64,000 nt of DNA, taken from Rhizobium sp. CC-YZS058 (lineage in GTDB: Bacteria; Pseudomonadota; Alphaproteobacteria; Rhizobiales; Rhizobiaceae). Where the stretch lies: the NCBI RefSeq assembly GCF_034720595.1, contig NZ_JAYESJ010000003.1, positions 1 through 64,000 of the forward strand, written 5' to 3'. The notes below the pieces were generated by a model that did no database searches, was not told where the DNA came from, and saw nothing but the letters and a program-made list of their open reading frames with translations. This document shows positions 1 through 64,000 of this stretch, piece by piece; within the stretch, counting starts at the first letter, position 1; each line of letters starts with the position of its first letter. The position numbers were made by a program, and so were the translations under genes.

Positions 1-223
1 GGTCGGAGAGGGAACCCATGATCAGCAGCGAGACGAGCAGGGTTGCCGTATAAACTGCGAAGATGGCTGTGAGGGTCAACGGCGTGAAGCCGATCGCCTG
101 TTGCAGAAGCGGATAGAAGGGCGAGGGAGCGCTGGCGGCCGCCATCATGACCACCATACCCGCCAGAGTGAAGCGGAGGCCGGCGGTCGAATGGGCCGGC
201 GTGTTGGAAAGGACGTTGGGCAT
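1..223 (-). CDS. MFS transporter, N-terminal part (runs off left edge)
   Basis: The 74 residues present read as the start of a major facilitator protein: a short polar N-terminus, a first hydrophobic helix (around FTLAGMVVMMAAASAPSPFY), a loop, and a second helix ending in LLIMGSLSD, which is the start of the typical MFS loop 2-3 motif (GxLSDRxGRR). The start is the ATG at 223; no clear Shine-Dalgarno is visible. It diverges from the ArsR-like regulator at 299 and the two share a short control region holding a perfect palindrome. A drug or metabolite exporter controlled by its neighbour is the usual arrangement, but the substrate cannot be read from this fragment. Confidence 0.75.
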   Translation of the reverse strand, partial: MPNVLSNTPAHSTAGLRFTLAGMVVMMAAASAPSPFYPLLQQAIGFTPLTLTAIFAVYTATLLVSLLIMGSLSD

Positions 224-235
224 GGGGGCTCGATT

Positions 236-253
236 GTTCGAAATTTTTCGAAC
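236..253. promoter_or_regulatory. 18-bp palindrome, candidate operator for the divergent MFS/ArsR-like pair
   Basis: The sequence GTTCGAAA-TT-TTTCGAAC is a perfect inverted repeat with 8-bp arms and a 2-bp centre. It lies 12 bp upstream of the MFS start and 45 bp upstream of the ArsR-like start. Symmetry and position fit a dimeric winged-helix repressor site controlling both directions. Binding is inferred. Confidence 0.6.
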
Positions 254-298
254 GCAAATCTACTGGCAGTCCCCAGACGGTTCAACTAGAATCGAACC

Positions 299-664
299 AT
301 GATCATCGATGAAGCGCCTGCCACCTCTCTCGACCTGCCCCATCCTGACGCCAGCGCGTTGAAGCTGACGCAGGTTCTGTTCGCACTCAGTGATGAAGAG
401 CGCCTGGCGATCGTTCGCCAGCTTGCGGAAGGGCCGCTCGACATGGCGCGGTGTCACCTCTCGGATGCCTCGATCCCGAAGTCGACGAAATCGCATATGA
501 TGAAGGTGCTGCGCGAGGCGGGAATCATTCGCAACGAACCCTGCGGCCGCGGCCGTCGCCTGTCGCTGCGCGTGGACGATCTCGAGGCGCGCTTTCCTGG
601 GTTGCTTGCTTCCGTGCTCGCTGCAGTCCCAGAGGCCGACGGCGCAGCCTCTCCGCTCGGTTAG
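299..664 (+). CDS. ArsR-like winged-helix transcriptional regulator
   Basis: This 121-residue protein has the ArsR/HTH_20 layout: a helix with LSDEERLAIVRQL, a helix-turn-helix near residues 45-75 (SIPKSTKSHMMKVLREAGII), and a basic wing (CGRGRRLSLRV). No cysteine pair typical of metal sensing is obvious, so the ligand is probably organic. It diverges from an MFS transporter, with a palindrome between them, a standard repressor-exporter pairing. It ends convergently with the HxlR gene, 68 bp away. The family call is firm; the effector is unknown. Confidence 0.8.
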   Translation: MIIDEAPATSLDLPHPDASALKLTQVLFALSDEERLAIVRQLAEGPLDMARCHLSDASIPKSTKSHMMKVLREAGIIRNEPCGRGRRLSLRVDDLEARFPGLLASVLAAVPEADGAASPLG

Positions 665-732
665 GCCGTTCGCGGGCTACGCCAGATTGGGTTTCGCATG
701 AGAAGACAACCTTTCGTTTCGCTCTTATGCGC

Positions 733-1089
733 TTACCGACGTTCGCGAAACGCAGCTTGAGCAGCGCGCACCTCATCGCGGTGGTCCTCCGTCCATTGGA
801 GGATGGCGCGCAAATGCGGCTCCAGCGAACGACCAAGGGACGAGATCTCGTACACCACCGCCACAGGCGCCGTGCTGACGACGGAGCGGATGATGAAGCC
901 ACTTGCCTCTAGCCGGCGGAGGCATTGGGTCAGAGCCTTCTGCGTCACCCCGCTATTGGCGCGCCGAAGCGCATTGAAGCGCATTGGGCCGCTGCAAAGG
1001 CAGTCGAGCACCAGCAGCGACCATTTTGATGTGATCTCATCCAGCACTGCACGGTTGAGTTCCAGGCCCTCTCGGGATGAGGACGTCAT
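733..1089 (-). CDS. HxlR-family transcriptional regulator
   Basis: This is a 118-residue HxlR protein from the ATG at 1089; the frame also opens 54 bp further upstream at 1143. Recognisable HxlR features are the helix TSKWSLLVLDCLCSGPMRF, the recognition helix in GVTQKALTQCLRRLEASGFI, the wing (SVVSTAPVAVVYEISSLGRSL) and the C-terminal helix with LQWTEDHRDEV. HxlR regulators typically sense quinones, aldehydes or other electrophiles and control an adjacent oxidoreductase. That is the arrangement here, since an NmrA-type protein diverges at 1190. It probably represses both genes. Confidence 0.85.
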   Translation of the reverse strand: MTSSSREGLELNRAVLDEITSKWSLLVLDCLCSGPMRFNALRRANSGVTQKALTQCLRRLEASGFIIRSVVSTAPVAVVYEISSLGRSLEPHLRAILQWTEDHRDEVRAAQAAFRERR

Positions 1090-1143
1090 GGCTCGGGATC
1101 CTTCAAGCAACCTGGTAGCAAACAGGTGCGTAATTGCATTCAC

Positions 1144-1158
1144 GTATCATATGTATAC
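1144..1158. promoter_or_regulatory. AT-rich dyad GTAT-N7-ATAC between hxlR-type and nmrA-type genes
   Basis: The 15-bp element GTATCATATGTATAC has symmetric GTAT/ATAC ends and a CATATG core. It sits 32 bp before the NmrA-type start and 55 bp before the HxlR start. Its place in the divergent promoter region suggests an HxlR operator, but the arms are only 4 bp. Confidence 0.35.
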
Positions 1159-1189
1159 CTAAGCAGTCTGCAGCAAAAAGGAGGCAGGC

Positions 1190-2152
1190 ATGTCAGAGCG
1201 CGTTGTACGCAAAGCCGGCGGACCCGAGGGTAGTGAAACGGGGAAGACCATCCTGGTTTTCGGGGCCACCGGCCAGCAGGGCGGAGCAGTCGCGAAGGCG
1301 TTGATCGCGCGGGGATGGGCTGTCAGCGCGCTCGTGCGCGCGCCCGACCATCCCAAGGCACAGTCGCTGTCGCGGCTGGGCATAACACTCTTTGTCGGCG
1401 ATTTTTCTGACCCCGGCTCACTCGCCAGCGCAATGAACGGCGTCTATGGCGTCTTTAGCGTCCAGCCGAGTTCCGGCCAGGGCGCTGTCTATAGCATGAC
1501 GGATGAGCAGGAGATGTTGTACGGGAAGAGGGTTGCCGACATCGCCAATCAGAAAGGTGTCCGTCACTTCGTCTACACCTCTGTCAATGCGGCCGGGCCG
1601 GAGAAAACCGGCATGGGCCACTTCGACAGCAAGTCGGAGATCGAGGCACATCTCCGCAGCCTGCCCCTGACAAATACGATCATCCGCCCGTCCGGCTTCA
1701 TGGAATTGTTGATGCTGCCCGGCATGGGGCTTGATAAGGGGAAATTTCTTTCTTTCGTGCGGCACGATCAGACGGCGCAGGTCATTGCCGTCGAGGATAT
1801 TGGCAGGATCGTCGCCGCCATTTTTTCTGATCCCGCGCGCTACGGAGGGCGCACCCTGGAGATCGCCGGTGACGAGATCACCGGTCGTCGTCTCGAAGCG
1901 AGCCTCAGCCGCGCCTCCGGCCGGCCGATCACCTTCAGTCGCTTCCCCGACGGCCTTCTGCGCGAGAATGCGTTTCTCGGACGTCTCGCCGACCTTTTTG
2001 ATGACGGGCGGCTGGCTGGTAACGCCGATCTAGAAGCGCTACGCCGCGAATTCGGGCCGTTGCTCAGCTTCGATGATTGGCTGGCCGGACCCGGGCGCCC
2101 GCTCCTCGAGAAAGCGTTAACAACACCCAGTACGCCTCTGGCGCTGCGATAG
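1190..2152 (+). CDS. NmrA-family NAD(P)-binding oxidoreductase (atypical SDR)
   Basis: The 320-residue protein has the atypical short-chain-dehydrogenase Rossmann motif VFGATGQQGG near residues 22-31. It is followed by a conserved ALVRAP region, where the arginine suggests NADPH preference, then VGDFSDPGSLASAM and the HFVYTSVNAAG strand typical of NmrA/HSCARG proteins. The usual catalytic Tyr-Lys pair is not evident, so it may be a redox sensor or quinone-reductase-like enzyme rather than a classical SDR. The start is supported by AAGGAGG 7 bp upstream. It diverges from an HxlR regulator, fitting an electrophile or quinone response pair. Confidence 0.85.
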   Translation: MSERVVRKAGGPEGSETGKTILVFGATGQQGGAVAKALIARGWAVSALVRAPDHPKAQSLSRLGITLFVGDFSDPGSLASAMNGVYGVFSVQPSSGQGAVYSMTDEQEMLYGKRVADIANQKGVRHFVYTSVNAAGPEKTGMGHFDSKSEIEAHLRSLPLTNTIIRPSGFMELLMLPGMGLDKGKFLSFVRHDQTAQVIAVEDIGRIVAAIFSDPARYGGRTLEIAGDEITGRRLEASLSRASGRPITFSRFPDGLLRENAFLGRLADLFDDGRLAGNADLEALRREFGPLLSFDDWLAGPGRPLLEKALTTPSTPLALR

Positions 2153-2772
2153 CGTCGTCCGTCGACAGCACATTTTGGCTGCTGTTCTTGCCGTCCCCGG
2201 GACGGCCCGGGCGGAGGACGAACCGCGAGAGAAATCAGCTTCAGATGACATTAACTGGAAGACCCGGCATCAGCACTTTGACGATGTCAGGCGAGGCCAG
2301 TGTATGCGTTGACACTGCATCTGACGTGGCAAGACCGATGTCGGATCCCTCAATCGAAGTCGTTGCTTCATCATGGAGTTCTTTCAGGGTATCCGGGCAC
2401 CTCCGCAGGCTACGGGCCAATTCAGGACCGAGGACGGGTGATCTGCGACGGCTGGTCATGTCTTGATGGGCCGCGAAGCGCCTGGGAACTGCATTCATGC
2501 AAAGGCTGGTGCTGGACGCTACTTATCAGCATCCGGACATGATTCCCGAATGAGACGGGCGACAGGGTTCTTTCGCGCTGGGTCACGCGCGGGCGCAACG
2601 GCAGCACGTTCGAGCTGCCATCGACCGGCGAAGCAACCGAGGCATTCGAAGTCTTTCAGACGCTCCAAGAGGCGGGCGTGTAGGCACGCGGCGCGAATCG
2701 GGCCGTGGTCGCTTTGCCGTTCTGAAACTCTGGACGCTGAAATCTCGTACTCGTCCCCGTAATGGAGACGGC
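2153..2772. other. 620-bp stretch with no supported gene; possible remnants
   Basis: No open frame here has a convincing start, ribosome site and protein-like composition together. One short plus-strand frame (about 2546-2683) ends in a protein-like tail, GSTFELPSTGEATEAFEVFQ, but it is closed by a stop just upstream and has no start codon, so it may be the end of a decayed gene. A minus-strand frame at 2241-2498 is similarly unsupported. I see no RNA gene or repeat. Confidence 0.4.
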
Positions 2773-3093
2773 ATGAGAATTTCAAGAACCGATTGGCTGG
2801 CATCCGCTGCCTCAAACCGCAGTCCTCGGCACATGCAGAGCCTCTGCTACCTCATCGCAAACGGTGCGGGCTTCAGCGCAAAAGAGCGATATCTCGCTGA
2901 GCGACTGCTGAGAAAAATGGATGGTGTCGTGCAGGAGGCCATTGCAGAAAGGGACCTGTTGCAAGCCATCATTCAGCGATTCATGCAGCTGGAGACGCAG
3001 GTAAGGAAGCGGCTCGATCTGCGCTCTCACCAAACTGGTCCTCAGCCAGCTGATCTTTCACGGCCAGCCGAGAGCCATTCTTCCAGCACGTGA
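2773..3093 (+). CDS. Small hypothetical protein
   Basis: This is a possible 106-residue protein. A GGAGAC element lies 4-5 bp before the ATG. Residues 35-80 (KERYLAERLLRKMDGVVQEA and following) are strongly helical and charged, like a real protein. The last 20 residues are low quality and overlap the convergent 3' end of the EAL gene by 52 bp. I do not recognise a family. It could also be a remnant. Confidence 0.4.
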   Translation: MRISRTDWLASAASNRSPRHMQSLCYLIANGAGFSAKERYLAERLLRKMDGVVQEAIAERDLLQAIIQRFMQLETQVRKRLDLRSHQTGPQPADLSRPAESHSSST

Positions 3094-4832
3094 GCTCTGA
3101 CGGGGCGCGACATGAAAAATCCTTGCGCCTCGTTGCATCCCCACAGGCGCAACATGTCATAAGTCACTTGTGTCTCGATGCCCTCCGCCACCACCCTGTA
3201 GTGCAAATCGTGCCCCATCGACAGGATCGAGCGGACAAGGGTCCTGTCACGCTCTGACGTTTCCAGGCTACGGATAAAGGCCCTATCGATCTTGAGAACA
3301 GACGCCGGGAGGGACTGCAGGTACGAGAGGTTGCTGTAGCCGCTGCCAAAGTCGTCAATCGCGATGACGATGCCTGCGTCTCGCAATGCGTTAAGCTGTT
3401 CGACGACCCGCGCAGCGTTCCGAGCTACAGCGCTTTCCGTGAATTCGAACTCCAGCTGACTCGGCTTGGCGTAAGAGGCGCGAATGATGGCCAGTGCCCG
3501 TTGAGCGAAATCATGTTCATCAAGGTTGCGGGCTGATATGTTTAGAGAGACCTTCAAGCTGATGCCCCGGGCTTCCCAGGCCACTGCCTGCATTGCCGCC
3601 GCACGGATCACCCATTCGGTCAGCGGCCGTACGAGTGCGGTCTCTTCGACTGCCGGAATGAAATCGAATGGTGGGATCGGGCCAAGAACTGGATGCGTCC
3701 ACCTCAGCAACGCTTCGGCGCCGATACACGCTCCAGATACGAGATCGATCCGTGGTTGGTAATGCAGGGATAGCTGCTCTGGATTGTCCAGGGCGGCCTT
3801 GAAGTCATTGATCAGCGTGAAGCTACGGGCGTGCTCATCGTCGCGTCTTGCGGAGTAATCGATCTCCTCACCGTCCGAGGCGATCGAGTCTTCGAGTGCG
3901 TTGAACAGTCGGCGCAACACGTCCTGAGGCGCAACCCGCCCCGAGGTAAAGCTGTAGCGGCCGAGTGACGGCTTTGGCAGCACGGGTATCCCGTTGCATT
4001 CGATCGGGAGCTCGAGCAGGCTCAAAATATCAGACGTTAGCTTGGGGATGTCCCCTCCGAAGTTGGAGGACAGCAGCAGCACGCATCGGGTAGGTGCCAC
4101 CTGGTACAGTGTTGCTGAGTTGCCAACCAGTGACCGCAGTTGCGCCACCGCTCCCTGCATAAGAGCATTTGTGAAAGAGGCCCCAAGAACACGCTGCCCA
4201 TGACCGGTCTGGTCCTGCGATGCAATTTCCAGCAAGAAGGCAGAGATTGCCTCATCCGCTTCGCGCGATGCCAGTTCCTCAAGGTGCTCTAGAAGCGCAT
4301 ACTGATTGGCAAGGCCTGTATTCGCGTCGACCCTTCCGATCGTGTTCTGGAGTTCGACTTGCGCCATGACCATGCCGGCCAGATCACGCAGCACCTGCCG
4401 GTCCGCGTCATCCAGTTCGCGCACCTTATCATCGACCACGCAAAGGGTGCCGAGCCCATGGCCCTGTTTTGTAAACAGTGGCGCACCGGCGTAGAACCGG
4501 ATACCGGCGTTCACCAAAGGGCTGTCGATGAAACGCGGATCGGCTGACAGGTCCGATACGACGAAGACATCATTTCCTTCGATCGCATAAGAGCAGGGGG
4601 CTTGCTCGCGCGGGATCTCGGTGATGTCGACGCCGACCTTCGACTTGAACCACTGACGGTCCTGATCGGTCAAAGATATCGTCGATACGGGAGCGTTGAA
4701 GAGACGGCTGGCCAAGCGGGTCAGCCGGTCGAAGTTCTCGCTAGGCGATGTGTCGAGGAGGTTCAGGTTCCGTAGAGCGTTCAGCCGAGCCTGCTCATTG
4801 TGTGCGAAATCTACGACAAACCCGTCCATCAT
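3042..4832 (-). CDS. GAF - degenerate GGDEF - EAL protein, probable c-di-GMP phosphodiesterase
   Basis: In this 596-residue protein, residues 20-165 form a GAF sensor (RLNALRNLNLLDTSPSENFD, then CSYAIEGNDVFVVSDLSADP). A GGDEF-like domain follows in which the signature is lost (PTRCVLLLSSNF replaces the GGDEF loop). A complete EAL domain ends the protein. EAL catalytic positions are present: GAEALLRW, the Asn in SLNISARN, the Glu in EFEFTES, DDFGSGYS, LKIDRAF and VAEGIET. It therefore should hydrolyse c-di-GMP and should not make it. No membrane segment is seen, so it is probably cytosolic. The start at 4832 has AAGGA 8 bp upstream; an ATG at 4829 and a TTG at 4835 are alternatives. Confidence 0.9.
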   Translation of the reverse strand: MMDGFVVDFAHNEQARLNALRNLNLLDTSPSENFDRLTRLASRLFNAPVSTISLTDQDRQWFKSKVGVDITEIPREQAPCSYAIEGNDVFVVSDLSADPRFIDSPLVNAGIRFYAGAPLFTKQGHGLGTLCVVDDKVRELDDADRQVLRDLAGMVMAQVELQNTIGRVDANTGLANQYALLEHLEELASREADEAISAFLLEIASQDQTGHGQRVLGASFTNALMQGAVAQLRSLVGNSATLYQVAPTRCVLLLSSNFGGDIPKLTSDILSLLELPIECNGIPVLPKPSLGRYSFTSGRVAPQDVLRRLFNALEDSIASDGEEIDYSARRDDEHARSFTLINDFKAALDNPEQLSLHYQPRIDLVSGACIGAEALLRWTHPVLGPIPPFDFIPAVEETALVRPLTEWVIRAAAMQAVAWEARGISLKVSLNISARNLDEHDFAQRALAIIRASYAKPSQLEFEFTESAVARNAARVVEQLNALRDAGIVIAIDDFGSGYSNLSYLQSLPASVLKIDRAFIRSLETSERDRTLVRSILSMGHDLHYRVVAEGIETQVTYDMLRLWGCNEAQGFFMSRPVRAHVLEEWLSAGRERSAG

Positions 4833-5306
4833 CAAAACATCCTTCTTGTACGACCTCTTGTCGCAAGCGATGCGTTAAGGCGGAGTATGCCGTCCGGCAC
4901 GGCTTGCGGCGTGGTTAACACGCTGCTCTGCCGCACTCTTGGCCATTTGACGGGTATCAGAGGGTGACATCCGGGAACGTCTCGGCTGATCTATTCCTAC
5001 GGTACTGGGGCTCGCCGCGACACCCGCGCCCTTAAAGAGGCGGTTCGCAGTCACACACGCAATTATAGTCCAAGCAATGCTCGTCTTTTCGTAGTCTGTT
5101 ATGGACCATCTAACGTACGAGACAAGGTTTCTTTCTAGTTTCCGAGTACACCGGAACGCGTCGTGCTACTTCACGCCCGCTTTGATTGCGTTTAAATCCG
5201 TGGGGTCTAGACGAGGGCTCAAAAATTCCCGTCGAGGGGGCATGTCAGTTTCCATCCCGGCGCACCGAAAAAATCATTCACAGTATCAGCAAATTCCGGA
5301 CCAAAC
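4833..5306. other. 470-bp intergenic region between EAL gene and sugar locus
   Basis: This holds the 5' flank of the EAL gene and the 3' flank of the sugar-binding paralogue. No credible coding frame, RNA gene or strong terminator hairpin was found. Confidence 0.4.
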
Positions 5307-6311
5307 TCAGCGGAGCAGGTTCTGCTGCCTTAAAACTTCCCGGGGTGCTGGAGACCTCCAGATCGTCTGGAAACATTCCACAACATTGGACGCCGTGACC
5401 GAGACGCCGGGCAGGGCAACCCAGGCTGGCGTCAGGCGATTGAGAAGGGCGGTGACCGTTGTTAAGGCGGCCGTCTGTCCCTGCCGGAACGGCTGCTGGG
5501 CCGCGATGGTCACGACGGGGCCGCCGCCCGACAGGCTGATAGCTGCTTCCTTGCCGAGATCTACCGTGCCAATCGAAACGGACAGACCTTTGGAGGCCAA
5601 GGCCGCAGCTGCCGCGATTGCGGGCGTATCCCAAACCACGAACAGGCCTTTTAGGCCCGGGTGCTTTTTCGCCAGCGCCGCGGCCGTCGTGCCAGCAAGG
5701 GCAAGAGCAGGGAAGCGGGCGACGTGCAGTCGATGGCGAGGACGGTTGATCCGCATCCATTTGACGAAGGCGATCTCGCGCTCGTTGGTCGCGAAGAAGT
5801 CCGAGTCGTAGCCGAGCACCCCCACATCGCCTTCCTCGCCGAGATGCGGCGCAAGACCTTCTGCCGCCATCTTGCCCAGGCCGAAATTGTCGGCGGAGAT
5901 CAAAGACACGTAGTCCTTGCCCGGCAGCAGGCCCGTCGGGACATTGTCGAGCAGCACGAGCTTGATCCCGGCCGCGGAAACGCGGGCATGGGCGGCAGCG
6001 ACTGTCGCATTGGCGACCGGCAGGGAAATGATCGCGTCCGGTGCTTCACGGATAAGCCGGTCCAGCGCCTCGATCTGAACCTCGGGCGTGAAGCCGCAAT
6101 CAACCACGTCGATGACCGCCACACCGCAATCGCCGAGCGTTCCCACGATGCCTGCCAGCTGTTGCTTCGCCCAGTCGCTTGCGAGCGTATGAAGTACGAT
6201 TGCAACGCGAAGGCCGGCAGCCCGTGCACGTGCCTTGTCCTCAGGCAAGAGCAGGACCCGTTCAGGGGCAGAGGCGCGTTCGCCGTGGGGTCCCAGGCCT
6301 TCAATCACCAT
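5307..6311 (-). CDS. RbsB-type sugar-binding protein paralogue without signal peptide
   Basis: The 334-residue protein has the periplasmic-binding-protein (Peripla_BP_4) fold. It aligns visibly with the secreted binding protein at 8735: both share blocks such as KLVLLDNVPTG versus KLVFMDNVPAG, SLISADNFG versus SVVSADNYG, and DFFATNERE versus DFFVTKQRY. Unlike that protein, its N-terminus (MVIEGLGPHGERASAPERV) has no hydrophobic segment, so it should stay in the cytoplasm. It starts 9 bp after the ROK gene, with GAGGTG overlapping the ROK stop, so the two are co-transcribed. It may sense the intracellular sugar or partner the ROK regulator. A secreted form that lost its signal is the alternative. 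Confidence 0.8.
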   Translation of the reverse strand: MVIEGLGPHGERASAPERVLLLPEDKARARAAGLRVAIVLHTLASDWAKQQLAGIVGTLGDCGVAVIDVVDCGFTPEVQIEALDRLIREAPDAIISLPVANATVAAAHARVSAAGIKLVLLDNVPTGLLPGKDYVSLISADNFGLGKMAAEGLAPHLGEEGDVGVLGYDSDFFATNEREIAFVKWMRINRPRHRLHVARFPALALAGTTAAALAKKHPGLKGLFVVWDTPAIAAAAALASKGLSVSIGTVDLGKEAAISLSGGGPVVTIAAQQPFRQGQTAALTTVTALLNRLTPAWVALPGVSVTASNVVECFQTIWRSPAPREVLRQQNLLR

Positions 6312-6320
6312 TGGCGCACC

Positions 6321-7676
6321 TCATGCTTTCGGAGGCGGCACGACTGCGGCGACGTCTGCAGCCTGCGTCTCCAATCGGCCGCGAAGGGCTTCGAACTGCG
6401 GATGCGCCTGCGGGCGCCCTGCCATGATCCAATCCCGTAGAACCGCGGGTGAAAACAGGCTTTCCACGGCCACGATGGCCGCGCCAACGAGACCGGAGGA
6501 GCTGCCCATCTGAGAGCGGATGATCTGCAGATCCCGGCTGACCAGCGGGTGGGACGCGCCGTAGATGGCTTCGCGGGCCGCCGCCAAAAGGATGTCGTTG
6601 CTCTGGGCGATCGATCCGGAGAGCACAATCAGTTCGGGATTCAGCATGTTTGCCAGCGTCGCGACGACCTGGCCAATCATGCGCCCGCTTTGCGAGAGGA
6701 TCTCGATCGCTGCGGCGTCGCCCATATGTGCAGCTTGCGCCACTTCGACGGCGGTGATCTCGCCGCCGCGCCGGACATGGTCCGACAAGATCGCGCTCAG
6801 ACCCCTGTCCGCCTGAGCGCGGCCTTCACGGATGATCGCTTCCGAGCCAGCCATCGTTTCCAGCGTCCCGTGCCGCTCGCCGTAGCTGACCGGCACGGAG
6901 CCGATCAGTCCGACCGCGCCCTGGGCACCCCGAAAGAGGACGCCATCGTTGACCAGTCCAGCACCGATCCGCTTGCCTACCTTGACGAACAGCATGGTCC
7001 GACGGCCGGAGCCTGCGCCGGAGTGAAATTCCCCCATCGTCATCGTCTCGACGCTCGACCGTAGCCAGATCGGAACATCGAAGGCGTCCACCAATTTTTC
7101 AACCAGGAGAAAACTCTCCCAACCCGGCAGAACCGGCGGCGTTTCATCCTGAAAGAAACTTCCGCCGCTTTCCGTCACCACCCCGGGTACAGAAATAGAA
7201 ATTCCCCAGAGTTCACCTGATCCCTGCTGCATGTCGAGAATCCAGCGGAAGAGGGTCGTCAGGCGATCGAGGAGAGCGGAGGCTGGCTGTGTCAAGTCGG
7301 CCGCCTCGTGGTGCTCCATCTTCAGATTACCACCGAGATCGGCAAGACCGACGCCGAGGGCCGTCTGGTCAAGTGTGGCGACGAGGATGCTGCCGCGACT
7401 GGCGGAGAACCGCACCAATCGCGGTGCGCGGCCGCCGGTCGCAGTTCCAAGCTCGCTTTCGTCCACGAACCCAAGATCCGTCAGCGTGCTTAGCCGGTCT
7501 GCCACGACAGCGCGCCCGAGTTCGCTCTGGCGCTCAAGCTCCTGACGGGTCGTGGCCCTCTCGGTTCGCACCAGGCTCAGGATTTCCACGAGGCTTGGCG
7601 CAGCCGTCTCTGCCGTGCGCGGCCGTCCTTTTCGGCGCGGTTGCACAGTGGCCTCATTCTTGGCCGTGGAAGGCAT
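6321..7676 (-). CDS. ROK-family transcriptional regulator
   Basis: In this 451-residue protein, residues 25-90 form a winged helix (TTRQELERQSELGRAVVADR, TDLGFVDE, then GGRAPRLVRF). The ROK sugar-kinase-like domain occupies the rest, with the phosphate-1-like segment ILVATLDQTALGVGLADLGG and GSGRRTMLFVKVGKRIGAGL. The zinc motif normally following in ROK proteins (CxCGxxGC type) is replaced by SVPVSYGERHGTLETMAG, so the conserved cysteines are absent. It diverges from the sugar catabolic and transport genes and probably represses them in the absence of the sugar. It is co-transcribed with the signal-less binding protein. Confidence 0.88.
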   Translation of the reverse strand: MPSTAKNEATVQPRRKGRPRTAETAAPSLVEILSLVRTERATTRQELERQSELGRAVVADRLSTLTDLGFVDESELGTATGGRAPRLVRFSASRGSILVATLDQTALGVGLADLGGNLKMEHHEAADLTQPASALLDRLTTLFRWILDMQQGSGELWGISISVPGVVTESGGSFFQDETPPVLPGWESFLLVEKLVDAFDVPIWLRSSVETMTMGEFHSGAGSGRRTMLFVKVGKRIGAGLVNDGVLFRGAQGAVGLIGSVPVSYGERHGTLETMAGSEAIIREGRAQADRGLSAILSDHVRRGGEITAVEVAQAAHMGDAAAIEILSQSGRMIGQVVATLANMLNPELIVLSGSIAQSNDILLAAAREAIYGASHPLVSRDLQIIRSQMGSSSGLVGAAIVAVESLFSPAVLRDWIMAGRPQAHPQFEALRGRLETQAADVAAVVPPPKA

Positions 7677-7798
7677 TTCCGATTCCTTTCAGCGCGAAGC
7701 AGGCGCTCAAACTCTTGATAATTCCGGCGCTTGCGGCGCGCAACCCAAAACTTCTGCATTAAATCAGCATAAGTACGGTGGTAAATGCATAAATATTG

Positions 7799-7822
7799 TT
7801 GACAAGCGCCTTATTTCGGCGC
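7799..7822. promoter_or_regulatory. Promoter/operator region with GCGCC-N7-GGCGC dyad
   Basis: A consensus -35 box TTGACA (7799-7804) is followed at once by the inverted repeat GCGCC-TTATTTC-GGCGC (7806-7822), 47 bp before the isomerase start. A dyad directly downstream of -35 in the divergent ROK/isomerase region is a natural ROK operator. The matching -10 is weak (CATTCA). A second, longer-spaced dyad TGCATT...AATGCA lies at 7755-7789. Confidence 0.45.
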
Positions 7823-7868
7823 ATTCAAGTCTCGCATTGGATGGAAATGTCTTTGGGAGGAGATGGCC

Positions 7869-8696
7869 ATGGATGGTTGCAAGCTGGCCTATCACGCCAA
7901 TTGTTGGGGCGACTTGGGTGGAAACGCTGTTGGCGTTACCTCGATCACGCAGCTTGCCTATCGCACCTTCGGCGACATGCGGCGCGCCTTTGCCGATATC
8001 GCCACGGCGGGGTACGAGGGTGTCGAGCTGTTCGATGGAAATCTGCTCGATTTCCCGGTGGGCGATATGCGCGCCCTGCTCGACGACACTGGTCTCTCGC
8101 TTGTCGCGACCTATGCTGGCGGAAACTTTATCTTCGACGATATCCTTCCGGAAGAGCTGGCCCGCGTGACTCGTGCCGCAGACCGGGCTGCCGAGCTCGG
8201 TGCTCCGCATCTGGTTGTCGGCGGCGGGGCGAAGCGCTTCGACGGTACCCGAGAGGCAGACTTCCACAAGCTTGCCGCCGCTCTCGATCGTGTCGATGAA
8301 CTGGCGAAGGCGCGAGGCCTCAGCGCACATTATCATCCGCATCTATCGACCATCGTCGAGGGGCCGGCAGAGGTCGCCAAGATCTTCGCTCTCACGGGTA
8401 TCGGTTTCTGTCCGGACACGGCGCATCTTGCTGCGGCCGGTGGCGATCCTGCCGTGCTCATCCGAGAGCATGCCGCGCGGATCACCTATGTCCATCTCAA
8501 GGGCTTGCAGCGCGAACCCTTCGCTTTCACACCGCTCGATCGGGGTGACGTGCCGACGGACAGCATCGTTGCCGCCTTGCGCGAGGTCGGCTTCGAGGGC
8601 TGGATCTGCGCTGAACTCGATGCCTGGCTCGACCCGTTGGAGGGCGCTCGTGCCAGCATGACTTATCTGAAATCGGCCCGTCTCAAGAAAGATTGA
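7869..8696 (+). CDS. Sugar phosphate isomerase/epimerase (AP endonuclease 2 / xylose isomerase-like TIM barrel)
   Basis: The 275-residue protein is a TIM barrel of the IolE/IolI/hydroxypyruvate isomerase superfamily. Candidate metal ligands are the Glu in YEGVELFDG, the histidines in SAHYHPHLST, the Asp and His in CPDTAHLAA, the His in YVHLKG and the Glu in CAELDAW. The ATG at 7869 has GGAGG 8 bp upstream; the ATG at 7863 is closer to the Shine-Dalgarno and less likely. It heads the plus-strand sugar operon and probably acts on the imported or oxidised sugar together with the Gfo/Idh dehydrogenase, as in inositol-type pathways. The exact reaction is not determinable. Confidence 0.85.
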   Translation: MDGCKLAYHANCWGDLGGNAVGVTSITQLAYRTFGDMRRAFADIATAGYEGVELFDGNLLDFPVGDMRALLDDTGLSLVATYAGGNFIFDDILPEELARVTRAADRAAELGAPHLVVGGGAKRFDGTREADFHKLAAALDRVDELAKARGLSAHYHPHLSTIVEGPAEVAKIFALTGIGFCPDTAHLAAAGGDPAVLIREHAARITYVHLKGLQREPFAFTPLDRGDVPTDSIVAALREVGFEGWICAELDAWLDPLEGARASMTYLKSARLKKD

Positions 8697-8734
8697 AGGC
8701 CGCTGGGGCAAGGCCCCATCCACGGGAGGAAACC

Positions 8735-9856
8735 ATGATTACCAGACGCATTCTCTTATGCTCCGCGGCTATCGCGGCAGCTCTCTCCATCGCGGCTCCG
8801 ACGCGTGCCGCCGATCCCGATGCCGCGCTTGCCAAGCTGCAGGAGACGGTTCTCTCGAAGGGGCCGTCGGGTGAGGACCCGTCGCCAGCCTCCGCCATCA
8901 CGCTGACCGATGAGGAGTTGGCCAAGGTCAAGGGCATGAATGCAACGGCTGCCATCGTCATGCATTACGGCGGCAACGACTGGTCCCGCGCCCAGATCAA
9001 TGGCTTGCAGACGCAGTTTGCCGCAATGGGCATCAAGGTGATTGCAGTCACCGATGCCGGCTTCAAGCCGGAAAAGCAGGTGGCCGATCTCGAAACCATC
9101 ATGGCGCAGAAGCCGAACATCATCGTTTCGATCCCGACCGATCCGACCGCGACAGCGTCTGCTTACAAAGCCGCAGCGGATGCCGGCACCAAGCTCGTCT
9201 TCATGGACAATGTGCCGGCCGGCTTTAAGGCAGGCACGGACTACACGTCCGTGGTCTCGGCCGACAATTATGGCAATGGTGTCGCTGCCGCACATCTCAT
9301 GGCCAAGGCTCTGGGTGGCAAGGGCGAGATCGGCCTGGTGTTCCACGCCGCGGATTTCTTTGTGACCAAGCAGCGCTACGACGCCTTCAAGAAAACGATC
9401 ACTACCGACTATCCGGAGATCAAGATTGTCGCCGAACAGGGCATCGGCGGCCCCGATTTTTCCGGTGATGCCGAAAAGGCTGCCGGTGCCATTCTGACAT
9501 CTAACCCGAATATCAACGGCATCTGGGCAGTCTGGGATGTCCCGGCCGAAGGCGTTATCGCCGCCGCACGCAACGCAGGGCGGGAGGACCTGATCATTAC
9601 CACCATCGACCTCGGCGAAAACGTCGCGATCTCAATGGCGCAGAACGGTTTCGTCAAGGGCCTAGGCGCTCAGCGCCCCTATGATGCAGGCGTCGTCGAA
9701 GCCAAGCTTGCCGGTTATGCGCTGATCGGCAAGGAGGCCCCGGCCTTTGTTGCTCTGCCAGCCCTGCCAGTCACCCGTGACACTTTGAAGGATGCCTGGA
9801 AGACGGTCTACTCGACCGAGGCGACGGACAATATCAAGTCTAGTCTCGGCAATTGA
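8735..9856 (+). CDS. Sugar ABC transporter periplasmic binding protein (RbsB class)
   Basis: The 373-residue protein has a clear Sec signal (MITRRILLCSAAIAAALSIA, cleavage expected after APTRA before ADPD) and two Peripla_BP_4 lobes (AAIVMHYGGNDWSRAQINGL, then SADNYGNGVAAAHLMAKALG and IWAVWDVPAEGVIAA). The ATG at 8735 is preceded by GGGAGGA; a TTG 42 bp upstream in the same frame would disrupt the signal and is rejected. It delivers substrate to the ATPase and permease at 11143 and 12710. It is paralogous to the signal-less protein at 5307. A strong hairpin follows its stop codon. Confidence 0.9.
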   Translation: MITRRILLCSAAIAAALSIAAPTRAADPDAALAKLQETVLSKGPSGEDPSPASAITLTDEELAKVKGMNATAAIVMHYGGNDWSRAQINGLQTQFAAMGIKVIAVTDAGFKPEKQVADLETIMAQKPNIIVSIPTDPTATASAYKAAADAGTKLVFMDNVPAGFKAGTDYTSVVSADNYGNGVAAAHLMAKALGGKGEIGLVFHAADFFVTKQRYDAFKKTITTDYPEIKIVAEQGIGGPDFSGDAEKAAGAILTSNPNINGIWAVWDVPAEGVIAAARNAGREDLIITTIDLGENVAISMAQNGFVKGLGAQRPYDAGVVEAKLAGYALIGKEAPAFVALPALPVTRDTLKDAWKTVYSTEATDNIKSSLGN

Positions 9857-9865
9857 TAGCCTAGC

Positions 9866-9897
9866 GGGACGCGCGGCAACTGTGTGCCCCGCGTCCC
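9866..9897 (+). terminator. Intercistronic hairpin after the binding-protein gene
   Basis: GGGACGCG and CGCGTCCC form a perfect 8-bp stem with a 16-nt loop, 10 bp after the stop codon. There is no uridine run, so partial termination or 3'-end protection of the binding-protein message is more likely than full termination. Confidence 0.5.
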
Positions 9898-9979
9898 CTG
9901 TTAGACCCGGTTGAAGGCAATCGCTGATCCCACCGGCACAGTCAGCAGCCCTTAGCTGCACCAATCAGGAGAAACCTCG

Positions 9980-11146
9980 ATGACGAGAGTGATGAACGTC
10001 GCCATGATCGGCGGCGGCTTCATGGGCAAGGCGCATGCCATGGCCTATGCCGCCATGCCGATGTTCTTCTGGCCCGCCCCGGCCATTCCGCACCGCAAGG
10101 TGGTGGTGGATGTGACCGATGGCATGGCCGAGGAAGCCCGCCAGCGCTTCGGCTTCGAGGAAGCCTCCTCGGACTGGCGCGCCACCGTCAACCGGCCGGA
10201 TGTGGATGTGGTCGATATCTGCACGCCGAACAATGTCCATGCCGAAATCGCCATCGAGGCGGCGAAGGCCGGCAAGCACATCATCTGTGAAAAGCCGCTG
10301 GCCCGCACCGTCGAGGAAGCCCGCGCCATGGCCGAAGCCGTCCGATCCGCCGGCGTCACCAACATGGTGGCCTTCAATTACCGCCGCACGCCAGCTGTTG
10401 CGCTGGCGAAGAAATACATCGAGGAAGGCCGGATCGGCCGCATCCTGAACTTCCGTGGCACCTATCTGCAGGACTGGTCGGCGGATCCGGATTCGCCGCT
10501 CTCCTGGCGCTTCCAGAAAAAGATCGCCGGTTCCGGCGCCGTCGGCGATATCGGCACGCATGTGGTCGATCTTGCGCACTACCTCGTCGGGCCAATCGCG
10601 GAAGTTATTGCGCTGACCACCACATACAACAAGAGCCGCCCGCTGCAGCAAGGTGGCATAGACAAGCTGGGTGCAGCAGAAAAAGCGGCCGATGCCGAAC
10701 GCGGCGATGTGGATGTCGACGATGAGGTCGTTTCCATGCTCAAGTTTGCCAATGGCGCGATCGGCAGCCTCGAGGCGACCCGCAACGCCTATGGCCGAAA
10801 TAACTTCATCACGCTTGAGATCCACGGCACGAAGGGTTCGATCCACTTCAACTATGAGCGCCGCGATGAGTTGCAGGTCATGTTCGCGGACGATCCTGCC
10901 GATGCAAGGGGTTTCCGCACCGTGTATACGGGTCCGGCGCATCCTTATGGTGGCGGTCTCTGGCCGATCCCCGGCCTCGGCATCGGGTATTCGGAAACGA
11001 AGATCGTCGAGTGCTATGATTTCTTCCAGGCGATCGCCAAGGGCAGGCCGGCGAGCCCGAATTTCGAAGACGGTCTGCTGACCGAACTCGTGGCCGATGC
11101 CTTCATCCGTTCCGGCGAGAGCGGTGTATGGGAGAGAGTGGGATGA
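9980..11146 (+). CDS. Gfo/Idh/MocA-family oxidoreductase
   Basis: This is a 388-residue NAD(P)-dependent sugar or inositol dehydrogenase-type protein. The Rossmann motif GGGFMGKAH is at residues 11-19, the family-defining EKP at 104-106, and the catalytic-region sequence GDIGTHVVDLAHYL begins near 189, supplying the Asp and His expected at the active site. AGGAG lies 8 bp before the ATG. Its position between the binding protein and the ABC ATPase suggests that it oxidises the imported sugar or polyol, with the isomerase/epimerase acting next. The length is normal for the family. Confidence 0.9.
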   Translation: MTRVMNVAMIGGGFMGKAHAMAYAAMPMFFWPAPAIPHRKVVVDVTDGMAEEARQRFGFEEASSDWRATVNRPDVDVVDICTPNNVHAEIAIEAAKAGKHIICEKPLARTVEEARAMAEAVRSAGVTNMVAFNYRRTPAVALAKKYIEEGRIGRILNFRGTYLQDWSADPDSPLSWRFQKKIAGSGAVGDIGTHVVDLAHYLVGPIAEVIALTTTYNKSRPLQQGGIDKLGAAEKAADAERGDVDVDDEVVSMLKFANGAIGSLEATRNAYGRNNFITLEIHGTKGSIHFNYERRDELQVMFADDPADARGFRTVYTGPAHPYGGGLWPIPGLGIGYSETKIVECYDFFQAIAKGRPASPNFEDGLLTELVADAFIRSGESGVWERVG

Positions 11147-12717
11147 CCACGCCCGTCGCTGCCGTCCGGATGACCGGCATCTCGAAAACCTTCGGGGGCG
11201 TCCGCGCCCTTGAAGGCGTCGATCTGGAGGTAATGCCCGGTGAGGTCCACGCCCTTCTGGGCGGCAACGGCGCAGGCAAATCCACGATCCTTAAAATCCT
11301 GAACGGCGTCCACAAGCCGGATGAGGGCAGGGTCGTTGTCGCCGGCCATGAACTGACGGCGCATACGCCGGACGAGTCGCGCACCGCCGGTATTGCCATG
11401 AACTACCAGGAAATGAGCCTGATCCCGACGCTGACCGTAGCGCAGAACGTGTTCCTGACACGCGAAAGCCGCACCGTCGCGGGCTTGATCCACGATGCCG
11501 AGGCGGAGCGCCGCGCGGCGGACCTTTTTGCATTGCTTGAAGTCTCCGTCGATCCCAAGGCACTGGTCGGTGATCTCGGCGCCGGACAGAAACAGCTGAC
11601 CGAGATTGCCAAGGCGATTTCTCAGAATGCGAAGGTTCTGGTGCTCGACGAGCCGTCGACGGCACTGGCCGTCTCCGACGTCGAGCGCCTGTTTTCCTTC
11701 CTGCGGAAGCTCAAGGCACAGGGCGTCGCGATCATTTATGTCAGCCATCGCATGGACGAGATTGCCCGCATTGCTGACCGCGCAACCATCCTCCGTGACG
11801 GCAAGCATGTCATCACAGCGCCGCTTTCCGAACTGCCGATCGACACCATGATCGAACATATTGTCGGCAAGCGCTCCAAGGGTCTCTCGGATGTCGTGCG
11901 CGGCTCGTCGGTCTGGGGTGAGGTTCTGCTGGAGGTTTCCGATCTCAGCGGCGTGCACAAACCGGACCATGTCTCCTTTACGCTTCATGCGGGCGAGGTC
12001 CTGGGCCTCGCAGGGCTGCTTGGCTCGGGACGGTCCTCGCTCGCCCGGCTCCTCGCCGGCATAGAACCCGCAGCCAGCGGCTCGATCCAGATCAGGGGCA
12101 GGGCGGCCACAATCCGCAAGCCCGGCGATGCGATCGCCAACGGCGTGGCCCTGGTGCCGGAAGCGCGCGCGACACAGGGCATCATCCCAGCGCATACTGT
12201 CGCCTCCAACATGGTGCTCGCCGTCATCGAGCGGCTGTCGCGCGCCGGCTTGGTCGACCGCAAAGCGGTGGCTGATCTCACCGATAAACAGATCAGCCGG
12301 CTTTCAATCAAAACCGCCAGCAGGGATCATGCCGTATCCACCCTTTCCGGCGGGAACCAGCAGAAGGTGGTGATCGGCAAGTGGCTGGCCACCGATCCCG
12401 ATATCCTGATCCTTGACGAACCAACCGCCGGGATCGACATCGGCTCGAAGGCTGAAATCATTCGGCTGGTGCGTGACCTCGCCGCCTCCGGCAAGGCGGT
12501 CATCATGATCTCTTCGGAGCTGTCGGAATTGCTGACGGCCTGCGACCGCATCCTGGTCATGGCGGACGGCCGCGTCCACGCCGATCTTCCGCGCGAGACT
12601 TTCGACGACCCTACCGTGCCGGCCGAAGACATGGCGCATCGCCTGCAGGCAGCAGAGCAGAAGCTGCAGACCGAGATACAGCGGGCGCTCGCGGCCCAGG
12701 AGACATTCAATGCTTAA
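11143..12717 (+). CDS. Sugar ABC transporter ATP-binding protein (RbsA/MglA class, two ABC domains)
   Basis: The 524-residue fused ATPase has a first Walker A, GGNGAGKST, near residue 40 and a first Walker B VLVLDEPSTAL. The first signature is degenerate (DLGAGQKQL). The second half has a degenerate Walker A (GLLGSGRSSL), the signature LSGGNQQKVV and Walker B ILILDEPTAGID. This asymmetry is normal for ribose/galactose-type ATPases. The ATG at 11143 overlaps the preceding stop (ATGA) and has GGGAGAGAG upstream; an ATG at 11128 in frame is an alternative. It energises uptake through the permease at 12710. Confidence 0.93.
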   Translation: MTTPVAAVRMTGISKTFGGVRALEGVDLEVMPGEVHALLGGNGAGKSTILKILNGVHKPDEGRVVVAGHELTAHTPDESRTAGIAMNYQEMSLIPTLTVAQNVFLTRESRTVAGLIHDAEAERRAADLFALLEVSVDPKALVGDLGAGQKQLTEIAKAISQNAKVLVLDEPSTALAVSDVERLFSFLRKLKAQGVAIIYVSHRMDEIARIADRATILRDGKHVITAPLSELPIDTMIEHIVGKRSKGLSDVVRGSSVWGEVLLEVSDLSGVHKPDHVSFTLHAGEVLGLAGLLGSGRSSLARLLAGIEPAASGSIQIRGRAATIRKPGDAIANGVALVPEARATQGIIPAHTVASNMVLAVIERLSRAGLVDRKAVADLTDKQISRLSIKTASRDHAVSTLSGGNQQKVVIGKWLATDPDILILDEPTAGIDIGSKAEIIRLVRDLAASGKAVIMISSELSELLTACDRILVMADGRVHADLPRETFDDPTVPAEDMAHRLQAAEQKLQTEIQRALAAQETFNA

Positions 12718-13651
12718 GTCTTTCGCTGCCAACTGGCGCCAGAACATCATCTATATTGGCTTCATCGCCATCTTTGTCGTCTTCGCGGTGGCGTTGAACG
12801 ACAAGGGATTCCTCACGCCCAACAACCTGCTGAACATCGTTCGCCAGACGGCGATGATCGCGGTCATGGCAATCGCCATGACCTTCGTGTTGTCGGCAGG
12901 CGAGATCGATCTTTCGGTCGGTGCAGTCGCTGGCCTGACGACGGTGACCGTTGCCATGGCCATCGCCGTCGGCGGACCCATTGCCGGCGTGCTGGCTGGG
13001 ATCGCCACGGGACTCGCAGTCGGCGCCTTCAATGGCTGGCTGACGACCCGCATCGGCATACCGTCCTTCCTTACGACGCTGGCAATGATGGGAATTGCCA
13101 AGGGCGTGGCGATGTGGATCTCGGCGACAGCGGCTGTTCCGATCCTCTCGCCCGGCTATACTTGGCTGTTCGGCGGCGGCAATTTCGGTCGGATCCCCGT
13201 GCTATTGATCTGGATGGTGGTGCTCGGCGTGATCGGCCATATTGTGCTGCGGCGCACCGGCTTTGGGCGGCGCGTGCTGGCGACGGGCGGCGGCGAAACT
13301 GCAGCCCGCTATTCCGGTATCGACACCCGCAATATCAAGTTCAAGGTCCTCGTCATGTCGTCCTCCGCGGCGGCTCTGGCGGGCATGCTCTATGCAGGCC
13401 GCCTGCAGTCAGGCCGCTTCCAGCTCGGCGAAGGCGACGAGCTCTCAGTCATCGCGGCGGCAGTGCTTGGCGGCACGAGCCTGTTCGGCGGCAAGGGCAC
13501 AGTCGTCGGAACCATCGTCGGTGCGCTGATGATCGGCTTGATCAACAACGGGCTCATCCTCATGGGGCTGGAATTTAGCCAGCAGCTGATTGCCCGCGGC
13601 GGCATCATCATCCTCGCTGTCGCGCTTAGCCAGAAGAGGACCGCATCATGA
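12710..13651 (+). CDS. Sugar ABC transporter permease (RbsC class)
   Basis: The 313-residue membrane protein has 8-10 hydrophobic segments and the conserved BPD_transp_2 sequences FVLSAGEIDLSVGAVAGL, GIPSFLTTLAMM, RYSGIDTRNIKFKVLVMSS and LGGTSLFGGKGTVVG. It overlaps the ATPase gene by 8 bp and the next gene by 4 bp, so all three are translationally coupled. Presumably it works as a homodimer. Confidence 0.93.
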   Translation: MLKSFAANWRQNIIYIGFIAIFVVFAVALNDKGFLTPNNLLNIVRQTAMIAVMAIAMTFVLSAGEIDLSVGAVAGLTTVTVAMAIAVGGPIAGVLAGIATGLAVGAFNGWLTTRIGIPSFLTTLAMMGIAKGVAMWISATAAVPILSPGYTWLFGGGNFGRIPVLLIWMVVLGVIGHIVLRRTGFGRRVLATGGGETAARYSGIDTRNIKFKVLVMSSSAAALAGMLYAGRLQSGRFQLGEGDELSVIAAAVLGGTSLFGGKGTVVGTIVGALMIGLINNGLILMGLEFSQQLIARGGIIILAVALSQKRTAS

Positions 13652-13950
13652 CCGTCACCATCATCGGAACGGTAACGGCGCGTCCAGACTGTCGCGATGA
13701 GCTGGAGGCCATACTCAGCAGACAGGTCGCCCCGACACGGTCGGAAGCCGGATGCATCAATTACGATTTCCATGTCGACGCGGCTGACGCGTGTGTCTTT
13801 GTTTTCTACGAGAACTGGCGAAGCCAGGAAGACCTGGATCAGCACATGAAAATGCCGCATCTCGTGCCGCTCCTGTCTGAGATGGACAGACTTCTGGCAA
13901 AGCCGATCGAGATCCGGCACCTGCGGATGTTCGGTTGCCTTGCCACCTAA
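13648..13950 (+). CDS. ABM-fold small monooxygenase-like protein (YgiN/LsrG type)
   Basis: The 100-residue protein belongs to the antibiotic biosynthesis monooxygenase domain family: TVTARPDCRDELEAILSRQV, EAGCINYDFHVDA, VFYENWRSQEDLDQHMKMPH. The start ATG overlaps the permease stop. Related small proteins act as isomerases or oxygenases on modified sugars (LsrG) or quinols (YgiN). Its place at the end of a sugar operon favours a role on a catabolic intermediate. Exact chemistry is unknown. Confidence 0.82.
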   Translation: MTVTIIGTVTARPDCRDELEAILSRQVAPTRSEAGCINYDFHVDAADACVFVFYENWRSQEDLDQHMKMPHLVPLLSEMDRLLAKPIEIRHLRMFGCLAT

Positions 13951-13963
13951 GCAAGCTTCGCGG

Positions 13964-13994
13964 GGCTGCGCTTCTTGCGCGGAAAGGCGCAGCC
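13964..13994 (+). terminator. Hairpin after the sugar operon
   Basis: GGCTGCGC and GCGCAGCC form a perfect 8-bp stem with a 15-nt loop, 13 bp after the last stop codon of the operon. No clear T-run follows, so it is a candidate terminator or 3' stabilising structure. Confidence 0.45.
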
Positions 13995-14254
13995 AGATGC
14001 GCTCTGATCTCAATTTGGTGGATCTTGTCAGTCAAGAGCGTGAGGATTGCATATTGCCATTCCCGGATCTCGTATTGTGATGATGGCTTCGGCGAAACAT
14101 GCAGCAGCTTTGCACCCAAAGCTGAAGAGGCAATCGCCAGGTTGTCGTTTGCTGCGATCGTGTCCCAAAACGTGGTGTGGCTGCATTCATAGCTGATCCG
14201 AGAGATGATCGGCGTTGCCGCTGATGGCGCTGAAGGGCGGGAAGACCGGCATGG

Positions 14255-14955
14255 GCCAGACGAGAGGAATGGCTTCCGGCTCGCCCAGTGCAACGGCTAT
14301 CGCGACCGGGACTGGGAGACGCGTGCAGGAACCGTCGAGTCGCGCAGTCCCAAGCTCCGCACGAACAGCCACTCCCCGAGGCTCCTAGAGCCGCGCCGGA
14401 GACGGGGATGCCCTGACTGCGGTGATACAAGAGGCCTAGATCCAGGGCTGTTCGACCGGATCCGTGGATGACCACAGCGCAAACGAGGTTTGTCGCAACC
14501 TCAAGGCGCTGGGCATGTCGGGCATTTCCAAGAGCCAGGTATTCCGGTTCTGCGAAGAGATTGACGACAAGGTAAAGGCCTATCTCGACAGGCCGACCGG
14601 AGGCAAATACCCTTACCGGTGCATTATTGCCATCTGTCTGAAGGATCGTCGCGGCGGTCGCATCGTCTCGGTCGCTGTCATCATCTTCTTGGGGGTGAAC
14701 ACCGATGGCCGACGCGAGGTGCCGGGCTTGGAGATCGGCACATCCGAAGCCGAGCCGAGCTGGACAGAGCTTCTGTGCAAGGTGCCGAGGCGAGGGGCTC
14801 GGCGGCATGGACCTCGTGGTGTTCGATGCCATAAGGGCATCAAGGCAGCCGTGTCGAAGGTGCTTTCCGCTCCCTGGCAGAGGAGGAGGGTTCACTTTCG
14901 GCGCAATGCAGTGGGCCGTGCGGGGTAGAGCGGCCGGTGCGTCGTGTCGAGATGG
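14255..14955 (+). pseudogene. IS256-family (mutator) transposase remnant
   Basis: Three plus-strand frames together read as the middle of an IS256-type transposase. The blocks are NGYRDRDWETRAGTVESR and LEPRR; then, after a frameshift near 14402, DALTAVIQEA with a stop at about 14434; then GMSGISKSQVFRFCEEIDDK, RRGGRIVSVAVII, GVNTDGRREVPGLEIGTSEA, and finally KGIKAAVSKVLSAPWQRRRV. The N-terminus and the C-terminal catalytic part are missing, and no terminal inverted repeats are visible. The element is dead and marks this as an accessory insertion region next to the HipBA pair. Confidence 0.85.
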
Positions 14956-15468
14956 CAAATCGAAATCGGGCGGCGGCCCGCAGGGTGGTGTCCGCAACCG
15001 CTCCTATCAGACGGAAGCGCTGCGCCTTTGAACTGCAGCCTAAGAGCGCTGCGTCGCGCGGGACCTGCGGACTTTTCCGGAAACTCAGGCCGACCTGAAC
15101 TGGCTCGCTGGAAATGGTTTCAGGAGCGGGGCTGCCCGTCTCCGCCGCGCCCTCTCACGTTACAATCCTCGAGAAACAGAGACCGCTTTCAGCCAGGCGC
15201 TCTCTTCTCCCACCTGCCAAAACGCACGGCGAAGCTGCCCCATCAGGCGACGTCATACGCACACGCACCTATCCTGCTTTATCCGTGAACGTAGATCGCG
15301 CAACACCCCACGGTTCAACCTTCCCAAATGTACAACATTTTGGACACGATTAGCCTTGATGACCACTAGAATGAACAGCACTTGACGAACCATCAACCTC
15401 GTGGCTGAATGTACAAAATTATGGGCATAAGCCCGTTTCACGTCCACTCGAATGAACAATCGATAATC
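14956..15468. other. Non-coding stretch leading to the hipBA promoter
   Basis: No supported coding frame. The right end carries the hipBA control elements described separately. Confidence 0.4.
15326..15420 (+). promoter_or_regulatory. Repeated AATGTACAA operator-like elements and putative promoter of hipBA
   Basis: AATGTACAA occurs at 15327-15335 and again at 15408-15416, 81 bp apart. The first copy lies in the dyad AAATGT-ACA-ACATTT (15326-15340). Between them a TTGACG (15382-15387) with CTGAAT 17 bp on (15405-15410) could be the promoter, and the second repeat overlaps that -10. This layout fits autoregulation by the HipB-type antitoxin. Binding is inferred. Confidence 0.5.
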
Positions 15469-15801
15469 GTGTCCCGTCAAAGAGTCTATTCCAGGATCAC
15501 ACTCCAGGCGCTCATTATGCTCGGCAAGCTGATCCGCGTTGGGCGGACTCAGCGCGGCCTGACCGCGCAGGATCTGGCAGACCGCGCCGGTATCAGCCGC
15601 ACGACCTTGTCCAGCATCGAAAAAGGCGCGCCAGGTCCCGAGATCGGCATCGTCTTCGAAGTCGCCTCCATCGTCGGCATACGCCTCTTCGACTACGACG
15701 AGCGCATGGTCCAGATGCACAATGCCCGCCTCGACGAAAAACTGACCCTGCTGCCCAGAAGCGTCCGCAACGCCGTGAAGGAGGTCGATGATGACTTCTG
15801 A
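15469..15801 (+). CDS. HipB-type XRE-family antitoxin/repressor
   Basis: The 110-residue protein starts from a GTG at 15469. It carries an XRE helix-turn-helix: LGKLIRVGRTQRGLTAQDLA, DRAGISRTTLSSIEKG, then EVASIVGIRLFDYDE. It overlaps the HipA-type gene by 11 bp, the standard toxin-antitoxin coupling. The frame is open to an ATG at 15409, but that start lies inside an operator-like repeat, and an internal ATG at 15517 is also possible. It should neutralise the kinase and repress the operon. Confidence 0.8.
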   Translation: MSRQRVYSRITLQALIMLGKLIRVGRTQRGLTAQDLADRAGISRTTLSSIEKGAPGPEIGIVFEVASIVGIRLFDYDERMVQMHNARLDEKLTLLPRSVRNAVKEVDDDF

Positions 15802-17113
15802 GGCGGATGCTCGCGAAGCCTTCGTCTGGGTCTGGCTCCCGGGCGCAACGGAGCCGGTGGTTGCGGCCCGCCTCGATCAGGATGGCGAGCGCCTGCTCTT
15901 CACCTACGGGGCGAGCTACCGTCGCCGAAAAAGCGCCATTCCCATCTACGAGCCGGAACTGCCCCTCCAGGAAGGCACCATGGCGCCCATTCACGGCCTA
16001 TCGATGGCCAGCTGCATCCGCGACGGCTCGCCGGACGCGTGGGGACGCCGCGTCATCATCAATCGGCTGACGGGCAAGAAACCTGATGCTGCCGGCCTAC
16101 CCGAAATCAGCGAGCTCACCTTCCTGCTGCAGTCAGGCTCCGACCGGATTGGCGCTCTCGATTTCCAGGCATCGTCCACAGAATATATCCCCCGCCTTGC
16201 AGCACAGGCATCGCTTGACGAGCTTATGGAGGCAGCGACCCTCATTGAAGAAGGCGTCCCCTTGCCCCCGGCACTCGACCAGGCAATCAATCACGGCACG
16301 TCGATCGGCGGCGCGCGTCCCAAGGCACTGATCAATGACGGCGCGAAGAAATTCATCGCCAAATTCTCGGCCGCCAATGATACCTATAGCGTCGTAAAGG
16401 CCGAATTCATCGCGATGAAGCTGGCATCTGCCTGCGGACTGAACGCCGCGTTGGTATCGATGACTCGCGCCGCCCAAAAGGATGTGCTGCTTATCGAGCG
16501 CTTTGACCGCACACACACGAAAGGCGGTTGGACACGGCACGCTATGGTCTCAGCACTGACCATGCTTGGCCTTGACGAGATGATGGCACGCTACGCTTCC
16601 TACGAAGACCTAGCCGAACTCATCCGCCACCGCTTCAATGACCCAAAAGACACGCTCAAGGAGCTCTACGGACGGATGTGCTTCAACGTGCTGTGCGGCA
16701 ATACAGACGACCACGCCCGCAACCATGCCGCCTTCTGGGACGGCAAGATGCTCACGATCACGCCGGCCTACGACATCTGCCCTCAGGGCCGCACCGGCAG
16801 TGAAGCGACGCAAGCCATGCTCATCAAGGGCGAGGGCCGCGCCAGCACGCTCGCTACGTTGCTCGCCGCCGCGCCCGATTATCACTTGAGGGAGGCGGAA
16901 GCCGCCGCGCTGATCGAACAGCAGATCACAACCATCGCCACCCTCTGGAAAGAGGTCTGCGACGAAGCCGACCTCAGCCCCGTCGACCGCAAGCTGTTCG
17001 CCGGACGACAGTTTCTCAACAGCTATGCTCTCGACGGCCTCGATACCCACAAGGCGCTACAGGACACCTTTTACAACGGCCGCAACACGCTGCTCACAAG
17101 CGCAGGCGCCTGA
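15791..17113 (+). CDS. HipA-type serine/threonine kinase toxin
   Basis: The 440-residue protein has a HipA N-subdomain 1 region (PIHGLSMASCIRDGSPDAWG) and the conserved GTSIGGARPKALI loop. The catalytic segment is CGNTDDHARNHAAF, holding the catalytic Asp and the Asn; ITPAYDICP supplies the metal-binding Asp, and FIAKF the ATP-binding Lys. All key kinase residues are present, so it is probably active. HipA-type kinases phosphorylate aminoacyl-tRNA synthetases and arrest growth. AGGAGG lies 6 bp before the ATG at 15791 (ATG 15788 is the alternative). The substrate for this subfamily is not known from the sequence. Confidence 0.88.
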   Translation: MTSEADAREAFVWVWLPGATEPVVAARLDQDGERLLFTYGASYRRRKSAIPIYEPELPLQEGTMAPIHGLSMASCIRDGSPDAWGRRVIINRLTGKKPDAAGLPEISELTFLLQSGSDRIGALDFQASSTEYIPRLAAQASLDELMEAATLIEEGVPLPPALDQAINHGTSIGGARPKALINDGAKKFIAKFSAANDTYSVVKAEFIAMKLASACGLNAALVSMTRAAQKDVLLIERFDRTHTKGGWTRHAMVSALTMLGLDEMMARYASYEDLAELIRHRFNDPKDTLKELYGRMCFNVLCGNTDDHARNHAAFWDGKMLTITPAYDICPQGRTGSEATQAMLIKGEGRASTLATLLAAAPDYHLREAEAAALIEQQITTIATLWKEVCDEADLSPVDRKLFAGRQFLNSYALDGLDTHKALQDTFYNGRNTLLTSAGA

Positions 17114-17624
17114 GCTGACAGCGCAAGGCAGCTCGAAAGACGCGCATGGCAGAAACCCTCTCTCCGCTTCCTCGGACATGCCCCATGGGCTGCCGAGCAA
17201 CCCGCCTCCGGCATCATTTTCATGGCAGCCGCCACCAAGCGACCGCAGGCCTGCTCGGTCATTTGGCGTCTGTCTCTGACCTTTGCACCGTCGACCGACT
17301 CGGGTTCAAATAGCGCGGGGACGGGCTGGCTGACGGGGTTTTTCACGATGGAGATATCCACGGGAGTACGCAGTCCAGGCCTTATCGCAGAGGCTGAAGA
17401 CGATCAAAGGCGCGTCAATGCTGCCGAAAACCCCTTTCGCAAACTTTACCGCAAAAACGCCGTGCCGGTCGGATCCGTCGATGCTCCAGATCAAGGGATG
17501 GGTAACCGGTACAATAGGTGCTCGACACATGCCGCGGCAGGTTTGCCGGCGATCCATCGGTGCATCGGCGGAAACCACGACCAGCGGCGTGTGTCAGCGC
17601 CCTCCGCTCATCGCGGCGCATGGA
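17114..17624. other. 510-bp region without a supported gene
   Basis: This lies between the convergent hipA-type and glycerate kinase genes. Short frames exist on both strands but none has a ribosome site with protein-like composition along its length. No repeat or RNA gene was recognised. It may be decayed accessory DNA. Confidence 0.4.
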
Positions 17625-18926
17625 TCATGTCATCAGGATCGCCCTGAAATCGTTCACATTGGTACCAGTCGGGCCTGTTTCGAAGAGGTCGCCGATCGCA
17701 GCAAAGGCCGAATAGCTGTCGTTGCGATTGAGGAGGCTGCGCGGATCAAGCCCGCAGGCGCGAAGCCGTCGGGCCGATGTCCCATCGGCGAAAGCGCCAG
17801 CATTGGTTTCCGAGCCATCGACGCCATCGGTATCAGCTGCCAGTAGCGCAATATCGAAACCATCGATGGCAAGCGCGCAGGCCAGCGCGAATTCCGCATT
17901 GCGCCCGCCCTTGCCGCCCTTCGAGCGCAGCGTCACGGTGGTCTCGCCGCCTGAGAGGAGGACGACCGGCTTTTCGAAGGGGCGGTTCCGGGTGGCGATC
18001 TCCCGGGCGAGCGCGGCATGCACGAAACCGACATCACGGGCCTCGCCTTCGATCGTATCGGACAGGATAACGGCCTCGATCCCGGATGCGCGCGCTGCGG
18101 CCGCGGCCGCTTCGAGCGACAGGCTGGCGGAGGCGACAATATGACAGCGATGTCCGGCAAGTCGGGCATCCTCCGAAAAGGGCGCGTCGGCGTCCGGCGA
18201 CGACAGGTGGGCGATGGCGCGTTCGCTAAGCGTCAGGCCATATTGCCGGACGATGTCGAGTGCGTCGTGGCGCGTCGTGTTGTCAGGCACGGTCGGGCCC
18301 GAGGCAACGTGGGCGGGGTTGTCGCCGGGGATGTCCGACATGATGAGGCTGACGACACGCGCCTTTGTTGCCGCCGCCAGCCGGCCGCCCTTAATCATCG
18401 ACAGGTGCTTGCGCACGACATTCATGGCCGAGATCGGCGCGCCGGAGGCGAGCAGCATCTCGTTCAGCGCGATCTCGTCAGCAAGCGTGAAGCCCGATGG
18501 CGGCGCGGGAAGCAGCGCCGATCCCCCGCCGGAGATGAGGGCGATCACCAGATCGTCCGCGGTGAGATCCTTCACGGCGTCCAACAGCCGCCTCGAGGCC
18601 GTAAGCCCGGCCGCATCCGGCACGGGGTGCGACGCCTCGATCACGTCGATCGACCGCGTGGCGCAGCCATATCCGTAACGCGTCACCACCACCCCGGACA
18701 GGGGACCGTCCCATAGAGCTTCGAGGGCGCGGGCCATCTGTGCGGCGCCTTTTCCGGCGCCGACGACGGCCGTGCGGCCTTTGGGCGGTGCAGGCAGATG
18801 GCGCCGCATGCCTTCTAGCGGATCGGCAGCGTCGACTGCCGCCCGAAAGAGGGTGGCGAGCAAGCGTCGGGCGTCGCTATCGGGACCATGAGGTCCCCCG
18901 ATGCGCGGCTGGTTCAAGGGCTCCAT
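17625..18926 (-). CDS. Glycerate 2-kinase (GckA/TtuD, MOFRL family)
   Basis: The 433-residue protein has the DUF4147/MOFRL architecture: VVGAGKGAAQMARAL, SHPVPDAAGL, ALISGGGSALLPAP, then VLLSGGETTVTLR, GGRNAEFALA, DTDGVDGSETNAGAFADG and a C-terminal FETGPTGTNVND. These are the signatures of bacterial glycerate 2-kinases, which make 2-phosphoglycerate from D-glycerate; TtuD homologues were historically called hydroxypyruvate reductases. AGGAGG abuts the ATG at 18926, so a TTG 9 bp downstream could be used. Last gene of the 12-gene operon; it would send the pathway's C3 product into glycolysis. Confidence 0.9.
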   Translation of the reverse strand: MEPLNQPRIGGPHGPDSDARRLLATLFRAAVDAADPLEGMRRHLPAPPKGRTAVVGAGKGAAQMARALEALWDGPLSGVVVTRYGYGCATRSIDVIEASHPVPDAAGLTASRRLLDAVKDLTADDLVIALISGGGSALLPAPPSGFTLADEIALNEMLLASGAPISAMNVVRKHLSMIKGGRLAAATKARVVSLIMSDIPGDNPAHVASGPTVPDNTTRHDALDIVRQYGLTLSERAIAHLSSPDADAPFSEDARLAGHRCHIVASASLSLEAAAAAARASGIEAVILSDTIEGEARDVGFVHAALAREIATRNRPFEKPVVLLSGGETTVTLRSKGGKGGRNAEFALACALAIDGFDIALLAADTDGVDGSETNAGAFADGTSARRLRACGLDPRSLLNRNDSYSAFAAIGDLFETGPTGTNVNDFRAILMT

Positions 18927-18986
18927 CCTCCTTCAAGACTCGAACGACGCGAGCGCCGCGTCACATCCGTCACGGGCCGGTTTGCA

Positions 18987-20372
18987 TCACCCCTGAAAGG
19001 GGCCTTCCAGAGCGTTTGCGCGCAGCGAAGCAGCCAGACCGTTGCTCTGCAACAGCACATCGCGCCCCGCCGCCTCTGCACCGTCGCTCACCAATCTGTC
19101 GAGCGCTTCGATCAGTCCGCGGGCTACGGCGCGCAGGGCGTCGATCCGCTCCGCATCGCCACGCAGTGCCTCCAGATCATTGGCCGTCACGCTACCGAGA
19201 CCGGCAGGTGTCCGGGCACCCGCGTCAACATAGCCCTCGGCCAGATCGCCGACGCGATTGCGCACCACGCGGTGCTTGATGGCATCAAGGATCTGGTCTA
19301 CCGCCTGAATCGCGCCCGACACGCGTGTCGGATGATCGGTGTCCGCGGTGGCATGCGGCAGCAGCGACAGCCGGGCGGCATGCTCCGGCAGAAGCGACAG
19401 ATATGGCACCATCGGACCTGACAGGGCACCGCTCTCGGCATCACTGAAAAGATCCGCATCGATGGCGGCGTGAGATATCTGGCCCGAGGCAAGGGCGGCG
19501 GCTAAGGCAGGAACATCGACCAGCTGGCCGCGATCGTAGTTGATCAAGACCGCGCCTTTCGCCAGCGCGGACAGGGCCTGCGTGCCGATCAGGCCCGTAT
19601 TGGCATGGCCGTCGGGACCAAGCGGACCGATGCCGAGATGAACGGACAGGACATCCGCGCCGGCGGCGGCATCGCTGACGCTCTCAGCATAGATGAAACC
19701 TTCGCTCTGGATCCATTCCTTGTGGCGGGGCCGAGCGAAGATGCGCACGGTCATCCCGAAGGCGCGCGCCAGTTTTGCGACTTCCCGGCCGATGTTGCCG
19801 TAGCCGATCACGGCGAAGACCCGTCCCTCCAGCTTGGCGGTCGGGAAACGCACGAGATCGCGGCCGGTGTCGAAACGACCGGCGGCGACCAGCCCATGCA
19901 TCTTCTCAACCGGCAAATCGGGACAGACGCGCAGCAGCGCTTTCATCACCATCTGCGCAGTGGCGCGCGCATTGATGCCTGGCGTGTTCATCAGCGGCGC
20001 TACGCCGCCCCGGCCGTCGCCACCACCCCAGCTGGCGGACCCCATATTGCCGGTCCCGGCGCCGATCCGCACGCCGCCACGATCGAAACGCACGTTCTTC
20101 GGAAGGAAGGTGGCCGCTGCGATGACCGCGTCGTAGAGACCGTCACCCGCTTCGGCCAGAAGCTCGGCTTCGGTCGACAGCATCGGCTGGTAATAGAAAT
20201 GCGGCCTGCCTGACTCCGGGGCCGACAGGGCACGCGCCGAGCCTTCATGGAAGACGCCGCCGCGGGTCTCGATATGCCGCTTGACCGCCGAATGATCGGG
20301 GCGGCCATCCGCACCGCGGGCAAGCCCCACGAGATCGACGATGAGGATTTTAGGCGTGGACGTGTCGGTCAT
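18987..20372 (-). CDS. D-2-hydroxyacid dehydrogenase with C-terminal extension
   Basis: In this 461-residue protein the NAD-binding GYGNIGREVAKLARAFGM begins at residue 190. Catalytic positions are Arg281 (NYDRGQLVD), an acidic residue near 313 (DLFSDAES) and His340 (LLPHATADTD), so the dehydrogenase core appears intact. About 95 residues after position 365 form an extra helical tail not found in typical 310-340-residue members. A glycine-rich insert (MGSASWGGGDGRGG) near 110 is also unusual. The start at 20372 has GGAGA upstream. Next to glycerate kinase it is best read as a hydroxypyruvate or tartronate-semialdehyde-type reductase; the substrate is inferred. Confidence 0.85.
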   Translation of the reverse strand: MTDTSTPKILIVDLVGLARGADGRPDHSAVKRHIETRGGVFHEGSARALSAPESGRPHFYYQPMLSTEAELLAEAGDGLYDAVIAAATFLPKNVRFDRGGVRIGAGTGNMGSASWGGGDGRGGVAPLMNTPGINARATAQMVMKALLRVCPDLPVEKMHGLVAAGRFDTGRDLVRFPTAKLEGRVFAVIGYGNIGREVAKLARAFGMTVRIFARPRHKEWIQSEGFIYAESVSDAAAGADVLSVHLGIGPLGPDGHANTGLIGTQALSALAKGAVLINYDRGQLVDVPALAAALASGQISHAAIDADLFSDAESGALSGPMVPYLSLLPEHAARLSLLPHATADTDHPTRVSGAIQAVDQILDAIKHRVVRNRVGDLAEGYVDAGARTPAGLGSVTANDLEALRGDAERIDALRAVARGLIEALDRLVSDGAEAAGRDVLLQSNGLAASLRANALEGPFQG

Positions 20373-20423
20373 CTTTTCTCCTGCGAGAGCTGGCGGATCT
20401 GCCGCCGGCCGCACCGCGCTCTT

Positions 20424-21857
20424 TCAAAACAGTTCGGAAACGAACTTGGTCCTCTGAAACGCCTCCAGCCCCTCGATCCCGCTTTCGGAACCGAAACCAG
20501 ATTCGTTGACCCCGCCAAACGGTGTCTCGGGCGTCGAGATCATCGTGTGGTTGACGCCGACGAGCCCGGCATCCAGCGCCATCTCCGCGTCACGCGCAGT
20601 CGCACCATCCCTGGTGAAGACGAAGGACGCTAGGCCGAAGGGAAGCGCATTGGCCCGCGTAATCACCTCGTCGAAGGTCGAGAACGGCATGATTGCGGCA
20701 ACCGGGCCGAACGGTTCTTCCGAAAGGATCCGGGCGCTTTCCGGAACGTTGTACAGCACGGTCGGCGCATAAAAATTGCCGGGCTGCTCGACGCGACGTC
20801 CGCCGGCCAGAAGCTCGGCTCCCTTGCCGACGGCGTCATCGACCAGCGCCTGGATCGCGTCGCAGCGGCGCGGGGCAATCATCGGGCCCATTCGCGTGTC
20901 GGGCTCGAGACCATTACCGAGCTTGAGCGCGGCCGCCTTTGCCGCCATGCCCTCGGCAAAGCGGGCCGCGATGCTCTCATGCACGAAGAAGCGCGTCGGC
21001 GAGGTGCAGACCTGACCGGCATTGCGGAACTTGGCCGCTGCCAGTGTCGCGACCGCGTGATCCACGTCGGCATCGGCGAAGACCAGCACGGGCGCATGGC
21101 CTCCGAGCTCCATCGTCGTACGCTTCAGCGTATCGGCCGCCCGCTTCTGCAGAAGCTTACCGACGGCTGTCGAGCCGGTCAGGGATACTTTTTTCGGGAT
21201 CGGCGAGGCGAGAAGGTGGCGCGACACGTCATCCGGCACACCGAAAACGAGGTTCAGGACGCCGTTGGGCAGGCCGGCATCCTGAAAGCAGCGGGCAAAC
21301 GCCACGGCCGTGCCGGGGGTTTCCTCGGCGGTCTTGAGGATGATCGTGCAACCGGCAGCGATCGCGCCGGAGATCTTGCGGATGACGTTCGAGGCGGGAA
21401 AATTCCAAGCGGCGAAGGCGACGACCACGCCCACCGGCTCCTTGTAGACCATCTGGCGCTGGCCCGGCACGCGACCCGGCACGATGCGCCCATAGGCGCG
21501 CTTGCCCTCCTCGGCATACCAGCGCGTCGCCTCGGCCGAGAAGGCCACCTCGCCGCGCGACTCGGCGAGCGGTTTGCCGTTTTCCATCGTCAGAACTCGC
21601 GCGATCATTTCCAGCCGGGCGTCGATCAGGTCGGCGGCTTTCATCATGATCTTGTAGCGGGCAACAGCGGTCTCAGCCTTCCAGGTGCCGAAGGCGCGCT
21701 GCGCCGCCGCAAGCGCCGCGTCAAGATCGGCGGCCGAGGCGTGCGGCACGGTGGCAATCTCGGCGCCGGTGGCGGGATTGACGAGCGGCTGCTCCTTGCC
21801 CTCGCTGCCCTTGCGGAACACGCCATCGATCAGCAGGTCGATTGTTTCTTCATACAT
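20424..21857 (-). CDS. NAD(P)-dependent succinate-semialdehyde-type dehydrogenase (GabD-like)
   Basis: This 477-residue aldehyde dehydrogenase has AAWNFPASNV, KTAEETPGTA, GSTAVGKLL, the catalytic Glu in MELGGHAPVLVF and the catalytic Cys in RNAGQVCTSPTRFF. It ends with NESGFGSESGIEGLEAF. The pattern is closest to the GabD/semialdehyde branch. GGAG sits 6 bp before the ATG. In this operon it could oxidise a semialdehyde released by the amine oxidase or aldolase steps. The preferred aldehyde is not readable from the sequence. Confidence 0.9.
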   Translation of the reverse strand: MYEETIDLLIDGVFRKGSEGKEQPLVNPATGAEIATVPHASAADLDAALAAAQRAFGTWKAETAVARYKIMMKAADLIDARLEMIARVLTMENGKPLAESRGEVAFSAEATRWYAEEGKRAYGRIVPGRVPGQRQMVYKEPVGVVVAFAAWNFPASNVIRKISGAIAAGCTIILKTAEETPGTAVAFARCFQDAGLPNGVLNLVFGVPDDVSRHLLASPIPKKVSLTGSTAVGKLLQKRAADTLKRTTMELGGHAPVLVFADADVDHAVATLAAAKFRNAGQVCTSPTRFFVHESIAARFAEGMAAKAAALKLGNGLEPDTRMGPMIAPRRCDAIQALVDDAVGKGAELLAGGRRVEQPGNFYAPTVLYNVPESARILSEEPFGPVAAIMPFSTFDEVITRANALPFGLASFVFTRDGATARDAEMALDAGLVGVNHTMISTPETPFGGVNESGFGSESGIEGLEAFQRTKFVSELF

Positions 21858-21902
21858 AGGTGTCTCCTTGTCCGGCGTCTCGGCCGGGTTGCCGTCGCCC
21901 GG

Positions 21903-23162
21903 TCAGAACCGGGACGAGCGGAAATGCGACAGGTCAATCGAAGGGGAGCGTCCGGTAGCGAGTTCTGCGATCAGCCGACCGGTCACGGAACCGCCCATCA
22001 GCCCCTGATGACCGTGGCCAAAGGCCAGGATGACATTGTCGTGGCGCGGTGCGGTCTCGATTACGGGGATGCTGTCGGGCATGCCCGGTCGGTTTCCCAT
22101 CCACCGTTCCATGCCGCCGAGGTCTGCGCCGGGGAACATATGAGCGGCCTGACGCAGCAGGATATCGGCCCGCCGCCAGTTGGGCTTCGCCTTCGGCCGG
22201 GCGAACTCCACCGTACCGGAAAGGCGCAGGCCGCCCTCCATCGGCGCGGCGACGAACTTGCGTTCGGCGGCGTTGACGTTGACCTTCAGACCCGTGTCGG
22301 CGTTCGGCAGCATGATGTGATAGCCGCGCTCGCTGATCAGCGGCACGCGCACGCCGACCTGCTTTGCGAAGGGGGACGAGAAAGCCCCGGCCGCGATCAC
22401 GACCTTGTCGGCGTCGACCACGCCGCCTTCCGTCGCGACACCCGTGACTCGGCCCTGTTGCACCACGAGTGAGCGAACAGTGTGACGGGTGAAGACGGCG
22501 CCCTTGGCGGCGGCGAGCTTTGCAATGGCGGCGACCAGGCGGCCCGGATTGGGGCACTGTCCCTGCTCGGGCAGGAAGACGCCGGCACGATAGTCGGTTG
22601 ATATGGCCGGCTCCAGCTCGCGCATCTGGCGGGCATCGAGGATCTCGACCTTGACGCCGCGTTCGCGACGCATGCCGATGGAAAGCGCGCTGCCTGCCGG
22701 TCCGTTCGGATTCTCATACGCAAAGAGCTGGCCGCGATGAAGGATCAGGTCCTCGCAGCCGGCCTCCTTCACGAGCGGCTCGTAGCAAGCAAGCGTCAGC
22801 CGGTTCAGCGCGATCATGCCATCCGAGATGCGCCTGACACGCGACAGGCGCGAATTGGCGAGGAAGCGCAGCAACCACGGCAAGGCGTGGGGCAGGTCGA
22901 AAAGGCGCAGGCCGATCGGTCCATCGGGGTCGAGCAGCATACCCGGCACCTGTCCGGCGATCCCCGGAAGGGAGTTGGGGATGCACGAGCCGGGGGAAAG
23001 CCCCCCGGCATTACCAAAGGAGCATTGCCCGGGGCTGCCAGGCTCCAGCGGATCGACCACCTTCACCGAGAAGCCTTCGTCCACGAGGGCATTGGCGGCA
23101 CAGACACCGATGATGCCAGCGCCGATAACGACCACTTTTCCGCCGCGGTAAGATGGCACCAT
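21903..23162 (-). CDS. DadA-like FAD-dependent D-amino acid dehydrogenase
   Basis: The 419-residue DAO-family flavoprotein has the N-terminal dinucleotide fold VVVIGAGIIGVCAANAL and a following SFGNAGGLSPG segment as in DadA. The C-terminal FAD region is ILAFGHGHQGLMGG, and VVIAAGAFSS lies between. AGGAG precedes the ATG at 23162. Coupled in one operon with a two-cysteine proline-racemase-family epimerase, it probably oxidises the D-epimer of a proline-like or hydroxylated amino acid, passing electrons to the respiratory chain. The frame is open far upstream of the start, but that part is a shadow of the aldolase gene. Confidence 0.88.
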   Translation of the reverse strand: MVPSYRGGKVVVIGAGIIGVCAANALVDEGFSVKVVDPLEPGSPGQCSFGNAGGLSPGSCIPNSLPGIAGQVPGMLLDPDGPIGLRLFDLPHALPWLLRFLANSRLSRVRRISDGMIALNRLTLACYEPLVKEAGCEDLILHRGQLFAYENPNGPAGSALSIGMRRERGVKVEILDARQMRELEPAISTDYRAGVFLPEQGQCPNPGRLVAAIAKLAAAKGAVFTRHTVRSLVVQQGRVTGVATEGGVVDADKVVIAAGAFSSPFAKQVGVRVPLISERGYHIMLPNADTGLKVNVNAAERKFVAAPMEGGLRLSGTVEFARPKAKPNWRRADILLRQAAHMFPGADLGGMERWMGNRPGMPDSIPVIETAPRHDNVILAFGHGHQGLMGGSVTGRLIAELATGRSPSIDLSHFRSSRF

Positions 23163-23203
23163 GGTGCGTGCTCCTGTCCTTCTTCTTCTGTTCTTTGGCG
23201 GGC

Positions 23204-23986
23204 TCAGGGAATGTTGGGCATCGGCGTGCCGGCGCGGAAGGCGGGAAGCGCGCGGCTGAAGGCCATCTGCAGCATGCGGAAGTCCGAGAGGTAGGCGATG
23301 AACTTGTAGCCGAGGTCGCGCATCTTCTGCCCGTATTCGATCGAACCGACATGGATGCCCGGTACGACGCCTGCCTTGATGCAGCGATCCGCGATCATGG
23401 CGATTGTTTCGTTCACGTCGTCCCATTTGGGATCGAAGCCGGGCGTGTAGCCCATGGAGACGGCAAGATCCGACGGACCGACGAAGATGGAATCGAGGCC
23501 GGGGGTCGCGAGGATCTCGTCGAGGTTGGCCACACCATCCTTGTGTTCGATCATCGCCATTGTGATGACTGTCGTGTTGGCATGGGCGAAATAGTCCGAA
23601 CCGCCATAAAGACCGGCGCGGATCGGGCCGACCGAGCGACCGCCTTCGGGGTAGTAGCGGCACGCCTCGACAAAGGCGCGGCATTCGGCGGCGGTGTTGA
23701 CCATCGGCACGATAACGCCATAGGCGCCGGCATCCAGCACGCGGCCGATGATAGCCGGGTCATTCCACGGCACCCGTACGAAGGGCGTCTTGTCAGTCGT
23801 GGAGATCGCCTGCAGCATCGACAGCATGTCGGAATAGTCGGCGCAGCCATGCTGCATATCGACGGTGACGGCATCGACGTCCTGCTGGGCCATCATCTCG
23901 GCCGACAGGCCCGACGGGATCGCCAGCCAGCCGGTGACGGCGCATTCGTCCTTGGACCACAGGGCCTTAACCTTGTTCTCACGCAT
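23204..23986 (-). CDS. HpcH/HpaI-family aldolase (2-oxo acid class II aldolase)
   Basis: This 260-residue TIM-barrel aldolase has VDAVTVDMQHG (His base region), FVRVPWNDPAIIGRVLDAGA (Arg), the metal-binding Glu in AMIEHKDGVANLDEI and the Asp in SIFVGPSDLAVSMG. Family members reversibly cleave 4-hydroxy-2-oxo acids to pyruvate, or sometimes hydroxypyruvate, plus an aldehyde. GGAA precedes the ATG. Its neighbours (two aldehyde dehydrogenases, a hydroxyacid dehydrogenase and glycerate kinase) are what would be needed to handle its products. Confidence 0.9.
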   Translation of the reverse strand: MRENKVKALWSKDECAVTGWLAIPSGLSAEMMAQQDVDAVTVDMQHGCADYSDMLSMLQAISTTDKTPFVRVPWNDPAIIGRVLDAGAYGVIVPMVNTAAECRAFVEACRYYPEGGRSVGPIRAGLYGGSDYFAHANTTVITMAMIEHKDGVANLDEILATPGLDSIFVGPSDLAVSMGYTPGFDPKWDDVNETIAMIADRCIKAGVVPGIHVGSIEYGQKMRDLGYKFIAYLSDFRMLQMAFSRALPAFRAGTPMPNIP

Positions 23987-24010
23987 GGGGAGTTCCTTTT
24001 TGTAATGCCA

Positions 24011-25702
24011 TCAGGAGTTGAGGATGAGATCGGCGGCCTTCTCGGCCATGGCGATCGTGGTGATGTTGGTGTTGGCCGCAATGACCGAGGGCATGGCGGA
24101 CGCGTCGACCACGCGCAGCCCTTCCACGCCGCGCACGCGGCACTGGTTGTCGAGCACGGCCATCGGGTCGTCGTCGCCGCCCATGCGGCAGCTGCAGGAG
24201 ACGTGCCAGCCGGACCAGACCGCCTTCTTCGCCCAGTCGACAATCAGGTCGCGGTTCTGCATCATCTGGTGCATCCGCTCGGTCGTGCCGAACTTGCGGC
24301 GTAGCAGAGTGTCGCGGAAGAAGGGCGCATAGTCGAACAGGAGCGCGGCGGTACCGGTCTTGACATAGTTCGACAGCTTGCGAACGGAGAGCGCTCGCGC
24401 CTCCTCCGTATAGCCAGCGAGAAACCAGGTGTTCACATGCGCCCGCACGCGCGGGTCCTCCATGATCCGGTAGATCCGCTCGAAGCCATCGACGAGCCGC
24501 ATCAGGTCGCGTTCGTCGCCGGCAAGGTTGAGGTTGATTATCGGCTCGTCACGCCAGTCGGACGACTTCAGGCTGACAGTGCCGCGCGAATAGGACTTGT
24601 TCACGCAGACATTCAGCGCGCCCATTGCCTTGCCGAGCGGATGCCAGCCCGCCCGGTTGACCGGCATCATCAGCATGTCCGACGGCGAACACCCCTCGTA
24701 ACCCGAGGAATAGCGCACGCCGAGGAAGATGTGACGGCGCTGCCCGGACTTCAGCCGGGCGGAGCGCTTGAAATGGGCCCCCACGGCAAGATGCGGGTGG
24801 TCCATCAGATTGGCGCCGACACCCGGCAGATTGGAGACAACCGGAATGCCAAGGGCGCGCAGGTCGGCCGCCGGGCCGATGCCGGCGCGCAGCAGGATCG
24901 GCGGCGTGTGCAGCGCACCGGCGCAGAGAATGACTTCGCCCGCCCGCCACAGTTCCGGCGGACGATCACCGGTATGGGCATGAACGCCGGTGATGCGCCT
25001 GCCCTCCACCTCCAGCCCTTCGACCTGGGTATTGGCAAAGATGTGCAGGTTCTTGCGGGCCCGGACCTCGCGGGTGAGATAACCGAGCGCCGTTGACACG
25101 CGGTGATCGTTCTCGTTGGCGAGCGGCAGTGGAAAGGAGCCATCGTCGATGGAGGCGTTATAGTCCTCCTGGTAAGGGGCGTCCTTCTTGGTCACCGCCA
25201 GCACCGAGCGCGTGAAGCCCGCCCAGTCCTTGGGGAAGACGCGCCGGATCGGCATCGGTCCGCTCTTTCCGTGCAGCGGGCCGTCGAAATCGAGATCGCG
25301 CTCCAGCTTGCGGAAATAGGGAAGCATATCCTCCCAGCTCCAGCCTGAAACGCCCATCGCTTGCCACTCGTCATAGTCGGCCGGCAGACCGCGAACGGCG
25401 AACTGGCCGTTGATCGAGGAGCCGCCGCCCATGACACGGGCCTGCTCGAGACGGGTCGGCGGAACGATCTCCGAGTTGGAGCGCGGATTGCGCGCGTAGA
25501 CGCGCAGTTTGGACCAATGGAACCGCGGATCGAAATAGGAAAGGCCGGGATAGCTGTCGGCAATCACATCCGGGACGTTGTCCGGCGGCGTATCAGGTCC
25601 CGCTTCCAGCAGCGCAACCTGTTTGGAGGGGTTTTCGGACAGGCGGCCCGCAAGCGCAGCGCCAGCCGACCCACCTCCCACAATGACGTAATCGTAGATC
25701 AT
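24011..25702 (-). CDS. GMC-family oxidoreductase (choline dehydrogenase-like)
   Basis: The 563-residue FAD enzyme begins with YVIVGGGSAGAALAGRL at the N-terminus, followed by RVMGGGSSINGQFAVRG (GMC signature 1) and CAGALHTPPILLRAGIG (signature 2). The C-terminal active site is GWHVSCSCRMG plus the Asn in AANTNIT. It oxidises a primary or secondary alcohol, type unknown. The ATG at 25702 lies 11 bp after the upstream stop; an ATG at 25732 would overlap the aldehyde dehydrogenase and adds residues before the FAD fold, so it is less likely. With the adjacent aldehyde dehydrogenase it forms an alcohol-to-acid module. Confidence 0.9.
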   Translation of the reverse strand: MIYDYVIVGGGSAGAALAGRLSENPSKQVALLEAGPDTPPDNVPDVIADSYPGLSYFDPRFHWSKLRVYARNPRSNSEIVPPTRLEQARVMGGGSSINGQFAVRGLPADYDEWQAMGVSGWSWEDMLPYFRKLERDLDFDGPLHGKSGPMPIRRVFPKDWAGFTRSVLAVTKKDAPYQEDYNASIDDGSFPLPLANENDHRVSTALGYLTREVRARKNLHIFANTQVEGLEVEGRRITGVHAHTGDRPPELWRAGEVILCAGALHTPPILLRAGIGPAADLRALGIPVVSNLPGVGANLMDHPHLAVGAHFKRSARLKSGQRRHIFLGVRYSSGYEGCSPSDMLMMPVNRAGWHPLGKAMGALNVCVNKSYSRGTVSLKSSDWRDEPIINLNLAGDERDLMRLVDGFERIYRIMEDPRVRAHVNTWFLAGYTEEARALSVRKLSNYVKTGTAALLFDYAPFFRDTLLRRKFGTTERMHQMMQNRDLIVDWAKKAVWSGWHVSCSCRMGGDDDPMAVLDNQCRVRGVEGLRVVDASAMPSVIAANTNITTIAMAEKAADLILNS

Positions 25703-25713
25703 TCGGGATGCTC

Positions 25714-27192
25714 TCAGAGATAGTTGATCCACACGGCCTTCTGCCGCGTGAATTCCTCGATGCCGGCGCGGCCCATGTCTTTGCCGAAGCCCGACCCCTT
25801 CCAGCCGCCGGCCGCATAGGTAAATTCAGGATCGCGTCCATGCTGATTGACCCAGACCATGCCGGCCTCCACGGCATCCGCGACTTTCATCGCGAGCTTC
25901 AGGTCCTGCGTGTGGACGGAGGCCGAAAGGCCGTAGGTGGGGTGCTGCGCCTCGGCGATGGCCTGCTCGATGTCGTCATAGGTCGTGACCGACATGACCG
26001 GACCGAAATACTCCTCACTAAAACCGACATTGTCGCGCGAGACTTTGGCGAGCACCGTTGGCGCGTAGAAGTTGCCTTCATTCGGGCCTTCCAGCCGTGT
26101 CGCGCCGGTCAGCACCTCCGCACCCTGCTTCACCGTCTCCTGCACCAGCGCGTCGATCCGATCGAACTGCCTTGCCGAGATGACGGGGGCAAAGGTGGTG
26201 GTCTCGTCCCAGGTGGGGCCGGCCTTGACCGCTTTCGTCTTGGCGATCACGCGGTCTATCAGTTCGTCGGAGATTGCGCTGTCGACGATGAGCCGCGAGG
26301 CGAGCGTACAGACCTGTCCGGCATTGACCATGAAGCCATTGGCAACGCGTGTCGCCACGGCATCCATGTCGCCTGGATTGCGAGTGACGATCTGCGGGCT
26401 CTTGCCACCGAGCTCCAGCACGACCGGCTTGATGCCCGACTGCGCGGCAAGTGACATGACCGCGGCCCCGGTGGCCGTGGAGCCGGTGAAGGAGACGATG
26501 CCGATGGCGGGATGAGCGACGATCGCGGCACCCGTGGTGTGGCCCCAGCCGTTGACCACATTGAGGAGGCCGCCCGGGAGCTCGGCCTCGGCTGCGCATT
26601 CGGCAAGCGCCAGAAGGCTGTGCGGCGTCAGCTCCGAGGTTTTCATTACGACGGCATTGCCGGCTGCCAGCGCAGGGGCGAACTTCCACGCCGCCGTGAT
26701 CATCGGAAAATTCCAAGGCACGATCGCGCCCGCGATGCCATAGGGTTCGCGCCGCGTGTAGCTCAGCGTAGCGGCCTTGGTGGTCGTGACGATGCCTTCC
26801 AGCTTGTCGCAATATTCGGCGAAGTATCGCACCACGCCGGCGGTGCGCACCGCATCCCCCGTGATCGTGCCCGCCACCAGACGGCTGGAGCCCGCAGCCT
26901 CGAGACGGCCAAGATACTCGGCTTTCTCCTCGATCTTTTCGGCAAAGCGGAAGAGCGCCCTGGCGCGGTCGCGCGGGTTCATCCGCGCCCAGCCGGAGGA
27001 GGCGAGGGCGGTTTTGGCAGCCGTGACCGCCAGATCGACGGCGGCCTGTCCACCATCCCTGATCACGCCCATCGGCTGCGCATCCGAGGGGCGCAGCACC
27101 GCGATCTCTTCGCCCGGCAGGTCGACAAAACTGCCGCCAATATGATGTCCCGAGGGGATGGTGAGGGTGTCGGGATTGAAGCTGAGCGACAT
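25714..27192 (-). CDS. Aldehyde dehydrogenase
   Basis: The 492-residue member of the ALDH superfamily has VPWNFPMITAAWKFAPALAA, MKTSELTPHSLL, FTGSTATGAAV, the general base Glu in VLELGGKSPQIV and the catalytic Cys in NAGQVCTLASRL. C-terminal GKDMGRAGIEEFTRQK is complete. GGAAAG precedes the ATG. It stands directly before the GMC oxidoreductase and probably converts the aldehyde made by that enzyme to an acid. Substrate unknown. Confidence 0.9.
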   Translation of the reverse strand: MSLSFNPDTLTIPSGHHIGGSFVDLPGEEIAVLRPSDAQPMGVIRDGGQAAVDLAVTAAKTALASSGWARMNPRDRARALFRFAEKIEEKAEYLGRLEAAGSSRLVAGTITGDAVRTAGVVRYFAEYCDKLEGIVTTTKAATLSYTRREPYGIAGAIVPWNFPMITAAWKFAPALAAGNAVVMKTSELTPHSLLALAECAAEAELPGGLLNVVNGWGHTTGAAIVAHPAIGIVSFTGSTATGAAVMSLAAQSGIKPVVLELGGKSPQIVTRNPGDMDAVATRVANGFMVNAGQVCTLASRLIVDSAISDELIDRVIAKTKAVKAGPTWDETTTFAPVISARQFDRIDALVQETVKQGAEVLTGATRLEGPNEGNFYAPTVLAKVSRDNVGFSEEYFGPVMSVTTYDDIEQAIAEAQHPTYGLSASVHTQDLKLAMKVADAVEAGMVWVNQHGRDPEFTYAAGGWKGSGFGKDMGRAGIEEFTRQKAVWINYL

Positions 27193-27307
27193 GAGCTTTC
27201 CTTCGTATGTGGCCTGCGCCTGGACGCAACGTGCCGCTCGGCCCCGCGACAGGGCCGACGCACGGATGAGAGGAGGGACGGACGGCTGCCCGTGGAAGCG
27301 TTCGGGA

Positions 27308-28120
27308 TCAACCGCCTTCCAGGAAGGGCCGCAGCAAATCCGCGGTTTCGTGGAAGCGGCCGACGAAGCTTTTTAGGCGTGGATGGGTCGGACGCAGCAA
27401 CACGTCCTTCGGCGGACCGTCCTCGGCGATCGTGCCGTGGTCGAGAAAGATTACGCGGTCGGCAATCTCGAAGGCAAAGCCGAGTTCGTGGGTAACAATG
27501 ACCATGGTCATGCCGCTGCGGGCAAGATCGACCATCGCCTTCATCACCTCGCCCACCAGTTCGGGATCGAGCGCCGATGTCGGCTCGTCGAAGAGCATGA
27601 CTTGGGGATGCATGGCGCAGGCCCGCGCAATGGCGACGCGCTGCTGCTGGCCACCGGACAGCTGGCGCGGATACTTGCCGACGTGATCCTGCAATCCCAT
27701 CTGGGCCAAAAGGTCCAGCGCCTCCCTGCGGGTCGTTTCCACATTCGCCTTCTTGACCGTCACCGGCCCTTCCATGACGTTTTCCAGCGCGGTCATGTGC
27801 GGAAACAGGTTGAACTGCTGGAACACCATGCCGGTCTGCGAACGGATGCGGTTCACCGTCCCTGCCGGCACGGCGTTGCCATCGCGCGCCGCCGGACTGG
27901 CATCATAGATCGCCGCGCCGCCGATGGTGATGCGGCCCGCAGTGGGCATGTTGAGGAGGTTGATGCAGCGCAGCAACGAGGTTTTGCCGGAGCCGGACGC
28001 CCCGATCAGCACGACCACTTCGCCGGCTTCCACGCAGAGATCGACACCCTGTAACACTTCGCGCTGGCCGAATTTTAGCCGCACGCCTTCGAGCTTCAAG
28101 AGAGGATCGGACTTGCTCAT
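27308..28120 (-). CDS. Polar amino acid ABC transporter ATP-binding protein
   Basis: This 270-residue ATPase is of the GlnQ/HisP class: Walker [21 protein letters not shown]-loop [12 protein letters not shown], signature [13 protein letters not shown], Walker [17 protein letters not shown] and a switch His in VTHELGF. The true start is the ATG at 28120, overlapping the permease stop by 4 bp; the longer open frame upstream is a shadow of the permease gene. A 115-bp gap separates it from the aldehyde dehydrogenase. Confidence 0.92.
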
Positions 28121-28773
28121 TTGACGCGCTCCGAGATGGTTTCCAGCTTGCGCGACAGGAAGGTCAGCGGAACAAGCAGAGCGAGGAACATGACGCCGAC
28201 CATGGTGTAGACTTCCATCGGCCGGTAGGTGAAGGAGCTGACGTAACTCGCTTGATACAGAAGGTCGGGCACGGTGATCATCGACATCAGCGTGGTGTTC
28301 TTGATCTGGATGATGGACTGGCCCGCAAGCGGCGGGATCATGCGGCGGAAGGCCTGCGGCAGGATCACGCGGCGCATGCGCTGGCCGTAGGTCATGCCGA
28401 GCGCGGTGGAGGCATCGGTCTGCCCCTTGTCGATCGACTGAACGCCGGCGCGCAGAATTTCCGCATAGAATGCGCCTGCATAGAGACTGAGGCCCGCAAA
28501 GCCGGCCCAGAACTTGGTGACCGCGAGACCCGCGAAAATGGGAAAGGCGTAATAGATCCACAGCAGGATCACCAGCAGCGGGATATTGCGGAAAATTTCG
28601 ACATAGACCCGTCCGACGAGGGACAAAGCACGGGACCCGGTGAGCTGTATCAAGCCGATGAACAATCCGATCACCAGACCTGCGGCGATGGAAATCGCCG
28701 AGTAGAACAGCGTGACCAGGAGCCCGTTCCAGAACAATGGCCAGTTCTGCTGAATGACGGAAATATCGAACAA
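28117..28773 (-). CDS. Polar amino acid ABC transporter permease (HisM/GlnP class)
   Basis: This 218-residue inner-membrane protein has about five hydrophobic segments. The family hallmark ([20 protein letters not shown]) and the EAA loop ([20 protein letters not shown]) are present. It is the only permease gene of the system, so it presumably forms a homodimer, unlike systems with two permeases. Confidence 0.92.
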
Positions 28774-28802
28774 AAGCGTGACTCCAGGGCTGGTTCGACT
28801 GG

Positions 28803-28853
28803 CCGGGCTTTGTGCCCGGTACGAGGACCTGCCGAGCCTGAGCCCGGCAGGTC
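28803..28853 (-). terminator. Two tandem hairpins after the amino acid binding-protein gene
   Basis: GACCTGCCG/CGGCAGGTC (28826-28853, perfect 9-bp stem) and CCGGGC/GCCCGG (28803-28819, perfect 6-bp stem) lie between the binding-protein stop and the permease start. No U-run follows on the minus strand. They likely protect the upstream message or reduce read-through, allowing more binding protein than membrane components. Confidence 0.55.
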
Positions 28854-28863
28854 TTTCGGCAGA

Positions 28864-29703
28864 TCAGAAGCTGAAGTTGCTGGGCAGGATCGACAGGTCG
28901 ATACCGCGATCTTCCCAGGACTTGGCCAGGCGCCCCTGGGCCAGGCCCAGCGATCGCTGTTGCTGGATCCAGTTGATCAGGAAGTTGATGAAGCCCTCAT
29001 TTCCCGGTTTGCGCGCGACGGCGAGCGTGGCCGGATTGCGCAGCATCGGCTCGGGAACCGAAACCTCGCCATTGACCTGCTTGGCGATCTGCAAAGCGTC
29101 GAAGATGGACTGGATCATGGCGTCGGCGCGACCGGCCTGCAGCTCCATGATTGCCAGATTGCGGTCCTCGACCACCGTGATCTTCGCCTTTGGCAGCAGC
29201 GACTCGGCAACGACCTGCATGGTCGAGCCCTTCTGGACGACAACGGTCTTGTCCGGCGAGTTCAGTTCGGCCCAGGTGGCGACCGGCTTGCCCTTCGGCG
29301 AGAAAACGCCCCAGGCATCCGTGAAGAGCGGCTCCCAGAGATAGTCGACTACCAGGCCGCGCTTCGGGTTCGGGTTCACGCCGATGGCGATATCGATCTT
29401 GTTGGACTGGAAATCGGCGGCGAGGTTGCCCCAGGTCGTCTCGACCGGAACGATCTTCACGCCGAGCGTCGTCGCCACGTCGGTCAGGAAATCGATGTAG
29501 AACCCGCTCCAGTTGCCGGTGGCCGGATCCTTGATGTAGCCGGGCTCCTCGCCGATCATGACGGGAACCTTGAGTTCGCCGCTGGCGCGGATCTGGTCGA
29601 TTACCGCCGAAGGGCCTTCCTGAGCGGCTGCAGGGTTCCATGCGGCAATAGCTACCGCCGCCCCCAGGGCGCATGCCCGGAGGATTTTTCCGAAAAATGA
29701 CAT
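28864..29703 (-). CDS. Polar amino acid ABC transporter periplasmic binding protein
   Basis: The 279-residue SBP_bac_3 protein has a Sec signal ([21 protein letters not shown] before QEGPSA). Domain sequences are [58 protein letters not shown] and [10 protein letters not shown]. These match the polar amino acid class. Its presence between the racemase-family gene and the permease indicates uptake of an amino acid or derivative that the operon degrades. Confidence 0.92.
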
Positions 29704-29745
29704 TTCAATTCTCCCTGTTTTGCGAAAGATTGAGGCCGGTTTTCC

Positions 29746-30738
29746 TCACCGGCTCAAGAACCCCTTGGAAAGTGGATCACCCTTTTCGAGGTAGAGTGTG
29801 CCCTGGGAGATAAGGTGAGCCTCTCCCCGGACGATGACGGAATAGCCCGTCGTACCAGCAACCTCGCTCTTTTCGGCGAGTTCGGCGGTAAATGGCACGC
29901 CGAAAATGTTCTCGGCGCGATAGGTATCGGTGTCGGAAAGCTCGCCACGCAGGAGCAGCTGCGCCAGTCGCGCGCAGGTGCCGGTGCCGCAGGGCGAACG
30001 ATCGTATTTATTGGGCGCCAGCACCAGGAACTGGCGCGAATGGCCTTGGCCAAGATTGCTGTAGAACAGGACCGACGGGGCAGGCAGGCCGAGCATCTCT
30101 GGCAGGCCGTCCGTGACGTCAGCAATCGCCTGCTTGATCTTCCAGCCGAGCGCAAGGTTTGCCGACGCCGTGTCGGGGGTCAGCGCCACACCCAGCTGAT
30201 CGGCATCCACCATCGCATACCACATGCCGGAATAGAGGATGTCCGTGCGGACCGCGCCGACCCCCTCGACATCGACCTCCAGCCCTTCGAAGCGCCTGTA
30301 GGCCGGGACATTCTTCAACGACACAGCGCCGAGACGCCCGTCTTCATGCCATTCCACCCGTACGTCGACGACGCCGGCCGGTGTCTCCAGAGTGAAGCGA
30401 TCGCCGCTCTCCTGAGAGATCGCGCCCGTGAAGGCGAGTGTCTTTGCAAGGCCGATCGTGCCATGACCGCACATGCCGAGGTAGACATAGGACGAGATGA
30501 AGATGGCCCCGAAATCCGCCACCTCCGAGGGGACGGGGATCAGCCCGACCATGGCCGCATGGCCACGCGGCTCGTGCAGCAAGGCGGACCTCAGGTGGTC
30601 GAAGCGACGCTCGAAGTCTTCACGCTTTTCGCGCACGCTGCGGCCATGAAGAGGCGGAATCCCGCCCAGCACGGCGCGCGTCGGATGCCCGGCCGTATGG
30701 GTGTCGATATAGGGGAAAGCCGCCTCGAGGCCGATCAT
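29746..30738 (-). CDS. Proline racemase-family epimerase (probable 4-hydroxyproline 2-epimerase type)
   Basis: In this 330-residue protein both catalytic positions are cysteine: GMCGHGTIGLAKTLAFTGA (first) and DRSPCGTGTCARLA (second). Two cysteines fit a racemase/epimerase; in the trans-3-hydroxyproline dehydratase branch one is usually Thr. The N-terminal DTHTAGHPTR and VPSEVADFGAIF also fit. The ATG at 30738 overlaps the end of the GntR gene, with a purine-rich GGAGAGGGG upstream; the longer frame is a shadow. It would interconvert the L and D epimers of the imported amino acid ahead of the DadA-like enzyme. Hydroxyproline is the first candidate substrate but not shown. Confidence 0.88.
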   Translation of the reverse strand: MIGLEAAFPYIDTHTAGHPTRAVLGGIPPLHGRSVREKREDFERRFDHLRSALLHEPRGHAAMVGLIPVPSEVADFGAIFISSYVYLGMCGHGTIGLAKTLAFTGAISQESGDRFTLETPAGVVDVRVEWHEDGRLGAVSLKNVPAYRRFEGLEVDVEGVGAVRTDILYSGMWYAMVDADQLGVALTPDTASANLALGWKIKQAIADVTDGLPEMLGLPAPSVLFYSNLGQGHSRQFLVLAPNKYDRSPCGTGTCARLAQLLLRGELSDTDTYRAENIFGVPFTAELAEKSEVAGTTGYSVIVRGEAHLISQGTLYLEKGDPLSKGFLSR

Positions 30739-30739
30739 C

Positions 30740-31423
30740 TTACCGCCCCTCTCCGAATTCGGCGCGGATCGCATCGCGGGTCTCGTGCCAGATTTTCTCG
30801 ATGAGATCGTGCTCCAGCCTATAAGCCTGCTCCGGCTGGCCATCGACAATCGCCCGGAAGACTCGCGCCGTGTCGTCGAGGGACAGATCAACGACAGAGC
30901 TGTCGTTGCGATAGAGATGGTAACGATAGCGCAGCGCCTGCTTCTCCAGCCCCTTCAGCAGGCGGCGAAGTGTCGCGTTATCGGCGATCTCGTAGATCAG
31001 CTGTGAGCCGCGCACATCATGCTGGAAGAACAGCCGGGCATTTTCCGCTTCCCGCGCCTGCTTCATATGGTCGAGGACATGCCAAAGCTGCTCCTTGAGC
31101 GCCCCGTTGGTCGAGCGGGCTGCCTGTTCCGCCGCAATGGCTTCGAGCGCGATGCGGCATCGATAGATGTCATCGAAATCCCGGAGCGACATGGGCGTGA
31201 CCCAGATGCCCTTGCGCGCCTCGCGCAGCACAAGACCGTCATTCTCCAGGGAGCGCAGCGCCTCGCGGGCCGGAGAACGACTGACACCGTATCGTTCGGC
31301 AACGTCTTCTTCGGTCAGGCGCTCGCTGGGCGCGAGCTCGAGAAAGACAATTGCCTCTTCCAGAACCGCCACGAGGTTGCCAGCGATCCCCGCTGAAAGC
31401 TTGTGAGAAAACGTCATATCCAT
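30740..31423 (-). CDS. GntR-family regulator, FCD subfamily
   Basis: In this 227-residue protein, residues 10-80 form the GntR winged helix (LTEEDVAERYGVSRSPAREA, LENDGLVLREARKGIWVTPM). The rest is an all-helical FCD ligand domain with metal-ligand type residues (DIYRCRIALEAIAAEQAA, HDVRGSQLIYEIADN, RLEHDLIEKIWHETR). It is first in the 12-gene operon and presumably the repressor responding to an acidic pathway intermediate. The start at 31423 has GGTGGG upstream; a Met six bases downstream is also possible. Confidence 0.9.
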   Translation of the reverse strand: MDMTFSHKLSAGIAGNLVAVLEEAIVFLELAPSERLTEEDVAERYGVSRSPAREALRSLENDGLVLREARKGIWVTPMSLRDFDDIYRCRIALEAIAAEQAARSTNGALKEQLWHVLDHMKQAREAENARLFFQHDVRGSQLIYEIADNATLRRLLKGLEKQALRYRYHLYRNDSSVVDLSLDDTARVFRAIVDGQPEQAYRLEHDLIEKIWHETRDAIRAEFGEGR

Positions 31424-31443
31424 GAACCCACCATACTGCATCC

Positions 31444-31451
31444 TGTATACA
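31444..31451. promoter_or_regulatory. TGTATACA palindrome upstream of the GntR-headed operon
   Basis: A perfect 8-bp palindrome TGTATACA (CTGTATACAA in context) sits 21 bp before the GntR start codon. Short GTATAC-centred palindromes are common FCD-type GntR targets, so autoregulation of the whole operon is a reasonable inference. Chance occurrence of an 8-mer is not excluded. Confidence 0.4.
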
Positions 31452-31927
31452 ATGCAAGCTCCTTTTGTGCTCGGCCCCCGCGAAGCCATGCTGCGCTTGA
31501 CCATGTTGAATAGCAGTGAAAATCGCGACTGTGCACGCGCGCCGTGAGACGAATTGTGTAGCGGATTGTTCGGCGAAACCGGGGGCTGTGTTGAAACGGC
31601 GACTTGCATGCGGTCGAGGGAGTCACATTTTCGGCGGCCACGGGCGCTGCCCGCTTCCCTTTTGCGCCGCCCCCACCTTGTTCGCCTGCCTGCCACGCAA
31701 CTCGGCGCAAACCGAACGGGACATCATGATGGAGCGGTCCGCGTCGGCAACCTGATCTTCAGGAAAAGCAGGACGGTCTAACTGTAAGTTAAGAAAAAAG
31801 TTATCGTTTACATTCTAATACGACGTAACAGAGCTGGCAGGCTGGCCAGCCGGTTTAGTCACTCATCTGCTTCGAATTGATCAACTCTTGCAGCCCGCTA
31901 TGCTCCCCATTACGGCCTCGAACTTCG
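31452..31927. other. Intergenic region upstream of the catabolic operon
   Basis: About 480 bp without a supported gene. The part near 31780-31830 is AT-rich. Promoter elements for the GntR operon are expected here but none is clear enough to call. Confidence 0.35.
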
Positions 31928-32530
31928 AAATATCATTGCTGACATGCGTTCGTAGTCGCGAGTGAGTTTTTCAAGCATCTTCGGGGTCGGAAGGAGCCGG
32001 TAGATGTCCGGGATGACGCGATCGTGGAGATGGTCCGGCGCGCGGAACATCAAATGTTTGTGGCTCTGCAGGCCTCGGCCGGTTCCCGCATTGAAGCCGT
32101 CGCTTTGCCGGACGCTTTGTTTGGCCAGATCTGATGGATATCGAAATAATGCCGTGAGTATAGATTGGGACCAGGAACTGGCCCTTCCGGCCGTTCCTCA
32201 AACCGCTCCCGGTCATTTCGGTCAACGGGAAGGATGAGCACCTTTTGCAGAAGGTTCTTTCCGGCTTCACCGTTGTCACGCCCTTAATCGTCAGGTGGTT
32301 GGCTGCGATCAGTTCTGAAGCGGTGTAGGAGGTGATCGTGCGTGCTTATACGTGCAACGGATCCGGCCGGGCTCCGCCCTTTATCCTGACCGCCGGCTGG
32401 ACGTAATCAAGATCGCTTCCGAACACGCTCTTGTAGGTAACGATGAGAGTATCCAGTGCGTCCCGGAACGCAGGTTCATTTCCCCTCAGGAGCGCAATGC
32501 TGCAGCGCGAATCTTATGGGCCACTTGCGG
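31928..32530 (-). pseudogene. AbiEii/AbiGii-type nucleotidyltransferase toxin, truncated and frameshifted
   Basis: Minus-strand frames joined in order read like the C-terminal two thirds of an AbiEii protein. The order is ALLRGNEPAFRDALDTLIVT, LDYVQPAVRIKGGARPDPLH, an in-frame stop (TTA at 32346-32348), LTIKGVTTVKPERTF, a frameshift near 32250, LQKVLILPVDRNDRERFEER, SRHYFDIHQIW, a second shift near 32090, then DIYRLLPTPKMLEKLTRDYE and ending in MSAMIF. The N-terminal nucleotidyltransferase motif (GGT...D.D) is missing. No AbiEi-type antitoxin gene is seen beside it. A decayed type IV toxin-antitoxin remnant. Confidence 0.7.
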
Positions 32531-32708
32531 CCCGCATGAAATGATCGCTTTGCGCTTTCATTTCGGACCAAGAGCTCAGCGTTAAAGGTAACCGAAAGCA
32601 GACATCGCTCCATGACGGTTTGATGTCGCCTGTGCCCCGATTGCAGTCACTCGTGAAATAGATAGTTTTATTTCGCCACCGCACTGATGGCTTACGGGAC
32701 CAGGGTCG

Positions 32709-33014
32709 ATGCATCTTGCCGCTATGAAAATTGTCGGCACCGTGTTGCGAGTTGATGGTACCCCTTGCGATTACCACAACAACTTGCAGCCTTCAGCCTT
32801 AGGGATTGGAGGGTTCGCGACCTGTGAAGTCGTGTTGACCGATCCAAATGGCTTCATCACGACGATACCACAGCCAGCCGAACTACATTTTTTTCGAGTC
32901 GTTCAGCTGCAGGACGGGGTCGCAGAGATTGATCTCTATGACGGCCCCAAGCTTATCATGAAATTCAGACCGGTGACCCTCGCGGAACTTCAGGCCGCTG
33001 GTGCCGCCGTATGA
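32709..33014 (+). CDS. Hypothetical protein, 101 residues
   Basis: I do not recognise a family. The sequence is protein-like throughout, with alternating hydrophobic strands (GFATCEVVLTDPNGFITTIP, AEIDLYDGPKLIMKFRPVTL), suggesting a small beta-rich cytosolic protein. AGGGT lies just before the ATG at 32709; a second ATG at 32724 is possible. It stands alone, convergent with the ABC operon ending at 33077, downstream of the decayed AbiEii gene. Confidence 0.55.
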   Translation: MHLAAMKIVGTVLRVDGTPCDYHNNLQPSALGIGGFATCEVVLTDPNGFITTIPQPAELHFFRVVQLQDGVAEIDLYDGPKLIMKFRPVTLAELQAAGAAV

Positions 33015-33076
33015 TTGTCGGGAGGTCTGCTTTGGGACTCTTTGCGGAAATAATTTCCATTTAAAGCTTCCAAGGT

Positions 33077-34135
33077 TTAGCCCAGTCGCTCGCCTGTCTC
33101 CCCATCGAAGAGATGAACGGCTCCCCGGGAAAGCGAAAGGCTTTGTCGGCTTCCGACATCGAAGGTCGGGCGGTCGCGAAGCACAACAGAAATCAGGTTC
33201 TCGTCCATACGCGTTTCGACAAAAGTCTCCGATCCCGTCGGTTCGATATTGGTCACGACGGCCTCGATCCCCGTTCCAACGCTAATGGCGATTTCCTCCG
33301 GCCGTTTGCCGATGAGGACCTTCTGCCCCGGCTGCGCTGCGCCCGGCGCTCTTAAACCGGTTGGGCGGCTACCGTTTACGACCAACTCATCGTTGATGAC
33401 TTCGGCTGAGAGGAGGTTCATCGCAGGCGATCCGATGAACTGTGCGACGAAGGCATTGGCAGGCCGATCATAGAGCTCCAGCGGCGTGCCGATCTGCTCG
33501 ATCCGGCCGCCCTGCATCACCACGATCCGGTCGGCCATCGTCATGGCCTCGATCTGGTCATGGGTGACATAGACCATGGTCGTGCGCAAACGCCGGTGCA
33601 GGGCCTTGATCTCGCCCCGCATCTGCACCCGAAGCTTGGCATCGAGATTCGAGAGCGGCTCGTCGAACAGGAAAACCTGCGGATTGCGCACAATCGAGCG
33701 TCCCATGGCAACGCGCTGGCGTTGACCGCCCGAAAGAGCTTTCGGCTTGCGCTGAAGCAGCGGGACGAGACCGAGAATTTCGGCGGCCTCGCGCACCTTG
33801 CGCGCCTTCTCCTCCTTGGACGCGCCCGCCAGCGTCATCGAGAAGGCCATGTTCTCCTCCACCGTCATGTGCGGATAGAGCGCGTAGTTCTGGAACACCA
33901 TCGAGATATCGCGGCTCTTCGGCGGGAGGTCGTTGACGACCCGGCCGCCGATCGCAATCGTGCCGCCGGAGATATCCTCCAACCCGGCGATCATTCTGAG
34001 CAATGTGGATTTGCCGCAGCCGGATGGCCCGACAAGGACGACGAATTCGCCATCGGCGATCTCGGCATCGATCCCGTGAACCACCTCCACGCTGCCATAG
34101 TTCTTGACGACCTTGCTGATCGTGACATTCGCCAT
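33077..34135 (-). CDS. CUT1 sugar ABC transporter ATP-binding protein (UgpC/MsmK/MalK class)
   Basis: The 352-residue ATPase has Walker A GPSGCGKSTLLRMIAGLE, VFQNYALYPHMTVEENMAF, signature LSGGQRQRVAMGR, Walker B VFLFDEPLSNLDAKLR, switch His in VTHDQIEAM, and a C-terminal TOBE/OB region (NGSRPTGLRAPG, VLIGKRPEEIAI). It is the last gene of the LacI-headed operon, 11 bp after the ADP-ribosylglycohydrolase-family gene. Confidence 0.92.
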   Translation of the reverse strand: MANVTISKVVKNYGSVEVVHGIDAEIADGEFVVLVGPSGCGKSTLLRMIAGLEDISGGTIAIGGRVVNDLPPKSRDISMVFQNYALYPHMTVEENMAFSMTLAGASKEEKARKVREAAEILGLVPLLQRKPKALSGGQRQRVAMGRSIVRNPQVFLFDEPLSNLDAKLRVQMRGEIKALHRRLRTTMVYVTHDQIEAMTMADRIVVMQGGRIEQIGTPLELYDRPANAFVAQFIGSPAMNLLSAEVINDELVVNGSRPTGLRAPGAAQPGQKVLIGKRPEEIAISVGTGIEAVVTNIEPTGSETFVETRMDENLISVVLRDRPTFDVGSRQSLSLSRGAVHLFDGETGERLG

Positions 34136-34146
34136 GACGGATCCTC

Positions 34147-36237
34147 CTAGACTGCGCGGATGCGGATGCGGGTGGAGGAGAGGGCACCTTCGAAGATCTC
34201 CATCCCCGCTGCACCCCCGGCAAAGGTGTCGTCATGCGCCTCTAGGCGTGCATCGCCGACTGCAACCGACAGCCGTTTGCCCTTAGCCGAAGCGACCATG
34301 GTGAACGCGGTCTCGAACGGTGTTTCAAGCGGCATGGAGGCGAGAACCGTCTCCTCTGCATCGCGCCGCCTGACGATCTGCAGCGCGCCTGCACGCGTGA
34401 CCCGCGCCGCATAATAGCGCCGCTGGCCCTCCGCCCGCAGCACAAGGCCGCCATACTCGCCGAGATGCAGCATCAGATCCGCCTCGACGGCATAATCGGT
34501 CCAGTCGCGCGTGCCCTGCAGAATGATGCCGGCGCCGCGGTTCTGGCTGATGCGGATATCCTGCGGAAAGTGCTTGGAGAAGAAGTGCACATTCGAGACC
34601 CAGGCGCGCCGCCAGAAATCGCCTGTTCCCTGTGGTCGGCGGAAGGTGACGTCGGGGCAGCCATCCCAGGTAAGCGAGGAAAGAAGAACCCGACCCTCGG
34701 CCCGTCCTGTCGGCGCTGTCAGCACAAGGCCCACCTCCGCGATTGGCTGATAGCCAGTCTGCGGAACCACCCAGTCAAGCATGGCCGTCTCTCCGGCCGA
34801 AAGAAGCGTACCGTTCGGCATGTCGAGGTCGACGAGCGTGTCCTCGCCCGAATAGTGGCGGATACGAAGCCTGGCTTCAACTGTACCCTTCAGTGCGACA
34901 TCCGCTCGCACCGACGCGCGCAGCGTCTGGCCGGCGTGGAGGCGCGGGCTCGCCATCAGGTCATATGTGCGCATCTTCAGCACATCCTGGGGAATGAAAA
35001 CCGGCGTCATCGCCGCAGCCTCGCGGCCCGGCGCCAGTGCACGGACGTCGATCGCCAGAGCGTGATCCTCGCCGCTGACTCGCAGATCTTCAAGCGCGAT
35101 CTGGCTTTCCTGCGGGCGGAACCCCTGGACCGAGCCGGGGAGAGAGAAGTGGAACTTGGCACCGTCCTTCGGCGCCGGCTCGGCCGGCAGCCCGGCCAAT
35201 GTGCGGCCGAGATTGGCAAGCCACAGCGAGACCTCGACCGCATCGGTGACCGACCGGCCGCCATCGGCCGAGGAGATGTAGAGCCGGTCGGCGACGGGAC
35301 CACGCCAGTCCGGCCCGGCATCGAGCCCCTCGAGACCCAGCATGATGCCGTGCAGGCAGCCGAGATTGCCTGCATTGCAGTCGGTGTCCCAGCCGGAGGT
35401 GTTGACGATCATCTGCCCGCGCTGAAAGTCGTGCGGAGCATGCAGCAGCGCCATGATCATCAGCGCATGGTTCGGCACCACATGGCAATTGCCCGGATAT
35501 CTGTCATAGCCATAATTGTCCTCGATCTTCTGGCGCGTCGCTTCCCAATCCTCGTTCCCCGAGGTCCAGGCACGGATATCGGCAACGAGCTTGGCGATCA
35601 GGCTGTCCTTCGGAATGAAGGACAGGCCGGTCTCCAGCAGATGATCGACATCCCTGCTGACGAAGGCCTCCGCTTCCATCGCGGCCCAGAGCACCGCTGC
35701 GTTGACCGCCTCACCGTCATGACTGACGGAACCGGCCGCCCGCGCCAGCTTTGCAGCCTGGGCCGGATTGCCCGGCGAAACCAGGGCCCAGCCATCGATG
35801 AAAATCTGCGCGCCGATCTGTTCGGCCACCGTCGCGCCGTTCGTTTCAATCGAACCGGAAGCCGGCGCCGGGATGCCGCGCGCGAGATTGAGCCAGGCGG
35901 TGTGCTCGGTGGAGTTGCCGGCGCCACCCCACCAGAGGATCGAGCGCTCCTCGATGATGTAGTTCAACCACGCCTTGCCGATATCTTCCGCCGACAGATC
36001 CGGGGAGATGCCGTAATCATCGAGCGCGCGCGGGAAGGTGAAGGTCCCCGCCACATCGTCATCGGTCACGACCAGCGGATCGCCCAGCCGATCGTGAACG
36101 TAATAGGTGATCGGCCCGAGCTTCTGCAGGATATCCTTGTAGCGCCAGTTCTCGAAGGGGCGTCCAAGATAGACGCCGATCAGCTTGCCGAGGACACCGG
36201 CATAGACGCGGTTTGTGTAGTCTGAGGGGAGGGACAT
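34147..36237 (-). CDS. ADP-ribosylglycohydrolase-family enzyme with large C-terminal extension
   Basis: In this 696-residue protein, residues 1-330 match the ARH/DraG fold: VYAGVLGKLIGVYLGRPFE, metal-binding VVTDDDVAGTFTF, WWGGAGNSTEHTAW, and NTSGWDTDCNAGNLGCLHG, where the paired aspartates complete the binuclear metal site. Residues 340-696 are beta-rich, with RDWTDYAVEADLMLHLGEYG and YYAARVTRAGALQIVRR resembling concanavalin-like carbohydrate-binding folds. No signal peptide is seen. Within a sugar ABC operon a role as cytosolic N- or O-glycosidase for the imported ribosyl-type compound is more likely than protein de-ADP-ribosylation. Typical DraG proteins are about 300 residues. Confidence 0.8.
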   Translation of the reverse strand: MSLPSDYTNRVYAGVLGKLIGVYLGRPFENWRYKDILQKLGPITYYVHDRLGDPLVVTDDDVAGTFTFPRALDDYGISPDLSAEDIGKAWLNYIIEERSILWWGGAGNSTEHTAWLNLARGIPAPASGSIETNGATVAEQIGAQIFIDGWALVSPGNPAQAAKLARAAGSVSHDGEAVNAAVLWAAMEAEAFVSRDVDHLLETGLSFIPKDSLIAKLVADIRAWTSGNEDWEATRQKIEDNYGYDRYPGNCHVVPNHALMIMALLHAPHDFQRGQMIVNTSGWDTDCNAGNLGCLHGIMLGLEGLDAGPDWRGPVADRLYISSADGGRSVTDAVEVSLWLANLGRTLAGLPAEPAPKDGAKFHFSLPGSVQGFRPQESQIALEDLRVSGEDHALAIDVRALAPGREAAAMTPVFIPQDVLKMRTYDLMASPRLHAGQTLRASVRADVALKGTVEARLRIRHYSGEDTLVDLDMPNGTLLSAGETAMLDWVVPQTGYQPIAEVGLVLTAPTGRAEGRVLLSSLTWDGCPDVTFRRPQGTGDFWRRAWVSNVHFFSKHFPQDIRISQNRGAGIILQGTRDWTDYAVEADLMLHLGEYGGLVLRAEGQRRYYAARVTRAGALQIVRRRDAEETVLASMPLETPFETAFTMVASAKGKRLSVAVGDARLEAHDDTFAGGAAGMEIFEGALSSTRIRIRAV

Positions 36238-36249
36238 GCTCTGCTCCTG

Positions 36250-37083
36250 TTAGCCCTTCACCGAGCCGCCAGCCATGCCGTCGATGAAGCGACGCTGCAG
36301 CAGGATAAAGAGAACGACGATGGGAAGGACGATGATGAGGGCGGCGGCCATGATGACGCCCCAGTCGGACGAGTACTGGCCGGAGAGAAGGAAGAAGGAG
36401 ACGACCGCGGTCAGTTGATCCTGCCCCTGCAGGAAGGTTGTCGCGATCAGGAACTCGTTCCACGAATAAAGACCGATGATGAGCGCGACGGTGAGAATGC
36501 CCGGCGAGACGATCGGCAGGAAGACCTTCGTGAAGACCTGCCAGTGGCTGGCACCGTCAATCTGTGCGGCTTCCTCCAGCTCTTTGGGAACGGCGAGAAA
36601 ATAGGTTCGCAGCAGCATGATCGCGAAGGGCGAATAGACGGCCGTGTAGATGAAGGCCACCGCGATCGGGTTGTTGATCAGGCCGAAGCGGGCGAAGCCG
36701 AAATAGAGCGGGAAGAGAAAGAGCTGGATCGGCGCTGTCGTGCTGGCAAGCAGATAGAAGGTGAGGATCTTCCAGCGCTTGATCTTGCGCCGGGCCAGGA
36801 CATAAGCCGTAAGCGAACCCGTCGTGCAGACGAGAACGATGGTCATCGCTGTCAGTACGACGGAATTGAGGAGCGTTCGACCGAAATTGGCGTCGGCCCA
36901 GGCCCGGGTAAAGTTGTCCCAGCGCAGCTCGCTCGGCCAGGCGAGCGGGTTCTGTACGATCTCGGCGGATGGCTTGATGGCGTTGAGGACCATCAGCGCG
37001 ATCGGGAAGAGCGTGATGATGAGGAGAAGGGCCAGCGTGATGTGCACGATCGCGCGCGTAAGACGGCTTTCGGTCATTGTCAT
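36250..37083 (-). CDS. CUT1 sugar ABC transporter permease (MalG class)
   Basis: The 277-residue, six-helix permease has the EAA loop EEAAQIDGASHWQVFTKVFL near the expected position and the N-terminal helix (AIVHITLALLLIITLFPIAL). It overlaps the MalF-type gene by 4 bp and pairs with it as the membrane heterodimer. Confidence 0.92.
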   Translation of the reverse strand: MTMTESRLTRAIVHITLALLLIITLFPIALMVLNAIKPSAEIVQNPLAWPSELRWDNFTRAWADANFGRTLLNSVVLTAMTIVLVCTTGSLTAYVLARRKIKRWKILTFYLLASTTAPIQLFLFPLYFGFARFGLINNPIAVAFIYTAVYSPFAIMLLRTYFLAVPKELEEAAQIDGASHWQVFTKVFLPIVSPGILTVALIIGLYSWNEFLIATTFLQGQDQLTAVVSFFLLSGQYSSDWGVIMAAALIIVLPIVVLFILLQRRFIDGMAGGSVKG

Positions 37084-37925
37084 TGGTCGAACTCCCTGGC
37101 CTGGATCCGGATATAGAGAAACGTTGCAGCGAGACCGAACAGGCTGATGACCACCGAGATCGCCGCAGCCTTGCCAACGGCGAGATCATAAAAGGCCGAG
37201 CGGTAGGCGAAGGTGGACAACACCTCGGAGGAATAGGCGGGGCCGCCCTGGGTCAGGATGTAGACGAAGTCGAAGACCAGGAAGGACCAGATCACCGTCA
37301 TGATCATCATCAGCGTGATCGTCGGCATGATGCCGGGAAGCAGCACATAGCGGATCGTCTGGAAGAAGGTGGCGCCTTCGACACGCGCCGCTTCGATCTG
37401 TTCGGACGGGACCTGGCGCAGGGCTGCGAAGAAGATGACGCAGAGGAAGCCCCACCAGTGCCAGAGATCGACGACCGCGATGCCGTAGAGCGCGCTCGAG
37501 GTCTCGGTCAGTGGGTTCGCAATGTCGATGCCGAAACGCTGGAGAAGACCGGTCACGCCGGTGACCGGGGAATAGATCATGCCCTGCCAGACGCGGCCAG
37601 TGATGGCGGTCGCGATGATGACCGGCAGGAAGTAGATGACCTGGTAAAAATTGGCGCTGCGGCGGGCGACCAGCATCATCGTTGCTGCCAGCAGCCCCAT
37701 GGCGATAGGCACGATCAGAAAGATGATCGTCCAGATGACATTGTTGGTCAGCGCCGTCCAGAAGACGCTGTCCTGGGAAAGCGCTCGGAAATTGTCGAGG
37801 CCGACGAAGATCGGATCGCTGATGCCGTCCCACTCGAAAAAGGCGAGCATGACCGTCAGCAGCGCAGGAATGGCGATCATGACGACATTGATAATTAATG
37901 TCGGCAGGACGTAGAGGCGGTGCAT
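37080..37925 (-). CDS. CUT1 sugar ABC transporter permease (MalF/UgpA class)
   Basis: The 281-residue membrane protein has six hydrophobic segments and the EAA loop SEQIEAARVEGATFFQTIRY followed by VLLPGIMPTI. It is 98 bp downstream of the binding-protein gene, a gap containing a hairpin. The tail VISLFGLAATFLYIRIQARE is complete. Confidence 0.92.
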   Translation of the reverse strand: MHRLYVLPTLIINVVMIAIPALLTVMLAFFEWDGISDPIFVGLDNFRALSQDSVFWTALTNNVIWTIIFLIVPIAMGLLAATMMLVARRSANFYQVIYFLPVIIATAITGRVWQGMIYSPVTGVTGLLQRFGIDIANPLTETSSALYGIAVVDLWHWWGFLCVIFFAALRQVPSEQIEAARVEGATFFQTIRYVLLPGIMPTITLMMIMTVIWSFLVFDFVYILTQGGPAYSSEVLSTFAYRSAFYDLAVGKAAAISVVISLFGLAATFLYIRIQAREFDQ

Positions 37926-37952
37926 GGGTGGGATCCCTTCTGGAAACCAGCG

Positions 37953-37978
37953 CCGGCCCCCGACGGATCGGGGACCGG
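37953..37978 (-). terminator. Intercistronic hairpin after the CUT1 binding-protein gene
   Basis: CCCCGA-CGGA-TCGGGG forms a perfect 6-bp stem with a 4-nt loop, extended by flanking CCGG/CCGG pairing. It lies between the binding protein (stop at 38024) and the first permease (start at 37925). No U-run. Probably a stabilising or attenuating structure. Confidence 0.45.
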
Positions 37979-38023
37979 ACGGCGCGCGCCAAGGCGATGT
38001 CGCGCGGTCTGGGAAAATGACAA

Positions 38024-39328
38024 TCAGCGCGCCGGAACGGCAGGCACCTTTCCGGCCTTCTGTTCCTTCTGGAACGAGGCATCCAGTTTCGTCAGGAAGT
38101 CCGCGGTCGAGATCTTGTTCAACCAGACCTCCTCGATGCCGTTGATCAAGTAGCTGTCCGTCGCGGGTGGAAGAAAGGTCCAGGTCGTGTACCCATAGTC
38201 GCCGTCATTGACGGCAGCAGACAGCGTCTTCATCGTCTCGGTGAAGAGCGGCGTGACCTCGTTCGCCATCTTGACGGTGGAGATATCCTTCAGCGGAATG
38301 TTCCACTCACCCTGCCACGCCGAGTTCATCGTGCCGTAGACCTCCGGCGAGAAGACGTAGTTGATCACGGACGCAGCGCCGTCCGGGTTCTTCGCACGCG
38401 TCGCGATCGAGAAGGTTGAGCCGATGCCGAGCGGGAAGACCGGATCGCCGCTCGCGCTTGGGAACCCGACGAAACCAGCTTCCGATCCGGCCTTCTTGCC
38501 GTAGGCGGCAACGTTCTGGAACTGCCAGGTTCCCGTCGGCATCATGCCGGCTCGGCCGGAGGCCATCATGTCAGCCGCCTGTTCGCTGCTGGTCAGCGAG
38601 AAATAGTTCTTCCCGAAATAACCCTTCTGCCACCAGCCGTTCAGCCGGTCGACCGCCTTGGCGAAGGGCTCGGAGGTCCAAGGCGTTTCACCGCGCAGGG
38701 CCTTGTTAATTGCTTCCGGCCCGGCCACCGCATTCAGCGCCAGCGTGACGAACCATTCGTTCGCGCCGCGCCAGTCGGCATTGCCGGCCGCAAAGGGCGT
38801 TATGCCTTCCTTCAGCATGGCATCGGCGAGCGTCTCGAGCTCGTCGAGCGTCTTCGGCGCCGTCCATCCATGCTTCTCGAACAGCGTCTTGTTGTAGAAG
38901 AGGCCGACGGTTTCGTAGGTCTTCGGCAGGGCGTAAAGCCTGCCGTTATACTCCCCCATCTTGAGGAAGACGGGAAGGATGCGATCCTGCCACTGATACT
39001 TGGCGGCATAGTCATCGAGCGGAAGCAGTTGCCCCGACTGCGCCATCGGCGCGACATAGCTTGGGCCCGCCGTATAGACGACATCCGGCCCGTTTCCAGA
39101 GAGCATGGCGACCCGCAGCTGCTTGTCGAGCTCGCTTCCGCGATAATCGACGGCGAGCGCAACGCCCGGGTTCGCGGTATTGAACGGGGCGATGATGTAT
39201 TCCTGAATCAGCTTCTGCTGGTCCGGCGTCGCCTGCTCATACCACCAGGAGACACGCTCCTGGCTTAAAGCCGCCGGCGCAGTTCCCAGCAGCAGCAGGG
39301 TCGCGATGGCAAGTGAACGTTTCCTCAT
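38024..39328 (-). CDS. Extracellular sugar-binding protein of the CUT1 ABC transporter
   Basis: The 434-residue SBP_bac_1 protein has a signal peptide (RSLAIATLLLLGTAPAALSQ, mature start about ERVSWWYE). Lobes include VALAVDYRGSELDKQLRVAM, GPDVVYTAGPSYVAPMAQSG, ADMMASGRAGMMPTGTWQF and ATDSYLINGIEEVW. The ATG at 39328 is 6 bp from GGAGGA, so it is preferred to the ATG at 39334, which abuts it. The long frame upstream is a shadow of the LacI gene. It supplies the sugar to the two permeases downstream. Confidence 0.92.
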   Translation of the reverse strand: MRKRSLAIATLLLLGTAPAALSQERVSWWYEQATPDQQKLIQEYIIAPFNTANPGVALAVDYRGSELDKQLRVAMLSGNGPDVVYTAGPSYVAPMAQSGQLLPLDDYAAKYQWQDRILPVFLKMGEYNGRLYALPKTYETVGLFYNKTLFEKHGWTAPKTLDELETLADAMLKEGITPFAAGNADWRGANEWFVTLALNAVAGPEAINKALRGETPWTSEPFAKAVDRLNGWWQKGYFGKNYFSLTSSEQAADMMASGRAGMMPTGTWQFQNVAAYGKKAGSEAGFVGFPSASGDPVFPLGIGSTFSIATRAKNPDGAASVINYVFSPEVYGTMNSAWQGEWNIPLKDISTVKMANEVTPLFTETMKTLSAAVNDGDYGYTTWTFLPPATDSYLINGIEEVWLNKISTADFLTKLDASFQKEQKAGKVPAVPAR

Positions 39329-39342
39329 GATCATTCCTCCCT

Positions 39343-40383
39343 TTATGACTTGGTTGGGCTTGCAGGCGAACGGGGTGGCGCAACAGATGCGCGGACGATC
39401 AGCTCGAAGGGCATCTCCTCCGCGCGGCCGGGATCGGTGTCGCCACTGGCAAGGCGGGCGAGCATGCAATCGGCTGCACGCGCCCCCATCCGGTCCTGAA
39501 ACTGTGCGACTGTCGTAAGGGCGGGCGTGACGAGCGCGGAGGCGAGAATGTCGTCGAAGCCGGCAACCGAAACGTCGCCTGGAATGGAAAGGCCGTGCGC
39601 GATCAGGCTCTGCATGACGCCAATTGCCATCAGGTCATTGGCTGCAATGATGGCCGTAACCACCGGCCCCTTTTCCAGCAAACTGTCGGCCGCACGCCGG
39701 CCGCCTTCAACTGTGAAATGCGGCGCCTCGAGCGCAATCGGATCCGCTCCGATCGTCTGCATCGCACTCAAGTAACCTTTCATGCGGACCTGCTGCGGGC
39801 CACCCGGAGCGGCAATCATTGCAATAGCGCGGTGACCCATGTCGCCAAGATGGAGCGTCAGCGCCCGTGCGGCGGCCTCATTGTCGATGAACAGGTCATC
39901 GATCGGCAAGGCGCCGCCGGATTTCCGGCTCGCCTCGATTCGGACGACCGGCACGCCTGCTTTTTCCAAGGGCGCCAGATCCTTTGCACCGAGCCGGAAG
40001 AAGACGCCGACGATCCCATCAAAGCGGCCCTGCTGAGCAGCGGCGACCACCTGTCGCTCATTCGCGCGTTCACCCTCGGTATCGATGGTGATCACCTCGT
40101 AGCCGGCGGCTCGCACGACTCGCTGCACCGCGACCACGAGAGACGGATAAAACGGGTTCGCAAGGTCCGGCACGACGCAGGCAATCACGTAACTTCTCTG
40201 GGTGCGCAGCGCCTGGGCAAACCGGTTCGGCTGATAGCCGAGCTCTTCGATCGCCATCTCGATGCGCGCCGCCGTCTCGGCCGTTACCTTGTCGCGCCCG
40301 CCGTTCAGAACAAGCGACACAGTAGCCTGAGCCACGCCCGCCCGCTCCGCCACCTGGCGCTGAGTGACCCTCTGATCGCGCAT
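39343..40383 (-). CDS. LacI-family transcriptional regulator
   Basis: In this 346-residue protein, residues 6-60 form the LacI helix-turn-helix and hinge (TQRQVAERAGVAQATVSLVL, RIEMAIEELGYQPNRFAQAL). The periplasmic-binding-like effector domain follows (IACVVPDLANPFYPSLVVAV, FDGIVGVFFRLG, VTAIIAANDLMAIGVMQ, VSVAGFDDILAS). It ends 14 bp before the binding-protein start, so it is probably the first gene of the ABC operon and regulates itself and the transporter. The start at 40383 follows a GGGGA element. Confidence 0.92.
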   Translation of the reverse strand: MRDQRVTQRQVAERAGVAQATVSLVLNGGRDKVTAETAARIEMAIEELGYQPNRFAQALRTQRSYVIACVVPDLANPFYPSLVVAVQRVVRAAGYEVITIDTEGERANERQVVAAAQQGRFDGIVGVFFRLGAKDLAPLEKAGVPVVRIEASRKSGGALPIDDLFIDNEAAARALTLHLGDMGHRAIAMIAAPGGPQQVRMKGYLSAMQTIGADPIALEAPHFTVEGGRRAADSLLEKGPVVTAIIAANDLMAIGVMQSLIAHGLSIPGDVSVAGFDDILASALVTPALTTVAQFQDRMGARAADCMLARLASGDTDPGRAEEMPFELIVRASVAPPRSPASPTKS

Positions 40384-40395
40384 CAAGTCCCCTAT

Positions 40396-40426
40396 TGATA
40401 CGTAACACTGATAATTGCTACGTATT
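40396..40426. promoter_or_regulatory. Tandem LacI-type half-sites TTG(A/C)TACGTA spaced 20 bp
   Basis: TTGATACGTAA (from 40396) and TTGCTACGTAT (from 40416) are near-identical direct repeats, each centred on the palindrome TACGTA, exactly 20 bp apart. That spacing puts both on one face of the helix, 16-20 bp upstream of the LacI start. They are good candidates for the autoregulatory operator. Confidence 0.6.
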
Positions 40427-40713
40427 AATAAGTCAATCGCCGAGTCGCACGATAGATGCTCTCCTCGACGGTGACGCGTGCGCTGAATTGTCACGAGGAC
40501 GGTGGGAATGGGACGGAGCAGCACAGTTCATCGTGCTGCTACCATTCCGTTTCAGCATTGGCAGAGAGCCGGGCCACTATGCAGTCAGGCATAGTATGTG
40601 GTTCCATAAGATAGATTACGTGATCCAAACGCTTCCAGTCGATCTATCGCTTGCCCGCCTTCGCCGCCTCGATTAGGTTTGGCTGTTCTACTGTCGCGAG
40701 CGAGGAAGCGTTC
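40427..40713. other. Intergenic region with two inverted repeats, upstream of the sulfur-transport genes
   Basis: No gene is supported. ACTATGC-AGTCAG-GCATAGT (40576-40595) is a perfect 7-bp dyad about 120 bp before the YeeE-type start and could be an operator. A looser dyad, TCCTCG...CGAGGA, spans about 40462-40499. Confidence 0.4.
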
Positions 40714-41142
40714 ATGCAGGGTTTGCCCTTCGTTTGGCCTCTTTCAGGTGGCCTGCTGATCGGTCTGTCTGCCGCGCTCTATCTGCTGCTCAACGGGCGT
40801 ATCGCCGGGATCTCCGGGTTGGCGGCGGCGGCGTTCGTCGTTTCCAGAGCTGGTTCACGCGCTGGCGCGGTCGTCTTTCTCATCGGGCTCCTCGCCGGCG
40901 CGGCCGTCTCCTTGAAATTTATTCGTCAGGCTGAGCTGACTTTCACCGGGTCAACAGGGCTTCTCGTCGTCGGTGGTCTGCTGGTGGGCTTCGGCACGCG
41001 TCTCGGCTCCGGCTGCACGAGCGGACATGGCGTCTGCGGGCTGGCTCGGCTCTCGCCGCGCTCCATGGTCGCCACCGCGCTGTTCATGGCGGCGGCCGCG
41101 GCAACTGTCTTTCTCATGCGCCATGTCCTGGGGATGTCGTGA
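40714..41142 (+). CDS. YeeE/YedE-family sulfur transport protein, N-terminal half
   Basis: This 142-residue membrane protein has four to five hydrophobic segments and the Sulf_transp signature with conserved Cys residues, [20 protein letters not shown]. The start ATG at 40714 has GAGGAAG upstream; the longer frame to 40651 lacks a ribosome site. The YeeE/YedE fold moves thiosulfate or related sulfur compounds. Here the transporter is split in two adjacent genes, as in other rhizobia. Confidence 0.85.
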
Positions 41143-41588
41143 TGAGCCGGCAAATCTTCGCCGCTCTGGTGTGCGGGGTGCTGTTCGGCGCCGGTCTCGT
41201 CGTCTCCGACATGATCAACCCGGCTCGTGTGCTTGCTTTTCTCGACGTTGCCGGGAATTGGGATCCCTCGCTCGCCTTGGTGATGGGCGGCGCGCTGGTG
41301 CCCTCGGCTCTTGGCTATGCGATCAGGCGGCGTCTGCGCCGGCCGGTGTTGGAGACGGCATTTCATGTACCCGAGCGGCGCGACATTGATGGCGCACTGG
41401 TCGGCGGTGCGCTTCTGTTCGGTCTCGGTTGGGGGCTGGTGGGTCTTTGCCCCGGCCCTGCTCTCGCCGCGCTGGTGACCGGCCGTATCGAGCCGCTGCT
41501 GTTCGTCGTCGCGATGCTGATCGGCATGATCGGCCACGCCCGTCTCGGTCCCACCCTCCGCCGACGGTTTTTCGCCAGGCGGGCTTAA
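41142..41588 (+). CDS. YeeE/YedE-family sulfur transport protein, C-terminal half (DUF6691 type)
   Basis: The 148-residue membrane protein has VCGVLFGAGLVVSDMINPAR near the N-terminus and GWGLVGLCPGPALAAL, containing the second conserved Cys. Its start overlaps the previous stop (TGATG); a GTG at 41139 is possible. It forms one transport unit with the preceding protein. No BigR-type regulator or sulfur dioxygenase is seen beside it. Confidence 0.85.
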   Translation: MSRQIFAALVCGVLFGAGLVVSDMINPARVLAFLDVAGNWDPSLALVMGGALVPSALGYAIRRRLRRPVLETAFHVPERRDIDGALVGGALLFGLGWGLVGLCPGPALAALVTGRIEPLLFVVAMLIGMIGHARLGPTLRRRFFARRA

Positions 41589-41655
41589 GCCGCGCGCGTT
41601 GGAGACGATCGGTCGCAAGGGCCACCCGATCGGGGAGCGCTGGCGCAGTCCGGTG

Positions 41656-43659
41656 TCAGAAGCCGCTCGAAAGCTTCCATCGCGGATTGTCGTTCCGGGC
41701 GATGCTGGGGAGCATGATCGCATCGGTGCGCAGCTCTGCGGCCGGCATTGGCCGAGCGATGTGGTAGCCCTGTAGAAGGCCGATCCCGTATTGCTGCATC
41801 AGCCGCTGATGCTCGACGGTCTCGACCCCTTCGACGAGAATGCCGACCTGGCGGTTTCGCAAGAGGCTGATGATGTCGAGCATCATCCGCTTGCCTTTCT
41901 CGGTCGTGCAATCATGAAGGAAGGAGCGGTCGATCTTGACGGTGTCGAACTCGATCAGGCGCAACCAGGAGAGGCCGGCAAAGCCCGTGCCGAAGTCGTC
42001 CAGCCACATCTGCACGCCGAGCTTCTTCAGGTCGCTGATGCAGCGGACGACATCCTGGTTGATCTCCAGTTCCACGCCCTCCGTGACCTCGAAGGCAAGG
42101 CGCGAGCCCTGGAGATGGAATTCGGCCAGCGTGGCGGCGACATAGCTCGCGAAGCCGGGCATCTTCAGCTCGTTCGGAGAAACATTGATGCTGGCGACCT
42201 CGACACGGTTCGTGGCGAGCAGGTCCCGGCAGACGGTTCGGATGACCCATCGGCCGAGCGTGATGATCAGCCCCGTGCGTTCGGCGACGGGAATGAACTT
42301 GCCGGGCGAGACCGGCGTTCCGTCCAGCATCTTCAGCCGCATCAGCGCCTCGACCGCATCGGCCCGCCCGGTCTGCAGATTGTAGATCGGTTGGTAGACG
42401 AGCGAGACGAGATCGTGCTGGAAGGCGATCTTCAGCGTCGTCGCAATGTCCTCGCTCTCGTCGATATCCTGCGGGTCGTCGGGATCGAAGGCGACGAAGG
42501 TGTTTCGGCCGTTCGCCTTGGCGGAATAGAGCGCGCGATCGGCTTCCTGGACGATCCGGTCGACCTGCGTGGTCTGCGAGCGGGTGGAGGACATGCCGAT
42601 GCTGACTGTGATGATGGAAAGTCCATCGCGCCGGTGCTCATGGGGCCAGGCAAGATTGCGGACCGCCGCGCTGACAGCGGCCGCCAAGGCCTCCGCCGCA
42701 CCAGGACGGTCGATGGGCGTGATGAGGATGAATTCCTCCCCGCCATAGCGCCCGATCACCGCGCCGAATGAGGTCGCCACGGTCTTCAGGAGGCGGGATA
42801 CCTCGATCAGACACCGGTCGCCCTGCTGGTGGCCATAACTGTCGTTGTAATGTTTGAAGTGATCGATATCGATCAGCAGGATAGCAAAGGGCGTCGCGTT
42901 GTCCTGCCACTTCTGCCAACACGCGCCCAGACGCTGGTCGATCGCGCGGCGGTTCTCGAGATTTGTCAGAGGGTCGGTGTTCGACAGCACCAACAGGGCC
43001 TCTCCCCTCTCCTCAGCCGCAGCTTGCTGCCAGCTTGCCTCGAGCGCGTTGAGGAAAACCTTGAAGCGCTCGCGGTTCAGTTGAAGGTTCACATAGGTGG
43101 TGAAGATGAAGCAGGAGATGCAGAACGCCGACAGGATCAGCTTGTGCATCGGCAACATGGGCGAGAAGGCGTAGAGGGCGCCCAGGAAAATGGCCATGTT
43201 GGTCGCCGACGCGATGAGGGCAAGCCTGAAACGGAACCGGAAAAACAGGTTGACGCTCATCATGAAGATTGCGCCGAACACCATGTAATAGGAGAAGTTG
43301 ATCGCGTAGCTCGTCATCTGGCCGGTCAGCAGCCAGACGACATAGGCAAGCGAGACGGCGGTCGCGGCGACTACGTCGATCACATAAGCCTGCGCCCTGC
43401 GATAAAGAAGCAATTCCAGCACGAGAAGCGCCACGATGCCGACCGCGGAGCGGCCTGCCACCGCGAACGGCGCGACGTCGCCGATGAAAATGTAGTCCGT
43501 CATCGAATAGGCGAGATTGGCGGCGACCGCGATCCACAACCCGTTGCGCGTGGCTTGGCGGCGGCTGTCCTCATGGCTTTGGTCATAGAGGCGACGGAGT
43601 TCGGCCTGCGACATTTGCGGTCGCCCGGTTGCATCCGCCGTTCCAGCTGCTTCGTCCAT
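41656..43659 (-). CDS. Membrane-bound GGDEF-EAL bifunctional c-di-GMP protein
   Basis: In this 667-residue protein, residues 35-195 hold about six hydrophobic helices (a MASE-like membrane sensor). The GGDEF domain (NTDPLTNLENRRA, IDIDHFKHYNDSYGH, GRYGGEEFIL) follows with an intact signature. The EAL domain has VEALMRL, SINVSPNE, the Glu in AFEVTEGV, LDDFGTGFAGL, VKIDRSF and VEGVET. Both active sites look complete, so either activity is possible and net direction cannot be told. No RxxD inhibitory site is obvious. The ATG at 43659 is preceded by AGGTGA; a GTG at 43662 is the alternative. Confidence 0.92.
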   Translation of the reverse strand: MDEAAGTADATGRPQMSQAELRRLYDQSHEDSRRQATRNGLWIAVAANLAYSMTDYIFIGDVAPFAVAGRSAVGIVALLVLELLLYRRAQAYVIDVVAATAVSLAYVVWLLTGQMTSYAINFSYYMVFGAIFMMSVNLFFRFRFRLALIASATNMAIFLGALYAFSPMLPMHKLILSAFCISCFIFTTYVNLQLNRERFKVFLNALEASWQQAAAEERGEALLVLSNTDPLTNLENRRAIDQRLGACWQKWQDNATPFAILLIDIDHFKHYNDSYGHQQGDRCLIEVSRLLKTVATSFGAVIGRYGGEEFILITPIDRPGAAEALAAAVSAAVRNLAWPHEHRRDGLSIITVSIGMSSTRSQTTQVDRIVQEADRALYSAKANGRNTFVAFDPDDPQDIDESEDIATTLKIAFQHDLVSLVYQPIYNLQTGRADAVEALMRLKMLDGTPVSPGKFIPVAERTGLIITLGRWVIRTVCRDLLATNRVEVASINVSPNELKMPGFASYVAATLAEFHLQGSRLAFEVTEGVELEINQDVVRCISDLKKLGVQMWLDDFGTGFAGLSWLRLIEFDTVKIDRSFLHDCTTEKGKRMMLDIISLLRNRQVGILVEGVETVEHQRLMQQYGIGLLQGYHIARPMPAAELRTDAIMLPSIARNDNPRWKLSSGF

Positions 43660-43729
43660 CACTCACCTGTGGTCAACGTGTCGAGTAAGTCGGTCGGCAA
43701 TAGATTCAGCTTAGCCGAATATCCCTTGA

Positions 43730-43800
43730 CAAATTCTCTCTATAAATTAAAAAACTCTAATGTATAGAAATATAACTTTCAGCTTACTGCTCAGTTCGGC
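43730..43800. promoter_or_regulatory. AT-rich block between the GGDEF-EAL and methyltransferase genes
   Basis: This 70-bp stretch is much more AT-rich than its surroundings (TTATAGAGAG/TATAAATTAAAAAAC types). It lies in the divergent promoter region of the c-di-GMP protein and the PhcB-like gene. It may act as an UP element or a nucleoid-protein site. No specific box is called. Confidence 0.35.
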
Positions 43801-43904
43801 TTTCAATTCTGTTTAGAACGCGCCGTAACTTACGGCTGACGCATTGTGGATTGCTTAGGAATTTATATGGTATTTTAATCAAAACGGTTTGGATGAGGTT
43901 TTGC

Positions 43905-44945
43905 GTGACCCAGGCTCTTTTCTCTCTCGATGGACAAAGTTTGATTCTCCCGGCTTCGATCAACGGGAGGTTGGATCCTTCGGCCCCCTCCGATGACGCT
44001 GCCCGTCTTCAATTGGCACAGGCCGAATTTTCGATTCTCATCAGCCTCGCGCTGCAGCGCTTTTCCAACAGGGTGGATGTCCCGGAAACGGTCAAATGGC
44101 TGATCGGCGAACTGCACACGATCCGCCACAAGTTCGGTCCTCGTGTCTGGCAGCAGATGATCCCGTTCATCCAGGCGCACCCCTCGGCAGAAATTCTGCA
44201 GCAATGCCCCTTCACCCGCTGGTCGTTTGAGAAACCGCGCGGCTATTCGGGCGATGCCAGCCTGATCGACTTCATCTACCGCCACCCGGCCGTCGATGCG
44301 GAAATGGCTCGGTCCACCGAAATGGGCCTCGAAATCTTCGAATACACCATCAATGCGCCGGGTCCGGTGGCGGTGCGCGAGCGGCGCGACCTGCTGACGG
44401 CCCATGTGGACGCGACGGCAGACCGCGTGGACGATGGCGCCGAAATCCTGGCTGTCGCGGCCGGGCATCTGAGGGAAGCGGAAGCCTCGACGGCGCTCGC
44501 CGGGAAGCGCCTCAAGCGCTGGGTCGCGCTGGATCAGGATCCGCAAAGCATCGGCTCGATCGCCAGCCAGTTCCATGGCACGGCGGTGGAGGCCATCGAC
44601 GGCTCGGTCCGCAGCCTTCTGGCCCGCAAGCATGCGATCGGCACCTTCGACCTGATCTATGCGGCCGGCCTCTATGACTATCTCGCCGATCGCGTGGCCA
44701 TCAAACTGACGCAGACCTGCCTCGACATGCTCAAGCCGGGCGGCGTCTTCCTCTTCGCGAATTTCACCGACGAAATGGCCGATGACGGCTACATGGAATC
44801 CTACATGAACTGGGAGCTCCTGCAGCGGTCGGAAGCCGATATGTGGCGCATCGCCCATGAAAGTGCGGACGGCATCGGGGCGAGGAAGAAAGTGTGGTTC
44901 GGCACGAACCGCAACATCATCTACGCGACCATCGAAAAGCTGTGA
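43905..44945 (+). CDS. PhcB-like class I SAM-dependent methyltransferase
   Basis: The 346-residue protein resembles the family annotated for 3-hydroxypalmitic acid methyl ester (extracellular factor) synthesis. Features are the family block FEKPRGYSGDASLIDFIY, an N-terminal helical domain, and a Rossmann core with KRWVALDQDPQSI (SAM-binding acid), DLIYAAGLYDYLADR and LKPGGVFLFANFTD. Motif I is altered (ILAVAAGHLREAE instead of the usual GCGPxxE), so SAM binding needs proof. GAGG precedes the GTG at 43905; an ATG at 43893 is the alternative. It diverges from a GGDEF-EAL gene, so a signalling role is plausible. Confidence 0.72.
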   Translation: MTQALFSLDGQSLILPASINGRLDPSAPSDDAARLQLAQAEFSILISLALQRFSNRVDVPETVKWLIGELHTIRHKFGPRVWQQMIPFIQAHPSAEILQQCPFTRWSFEKPRGYSGDASLIDFIYRHPAVDAEMARSTEMGLEIFEYTINAPGPVAVRERRDLLTAHVDATADRVDDGAEILAVAAGHLREAEASTALAGKRLKRWVALDQDPQSIGSIASQFHGTAVEAIDGSVRSLLARKHAIGTFDLIYAAGLYDYLADRVAIKLTQTCLDMLKPGGVFLFANFTDEMADDGYMESYMNWELLQRSEADMWRIAHESADGIGARKKVWFGTNRNIIYATIEKL

Positions 44946-44954
44946 TGCGCGAAT

Positions 44955-44985
44955 GGCCGGCACACCGCCGGCCGTCTTCTTCCTT
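44955..44985 (+). terminator. Hairpin after the methyltransferase gene
   Basis: GGCCGGC-ACACC-GCCGGCC, a perfect 7-bp stem with a 5-nt loop, is followed by the pyrimidine-rich GTCTTCTTCCTT. It starts 9 bp after the stop and is a good intrinsic terminator candidate. Confidence 0.6.
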
Positions 44986-45183
44986 AAGCAGCGGGCTGGT
45001 CTTCGCGTTCTGGCCTGTCGACCGGCAAGGCCGCGTGGCGCGCAGGGATGCCGTCCTCCCTCTGGGTAAGACCCGACAGCGCGGTGCGAATGGTCGCACC
45101 GTCAACGCTGGAACCGCGGCCCGCAATCGTCCTCTCCCCCCGCTTCAAGACGACGGGATTGTCTCATCCGTCAGAGACTGAGC

Positions 45184-45420
45184 CTAGTATGGCAGGCAGC
45201 CGCTGGTTGTCAGCCTGCAGGGCGGTGGCCGCACGACAGGGACGTAGCCGCCTTCCGCGGCACGCAGCGCCTGCTTGCGCTTGTGCGCAGCAAGCGCCTC
45301 GGCGGACGACGAGGCAGCGCTAGGACGACCTGTCTCGCCCGGTGCCGTCGTGCAGCCGGCGAGGACGGCGGCGACGAGAAGGCCAACCGTGGCCAGGCGC
45401 GCAAGGCGCAAGTTCTGCAT
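45184..45420 (-). CDS. Small lipoprotein
   Basis: The 78-residue protein has a lipoprotein signal (LARLATVGLLVAAVLAGC) and lipobox LAGC, with cleavage before the Cys. The mature part is short and basic, then ends with two cysteines (PPPCRLTTSGCLPY). GGAAGGA precedes the ATG at 45420. The function is unknown. It is convergent with the methyltransferase and divergent from the DUF4360-like gene. Confidence 0.75.
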   Translation of the reverse strand: MQNLRLARLATVGLLVAAVLAGCTTAPGETGRPSAASSSAEALAAHKRKQALRAAEGGYVPVVRPPPCRLTTSGCLPY

Positions 45421-45575
45421 GGTGACATCCTTCCCCGTAACCCTTGAGACGCCCTCTCCCAGCCACCGGCCAACCAGCACTTGGATGCGGACATGATCTT
45501 GCCACCATATGGCGGCATTTCCGACGCGTTTGATTAAAACACTGTTAAGTCTGTCGCTTTACCTCTGGCATCAGG

Positions 45576-45620
45576 GACATGAACGACGCCCCAACGATCC
45601 GCTCAGCGGTGGTTCATGTC
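45576..45620 (+). promoter_or_regulatory. 9-bp inverted repeat GACATGAAC...GTTCATGTC upstream of the DUF4360-like gene
   Basis: Perfect arms at 45576-45584 and 45612-45620 are separated by 27 nt, ending 53 bp before the start codon. They could be two operator half-sites or a leader stem. No regulator is assigned. Confidence 0.45.
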
Positions 45621-45673
45621 GATGCTCTATCTTCTGCCAGGGATAAAGGCTCCCATCAAGTCGAGGACAATTC

Positions 45674-46264
45674 ATGAAAAAGCTCGCCCTTCTGCTCGCA
45701 TCACTGCTCGTGTCGTCGACGGCTTATGCCGATGACATTTCGCTGGGCGTCCCCGGTTATGGTGGCAGCGGCTGCCCGTCCAACAGCGTCTCCGCAACCA
45801 TCAGCCCCGATGGCAAGGCGCTGAGCCTGCTGTTCGACGAATATGTCGTCCAGGCCGGCGGTGACACCGGCAAGAACTTCGACCGCAAGACCTGCAACGT
45901 CGCCATTCCAGTTCACGTGCCCCAGGGCCGGAGCGTTTCGGTTCTGGCGATCGATTATCGCGGCTTCAACCAGCTGCCGCGCGGCGCGCGGTCGCAGTTC
46001 AATGTCGAATATTTCTTCGCCGGCACGGCCGGTCCGGTGTTCCGCAAGACCTTCACCGGCCCGAACGAGCAGGATTACCTGATCTCGAACAAACTGACGG
46101 CGGACTCGCTGATCTGGTCGGCCTGCGGTGAGGACGTGAACCTGCGCACCAATTCCAGCATCCGCGTCAACACCACGCGCGGCCAGGAAGCCATGGCGAC
46201 GGTCGACACGCAGGACGTCAGGGCTGCGATCGTCTATCAGCTGCAGTGGAAGACCTGCCGCTGA
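45674..46264 (+). CDS. Secreted DUF4360-like protein
   Basis: The 196-residue protein has a Sec signal (KKLALLLASLLVSSTAYA before DDISLG). The mature domain has the DUF4360 pattern: GSGCPSNSVSATISPDGKAL, LLFDEYVVQAG, a conserved Cys in DRKTCNVAIPVHVPQGRSVS, then IDYRGFNQLPRGARSQF and two further cysteines. GAGGAC precedes the ATG. Function of DUF4360 is unknown. The next gene carries a recognisably related domain. Confidence 0.75.
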   Translation: MKKLALLLASLLVSSTAYADDISLGVPGYGGSGCPSNSVSATISPDGKALSLLFDEYVVQAGGDTGKNFDRKTCNVAIPVHVPQGRSVSVLAIDYRGFNQLPRGARSQFNVEYFFAGTAGPVFRKTFTGPNEQDYLISNKLTADSLIWSACGEDVNLRTNSSIRVNTTRGQEAMATVDTQDVRAAIVYQLQWKTCR

Positions 46265-46328
46265 CAAGCCGCTCGCCGCTTCAGCCGCGCTCGATCGAGG
46301 CCGCGGAAGGTCGCGGCGCGGCCATCCG

Positions 46329-46356
46329 GTCATCGGCACCTCGTGATGCCGATGAC
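46329..46356 (+). terminator. Strong hairpin between the two DUF4360-like genes
   Basis: GTCATCGGCA-CCTCGTGA-TGCCGATGAC is a perfect 10-bp stem with an 8-nt loop, about 65 bp after the first stop and 98 bp before the next start. No T-run. It may attenuate or stabilise. Confidence 0.5.
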
Positions 46357-46453
46357 TGCCATGGCAGGGGGATGCGCTGTGGGTGACAGCCTGCCCTCCC
46401 CCCTGCCCGACCGGCGGCAGCGTCGCCCTCCCTCCTCGCTGAAAGAACTGCCG

Positions 46454-47851
46454 ATGCGTCTGCGTCCGTCCCTCGCTTTGTGTCTTCTCGGCAGCGCCGC
46501 TGCCTTTCCCGCTCAGGCCATGGCCGCCAACGGATGCGCGGACGGAACCTTTTCCAGCGTCACCTCGCCGGACGGCAACGCCACCAGCCTTCTCTTCGAC
46601 GACTTCTCGGCAACCGCCGGGGATGGCGCAGGACGCGGCCGGGCGCGCAGCACCTGTCGTGTCGAGGTTCCGGTCACGCAACCGGGCGGGTTCAGCGTGT
46701 ACGGCGTGGATTATCGCGGCTTCGTAGCGACCGAAGCGGGCCAGACGGCCACGATCATCACGCGCCAGAACGGCGAGCAGGTGATGCGCTACCAGGTCAC
46801 CGGTCCGCTGCAGGACGATGTCGAAACCGGCACCAAGGTCGGAACGTCCGGCACCGACAGGCTGGGGCTGACGGTCGTCGTCGAGGCCACCTCCCCGCTC
46901 GATCCGGCGCTTGGCGACGGGACGCTGCTTCTCGACACGATCGATATCGCGCGGCTCGGCTATACCACGCAGGCCTCGGTCGACGGCTCCGCCGATCAGC
47001 TGGCGCGCCAGCGGCAGGCGATCGCGACAGGGCTGATGACGACCGCGGACGGGCTTCTGGGTGCTGGCGAGCGCTTCGACGAAGGGAGCTCGCTGGGCCT
47101 CTTCGGCAGCTCGAGTGCCTCGGCCGGCTTCAAGGGCCGCTGGGAAGCCGGCAGCGGGATTACGGTTCTGGGCGGTGCCGCCTTCGTCGACCCGCATGAG
47201 GATGCCGTGTCGCTCGATCCCCTGGCCTTGATCGCAGGCGCCGTCCGTTACACGACCCCGCAGGCAACATGGCGCGGCTTCGGCGAGGTCGGTCTCTGGG
47301 GCTCGCCCAATGTCACGGCGCATCTTTCCCGCGACTATCTGAACGGAACCGATCGCGTTTTCGCAGGGGGCACCGTCGATGGGTCGCTCTTGAGCACCTA
47401 TGCAAGGATCGGCGCCGTCTATGCGCCCGATGCGGCCAACGAGCTGGTCATTGCTGCGCGGCTTGGCCGCTCTTGGCTCGATCTTGACGGCTACAGCGAA
47501 GCGGCAACGGGCCGCAATCTTTTCGCAGCCACGGTGGAGGACGGAACCTCGCACCAGACCGTCGCCAGCGCGGAACTCGCCTGGAGCCACCAGACGGACG
47601 GTCGCTTCGATTATACGGTGTCCGGCGCCGCGGGTCGCATCTTCGCCGATGATCAGGCGGTACGCGCCAGGGTCGATTGGGTCGGGCGGGTTGATGGACA
47701 GGCACGCGACCAGAGCTTCGCCGCTCTCGCCGGCCGGCTGGGCTATCGTCTGGATGATGTCTGGCGGATCGACACATCCCTCTCCGCTACTTTCCGGGAG
47801 CACGAAAAGCCGGTCTGGAACCTCGGCGCGCAGGTCAAGGCCGCCTTCTGA
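46454..47851 (+). CDS. DUF4360-like domain fused to an autotransporter-type beta-barrel
   Basis: In this 465-residue protein, the signal peptide is MRLRPSLALCLLGSAAAF with QAMA before ANGCAD. Residues 25-130 mirror the preceding protein: CADGTFSSVTSPDGNATSLL, FDDFSATAG, RSTCRVEVPVTQPGGFSVYG, VDYRGFV. From about 200 the sequence alternates amphipathic strands (RWEAGSGITVLGGAAFVDPH, VIAARLGRSWLDLDGYSE) and ends NLGAQVKAAF with a terminal Phe, typical of outer-membrane barrels. The start was set at 46454 because the signal peptide begins there; the longer frame to 46343 is not signal-like. Probably a surface-exposed outer-membrane protein. Confidence 0.75.
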   Translation: MRLRPSLALCLLGSAAAFPAQAMAANGCADGTFSSVTSPDGNATSLLFDDFSATAGDGAGRGRARSTCRVEVPVTQPGGFSVYGVDYRGFVATEAGQTATIITRQNGEQVMRYQVTGPLQDDVETGTKVGTSGTDRLGLTVVVEATSPLDPALGDGTLLLDTIDIARLGYTTQASVDGSADQLARQRQAIATGLMTTADGLLGAGERFDEGSSLGLFGSSSASAGFKGRWEAGSGITVLGGAAFVDPHEDAVSLDPLALIAGAVRYTTPQATWRGFGEVGLWGSPNVTAHLSRDYLNGTDRVFAGGTVDGSLLSTYARIGAVYAPDAANELVIAARLGRSWLDLDGYSEAATGRNLFAATVEDGTSHQTVASAELAWSHQTDGRFDYTVSGAAGRIFADDQAVRARVDWVGRVDGQARDQSFAALAGRLGYRLDDVWRIDTSLSATFREHEKPVWNLGAQVKAAF

Positions 47852-47886
47852 GACCGTCATCCGCGTCTCCGAGCACCTCGCGGGCA

Positions 47887-47904
47887 TCACGGCGACCGCC
47901 GTGA
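47887..47904. terminator. Small bidirectional hairpin between convergent genes
   Basis: TCACGGC-GACC-GCCGTGA is a perfect 7-bp stem with a tetraloop between the autotransporter-type gene and the convergent WGR gene. No T-run on either side. Confidence 0.4.
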
Positions 47905-47947
47905 CCATGCTTTGGGCCTATCCGCAGGGCTGCGGAGCTGCGCGCCG

Positions 47948-48229
47948 TCAATGCGCCGAAATAAGCCGTCTCGGCAGCTCGACTGCCGCACGCGGGCGAT
48001 AGCCGCGTTTGCGCTTGGCTTTGAGCAGGTCGAGAAAAAGGGCAACGGCCTCCTGCTCCCGCTCGAAATGGTGGACCATCACCTGCCCCGTCGTCCCGAT
48101 GCGGCCCCAGCGCCGCAAAAGGCAGACATCGCCGAAGAGGCTCCTCTCGATCGACAACGTATAATAGCGCGCCATCCGCCTGGAGGCATCACGTCGTTCG
48201 ATCGTCACTCTGTAGGGTTGCGTGAGCAT
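47948..48229 (-). CDS. Stand-alone WGR-domain protein
   Basis: The 93-residue protein consists of one WGR domain: RYYTLSIERSLFGDVCLLRR, the name-giving WGR in WGRIGTTGQVMVHHF, and a helical end AVALFLDLLKAKRKRGYRP. WGR domains bind nucleic acids in PARPs and in MolR-type proteins; small alphaproteobacterial versions have no defined role. The start at 48229 lacks a clear ribosome site; a TTG at 48265 is possible. Confidence 0.8.
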   Translation of the reverse strand: MLTQPYRVTIERRDASRRMARYYTLSIERSLFGDVCLLRRWGRIGTTGQVMVHHFEREQEAVALFLDLLKAKRKRGYRPRAAVELPRRLISAH

Positions 48230-48465
48230 GGAGCGAAGATCGCGCGTCCGCGAATCCTCGTCCAACGAGAGTTATGAATCGATGAGGCGTGAGTGATTCA
48301 TGAGCGTGATGGGTTCTCGGCGCGGGTGAGGACGGCGCTTCAGCTGCGACTATGCTCGGGGGTCGCTTGAGACGACGCTGGAGCCTAAAGGACGGCATTA
48401 TATGTCTAGCATATTTTTTAGTGATGAGTAATATTGCGCCGTATTCACGCGTAAAGGATGCTGCG

Positions 48466-49779
48466 ATGTTTGAATGGATTTCGAATTACGAAGGAACGTC
48501 CGACAACGACGATTATTCACCCGTAATGTGGGGCGAAAATCCGCTGAACATATGGTTCATGAACGGATATGGCGGAGACGACAGCCTCACAGGTGGTTAC
48601 AATTCCGATGAAATTAATGGCGGGAATGGCAACGACACGCTGAACGGCCTGTCGGGCAACGACACGGTGACGGGCGGGAACGGCGACGACAAGCTTTACG
48701 GAGACAGCGGCGAAGATACGCTGAATGGCGGTCGGGGAGACGACAAGATCTATGGAGGGGCAGGGGCAGACGAGCTTAAAAGCGACCGTGGGGCGGATTT
48801 TCTGTCCGGCGGATCCGGCGACGATGTCATCTATCTGTCCGGCTACGGCGAGAAGACGGCGAACGGCGACTCCGGGGACGACACCTTCGTTCCGGATTGG
48901 GACTACGACACCATTAACGGCGGCACGGGGATCGACACGGTCGACTACTCCGGGAATGCCTTGAGAGGCGTCTGGGTCAACCTGCAACTCGGGCGGGGTG
49001 AGGGAGACATCGCGGATGGTGACACATACCGCTCGATCGAGAACGTGATCGGAACATCCTATTCCGACGTGCTGATCGGCAACGGAGCCTACAACATGCT
49101 GACCGGCGGGAAGGGCGACGACGTCATCCGTGGCGGTTTCGGAGGCGATGAACTGGATGGCGGGAAAGGTACCGATACGCTCAGCTATAACGGCTCGGGC
49201 GCCGGCGTCGTCATCGACTTGTCGACCGGGTCGGCCTCCGGCGGCGACGCTCAAGGCGATACTTATTTCAATTTCGAAAATGTCAGCGGGAGCGCCTTCA
49301 ACGACAGCCTCACGGGTGACGAGGGTGACAATGTCTTGGTCGGCGGCGCCGGAGACGACGCCCTGTCGGGCGCGGGCGGTGCCGACATTCTGCGCGGCGG
49401 TGCAGGCAGCGACATCTTGACCGGCGGAGTGGGGAAGGATCTCCTCTACGGTGGAGGCGGAGCGGACAAATTTGTCTTCACGGATTTGACGGACTCGAGC
49501 GTTTCACGAGACAATCAGGATGTGATCATGGATTTCTCCGAAAGGCAGAAGGACAAGATCGATCTGTCAGCTCTTGATGCGAATGCAGCGGTCGCTGGCG
49601 ACCAGGCTTTCCACTTCATCGGAAAGGCCCAGTTCAGCGGCCATGCCGGCGAGCTCCGCTTCAAGTCCACCTGGTATGAGACGATCGTCTACGCCGATGT
49701 CGACGGCGACAAGATCGCCGACTTCGCGATCCATCTCTATAATCCCATCAAGATGACCGACGGAATGTTCATCCTGTGA
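48466..49779 (+). CDS. RTX-repeat calcium-binding protein (type I secretion substrate)
   Basis: The 437-residue protein has RTX nonapeptides (GGxGxDxUx) from about residue 25, such as GGNGNDTLNG and GGRGDDKIYGGAGADEL, repeated in at least three blocks (about 25-110, 195-215, 280-330). The end carries the serralysin-type C-terminal region (DVIMDFSERQKDKIDLSALD, GHAGELRFKS, VYADVDGDKIADFAIHL, ending MTDGMFIL). There is no signal peptide, in keeping with type I secretion. AAAGG lies 8 bp before the ATG at 48466. No protease or adhesin domain is present. No type I exporter genes lie in the window. Confidence 0.88.
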   Translation: MFEWISNYEGTSDNDDYSPVMWGENPLNIWFMNGYGGDDSLTGGYNSDEINGGNGNDTLNGLSGNDTVTGGNGDDKLYGDSGEDTLNGGRGDDKIYGGAGADELKSDRGADFLSGGSGDDVIYLSGYGEKTANGDSGDDTFVPDWDYDTINGGTGIDTVDYSGNALRGVWVNLQLGRGEGDIADGDTYRSIENVIGTSYSDVLIGNGAYNMLTGGKGDDVIRGGFGGDELDGGKGTDTLSYNGSGAGVVIDLSTGSASGGDAQGDTYFNFENVSGSAFNDSLTGDEGDNVLVGGAGDDALSGAGGADILRGGAGSDILTGGVGKDLLYGGGGADKFVFTDLTDSSVSRDNQDVIMDFSERQKDKIDLSALDANAAVAGDQAFHFIGKAQFSGHAGELRFKSTWYETIVYADVDGDKIADFAIHLYNPIKMTDGMFIL

Positions 49780-49787
49780 CTGTATGA

Positions 49788-49821
49788 AGCAGAGGCAGGA
49801 CGCGCGCGTTCTGCCTCTGCT
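49788..49821 (+). terminator. Long hairpin after the RTX gene
   Basis: AGCAGAGGCAG and CTGCCTCTGCT form a perfect 11-bp stem around a CG-alternating loop (ACGCGCGCGT). It starts 9 bp after the stop codon. There is no T-run, but the length and place make it a likely transcript end. Confidence 0.6.
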
Positions 49822-49913
49822 CGCACTCTCCTATGGCTGCTGATCCAGAAACGCTCAATTGCGCCGAAACCTGCGCTCACCGCGGGTCATCCTGCGCTGG
49901 AAACGGCTCTTCT

Positions 49914-49990
49914 GTCCCGAAACGGGACGAATCGGACCGCGAAGCTTACGCGAGGCTGGTCATTTGGTCATACCCTTAGAAGGTGTGACC
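49914..49990. promoter_or_regulatory. Two dyads upstream of the cellulose operon
   Basis: GTCCCG-AAA-CGGGAC (49914-49928, perfect 6-bp arms) and GGTCATACC-CTTAGAA-GGTGTGACC (49966-49990, 9-bp arms with one mismatch) lie 58-134 bp before the bcsN start. The second resembles a regulator operator. It may control cellulose gene expression. Confidence 0.45.
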
Positions 49991-50047
49991 TCCGGACTCT
50001 TGTATTCCCGGAAATAAGTCAGAAAAGTCACTTGCAACGAATCTAAT

Positions 50048-51151
50048 GTGGCGAGTGCGCTTGTGGCCCGATTGTTCTGCCGTTCCTTTTCCAAACACGC
50101 AATTCCGCAGCTGGCGGTCCTGGGTGTCGTCCTGGCAGCCCTGTCGGCCTGCAGCTCGACAGGCGGGATGAAGCAGAGTGCAGCACCGGCTGTCGTCGGC
50201 CGGGAGAAGGCGCTGGCCTTCCCGCCGCCCGGCGCCGCGGGCATCGTCAGCGTGATCGAACGCAAATATGCCAATGCCGTCGCGCAGGATATCATCCTGG
50301 AAACGGCAACTTCCACGCCCGGCGAGAATTATCTGAAGGTGCAGTTCTTCGGGCCTGCGGCCTCCGATTTCGCGGGGGCGGAGCGCCTGTCGCGCGCCGG
50401 GTTCAACCCTGCATTGATCGCCCGCGATCTTCGCAGCGAGTTCCCCGGAATCCGCATGGCGATGGCCGGAACCTACCAGCAGAATGGCTATGGCCCCTTC
50501 GCCTATGCCTATGGGGTCGATGAGCGCCGTGGGGAAAGCTGCCTCTATGCCTGGCAGCAGATCAGCTCCTCCGAACACGCCCGCAACGGCATCAACGATC
50601 TCGGCATGATCCGCACGCGGCTGCGGCTCTGCGAGCCGGACAGTTCGCTCGCCTCGCTCCTGTCGGTCATGCACCACTACACGCTGTCCGGCGGCTTCGC
50701 CGATCCGCGCTGGAACCCCTATGGCCCGCCGCCGGAGCCCGATCCGCGGATCGGCCAGGTGGGCAAGCCGATCTACAGTCTGCCGACGACAGTCGAGGTC
50801 GCAGCGCCCCGCGCCACTCCGGTTGCCGCACCGCGCCGGGCACCCCGTGTTGAGGCTGCCCGGGCCGAGATCGCAGCGCCAGCCCGGTCCGCGCGAAGCC
50901 CCATGCGTGAGGCCCTGATGCCCAGCCCGTCCGTCATGACACCGTCAGCGGTCAGCCCGACCGTCATGATCCCGGCACCGCGCCTGCCGCAACCGGCCGA
51001 TGCCGCAGCCGAGGCGCGCACGGTGGGAATTCCTTCGTCCGGTCCTGCCCTTCCCGCCGCGACCACAGCGGGCGCTCCGGCAAATCCCGCGCCGCCTGCC
51101 ATTCCTCCAGCGCCCTGCGCGGCGACAGGTGCCGGATGCGGCGGCTTTTGA
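50048..51151 (+). CDS. bcsN: Cellulose biosynthesis protein BcsN, predicted lipoprotein
   Basis: The 367-residue protein has an N-terminal hydrophobic signal (AVLGVVLAALSAC) and lipobox LSAC. A conserved domain covers residues 45-235 (GIVSVIERKYANAVAQDIIL, GIRMAMAGTYQQNGYGPFAY, DLGMIRTRLRLCEPDSS, ending DPRWNPYGPPPEPD). A Pro/Ala-rich, probably disordered tail follows. Position directly before bcsA matches BcsN of Agrobacterium-type cellulose operons, where it is needed for normal cellulose output. The start is a GTG at 50048 (an ATG two bases upstream is out of frame); a GTG at 50063 is possible. Confidence 0.85.
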   Translation: MASALVARLFCRSFSKHAIPQLAVLGVVLAALSACSSTGGMKQSAAPAVVGREKALAFPPPGAAGIVSVIERKYANAVAQDIILETATSTPGENYLKVQFFGPAASDFAGAERLSRAGFNPALIARDLRSEFPGIRMAMAGTYQQNGYGPFAYAYGVDERRGESCLYAWQQISSSEHARNGINDLGMIRTRLRLCEPDSSLASLLSVMHHYTLSGGFADPRWNPYGPPPEPDPRIGQVGKPIYSLPTTVEVAAPRATPVAAPRRAPRVEAARAEIAAPARSARSPMREALMPSPSVMTPSAVSPTVMIPAPRLPQPADAAAEARTVGIPSSGPALPAATTAGAPANPAPPAIPPAPCAATGAGCGGF

Positions 51152-51330
51152 TCATTCCCGGCCGATGTGGCCGTCCGACGACGATCTTCCCCGGCGCAAG
51201 CGCTGGGGGAGTGCAGGAACATGACCGTATCTTAACGACAGGCCTCGTAAGGTCCGCGCATTCGCGGGCTGCGGCGCTGGTCGCGTCATTCGCAGCACAG
51301 TCCTCGCTCTATCGAGAGAAAGCGTAAGTC

Positions 51331-53526
51331 ATGGCCAAGGCGATCACCATAATCAGCTGGATGCTCGTATCGCTGTTCGTCATCAATCTGGTGACCTTGC
51401 CGGTCAGCGTGTCGACGCACCTGGTCGCGGCCTTTCTCTGCATGGCTCTTCTGGCGGTGCTGAAGGTGTTCGACAAGACCGGCCGGTGGCGGCTGATCGG
51501 GCTCGGCTTCGGCACGGCCATCGTGTTGCGCTATGTTTACTGGCGCACGACGAACACGCTGCCGCCGCTGAGCCAGCTCGAGAACTTCATTCCCGGCTTC
51601 CTTCTCTACCTGGTGGAAATGTACAGCGTCGCCATGCTGGCGCTCAGCCTCTTCCTCGTGTCGATGCCGCTGCCGGAAAAGCAGAAGCGCGCGCCGCAGC
51701 CGACCGGCTCCCTGCCGAAGGTCGATGTGTTCGTGCCGACCTATAACGAGGACGCCCAGCTTCTGGCCAATACGCTGGCCGCCGCCAAGAACATGGACTA
51801 CCCGGCAGACAAGCTGACGATCTGGCTGCTCGACGATGGCAGCACCGTGCAGAAGCGCTCGGTCAACGATGTGCCTTCGGCCAAGGCCGCCGAGCGGCGT
51901 CACGCCGAGCTGACTAAGCTCGCCGCCGATCTCGGGGTCAACTATCTGACGCGCGAGCGCAACGAGCACGCCAAGGCCGGCAATCTCAACAATGGGCTCA
52001 AGTATTCGGACGGCGAACTCGTCGTCGTCTTCGATGCCGACCATGCGCCGGCCCGCGACTTCCTTCACGAAACGGTCGGCTATTTCGAGGAGGATCCGCG
52101 CCTCTTCCTCGTGCAGACGCCGCATTTCTTCCTCAACCCCGATCCGATCGAACGCAATCTCAAGACCTTCGGCCATATGCCGAGCGAGAACGAGATGTTC
52201 TACGGGCTGATCCAGCGCGGACTGGACAAGTGGAACGCCTCCTTCTTCTGCGGCTCGGCCGCCGTGCTCCGCCGCAAGGCGCTGGAGGAAACCGATGGTT
52301 TCTCCGGCATCAGCATCACCGAGGATTGCGAAACGGCGCTGGCACTGCATTCGCGCGGCTGGAACAGCGTCTATGTCGACCGGCCGCTGATCGCCGGCCT
52401 GCAGCCGGCAACCTTTGCAAGCTTCATCGGCCAGCGCTCCCGCTGGGCTCAGGGAATGATGCAGATCCTCATGTTCCGTCTGCCCATGTTCAAGCGCGGT
52501 CTGACGCTTGCGCAGCGGCTTTGCTACATGTCCTCGACGCTGTTCTGGCTCTTCCCCTTCCCGCGCATGATGTTCCTCATCGCGCCGCTCTTCTATCTGT
52601 TCTTCGATCTCGAGATCTTCGTGGGCTCCGGCGGCGAGTTCTTCGCCTATACGATGACCTACATGCTCGTGAACCTGCTGATGCAGAACTATCTCTATGG
52701 TCGCTACCGCTGGCCGTGGATTTCAGAAATCTACGAATATGCGCAGACCGTGCATCTGCTGCCGGCCGTGATCTCGGTCATCCTCAACCCCAGCAAGCCG
52801 ACCTTCAAGGTCACGGCCAAGGACGAATCCATCGCCGAAAGCCGTCTGTCGGAGATCGCCCTGCCCTTCTTCGTCATCTTCGCCGTGCTGCTTGCGGCCA
52901 TGGGCATGGTGGTCTACCGGCTCTACACCGAGCCGGCGAAGACCGACGTGACGCTGGTGGTGGGCGCCTGGAACTTCCTCAACCTGATTATCGCCGGCTG
53001 CGCGCTCGGCGTGGTCACGGAACGGGGCGACAAGTCGGCCGCCCGCCGCGTCAAGATCATGCGGCGCTGCGAATTCAAGGTCGGCGAAAGCTGGTATCCG
53101 GCAGTGATCGAAAACGTCTCGGTCAACGGCATGCTCGTCCATGTCTACGACAAGGCGCTGATGCCGCTGACCCCCGGCACGTTCGAGGCGATCCGCGTCA
53201 TCCCCTATAGCGACGGCGTGCCGGATACCTTGTCCGTCAACATCGTGCGCAGTTCCAAGGGCGAGGGTGAATCGATCAGCCTTGGCTGTGCCTTCGCGCC
53301 GCAATCGGCTGTCGATCACCGGCTCATCGCCGATCTGATGTTTGCCAATTCTGCGCAGTGGAGCGAGTTCCAGATGGGGCGGCGCAAGAACCCCGGCCTC
53401 ATCCGCGGCACGGTGTCCTTCCTCGGCATCGCGCTTTTCCAGACCGGGCGCGGCCTCTACTACCTCCCGCGCGGCTTCTCCTCGATCCGCCCGAAACTGC
53501 CCGTTCTCGCTCCGAAGGCCCGGTGA
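51331..53526 (+). CDS. bcsA: Cellulose synthase catalytic subunit with PilZ domain
   Basis: In this 731-residue protein, N-terminal membrane helices (residues 5-45, 85-112) are followed by the GT2 domain: DDG at 168-170, DAD at 235-237, TED at 330-332 and the product-binding QRSRW at 368-372. More membrane helices follow (380-540). Near 575-680 lies a PilZ domain (RRVKIMRRCEFKVGESW and the N-x-S-x-x-G in ENVSVNGML), the c-di-GMP switch that activates cellulose synthesis. The start at 51331 is followed without gap by bcsB. All catalytic motifs are intact. Confidence 0.96.
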   Translation: MAKAITIISWMLVSLFVINLVTLPVSVSTHLVAAFLCMALLAVLKVFDKTGRWRLIGLGFGTAIVLRYVYWRTTNTLPPLSQLENFIPGFLLYLVEMYSVAMLALSLFLVSMPLPEKQKRAPQPTGSLPKVDVFVPTYNEDAQLLANTLAAAKNMDYPADKLTIWLLDDGSTVQKRSVNDVPSAKAAERRHAELTKLAADLGVNYLTRERNEHAKAGNLNNGLKYSDGELVVVFDADHAPARDFLHETVGYFEEDPRLFLVQTPHFFLNPDPIERNLKTFGHMPSENEMFYGLIQRGLDKWNASFFCGSAAVLRRKALEETDGFSGISITEDCETALALHSRGWNSVYVDRPLIAGLQPATFASFIGQRSRWAQGMMQILMFRLPMFKRGLTLAQRLCYMSSTLFWLFPFPRMMFLIAPLFYLFFDLEIFVGSGGEFFAYTMTYMLVNLLMQNYLYGRYRWPWISEIYEYAQTVHLLPAVISVILNPSKPTFKVTAKDESIAESRLSEIALPFFVIFAVLLAAMGMVVYRLYTEPAKTDVTLVVGAWNFLNLIIAGCALGVVTERGDKSAARRVKIMRRCEFKVGESWYPAVIENVSVNGMLVHVYDKALMPLTPGTFEAIRVIPYSDGVPDTLSVNIVRSSKGEGESISLGCAFAPQSAVDHRLIADLMFANSAQWSEFQMGRRKNPGLIRGTVSFLGIALFQTGRGLYYLPRGFSSIRPKLPVLAPKAR

Positions 53527-55835
53527 TGATGATGAAGCGCACCCTGCTCGCCTGCCTGCTCGCCGCCGTTGCCCTGCCTGCGCCTGTGCTTGCCCAGGAT
53601 CAGCCGCGCGCGGCCGGCGTCATGCCCTTCGACATGTCGGGCGAGCGGAAGCCCGAGGCGGCATCTACCCCACAAACGGCCGCTTCCCCGCTGGAAGCAC
53701 CGGCTGCCGATCCGCGCACCACGCGCCGCCTGATCCTGCCGCACGGCACGGTGCGGCTGTCTGGCGAAGAGGATCGCCGCAGCTTCGCCTTGACGCTGAC
53801 GCCGGAACAAGCTGCCGCTGCTCAGTCGATCACGCTCGCCTATCGCAATGCCGTCGTGGTGGCGCCCGAGACCTCGCAACTCGTGCTCACGGTCAACAAT
53901 GTGAAGATCGGCGAAACCCCGATCGCCGCGCCCGAGGACGAGGTCAGCATCGAGATGCCGATCCCGGGCGGGGTCATCCAGCCGGGCGTCAACATCGTCA
54001 CGATCGCCAGCGCGCAGCGGCATCGCACCGATTGCAGCGTGCAATCTACCTTTGACCTGTGGACGGACGTGCAGGCCAAGGGCAGCTTCCTCTCCTTCTC
54101 CTCCCCCGTCGCCGGCCAGCTCCTGCGGCTGGAGGACCTGAACTCCGTCGGTCCGGACGAGGCCGGCCGGCAGACGATCACGATCGTGGCGCCAGCGCTG
54201 GCCACGGCGAGCCGCGCCGATGCCTTGATGCGCCTCTCGCAAGGCCTCGCGTTGCGCATGGGCGGCCAGAACGTCACCGTCCGCCCGGACCTGCCCTCGG
54301 CAGAAGAGAGCGGCGGACTGACCGTGCTGCTCGGAACCCACAGCGAGCTGGCGTCTCTCCTGCCGACCCTGCCGGCAGATTCCGCAAGCACGCCGACATT
54401 GGCCTTCGCCGCGCTTCCGGGCAATCCGGCCAGCGCGCTCATCGTCAGCGGGCCAACGCCTCAGGCCGTGCAAGCGGCGGCCGATCGCCTGGTCGAGCAG
54501 GCCACGACCGAAAACAGCAAGGAGCGCGGCCAGGAAACCGGCCTGAAGACCGTTCCGCTTCTCACCGGCAAATCGGCGCTCACCCTGGCGCAGCTCGGCG
54601 TGTCGACCACCGAGTTTTCCGGCCGCCGGCTGCGCACGGAATTCAGCGTCGGCCTGCCCGGCGATTTCTATGCGAGCGCCTATGGCGAGGCGGAGCTGCT
54701 GCTCGATGCGGCCTATGCCGCCGACGTGCTGCCCGGCAGCCGCGTCAATGTCTATGTCAACGGCAATATCGCCACGACGGCACCGCTGACGACGCGCGGC
54801 GGCGGCATTCTCAAGCACATGCCGATCCGCGTTACCATGCGTCATTTCCTGCCGGGCGAAAACCGCATCGCCATCGAGGCCGTGCTGCTGACCGATCAGG
54901 ACGATGCCTGCGTTCTGGGAAGCGCCTCGCAGAGCGGGCTGCGCTTCGCGCTCTTCGATACGAGCGAGTTCCGCATGCCGGACTTCGGCCGCGTCGCGAA
55001 TTTCCCGAACCTCGCGGCGACAGCCGGCATGGGCGCCCCCTACGGCACGGGCGAGGCGCCCCGCACGGCGCTCTTCCTCGACCAGCCGAATGCCGAGACG
55101 CTTTCGGCTGCCGCAACGCTGGTCGGCCGGTTGAGCGCGACCGCAGGCCAGGCCTTCCCGATCGAGACCGTCGATACGGTGGAAACGCTCGAAGGCCGCG
55201 ATGCCCTGATCGTCGGGGCTCTGCCGAAACTTCCCCCCGCCTTCGTTACGCGCATGGGGGTTTCCGCCGGAACCGACACGGCCTGGGCGGGCGGCAAGTC
55301 GCCTGCAAACGGCAGCCGTGGCGATACGGTCGACAGCTGGCGCGACAAGGTTTCCGTGCCGGGCTGGCGCAGCAGCATCGATGGCATCGATACCTGGCTG
55401 CAGCGCACTTTCGATCTGTCGCTCGGCTCGCTGGCCATCCTGCCGGGGGAAGACGACAGCTATCCGCTGCCGGGAACAGCCGATGTCATGCTGGCCCAGG
55501 CGGAAACGGGCGGCGCGACCTGGACGCTCGCCGCCGCGCCGACGACGGCGGCTCTCTCCAACGGCATCGCCGCCCTCGTCGAACCGGATATGTGGCGCCG
55601 GCTCGCCGGTCGCGTCGCCGCCTATGATACGCGCGGCGCGCGGCTCGATACGATCGCGCCGCAGCGGATCGTTTTGGCGGCGACCCAGCCTTTCTCCTTC
55701 ACCGGCTGGCGCCTGATCGCCGCCAACTGGATGTCGACCAACATCCTGCTCTTCTCCCTGCTCTTCGTCGCCGCCTTCGCGATGCTTGGTCTCATCACCA
55801 CGCTCCTCCTGCGCGGCCTGGGACGCCGGCACTGA
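53526..55835 (+). CDS. bcsB: Cellulose synthase regulatory subunit
   Basis: The 769-residue protein has a signal peptide (KRTLLACLLAAVALPAPVLA), two alternating carbohydrate-binding and flavodoxin-like pairs (VRLSGEEDRRSFALTLTPEQ, PGGVIQPGVNIVTIAS, FYASAYGEAELLLDAAYAAD, LPGENRIAIEAVL) and a C-terminal anchor (NILLFSLLFVAAFAMLGLIT). The start overlaps the bcsA stop (TGATG), so translation is coupled. The protein forms the periplasmic exit of the BcsAB complex. The open frame upstream of the start is a shadow of bcsA. Confidence 0.95.
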   Translation: MMMKRTLLACLLAAVALPAPVLAQDQPRAAGVMPFDMSGERKPEAASTPQTAASPLEAPAADPRTTRRLILPHGTVRLSGEEDRRSFALTLTPEQAAAAQSITLAYRNAVVVAPETSQLVLTVNNVKIGETPIAAPEDEVSIEMPIPGGVIQPGVNIVTIASAQRHRTDCSVQSTFDLWTDVQAKGSFLSFSSPVAGQLLRLEDLNSVGPDEAGRQTITIVAPALATASRADALMRLSQGLALRMGGQNVTVRPDLPSAEESGGLTVLLGTHSELASLLPTLPADSASTPTLAFAALPGNPASALIVSGPTPQAVQAAADRLVEQATTENSKERGQETGLKTVPLLTGKSALTLAQLGVSTTEFSGRRLRTEFSVGLPGDFYASAYGEAELLLDAAYAADVLPGSRVNVYVNGNIATTAPLTTRGGGILKHMPIRVTMRHFLPGENRIAIEAVLLTDQDDACVLGSASQSGLRFALFDTSEFRMPDFGRVANFPNLAATAGMGAPYGTGEAPRTALFLDQPNAETLSAAATLVGRLSATAGQAFPIETVDTVETLEGRDALIVGALPKLPPAFVTRMGVSAGTDTAWAGGKSPANGSRGDTVDSWRDKVSVPGWRSSIDGIDTWLQRTFDLSLGSLAILPGEDDSYPLPGTADVMLAQAETGGATWTLAAAPTTAALSNGIAALVEPDMWRRLAGRVAAYDTRGARLDTIAPQRIVLAATQPFSFTGWRLIAANWMSTNILLFSLLFVAAFAMLGLITTLLLRGLGRRH

Positions 55836-55925
55836 TGCCGCAGTCCCGTTCACTTCGCCCTTGCAGGGGCGGCCTTCCCTCCAGGCTCCGCCCCGCACCG
55901 TTTTTCTTCCCTCTGGGAGATGGTC

Positions 55926-58403
55926 ATGACTAGGTTCGCCGCTTTCCTGCTGTCGTCGACATTGTGTGTCACGGTCGGCTATCATCTTGGCCACCGCACC
56001 GCCGAGACTGCCGACATGGCGCCGCTCGGTCTTTCGATGGCGCCGAATGGTGCGTTTGCCACCGGCGCCATTCCTCGCACCTTCGTCAGGACGCCGGGCG
56101 ACGACCAGCAAGGGCCTGGCGAACCCATGGACGTTGCACAGGCCATGTCTCCGCCGGTCACGGAGCCGGTCGCGGAGGGATCATCGCCGCCGATGCTGAC
56201 CGCGGAAGCGGCACCCGCCGCACAGTCCATGGCCACGACGGCGGACGTCGAAGAGCCGCTCGACCCTGCTGATGCGGAACTGCTTCAGCAGATGGATGCG
56301 CCGCCGGCCCCGAAGGTGGACGAAAGCGCCTTGCGCTATTTCGCGCGCCAGGGCGACACGGCGCGGCTGCAGATCGAGATCAACCGTCTGAAGGCGCTCT
56401 ATCCGGATTGGGAGCCGCCGGCCGATCCGCTTGCTCCGCGCGCGGCGCCGGACAAGGCGCTGGAGACCATGTGGTCGCTGGCAGGAGAAGGGCGCTTCGC
56501 TCTTCTGCGCAAGGCGATCGAGCGCCGGCAGCAGAAGCAGCCGGGCTGGACGCCCCCTGCCCCTCTGATCGCCCAGCTGGAGCTCGGCGAAGCCCGCCTG
56601 CGGCTGGTCGCGGCCTCGAACGACAAGGCTTATGAGCGCGTCATCGATGAGGGCGCCGCGCATCCGCAGCTTCTCGTCTGTGACGAGATGGACATTCTCT
56701 GGCGGGTCGCCGAGGCCTTCGCCAAGACGGGCCGCGAGCCTCGGTCTCAGGACACCTATCGCTATATCCTGACGAGCTGCGACGCAGCAAAGGAGCGGCT
56801 GGCGACGATGCAGAAGGCGGCGCAGCTGCTGCAGCCCACCGCGATCGTCGATCTGCTGACGCTTGAGCGACGGGACGCCGAGGGCAAGGGCGAGTTCGAC
56901 AGCGTGCGCAACGATCTGGCTCGCCGCTTCCTTTCGGTCGCTGCCAAGGATCCGGCCGCCACGGTTCCGCGCGAGTTCTTGACCCATATGGAGGAGCTGG
57001 CGGAAAGCACGCATCAGGCCTCCGACGCCCTGCTTCTCGGCTGGTATCACGAACGGCGCCAGAAAATGGTGCAGGCCGAATACTGGTTCCGCAAGGCCCG
57101 TGCGATCGAGGACACGGCCGAAGCAGCGCAGGGCCTGGCCCTGACGCTGATTGCGCGTAAAATGCCGCAGGAAGCCGAGGACATCCTCTATCGCTGGCAC
57201 GCGGAGTCCGACGAGGTCCACGCGACCTATCTCGCGGCCGCGGCCGAACTTCTGGCGCTCGATCCGCCCGTCGCCCTGCAGCCGGACGTTCTGGCGCGAA
57301 TGGGCAGGGATGCCGCGGAAGTCAAGGATGCCGCGCTTGCCGAACAGTTCGGCTGGTATGCGCGCGCCTTCGGGCAATCGCAGCTCGCGGCGCAATGGTT
57401 CGCGACCTCGCTGAGCTGGAAGACGGACAATGAGCCTGCCGCCTTTGGCCTCGCCCTGACGGCAAACGATCTCAACCTTCCCGATGTCGTTGCCCGCATC
57501 CAAGCGGAGTGGCAGGGTCGTTCGCCCCGCATCGCGACGCTTGGCCAGGCAGCGCCAGAAACGTCAGCAGCCGACGGCGCGGCGCCAGCGCTGTCCAGTT
57601 ACTACGCGCCGGCACAGGCTGCCGCCGATCCGACTGGCCGGCTGATGGATGTGGCTGCACCAATCGCCGCCTCGCCGGCTCAAAGAACGGCCGCTCCCGC
57701 CCCGCAGACTGCTGCGGCCCCTTCGCAGCGGTCCCAATCGCCTCAGGTTCAGCCGGCTGCGCGCATCGCACAGGCCGCCCCCGCAGCGGCCGCCACGCCC
57801 AGGCGACAGGCCTATGCGGCCGTGTCGCCGGAGGCCGCCCCGGCCCGCACGGCCCAGCCGAGACGGTCGGCCGGCGGCACGCGCGGTTGCTCCGGACGGG
57901 CCTCGTCCGCATCGCTCTCGCCGGCAGCCAGCCTGCAGCGCGGCTGGTGCCTGATGAATCTGAAGCGCCCGGCAGAAGCAAGCCGCGCCTTCGAGGCCGC
58001 GTTGGAGAGCAGCGATCCGCAGGTGCGCGGCGACGCAGCCTATGGACAGAGCCTCGCCTTCCTGCGTCTCGGCCTGACGGAAAACGCCGCCGCATCGGCG
58101 AGCCGCGGACCGATGGACCAGCGCAAGGCGAGCGAAATTCAGGTTGCCCTGCTGACCAACCAGGCGCTCGCCGCCTATCAGTCCAAGCGCTACACGGAGG
58201 CTTTGCTGTTGCTCGATCGCCGCGCCGAACTTGCGCCCGAACAGGCCGATCTGATGGTGCTGCGCGGCTATGCCTATCTGTCGATGCAGCGCTACCCGCA
58301 GGCAATCCGGATCTTCGAGACTCTGGCCTCGACCGGCAATCGCGACGCGCTCAAGGGCCTCGCCGAAGCCCGCGCCGCCAAAAACCCGATCCCGGGGCAA
58401 TGA
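55926..58403 (+). CDS. Cellulose operon TPR protein
   Basis: In this 825-residue protein, an N-terminal signal or anchor (RFAAFLLSSTLCVTVGYHLG) is followed by an Ala/Pro-rich linker (about 40-115). Helical TPR-like repeats fill 130-530 (LARRFLSVAAKDPAATVPRE, AEYWFRKARAIEDTAEAAQG, LAAQWFATSLSWKTDNEPAA). A second Ala/Pro/Gln-rich linker covers about 540-650. Final TPRs contain GWCLMNLKRPAEASRAFEAA and ALLLLDRRAELAPEQADLMV. This matches the TPR protein behind bcsB/bcsZ in rhizobial operons, a possible BcsC-like periplasmic scaffold, though no outer-membrane barrel is present. GGGAG is 7 bp before the ATG at 55926. Confidence 0.8.
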   Translation: MTRFAAFLLSSTLCVTVGYHLGHRTAETADMAPLGLSMAPNGAFATGAIPRTFVRTPGDDQQGPGEPMDVAQAMSPPVTEPVAEGSSPPMLTAEAAPAAQSMATTADVEEPLDPADAELLQQMDAPPAPKVDESALRYFARQGDTARLQIEINRLKALYPDWEPPADPLAPRAAPDKALETMWSLAGEGRFALLRKAIERRQQKQPGWTPPAPLIAQLELGEARLRLVAASNDKAYERVIDEGAAHPQLLVCDEMDILWRVAEAFAKTGREPRSQDTYRYILTSCDAAKERLATMQKAAQLLQPTAIVDLLTLERRDAEGKGEFDSVRNDLARRFLSVAAKDPAATVPREFLTHMEELAESTHQASDALLLGWYHERRQKMVQAEYWFRKARAIEDTAEAAQGLALTLIARKMPQEAEDILYRWHAESDEVHATYLAAAAELLALDPPVALQPDVLARMGRDAAEVKDAALAEQFGWYARAFGQSQLAAQWFATSLSWKTDNEPAAFGLALTANDLNLPDVVARIQAEWQGRSPRIATLGQAAPETSAADGAAPALSSYYAPAQAAADPTGRLMDVAAPIAASPAQRTAAPAPQTAAAPSQRSQSPQVQPAARIAQAAPAAAATPRRQAYAAVSPEAAPARTAQPRRSAGGTRGCSGRASSASLSPAASLQRGWCLMNLKRPAEASRAFEAALESSDPQVRGDAAYGQSLAFLRLGLTENAAASASRGPMDQRKASEIQVALLTNQALAAYQSKRYTEALLLLDRRAELAPEQADLMVLRGYAYLSMQRYPQAIRIFETLASTGNRDALKGLAEARAAKNPIPGQ

Positions 58404-58453
58404 CAGGCCGAGGGGCCGCCGCAGACTGGCGGATACCTCGATGAATGACGAAG

Positions 58454-58478
58454 GGCTGGCCCACGGGCCGGCCTTTTT
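58454..58478 (+). terminator. Intrinsic terminator of the cellulose operon
   Basis: GGCTGGCC-CACG-GGCCGGCC (8-bp stem with one T-G wobble, 4-nt loop) is directly followed by TTTTTC. It lies 50 bp after the last stop codon of the operon and is the clearest Rho-independent terminator in the window. Confidence 0.8.
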
Positions 58479-58826
58479 CATGATTGTCTTTGAGGTATCG
58501 TTGCCTACCCAGATGCATGTCCCGGCGGATTGTCTGTCTTTTGCTCTGCGACTCGCAGTTCGGACACCAGCGATTCTCGCTCTCCCTTGATTCTCTTGGT
58601 CTTGCGCGCTGCAAACAAAGCGTCTTTCCGTTGGCGGAGCGGAGAGTTGGAGGCCCTATACAGATGAATCTTTCCATTCCTGCAGACCGGTTTTCCGGCT
58701 AACCTTTTGTTAACATCCTGTATCTGCGGCCCTTTTTGGAGAGAAGCTCTGAGCCCTAGCCCCGCGAGGGATCCTGACGTTCTGCAAGCCGCTTGCTCAG
58801 GTCTGAGAATCGCGGCTTATAGTGAG
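58479..58826. other. Leader region of repABC
   Basis: About 350 bp between the cellulose terminator and the repA operator dyad. No gene is supported. The repA promoter should lie in its right half; no clean -35/-10 pair is called. Confidence 0.35.
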
Positions 58827-58863
58827 CAGCGGTTTATAAAACCATTTTCTCCACAAACCGCTG
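58827..58863. promoter_or_regulatory. CAGCGGTTT...AAACCGCTG inverted repeat upstream of repA
   Basis: Perfect 9-bp arms (58827-58835 and 58855-58863) with a 19-nt spacer end 21 bp before the repA start. A smaller near-palindrome GGTTTATAAAACC lies inside. RepA proteins of repABC plasmids repress their own operon at promoter-proximal palindromes, so this is the probable operator. Confidence 0.6.
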
Positions 58864-58884
58864 TTACCGAATTTTGGGCGGACG

Positions 58885-60096
58885 ATGAAAACGAACGCAG
58901 AAGCGCTGGCATCCCGGGAGACGCTCGTCAGTCTCATCGACCGGCATTCGTCTGCGCTTGCCGTTCAGTTGCAGGCGCATCATCTAAATACCTTTCCGCC
59001 GACCTCGGAAAAAGGAATTCGCCACTTTCAGCCCTCCGAGGCCGCCCGGTTCCTGGGTGTCAAGGAGGTTTACCTCCGCCAGGTCTCTAACGACATCGAC
59101 GATCTCGAGGTGACCACGACGCCTGGCGGCCGTCGGTCCTATTCCGTGGAAGATATTGACCGTATTCGTCGCCATCTGGACAAGGTCGGCCGAGCGGACC
59201 GCCGCTATCTGCCCCGTCGACGCGACGGCGAGGCGCTTCAGATCGTCTCGATCATGAACTTCAAGGGGGGGTCCGGCAAGACGACGACGTCGGTCCACCT
59301 CGCCCAGTATCTGGCGCTCAAGGGCTACCGCGTCCTCGCGATCGACCTCGACCCGCAGGCGAGCATGTCAGCCCTGTTCGGGCATCAGCCGGAACTCGAC
59401 GTGCATGTGAACGACACGATGTACGGGGCGATCCGCTATGACGACGCCCGTCGCCCCGCGAAGGACGTCATCCGCAAGACCTATATTCCCGGCCTCGATC
59501 TCGTGCCCGGCAATCTCGAGCTCATGGAGTTCGAGCATGATACGCCGCGCGCCCTGATGCGGCGGCAGCCGGGCGACGTCATGTTCTTCCAGCGCCTTGC
59601 CGATGCGATCGACGAGGTGCGGGACGACTATGATGTGGTGATCATCGATTGCCCGCCACAGCTTGGCTATCTGACTCTCTCGGCGCTGAGCGCGGCCACC
59701 TCCGTCCTCGTAACGGTCCATCCGCAGATGCTCGATGTCATGTCGATGAACCAGTTCCTTGCGATGGTCGCCGACCTCCTGCGCGAGGTCGCCGAGGCGG
59801 GAGGCAATGTCGATTTCGCCTGGCTTCGCTACCTCATTACCCGCTTCGAGCCCTCCGACGGCCCGCAGAACCAGATGGTCGGCTATCTCCGCTCGATCTT
59901 CGGCGCCCATGTCCTGAATTTCCCCATGCTGAAATCGACCGCCGTCTCAGATGCGGGCCTGACCAACCAGACGCTGTACGAGGTCGCGCGTGGCCAGTTC
60001 ACCCGCAGCACCTATGACCGGGCGATCGAGTCGATGAACAGCGTCAACGACGAGATCGAAACCCTGATCAAGAAGGCCTGGGGGCGCACGACATGA
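58885..60096 (+). CDS. repA: Plasmid partition ATPase RepA (ParA family)
   Basis: In this 403-residue protein, residues 46-105 are a MerR-like winged helix (FQPSEAARFLGVKEVYLRQV, TTPGGRRSYSVEDIDRIRRH). The ParA ATPase follows: deviant Walker A FKGGSGKTTTSVHLAQ at 126-141, AIDLDPQASMSALFG, Walker B DVVIIDCPPQLGYLTLSAL. It acts with RepB and parS in segregation and represses repABC. It overlaps repB by 4 bp. Length and order are typical of rhizobial repABC systems. Confidence 0.96.
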   Translation: MKTNAEALASRETLVSLIDRHSSALAVQLQAHHLNTFPPTSEKGIRHFQPSEAARFLGVKEVYLRQVSNDIDDLEVTTTPGGRRSYSVEDIDRIRRHLDKVGRADRRYLPRRRDGEALQIVSIMNFKGGSGKTTTSVHLAQYLALKGYRVLAIDLDPQASMSALFGHQPELDVHVNDTMYGAIRYDDARRPAKDVIRKTYIPGLDLVPGNLELMEFEHDTPRALMRRQPGDVMFFQRLADAIDEVRDDYDVVIIDCPPQLGYLTLSALSAATSVLVTVHPQMLDVMSMNQFLAMVADLLREVAEAGGNVDFAWLRYLITRFEPSDGPQNQMVGYLRSIFGAHVLNFPMLKSTAVSDAGLTNQTLYEVARGQFTRSTYDRAIESMNSVNDEIETLIKKAWGRTT

Positions 60097-61058
60097 GCCG
60101 GAAGAACCTTCTGAACCTCATTCAGGTGGATGCCGGAACCCCGCTTAAAGGCGCGACATCCGACAACACGCTCGTCGGGCAGGTCGCCACCACCATGCGC
60201 GAGGAGAAAGCGCGCCAGGCGCGCGCCGACGAGATCGAGCGCCGTCTGGCAGCGGGCCAGTCCGTCATCGAGCTTGATGCGGCACTTGTCGAGCCCTCCT
60301 TCGTCAGCGATCGGATGCCGGGCGAGATAGATGGGCTTGTCGCTTCCATCCGCGACCAGGGGCAGCAGGTGCCGATCCTGGTTCGCCCGCATCCCGAAGC
60401 GTCAGGGCGCTATCAGGTCGCCTTCGGCCACCGCCGCCTGCGTGCGCTGAAGGCGCTTGGTCTGCCGGTCAAGACGGTCGTGCGGGCTTTGAGCGACGAG
60501 CAACTGGTTATTGCCCAAGGGCAGGAAAACAACGAACGCCAGGATCTCTCCTACATCGAAAAGGCGCGGTTTGCGCAGCGGCTGCGGGAGCGGTTCGCGC
60601 GTGACGTCATCACCGCTGCCATGTCAATCGACAAGACCGAATTGTCGCGCATGCTCTCCATCGTCGATGCGATCCCGGCCGAACTGATCGAGGCGATCGG
60701 GCCGGCGCCCGGTATTGGCCGGAGAAGCTGGCAGGAGGTGTCGGATCTCTTGGAGAAGACCGATCCCGCGGCTGCCCTTCAGCGTCTGCGAACAGACGAG
60801 ATGCAGGAACGACCGTCGCAGGACCGGTTCAAGGCGCTGCTTGCCGCGCTGAAACCGAAGAACGCCGCGTCACGGGCGCCGGATGTGCTGACCACATCAT
60901 CGGGTCGGCAGCTGGGCCATGTCCGGCAGAGCGCGTCGAAGATCGAAATCATACTCGACAGGAAGGACGCCGCGGACTTCGCCGCCTTCCTGCTCACCGA
61001 TGCGATCGCTCTCTTCGAGGAGCATCGTGCCACGATCAACGCAACAGAGGACACGTAA
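60093..61058 (+). CDS. repB: Plasmid partition protein RepB (ParB family)
   Basis: The 321-residue protein begins SRKNLLNLIQVDAGTP as RepB proteins do. The ParB N-domain (DGLVASIRDQGQQVPILVRP, YQVAFGHRRLRALKALGLPV, VIAQGQENNERQDLSYIEKA) is followed by a helix-turn-helix (TAAMSIDKTELSRMLSIVDA). It binds parS sites; the palindrome at 62673 is the best candidate in the window. Confidence 0.95.
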   Translation: MSRKNLLNLIQVDAGTPLKGATSDNTLVGQVATTMREEKARQARADEIERRLAAGQSVIELDAALVEPSFVSDRMPGEIDGLVASIRDQGQQVPILVRPHPEASGRYQVAFGHRRLRALKALGLPVKTVVRALSDEQLVIAQGQENNERQDLSYIEKARFAQRLRERFARDVITAAMSIDKTELSRMLSIVDAIPAELIEAIGPAPGIGRRSWQEVSDLLEKTDPAAALQRLRTDEMQERPSQDRFKALLAALKPKNAASRAPDVLTTSSGRQLGHVRQSASKIEIILDRKDAADFAAFLLTDAIALFEEHRATINATEDT

Positions 61059-61061
61059 GCG

Positions 61062-61116
61062 CAAAAGAAAAGAGCCCCCAAAACGTCGCCGTCTCGGAAG
61101 CCCCTATCTGTCTAAG
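61062..61116 (-). ncRNA. repABC antisense RNA (inc-alpha ctRNA) between repB and repC
   Basis: On the minus strand TTGACG (61152-61147) and GATTCT (61129-61124), 17 bp apart, form a promoter. The transcript would start near 61116. It ends in a long hairpin (61105-61070) whose 16-bp stem closes on a GCGA loop, with several G-U pairs, followed by UUCUUUU. All repABC replicons carry a short antisense RNA here that limits RepC translation. The exact ends are estimates. Confidence 0.75.
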
Positions 61117-61210
61117 CACCAGTAGAATCGCATTTCCGAGAATCATCGTCAAGAGCCTTGGCGCCGTTTCGGCGAACGAACTTCTTTTGCCTCTTGGAAG
61201 GTGAAGAACG

Positions 61211-62455
61211 ATGCATTCGGATCATGTGACGACGCCCTTCGGGCGGCGGCCGATCACGCTTGCCCTTGTCCGAGGGCAGCAGGCGGCCGGCACGCTGTCG
61301 GGCAGCAAGACGGCTGACAAATGGAAGGTCTTTCGCGATGCCTGCGCCGCGATGGAGCCTCTCGGCCTTCAATCCGCGAGCCTCGCGGTGCTCGACGCCT
61401 TGTTGAGCTTCCATCCTCAGAAAGAGCTGCGCGGTGACGGTCAGCTGGTGGTTTTCCCATCGAACGTGCAGCTCTCGCTGCGTGCTCATGGCATGGCGCC
61501 GTCGACGCTCCGGCGGCATCTGGCGGCGCTGGTCGATGCGGGGCTGATCATCCGCAGGGACAGTGCCAACGGCAAGCGCTTCGCGCGGCGCGGGACGGGT
61601 GGTGAAGTCGAGACCGCCTTCGGCTTCGACCTCGCGCCGCTGCTCCTGCGCGCCGACGAGCTGGCCACACTCGCCGAGACGGTCTTGGCTGCGCGCGAAA
61701 CGCTGCGAAAGCTTCGCGAGAAGCTGACGATCTGCCGGCGCGACACCCGCAAGCTGCTGTCCGCCGCAATAGAGGAGCAGGCAGAAGGCGATTGGCAGTC
61801 CGTAGAGGACATCTATATCGGCCTCGTTGCCCGAATTCCCAGACGCCCGACGCTGCGCGATGTCAGCGATGCGCTCGAAAGCATGGAACTGCTGAAGGAG
61901 GAGATCCTCAATCGGTTGCAAGACAACGGGAATTCGATGAATCCAAGCACCAGTGACGGTCAAAACGAGCGTCACATACAGAGTTCAAATCCCGAGCCCT
62001 CTCATGAATCTGAACCTAGCTCTCGAGAAGAGCTGGGGCGGCCGCTGGGGCAAGAACCTCCGCCGCTGTCTCTGCGGGAAGGGCGGGAGAAAGTGGTCCA
62101 AGCGCCGATCAAGGCCTTCCCGCTCGGGCTCGTGCTGCGGGCCTGCCCGCAGATCGTGGAGTACGGGCCGAATGGCCGCATCGAGCACTGGCGCGAGATG
62201 ATGAAGGCGGCGGTTGTCGTGCGTTCCTTCCTGGGTGTCAGCCCTTCGGCCTATGAGGAGGCCTGTGAAACCATGGGGCCCGAAAATGCAGCGGTGGCGA
62301 TCGCCTGCATCCTCGAGCGATCGAACGTCATCAACTCGGCCGGCGGCTATCTCCGCGACCTGACCCGACGCGCGCAACGCGGCGAGTTCTCGCTCGGGCC
62401 GATGCTGATGGCGCTGCTGAGAGCGAATGGTGAAAGTGGGGAGCGGACGGGGTGA
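61211..62455 (+). CDS. repC: Replication initiator RepC
   Basis: The 414-residue protein has a conserved N-terminal DNA-binding domain (TPFGRRPITLALVRGQ, DKWKVFRDACAAMEPLGLQS, HGMAPSTLRRHLAALVDAGL), a variable linker, and a conserved C-terminal domain (GLVLRACPQIVEYGPNGRIE, FLGVSPSAYEEACETMGPEN, NVINSAGGYLRDLTRRA). The replication origin of repABC plasmids lies within repC; a relatively AT-rich part (about 61915-61990) is where it would be sought. Translation is expected to be limited by the antisense RNA just upstream. Start at 61211 follows AAGGTG. Confidence 0.96.
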   Translation: MHSDHVTTPFGRRPITLALVRGQQAAGTLSGSKTADKWKVFRDACAAMEPLGLQSASLAVLDALLSFHPQKELRGDGQLVVFPSNVQLSLRAHGMAPSTLRRHLAALVDAGLIIRRDSANGKRFARRGTGGEVETAFGFDLAPLLLRADELATLAETVLAARETLRKLREKLTICRRDTRKLLSAAIEEQAEGDWQSVEDIYIGLVARIPRRPTLRDVSDALESMELLKEEILNRLQDNGNSMNPSTSDGQNERHIQSSNPEPSHESEPSSREELGRPLGQEPPPLSLREGREKVVQAPIKAFPLGLVLRACPQIVEYGPNGRIEHWREMMKAAVVVRSFLGVSPSAYEEACETMGPENAAVAIACILERSNVINSAGGYLRDLTRRAQRGEFSLGPMLMALLRANGESGERTG

Positions 62456-62769
62456 CGGGGCGGCACGTTGTGAAGAGCGGGGACTTCGCCCGGGCCACGG
62501 TCTCGCTCGTTCCGGATGGAACGGGCTGAGATGACGGTCAAGGCGGCCGGGCGCATCAGGATGTAGGTTGCCGAACCCGGATGCGGCGCTGCCGGAGGCC
62601 CTTAGACCGTAAGCGCAGGAAGCGTGTCGATGCAAAGGCGGTTGGTCGATACGGCAAGGCCACGGAACGTCAGTTGACCGCGGTCAACACCGAGCCTTGC
62701 TACTGCGTCATGCCTGGAGTGGACCGACCGACGTGGTCGAGCTGTCGTCGTCCCGGGTGGTCGGGAAAC
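62456..62769. other. Intergenic region downstream of repC
   Basis: About 310 bp between the convergent repC and diguanylate cyclase genes. Apart from the parS palindrome no gene, RNA or clear terminator was found. Confidence 0.4.
62673..62688. promoter_or_regulatory. parS centromere-like palindrome of the repABC replicon
   Basis: GTTGACCGCGGTCAAC is a perfect 16-bp palindrome that fits the rhizobial repABC parS consensus GTTNNNNGCNNNNAAC exactly. It lies 218 bp after the repC stop, a known location for parS in this plasmid family. It should be the RepB binding site. Confidence 0.8.
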
Positions 62770-64000
62770 TCAATCGGATGGATGCCGCGACACGGTTTGG
62801 GTGCGCCCCGCCCGCCATTGATCCTTGCCTGCCATCTTGGCCTGGTAGAGCAGACGGTCCGCTTGTGCGGCAAGGTCTTCGAGATCGCTCTTCCTGTCGG
62901 TCCAGATGACGCCGACCGTGGCGCGAACCTCGACCACTGCCTCGCCGATCGCGATCGGCGCGCGCATGGCGTCCACCACTCTCTCGGCTGTCCCCTCGCC
63001 GGCTTCCGGCCGGCCGGCGGTAACGAGAAGGAACTCGTCACCGCCTCGCCGGCATACAAGGTCCGTTTCGCGCACGCTGCGCAGCAGCCGTCGCGCAGTC
63101 TCCACCAGCACCTCGTCGCCGGCCGAATGACCATAGGTGTCGTTGACGCCCTTGAATCCATCGAGATCCACAGCAGCCACCGACCAGCCTTGCGAGAGCG
63201 GCAACTGGCGGAAGTGATTGACGAGGCCGCGCCGGTTCAGGAGTCCGGTCAACTGGTCCGTTTCGGAATGATGGCGCGTGGCTTCGAGGCGCCGATGCTC
63301 TTCGGTGAAGTCGATGGCAACGCCGACGATGCGACGCGGGCGCCCATCCGCATCGCGGAGAAGCCGCCGGTCGCAGCGCATCCACTTCTCCCCGGCAAGC
63401 GTGTCGAGACGATATTCGGCGACCGACTGGTCCACCGTCCCTTGCAGCAGCGGCTCGAGATCCGCTGCCGACAGATCGTCCGGGTTCACCTTCTCCAGGT
63501 AGCGCCGCAGATCCAGCCGGGCAGCTTCGGGGCCGCCGATAAACTCGGCGAGGCGGTCGGACGTCTCGAAGGTGTTGCTGGGCACATCCATGTGCCAGAA
63601 GCCGCCGCGAACCGCCTCCATCGCCAATTCCAGCTGGGCGGCCTTTTCCGCCAGCTCCCGTTCATGCTGCTTGTGGAGGCTGATGTCCTCGATCTGCGAC
63701 AGGAAACGCGCGACGCTTCCAGCCGCGTTGCGCATGGCGGCGACATGGATCAGCACATCGACGAGACTACCGTTCGGCCGCACATAGCGCTTCTCGATCG
63801 AATAACCATCGCGCCGTCCTGCAAGAACCTCCTTGAAGAGCGTGAGATCGGCCTCGAGATCGTCCGGATGCGTAAACGCCGCGAAGGGCGTTCCCCGCAG
63901 GTTCGTGCGTGCAATACCGACAAGCTTCGAAAAAGCATCGTTGCCGCGCATGATACGCCCGTGCACGTCCACCATGGCAATGCCGATCGGCGCATGCTCG
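62770..64000 (-). CDS. PAS-domain diguanylate cyclase, C-terminal part (runs off right edge)
   Basis: At least 410 residues are present and the frame is still open at the window edge (HAPIGIAMVDVHGRIMRGND). Two PAS/PAC units are seen: FSKLVGIARTNLRGTPFAAF with FLSQIEDISLHKQHERELAE, then a PAS_3-type fold (VRGGFWHMDVPSNTFETS, WMRCDRRLLRDADGRPRRIV, GVAIDFTEEH). The GGDEF domain follows: SETDQLTGLLNRRGL, AVDLDGFKGVNDTYGHSAGD, CRRGGDEFLLV, with an intact signature, so it should make c-di-GMP. It is convergent with repC. Confidence 0.92.
   Translation of the reverse strand, partial: EHAPIGIAMVDVHGRIMRGNDAFSKLVGIARTNLRGTPFAAFTHPDDLEADLTLFKEVLAGRRDGYSIEKRYVRPNGSLVDVLIHVAAMRNAAGSVARFLSQIEDISLHKQHERELAEKAAQLELAMEAVRGGFWHMDVPSNTFETSDRLAEFIGGPEAARLDLRRYLEKVNPDDLSAADLEPLLQGTVDQSVAEYRLDTLAGEKWMRCDRRLLRDADGRPRRIVGVAIDFTEEHRRLEATRHHSETDQLTGLLNRRGLVNHFRQLPLSQGWSVAAVDLDGFKGVNDTYGHSAGDEVLVETARRLLRSVRETDLVCRRGGDEFLLVTAGRPEAGEGTAERVVDAMRAPIAIGEAVVEVRATVGVIWTDRKSDLEDLAAQADRLLYQAKMAGKDQWRAGRTQTVSRHPSD

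Follow-up and report, generated by a model that had tools for sequence, protein, structure and literature searches.

A conserved twelve-gene plasmid operon related to hydroxyproline-degradation clusters, with a tentative role in the catabolism of polyhydroxylated proline-like ring amines

The stretch of DNA that we analysed (64 kb, called the window below) carries twelve open reading frames at 17625-31423, all on the minus strand and separated by intergenic distances of -4 to 115 bp. The cluster is real: the ORF map and the Pfam assignments agree with an earlier note on this DNA in placing twelve genes on one strand, with gaps of at most 115 bp, behind a GntR/FCD transcriptional regulator (g01; 30740-31423; PF00392, PF07729). 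Downstream of the regulator lie a proline-racemase-family epimerase (g02; 29746-30738; PF05544, 273 bits; motifs MCGHG and DRSPCGTGT) and an ABC transporter made up of a family-3 solute-binding protein (g03; 28864-29703; PF00497), a single amino-acid-type permease (g04; 28117-28773; PF00528, with TIGR01726 above its cut-off), and an ATPase (g05; 27308-28120; PF00005). An aldehyde dehydrogenase resembling aminobutyraldehyde and betaine-aldehyde dehydrogenases (ALDH1, g06; 25714-27192; PF00171; best NCBIfam match PRK13473, 414 bits against a cut-off of 615) is followed by a choline-dehydrogenase-like GMC oxidoreductase (g07; 24011-25702; PF00732 and PF05199; PRK02106, 330 bits, cut-off 605), which the earlier gene list had left out, an HpcH/HpaI-family class II aldolase (g08; 23204-23986; PF03328), and an FAD-dependent enzyme like D-amino-acid oxidases/dehydrogenases (g09; 21903-23162; PF01266, 218 bits; PRK00711, 208 bits, cut-off 383). 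The operon ends with a succinate-semialdehyde-dehydrogenase-like enzyme (ALDH2, g10; 20424-21857; PF00171; TIGR01780, 493 bits, cut-off 646), a long D-2-hydroxyacid dehydrogenase of 461 aa (g11; 18987-20372; PF02826 over residues 159-305), and a glycerate 2-kinase (g12; 17625-18926; NF041176, 246 bits, cut-off 550) that carries both characteristic domains (DUF4147, PF13660, and MOFRL, PF05161). ALDH1 and ALDH2 are the sole aldehyde dehydrogenases in the cluster. Among the NCBIfam families listed (the best 25 for the ATPase, both ALDHs, and the oxidase), none of the twelve genes reaches an equivalog cut-off, so that "DadA-like" and "hydroxypyruvate-type reductase" designate families only; at that level, the proposed series of import, two-cysteine proline-racemase homologue, FAD oxidase, HpcH aldolase, reductase, and glycerate kinase stands.

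An operator-like palindrome, TGTATACA (31444-31451), lies 21-28 bp upstream of the regulator start and occurs once in the window, and a TGTATAC core starts 15-46 bp upstream of the aligned start of the regulator in all nine other clusters of the same type (type A, below); together these lend support to a single transcription unit. Sigma-70-like sites number four, against 2.2 +/- 1.6 expected from shuffles. Two of these lie on the coding strand, the first some 400 bp ahead of the regulator and the second within the ATPase gene (28099-28072). Five terminator-like sites were detected, none of them on the coding strand. A GC-rich hairpin between the binding-protein and permease genes (28826-28853, minus strand), seen by eye in seven of seven orthologues printed, is ordinary for transporter operons.

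Comparison with related loci reveals three cluster types. Type A, with oxidase and HpcH aldolase and without DapA, comprises ten loci, a count that takes in the window's own operon. Type B (eight loci: L066-L071, L074, and L113) has the transporter, GMC, ALDH1, DapA, extra proline-racemase homologues, and a terminal ALDH. Type C (four loci opened) mostly follows canonical hydroxyproline logic, with epimerase, D-oxidase, DapA, and ALDH, the oxidase being present in three of the four. The GMC-ALDH1 pair occurs in 10/10 type-A, 8/8 type-B, and 0/4 type-C loci. The HpcH aldolase (10/10, 0/8, and 0/4) and DapA (0/10, 8/8, and 4/4) are mutually exclusive, and the oxidase, found in every type-A locus, is in none of the eight of type B. 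Gene order from g01 to g09 is retained in 9/9 other type-A loci, two of which (L064 and L065) have one additional ALDH gene between the ATPase and ALDH1; the order ALDH1-GMC-HpcH-oxidase is constant in all ten. The operon end is variable: L077 has a divergent kinase and a divergent ALDH2, L043 a divergent ALDH2, g11 is present in 8/10 type-A and 0/8 type-B loci, and an adjacent glycerate kinase in 4/10 and 0/8, respectively. Neither g11 nor the kinase was found at L064 or L065, the contig of the latter ending about 1 kb beyond the oxidase. Gene content, order, conservation, the operator-like site, and the swap of modules between related clusters are all direct observations. The binding protein is found in 10 of 297 sampled genomes of the order, always with GMC and ALDH1 (three type A, seven type B).

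Type-C proteins are 47-50% (binding protein), 48-51% (proline-racemase homologue), and 48-49% (ALDH) identical to those of this operon, and because of this kinship of transporter, epimerase, and ALDH2 the operon looks like an offshoot of the hydroxyproline-degradation family. The earlier statement that it is not the known hydroxyproline pathway accordingly holds for the canonical one, since a DapA-type deaminase is, as claimed, missing (0/10 type-A loci; six matches in the window's own genome, the best only 30% identical), and is too flat with respect to the relatives of type C. With the GMC gene added and this exclusion softened, the interpretation as a regulated catabolic operon persists. 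Two ALDH subfamilies, ALDH2-type and alpha-ketoglutaric-semialdehyde-dehydrogenase-like, interchange in both type A (8:2) and type B (6:2), a pattern compatible with a single shared aldehyde, perhaps alpha-ketoglutaric semialdehyde; g10 itself scores 325.8 bits against the alpha-ketoglutaric semialdehyde dehydrogenase family NF042993 (cut-off 770), and succinate-semialdehyde dehydrogenase is its best match. All eight type-B loci have a further proline-racemase homologue, as expected if type B eliminates a 3-hydroxyl. We take this protein for a putative dehydratase, and the two cysteines in 6/6 sequences read, the usual epimerase pattern, argue against that role.

The conserved adjacent pair of a GMC alcohol oxidase and ALDH1 implies that the substrate carries a primary alcohol. 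Relatives of the GMC protein with 44-47% identity lie on six annotated plasmid stretches (among 30 of 55 matches listed), beside an amino-acid-type ABC transporter and an ALDH, a Lar-type cluster and an ALDH, UbiD/UbiX genes, or no evident partner, contexts too varied to name a substrate from the family alone; a seventh stretch carries no annotation. GMC-type oxidation of 4-amino-4-deoxyarabinitol is known from nectrisine biosynthesis (PMC4718913). An N-substituted proline, with GMC and ALDH1 acting on an N-hydroxyalkyl group and the oxidase as N-dealkylase, was rejected as substrate because type B carries the pair without the oxidase.

The best PDB matches of the binding protein are cyclohexadienyl-dehydratase-type proteins. 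Its R115, in the motif NPNP-[KQR]-RG, is kept in all 18 sequences aligned from types A, B, and C, and the equivalent arginine holds the carboxylate in amino-acid binding proteins. The compound taken up may therefore be an acid from the start, a point against the best explanation given below. Compared with family-3 alpha-amino-acid binders, in which an aspartate contacts the alpha-amino group, g03 keeps the arginine and has serine in place of the aligned aspartate of AncCDT-1. The two motifs of g02 form the catalytic cysteine dyad of a predicted proline-racemase-family 2-epimerase. The 4-hydroxyproline 2-epimerase subfamily has His at site 4, Cys/Tyr at site 5, and Ser/Val at site 1 (PMC4364671); g02 has Ser, Leu, and Val at these sites, agreeing at one of the three, and its Val and Leu at sites 1 and 5 differ from the Phe and Phe of proline racemase proper. 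Type-C epimerases also have Ser at site 4 and Leu at site 5, so these positions fail to distinguish A from C.

The metal ligands and catalytic His/Arg of class II HpcH/HpaI aldolases are conserved in g08 (E147, D173, H46, and R71), whose best PDB relatives are hydroxyketoacid aldolase chains (6r62 and variants), namely SwHKA of Sphingomonas wittichii, an enzyme that binds and uses hydroxypyruvate (PMC10099721). Residues E145, D171, H44, R69, and S116 of SwHKA are the same in g08, and F210 and R120 are replaced by His (H212) and Ile (I122). We considered these two replacements as indicators of donor choice and dropped them, since relatives outside type A share them: SwHKA apart, the first position is His in 9/10 (L095-L103), with Glu only in the distant L044, and the second is Ile in 4/10 (L095, L098, L101, and L102), the others having Val, Thr, Ser, or Ala. 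Because L101 and L102 sit in annotated galactarate/glucarate clusters, the aligned residues do not set g08 apart from aldolases of such clusters or discriminate the donor. A phylum-wide search at 1e-68 finds the aldolase in 6 of 398 genomes, its own included, and none of the other five has it in a type-A cluster.

The NAD-binding domain of D-2-hydroxyacid dehydrogenases in g11 (PF02826) scores 95.7 bits, and the AlphaFold model (pLDDT 89.4) has the fold of these enzymes (best Foldseek match 5z20, E 3.6e-16, TMt 0.70). Homologues with 54-63% identity occur in 31 of 297 genomes of the order, its own included, at 1e-60, and 25 of 33 matches lie within open frames of at least 839 aa. The three of these homologues that were read (L014, L019, and L025) have an extra N-terminal region resembling an aminotransferase, which in L014 gives a weak NCBIfam phosphoserine-transaminase match (3.9e-14) and no Pfam match at 1e-6; such a fusion would fit serine/hydroxypyruvate/glycerate chemistry and does not decide the matter. 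L044, an otherwise different cluster, likewise combines an HpcH-family aldolase with homologues of g11 (56%) and of the kinase g12 (71% identity).

Our best explanation, which we put forward tentatively and somewhat short of an even chance, is that the operon takes up a polyhydroxylated proline-like ring amine bearing a primary alcohol and breaks it down completely, by a dihydroxyproline/retro-aldol route whose individual reactions, like the class of substrate, we infer throughout. One operon under GntR control, carried by a repABC plasmid, would encode, after ABC import, conversion of -CH2OH to -COOH by the GMC oxidoreductase and then ALDH1, with an imino acid of the 3,4-dihydroxyproline type as product. 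The two-cysteine epimerase would invert C2, and the D-oxidase would form a ring imine that equilibrates with its open form, 5-amino-3,4-dihydroxy-2-oxopentanoate, which the HpcH aldolase may cleave to hydroxypyruvate and aminoacetaldehyde. ALDH2 would oxidise aminoacetaldehyde to glycine, g11 would reduce hydroxypyruvate to D-glycerate, and g12 would phosphorylate the latter to 2-phosphoglycerate. A likely example of such a substrate is an imino-pentitol such as 1,4-dideoxy-1,4-imino-arabinitol, and the substrate seems to be cut by a chemical step other than that of hydroxyproline degradation. For this explanation we count the distribution of the GMC-ALDH1 pair, the exclusion between HpcH and DapA, the restriction of g11 and kinase to type A versus B, the oxidase of type A as opposed to the further racemase homologue of type B, the gene combination of L044, the use of hydroxypyruvate by SwHKA, the GMC-type oxidation in nectrisine biosynthesis, the weak activity of LhpI on a 3,4-dihydroxyproline (below), and the occurrence of the pair in all ten sampled genomes with the binding protein; against it count R115, H212, loci lacking g11 or kinase (the kinase is absent near 6/10), the ALDH swap, and the two-cysteine racemase homologue of type B.

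The other accounts divide this evidence differently. Were the HpcH protein to stand in for DapA in a 4-hydroxyproline-like pathway, which we regard as unlikely, epimerase and oxidase would yield pyrroline-4-hydroxy-2-carboxylate, whose open form HpcH would cleave to pyruvate and aminoacetaldehyde or deaminate to alpha-ketoglutaric semialdehyde for ALDH2; the type-C homologues of epimerase, transporter, and ALDH beside DapA (with the oxidase in three of four loci), the ALDH interchange in A and B, the carboxylate-type arginine, and the epimerase residues common to A and C all suit this account, which leaves the GMC-ALDH1 pair, with its A, B, and C distribution, g11 (8/10), and the glycerate kinase (4/10) unexplained. 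The arginine and the GMC-ALDH1 pair, both conserved, would be reconciled by a substrate already bearing a carboxylate and a primary alcohol (e.g., 5-hydroxymethyl-hydroxyproline), to which the pair adds a second carboxylate before the aldolase frees a three-carbon acid from the dicarboxylate. This seems just as improbable, for an aminomalonate-type aldehyde requires more steps and the type-B DapA would then probably have no obvious role.

A sugar-acid route, in which a GarL-like aldolase would give pyruvate and tartronate semialdehyde, followed by reduction to glycerate and phosphorylation, would suit two g08 relatives (47-48% identity): both lie in annotated galactarate/glucarate clusters that also encode a tartronate-semialdehyde (2-hydroxy-3-oxopropionate) reductase, and one of these clusters has a DUF4147 kinase as well. 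With no sugar-acid dehydratase or tartronate-semialdehyde reductase among the twelve genes, and with amino-acid-type transporter, epimerase, and D-amino-acid oxidase left without a role, we consider it very unlikely. The variable operon end (L077, L043, L064, and L065) and the promoter-like site inside the ATPase gene are what two unrelated pathways in one operon (one for imino-acid degradation, the other an alcohol/aldehyde or glycerate module) might leave, yet the fixed ALDH1-GMC-HpcH-oxidase order and the one operator-like site make this quite improbable.

A more specific form of the retro-aldol route, possible though rather doubtful, is that the operon serves to break down polyhydroxylated pyrrolidine iminosugars (or 3,4-dihydroxyproline), taking ring carbon to glycine and 2-phosphoglycerate, with type B processing the shared intermediate through dehydration and DapA. 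To our knowledge no pathway of this kind has been described, and literature searches found no published account of the twelve-gene cluster, which is weak evidence of absence as most subscription papers were outside their reach. The dehydratase LhpI acts weakly on a 3,4-dihydroxyproline (PMC5144071). If the proposal is true, bacteria could by this route grow on plant iminosugars that inhibit glycosidases, or on dihydroxyprolines, and an HpcH/HpaI aldolase would have a physiological setting for releasing hydroxypyruvate. The module swap, with one transporter lineage and differing ring-breaking enzymes in three related clusters, leads to a small number of substrates and reactions that can be tested.

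Among known systems, the canonical trans-4-hydroxy-L-proline pathway, which consists of epimerase, cHyp oxidase, Pyr4H2C deaminase (DHDPS family), and alpha-ketoglutaric semialdehyde dehydrogenase (PMC4113996), has in common with the operon a two-cysteine proline-racemase homologue, an FAD oxidase (DAO family, at family level), and an ALDH, the transporter being akin to that of type C; unlike it, the operon lacks DapA and has GMC and ALDH1, the HpcH aldolase, g11, and glycerate kinase. The glucarate/galactarate pathway shares the aldolase family (GarL-type) and glycerate kinase, and differs by its sugar-acid dehydratase and tartronate-semialdehyde reductase, neither of which is in the operon. 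In the choline-to-betaine pair BetA/BetB a GMC dehydrogenase likewise adjoins an aldehyde dehydrogenase, although the operon's GMC and ALDH1 score far below the NCBIfam choline-dehydrogenase and betaine-aldehyde-dehydrogenase cut-offs. Type-B clusters share the transporter, ALDH1, GMC, racemase homologues, and terminal ALDH, and in them DapA and the extra racemase homologues replace the oxidase, aldolase, and glycerate route.

The 64-kb window opens contig C3, one of four contigs that make up a 4.77-Mb genome, placed in the Rhizobiaceae by its relatives. It carries RepA/RepB/RepC-type genes (58840-62455), identifying C3 as a repABC plasmid of 375 kb or more. Twelve consecutive ORFs run on its minus strand from 31423 to 17625 with intergenic distances of -4 to 115 bp, encoding a GntR/FCD regulator, a proline-racemase homologue (the epimerase, g02), a family-3 binding protein, a permease, an ATPase, an aldehyde dehydrogenase (ALDH1), a GMC oxidoreductase, an HpcH/HpaI aldolase (g08), a D-amino-acid-oxidase-like flavoprotein (the oxidase), a second aldehyde dehydrogenase (ALDH2, g10), a long 2-hydroxyacid dehydrogenase (g11), and a glycerate 2-kinase (g12). 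The earlier note's single-strand, twelve-gene operon with gaps of at most 115 bp is thus borne out, and its gene identities were largely right at the family level, the GMC gene having been left out of account. All 12 genes stay below every NCBIfam equivalog cut-off in the matches listed (the best 25 for four of them), and the closest named relative of the cluster is from Rhizobium sp. RU20A (protein identity 89-99%). A HipA-type homologue (HipA_C, Couple_hipA; 15788-17113, plus strand) adjoins the operon's end; the window also contains a 697-700-aa ADP-ribosylglycohydrolase-family protein beside sugar-type ABC transporter genes (33077-39634) and an RTX calcium-binding-repeat protein (48310-49779, plus strand).

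The operon is real and conserved. Window-like loci with oxidase and HpcH aldolase, which we call type A, number 10 including the window, with g01-g09 in all 10, g11 in 8, and the kinase in 4. An aldolase-query scan of the genome collection returned six loci, all with g01-g11; ALDH2 is divergently placed in one, and the glycerate kinase is adjacent in two. The same genes, with kinase and ALDH2 divergent, lie on a plasmid from Rhizobium sp. ACO-34A. Loci L064 and L065, from two more genomes of this taxonomic order, have g01-g09 plus an additional ALDH between ATPase and ALDH1; g10, g11, and the kinase were not found near either (L064 extended by 18 kb; the L065 contig stops ~1 kb beyond the oxidase). 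Type A lacks a DapA-type deaminase, as the earlier note held for the window's operon, and no close DapA was found in the window's own genome (six matches, best 30%), which has a second racemase homologue (C1:3425974, 30% identical) with a Ser/Cys-type dyad.

Upstream of the regulator, TGTATACA occurs at 21-28 bp, its single occurrence in the window; in 9/9 other type-A loci, a TGTATAC core starts 15-46 bp ahead of the regulator's start as aligned. Scanning the window for sigma-70-like sites gave no clear excess (4 found vs. 2.2 ± 1.6 expected), one coding-strand site lying within the ATPase gene, and found no terminator-like sites on the coding strand. A hairpin follows the binding-protein gene (by eye in 7/7 printed orthologues), and the 115-bp gap before ALDH1 lacks the operator-like site. 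Judged from these signals, the twelve genes probably form one transcription unit, with an operator-like site upstream of the regulator.

Two related cluster types carry DapA. Across the order, the epimerase query matched 9/297 genomes (1e-75) and the binding-protein query 10/297 (1e-50); across the class, the latter matched 2/385 (1e-60), the own genome being included in each count. All 10 binding-protein genomes in the order sample were opened: three are type A and seven type B, with GMC and ALDH1 in every one. Type B comprises a regulator-fused racemase homologue, transporter, DapA-family gene, racemase homologue B, ALDH1, GMC, racemase homologue C (7/8), and a terminal ALDH; among eight loci opened, GMC plus ALDH1, DapA, and homologue B are each in 8/8, and aldolase, oxidase, g11, and kinase each in 0/8. 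The putative type-B regulators (open frames of 577-721 aa, 6/6 measured) have Pfam helix-turn-helix, cupin, and C-terminal proline-racemase domains in L066:47-1780 and L070:4237-6165, the latter with an N-terminal MerR domain and the former with a changed second Cys motif (SPGVTG); the enzyme fold has apparently been reused as a sensor. Type C occurs on plasmids of legume-isolated bacteria. The epimerase matched nine plasmid records, of which five were opened (H3, type A; H4, H5, H6, and H9, type C or C-like) and H1 and H2 (Shinella; GMC and aldolase matches nearby), H7, and H8 were left out. The four type-C loci have DapA (4/4), a 48-49% identical ALDH2 relative (4/4), and oxidase (3/4), with GMC plus ALDH1 in none; the H9 locus, L088, additionally carries homologue B, and ~8 kb separate its epimerase and oxidase from the DapA group. 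The GMC query also matched at least 26 Agrobacterium records, and a walnut Agrobacterium plasmid (L081:6322-12189) has a short cluster of amino-acid-type ABC, GMC, and ALDH genes.

The presence of GMC plus ALDH1 in A and B, and not in C, suggests that the substrate of A and B carries a primary alcohol converted to an acid. In type C, the oxidase would convert D-hydroxyproline to pyrroline-4-hydroxy-2-carboxylate, followed by DapA and ALDH. In type B, which lacks an oxidase and has DapA and ALDH, elimination of a 3-hydroxyl could supply the oxidation level, a reaction of which racemase-superfamily members are described as capable in PMC4113996; for LhpI, a dehydratase of another family, PMC5144071 describes a 3,4-dihydroxyproline as a slow substrate. 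In type A, with oxidase and without DapA, ring opening of an imine bearing 3- and 4-hydroxyls would produce a 3,4-dihydroxy-2-oxo acid. Such an acid is naturally suited to retro-aldol cleavage, and g11 and the kinase would be the obvious next enzymes for the hydroxypyruvate so released. From gene content we infer these reactions and a candidate substrate, 2-hydroxymethyl-3,4-dihydroxypyrrolidine, which would satisfy all gene-content demands.

Genomic linkage supports a glycerate-forming role for g11, its homologue being linked with an HpcH-family aldolase and a g12-like kinase in locus L044 and its long form with a 29% identical kinase relative in L025. The model of g11 (461 aa; 460 residues modelled, pLDDT 89.4) has a predicted D-2-hydroxyacid dehydrogenase fold with C-terminal helices; its best Foldseek match is D-lactate dehydrogenase 5z20, and the top 50 include PHGDH, CtBP, and glyoxylate/hydroxypyruvate reductases. 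L044:333-10707 is another uncharacterised cluster, in which the HpcH-family aldolase and the g11 homologue accompany a lyxose-isomerase-like gene, a glycerate kinase, and a sugar ABC transporter. Of 33 g11 matches, 25 lie within open frames of at least 839 aa (e.g., L014:1-2898), with an aminotransferase-like N-terminal region in all three read.

Other observations are neutral or weigh against the ring-amine reading. A carboxylate-type Arg in 18/18 aligned binding proteins points to a carboxylate-bearing ligand. All six copies of racemase homologue B that were read carry two Cys, whereas the dehydratases described in PMC4113996 have Cys/Thr or Ser/Thr instead. Positions distinguishing SwHKA (the Sphingomonas wittichii hydroxyketoacid aldolase, 6r62) fail to tell g08 apart from relatives located in glucarate/galactarate clusters. 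In both A and B, ALDH2 alternates with an alpha-KGSA-DH-like ALDH (517 bits vs. a cut-off of 770, 434 aa matched). Sites 1, 4, and 5 of g02 are Val, Ser, and Leu, HypE-like at site 1 only; type-C epimerases share Ser and Leu, so sites 4 and 5 do not separate A from C.

The type-C gene set matches the one given for the 4-hydroxyproline pathway in PMC4113996, whose main text contains neither "aldolase" nor "choline". What appears to be new, by gene content, is the combination of GMC and ALDH1 with an HpcH aldolase inside this hydroxyproline-related lineage.
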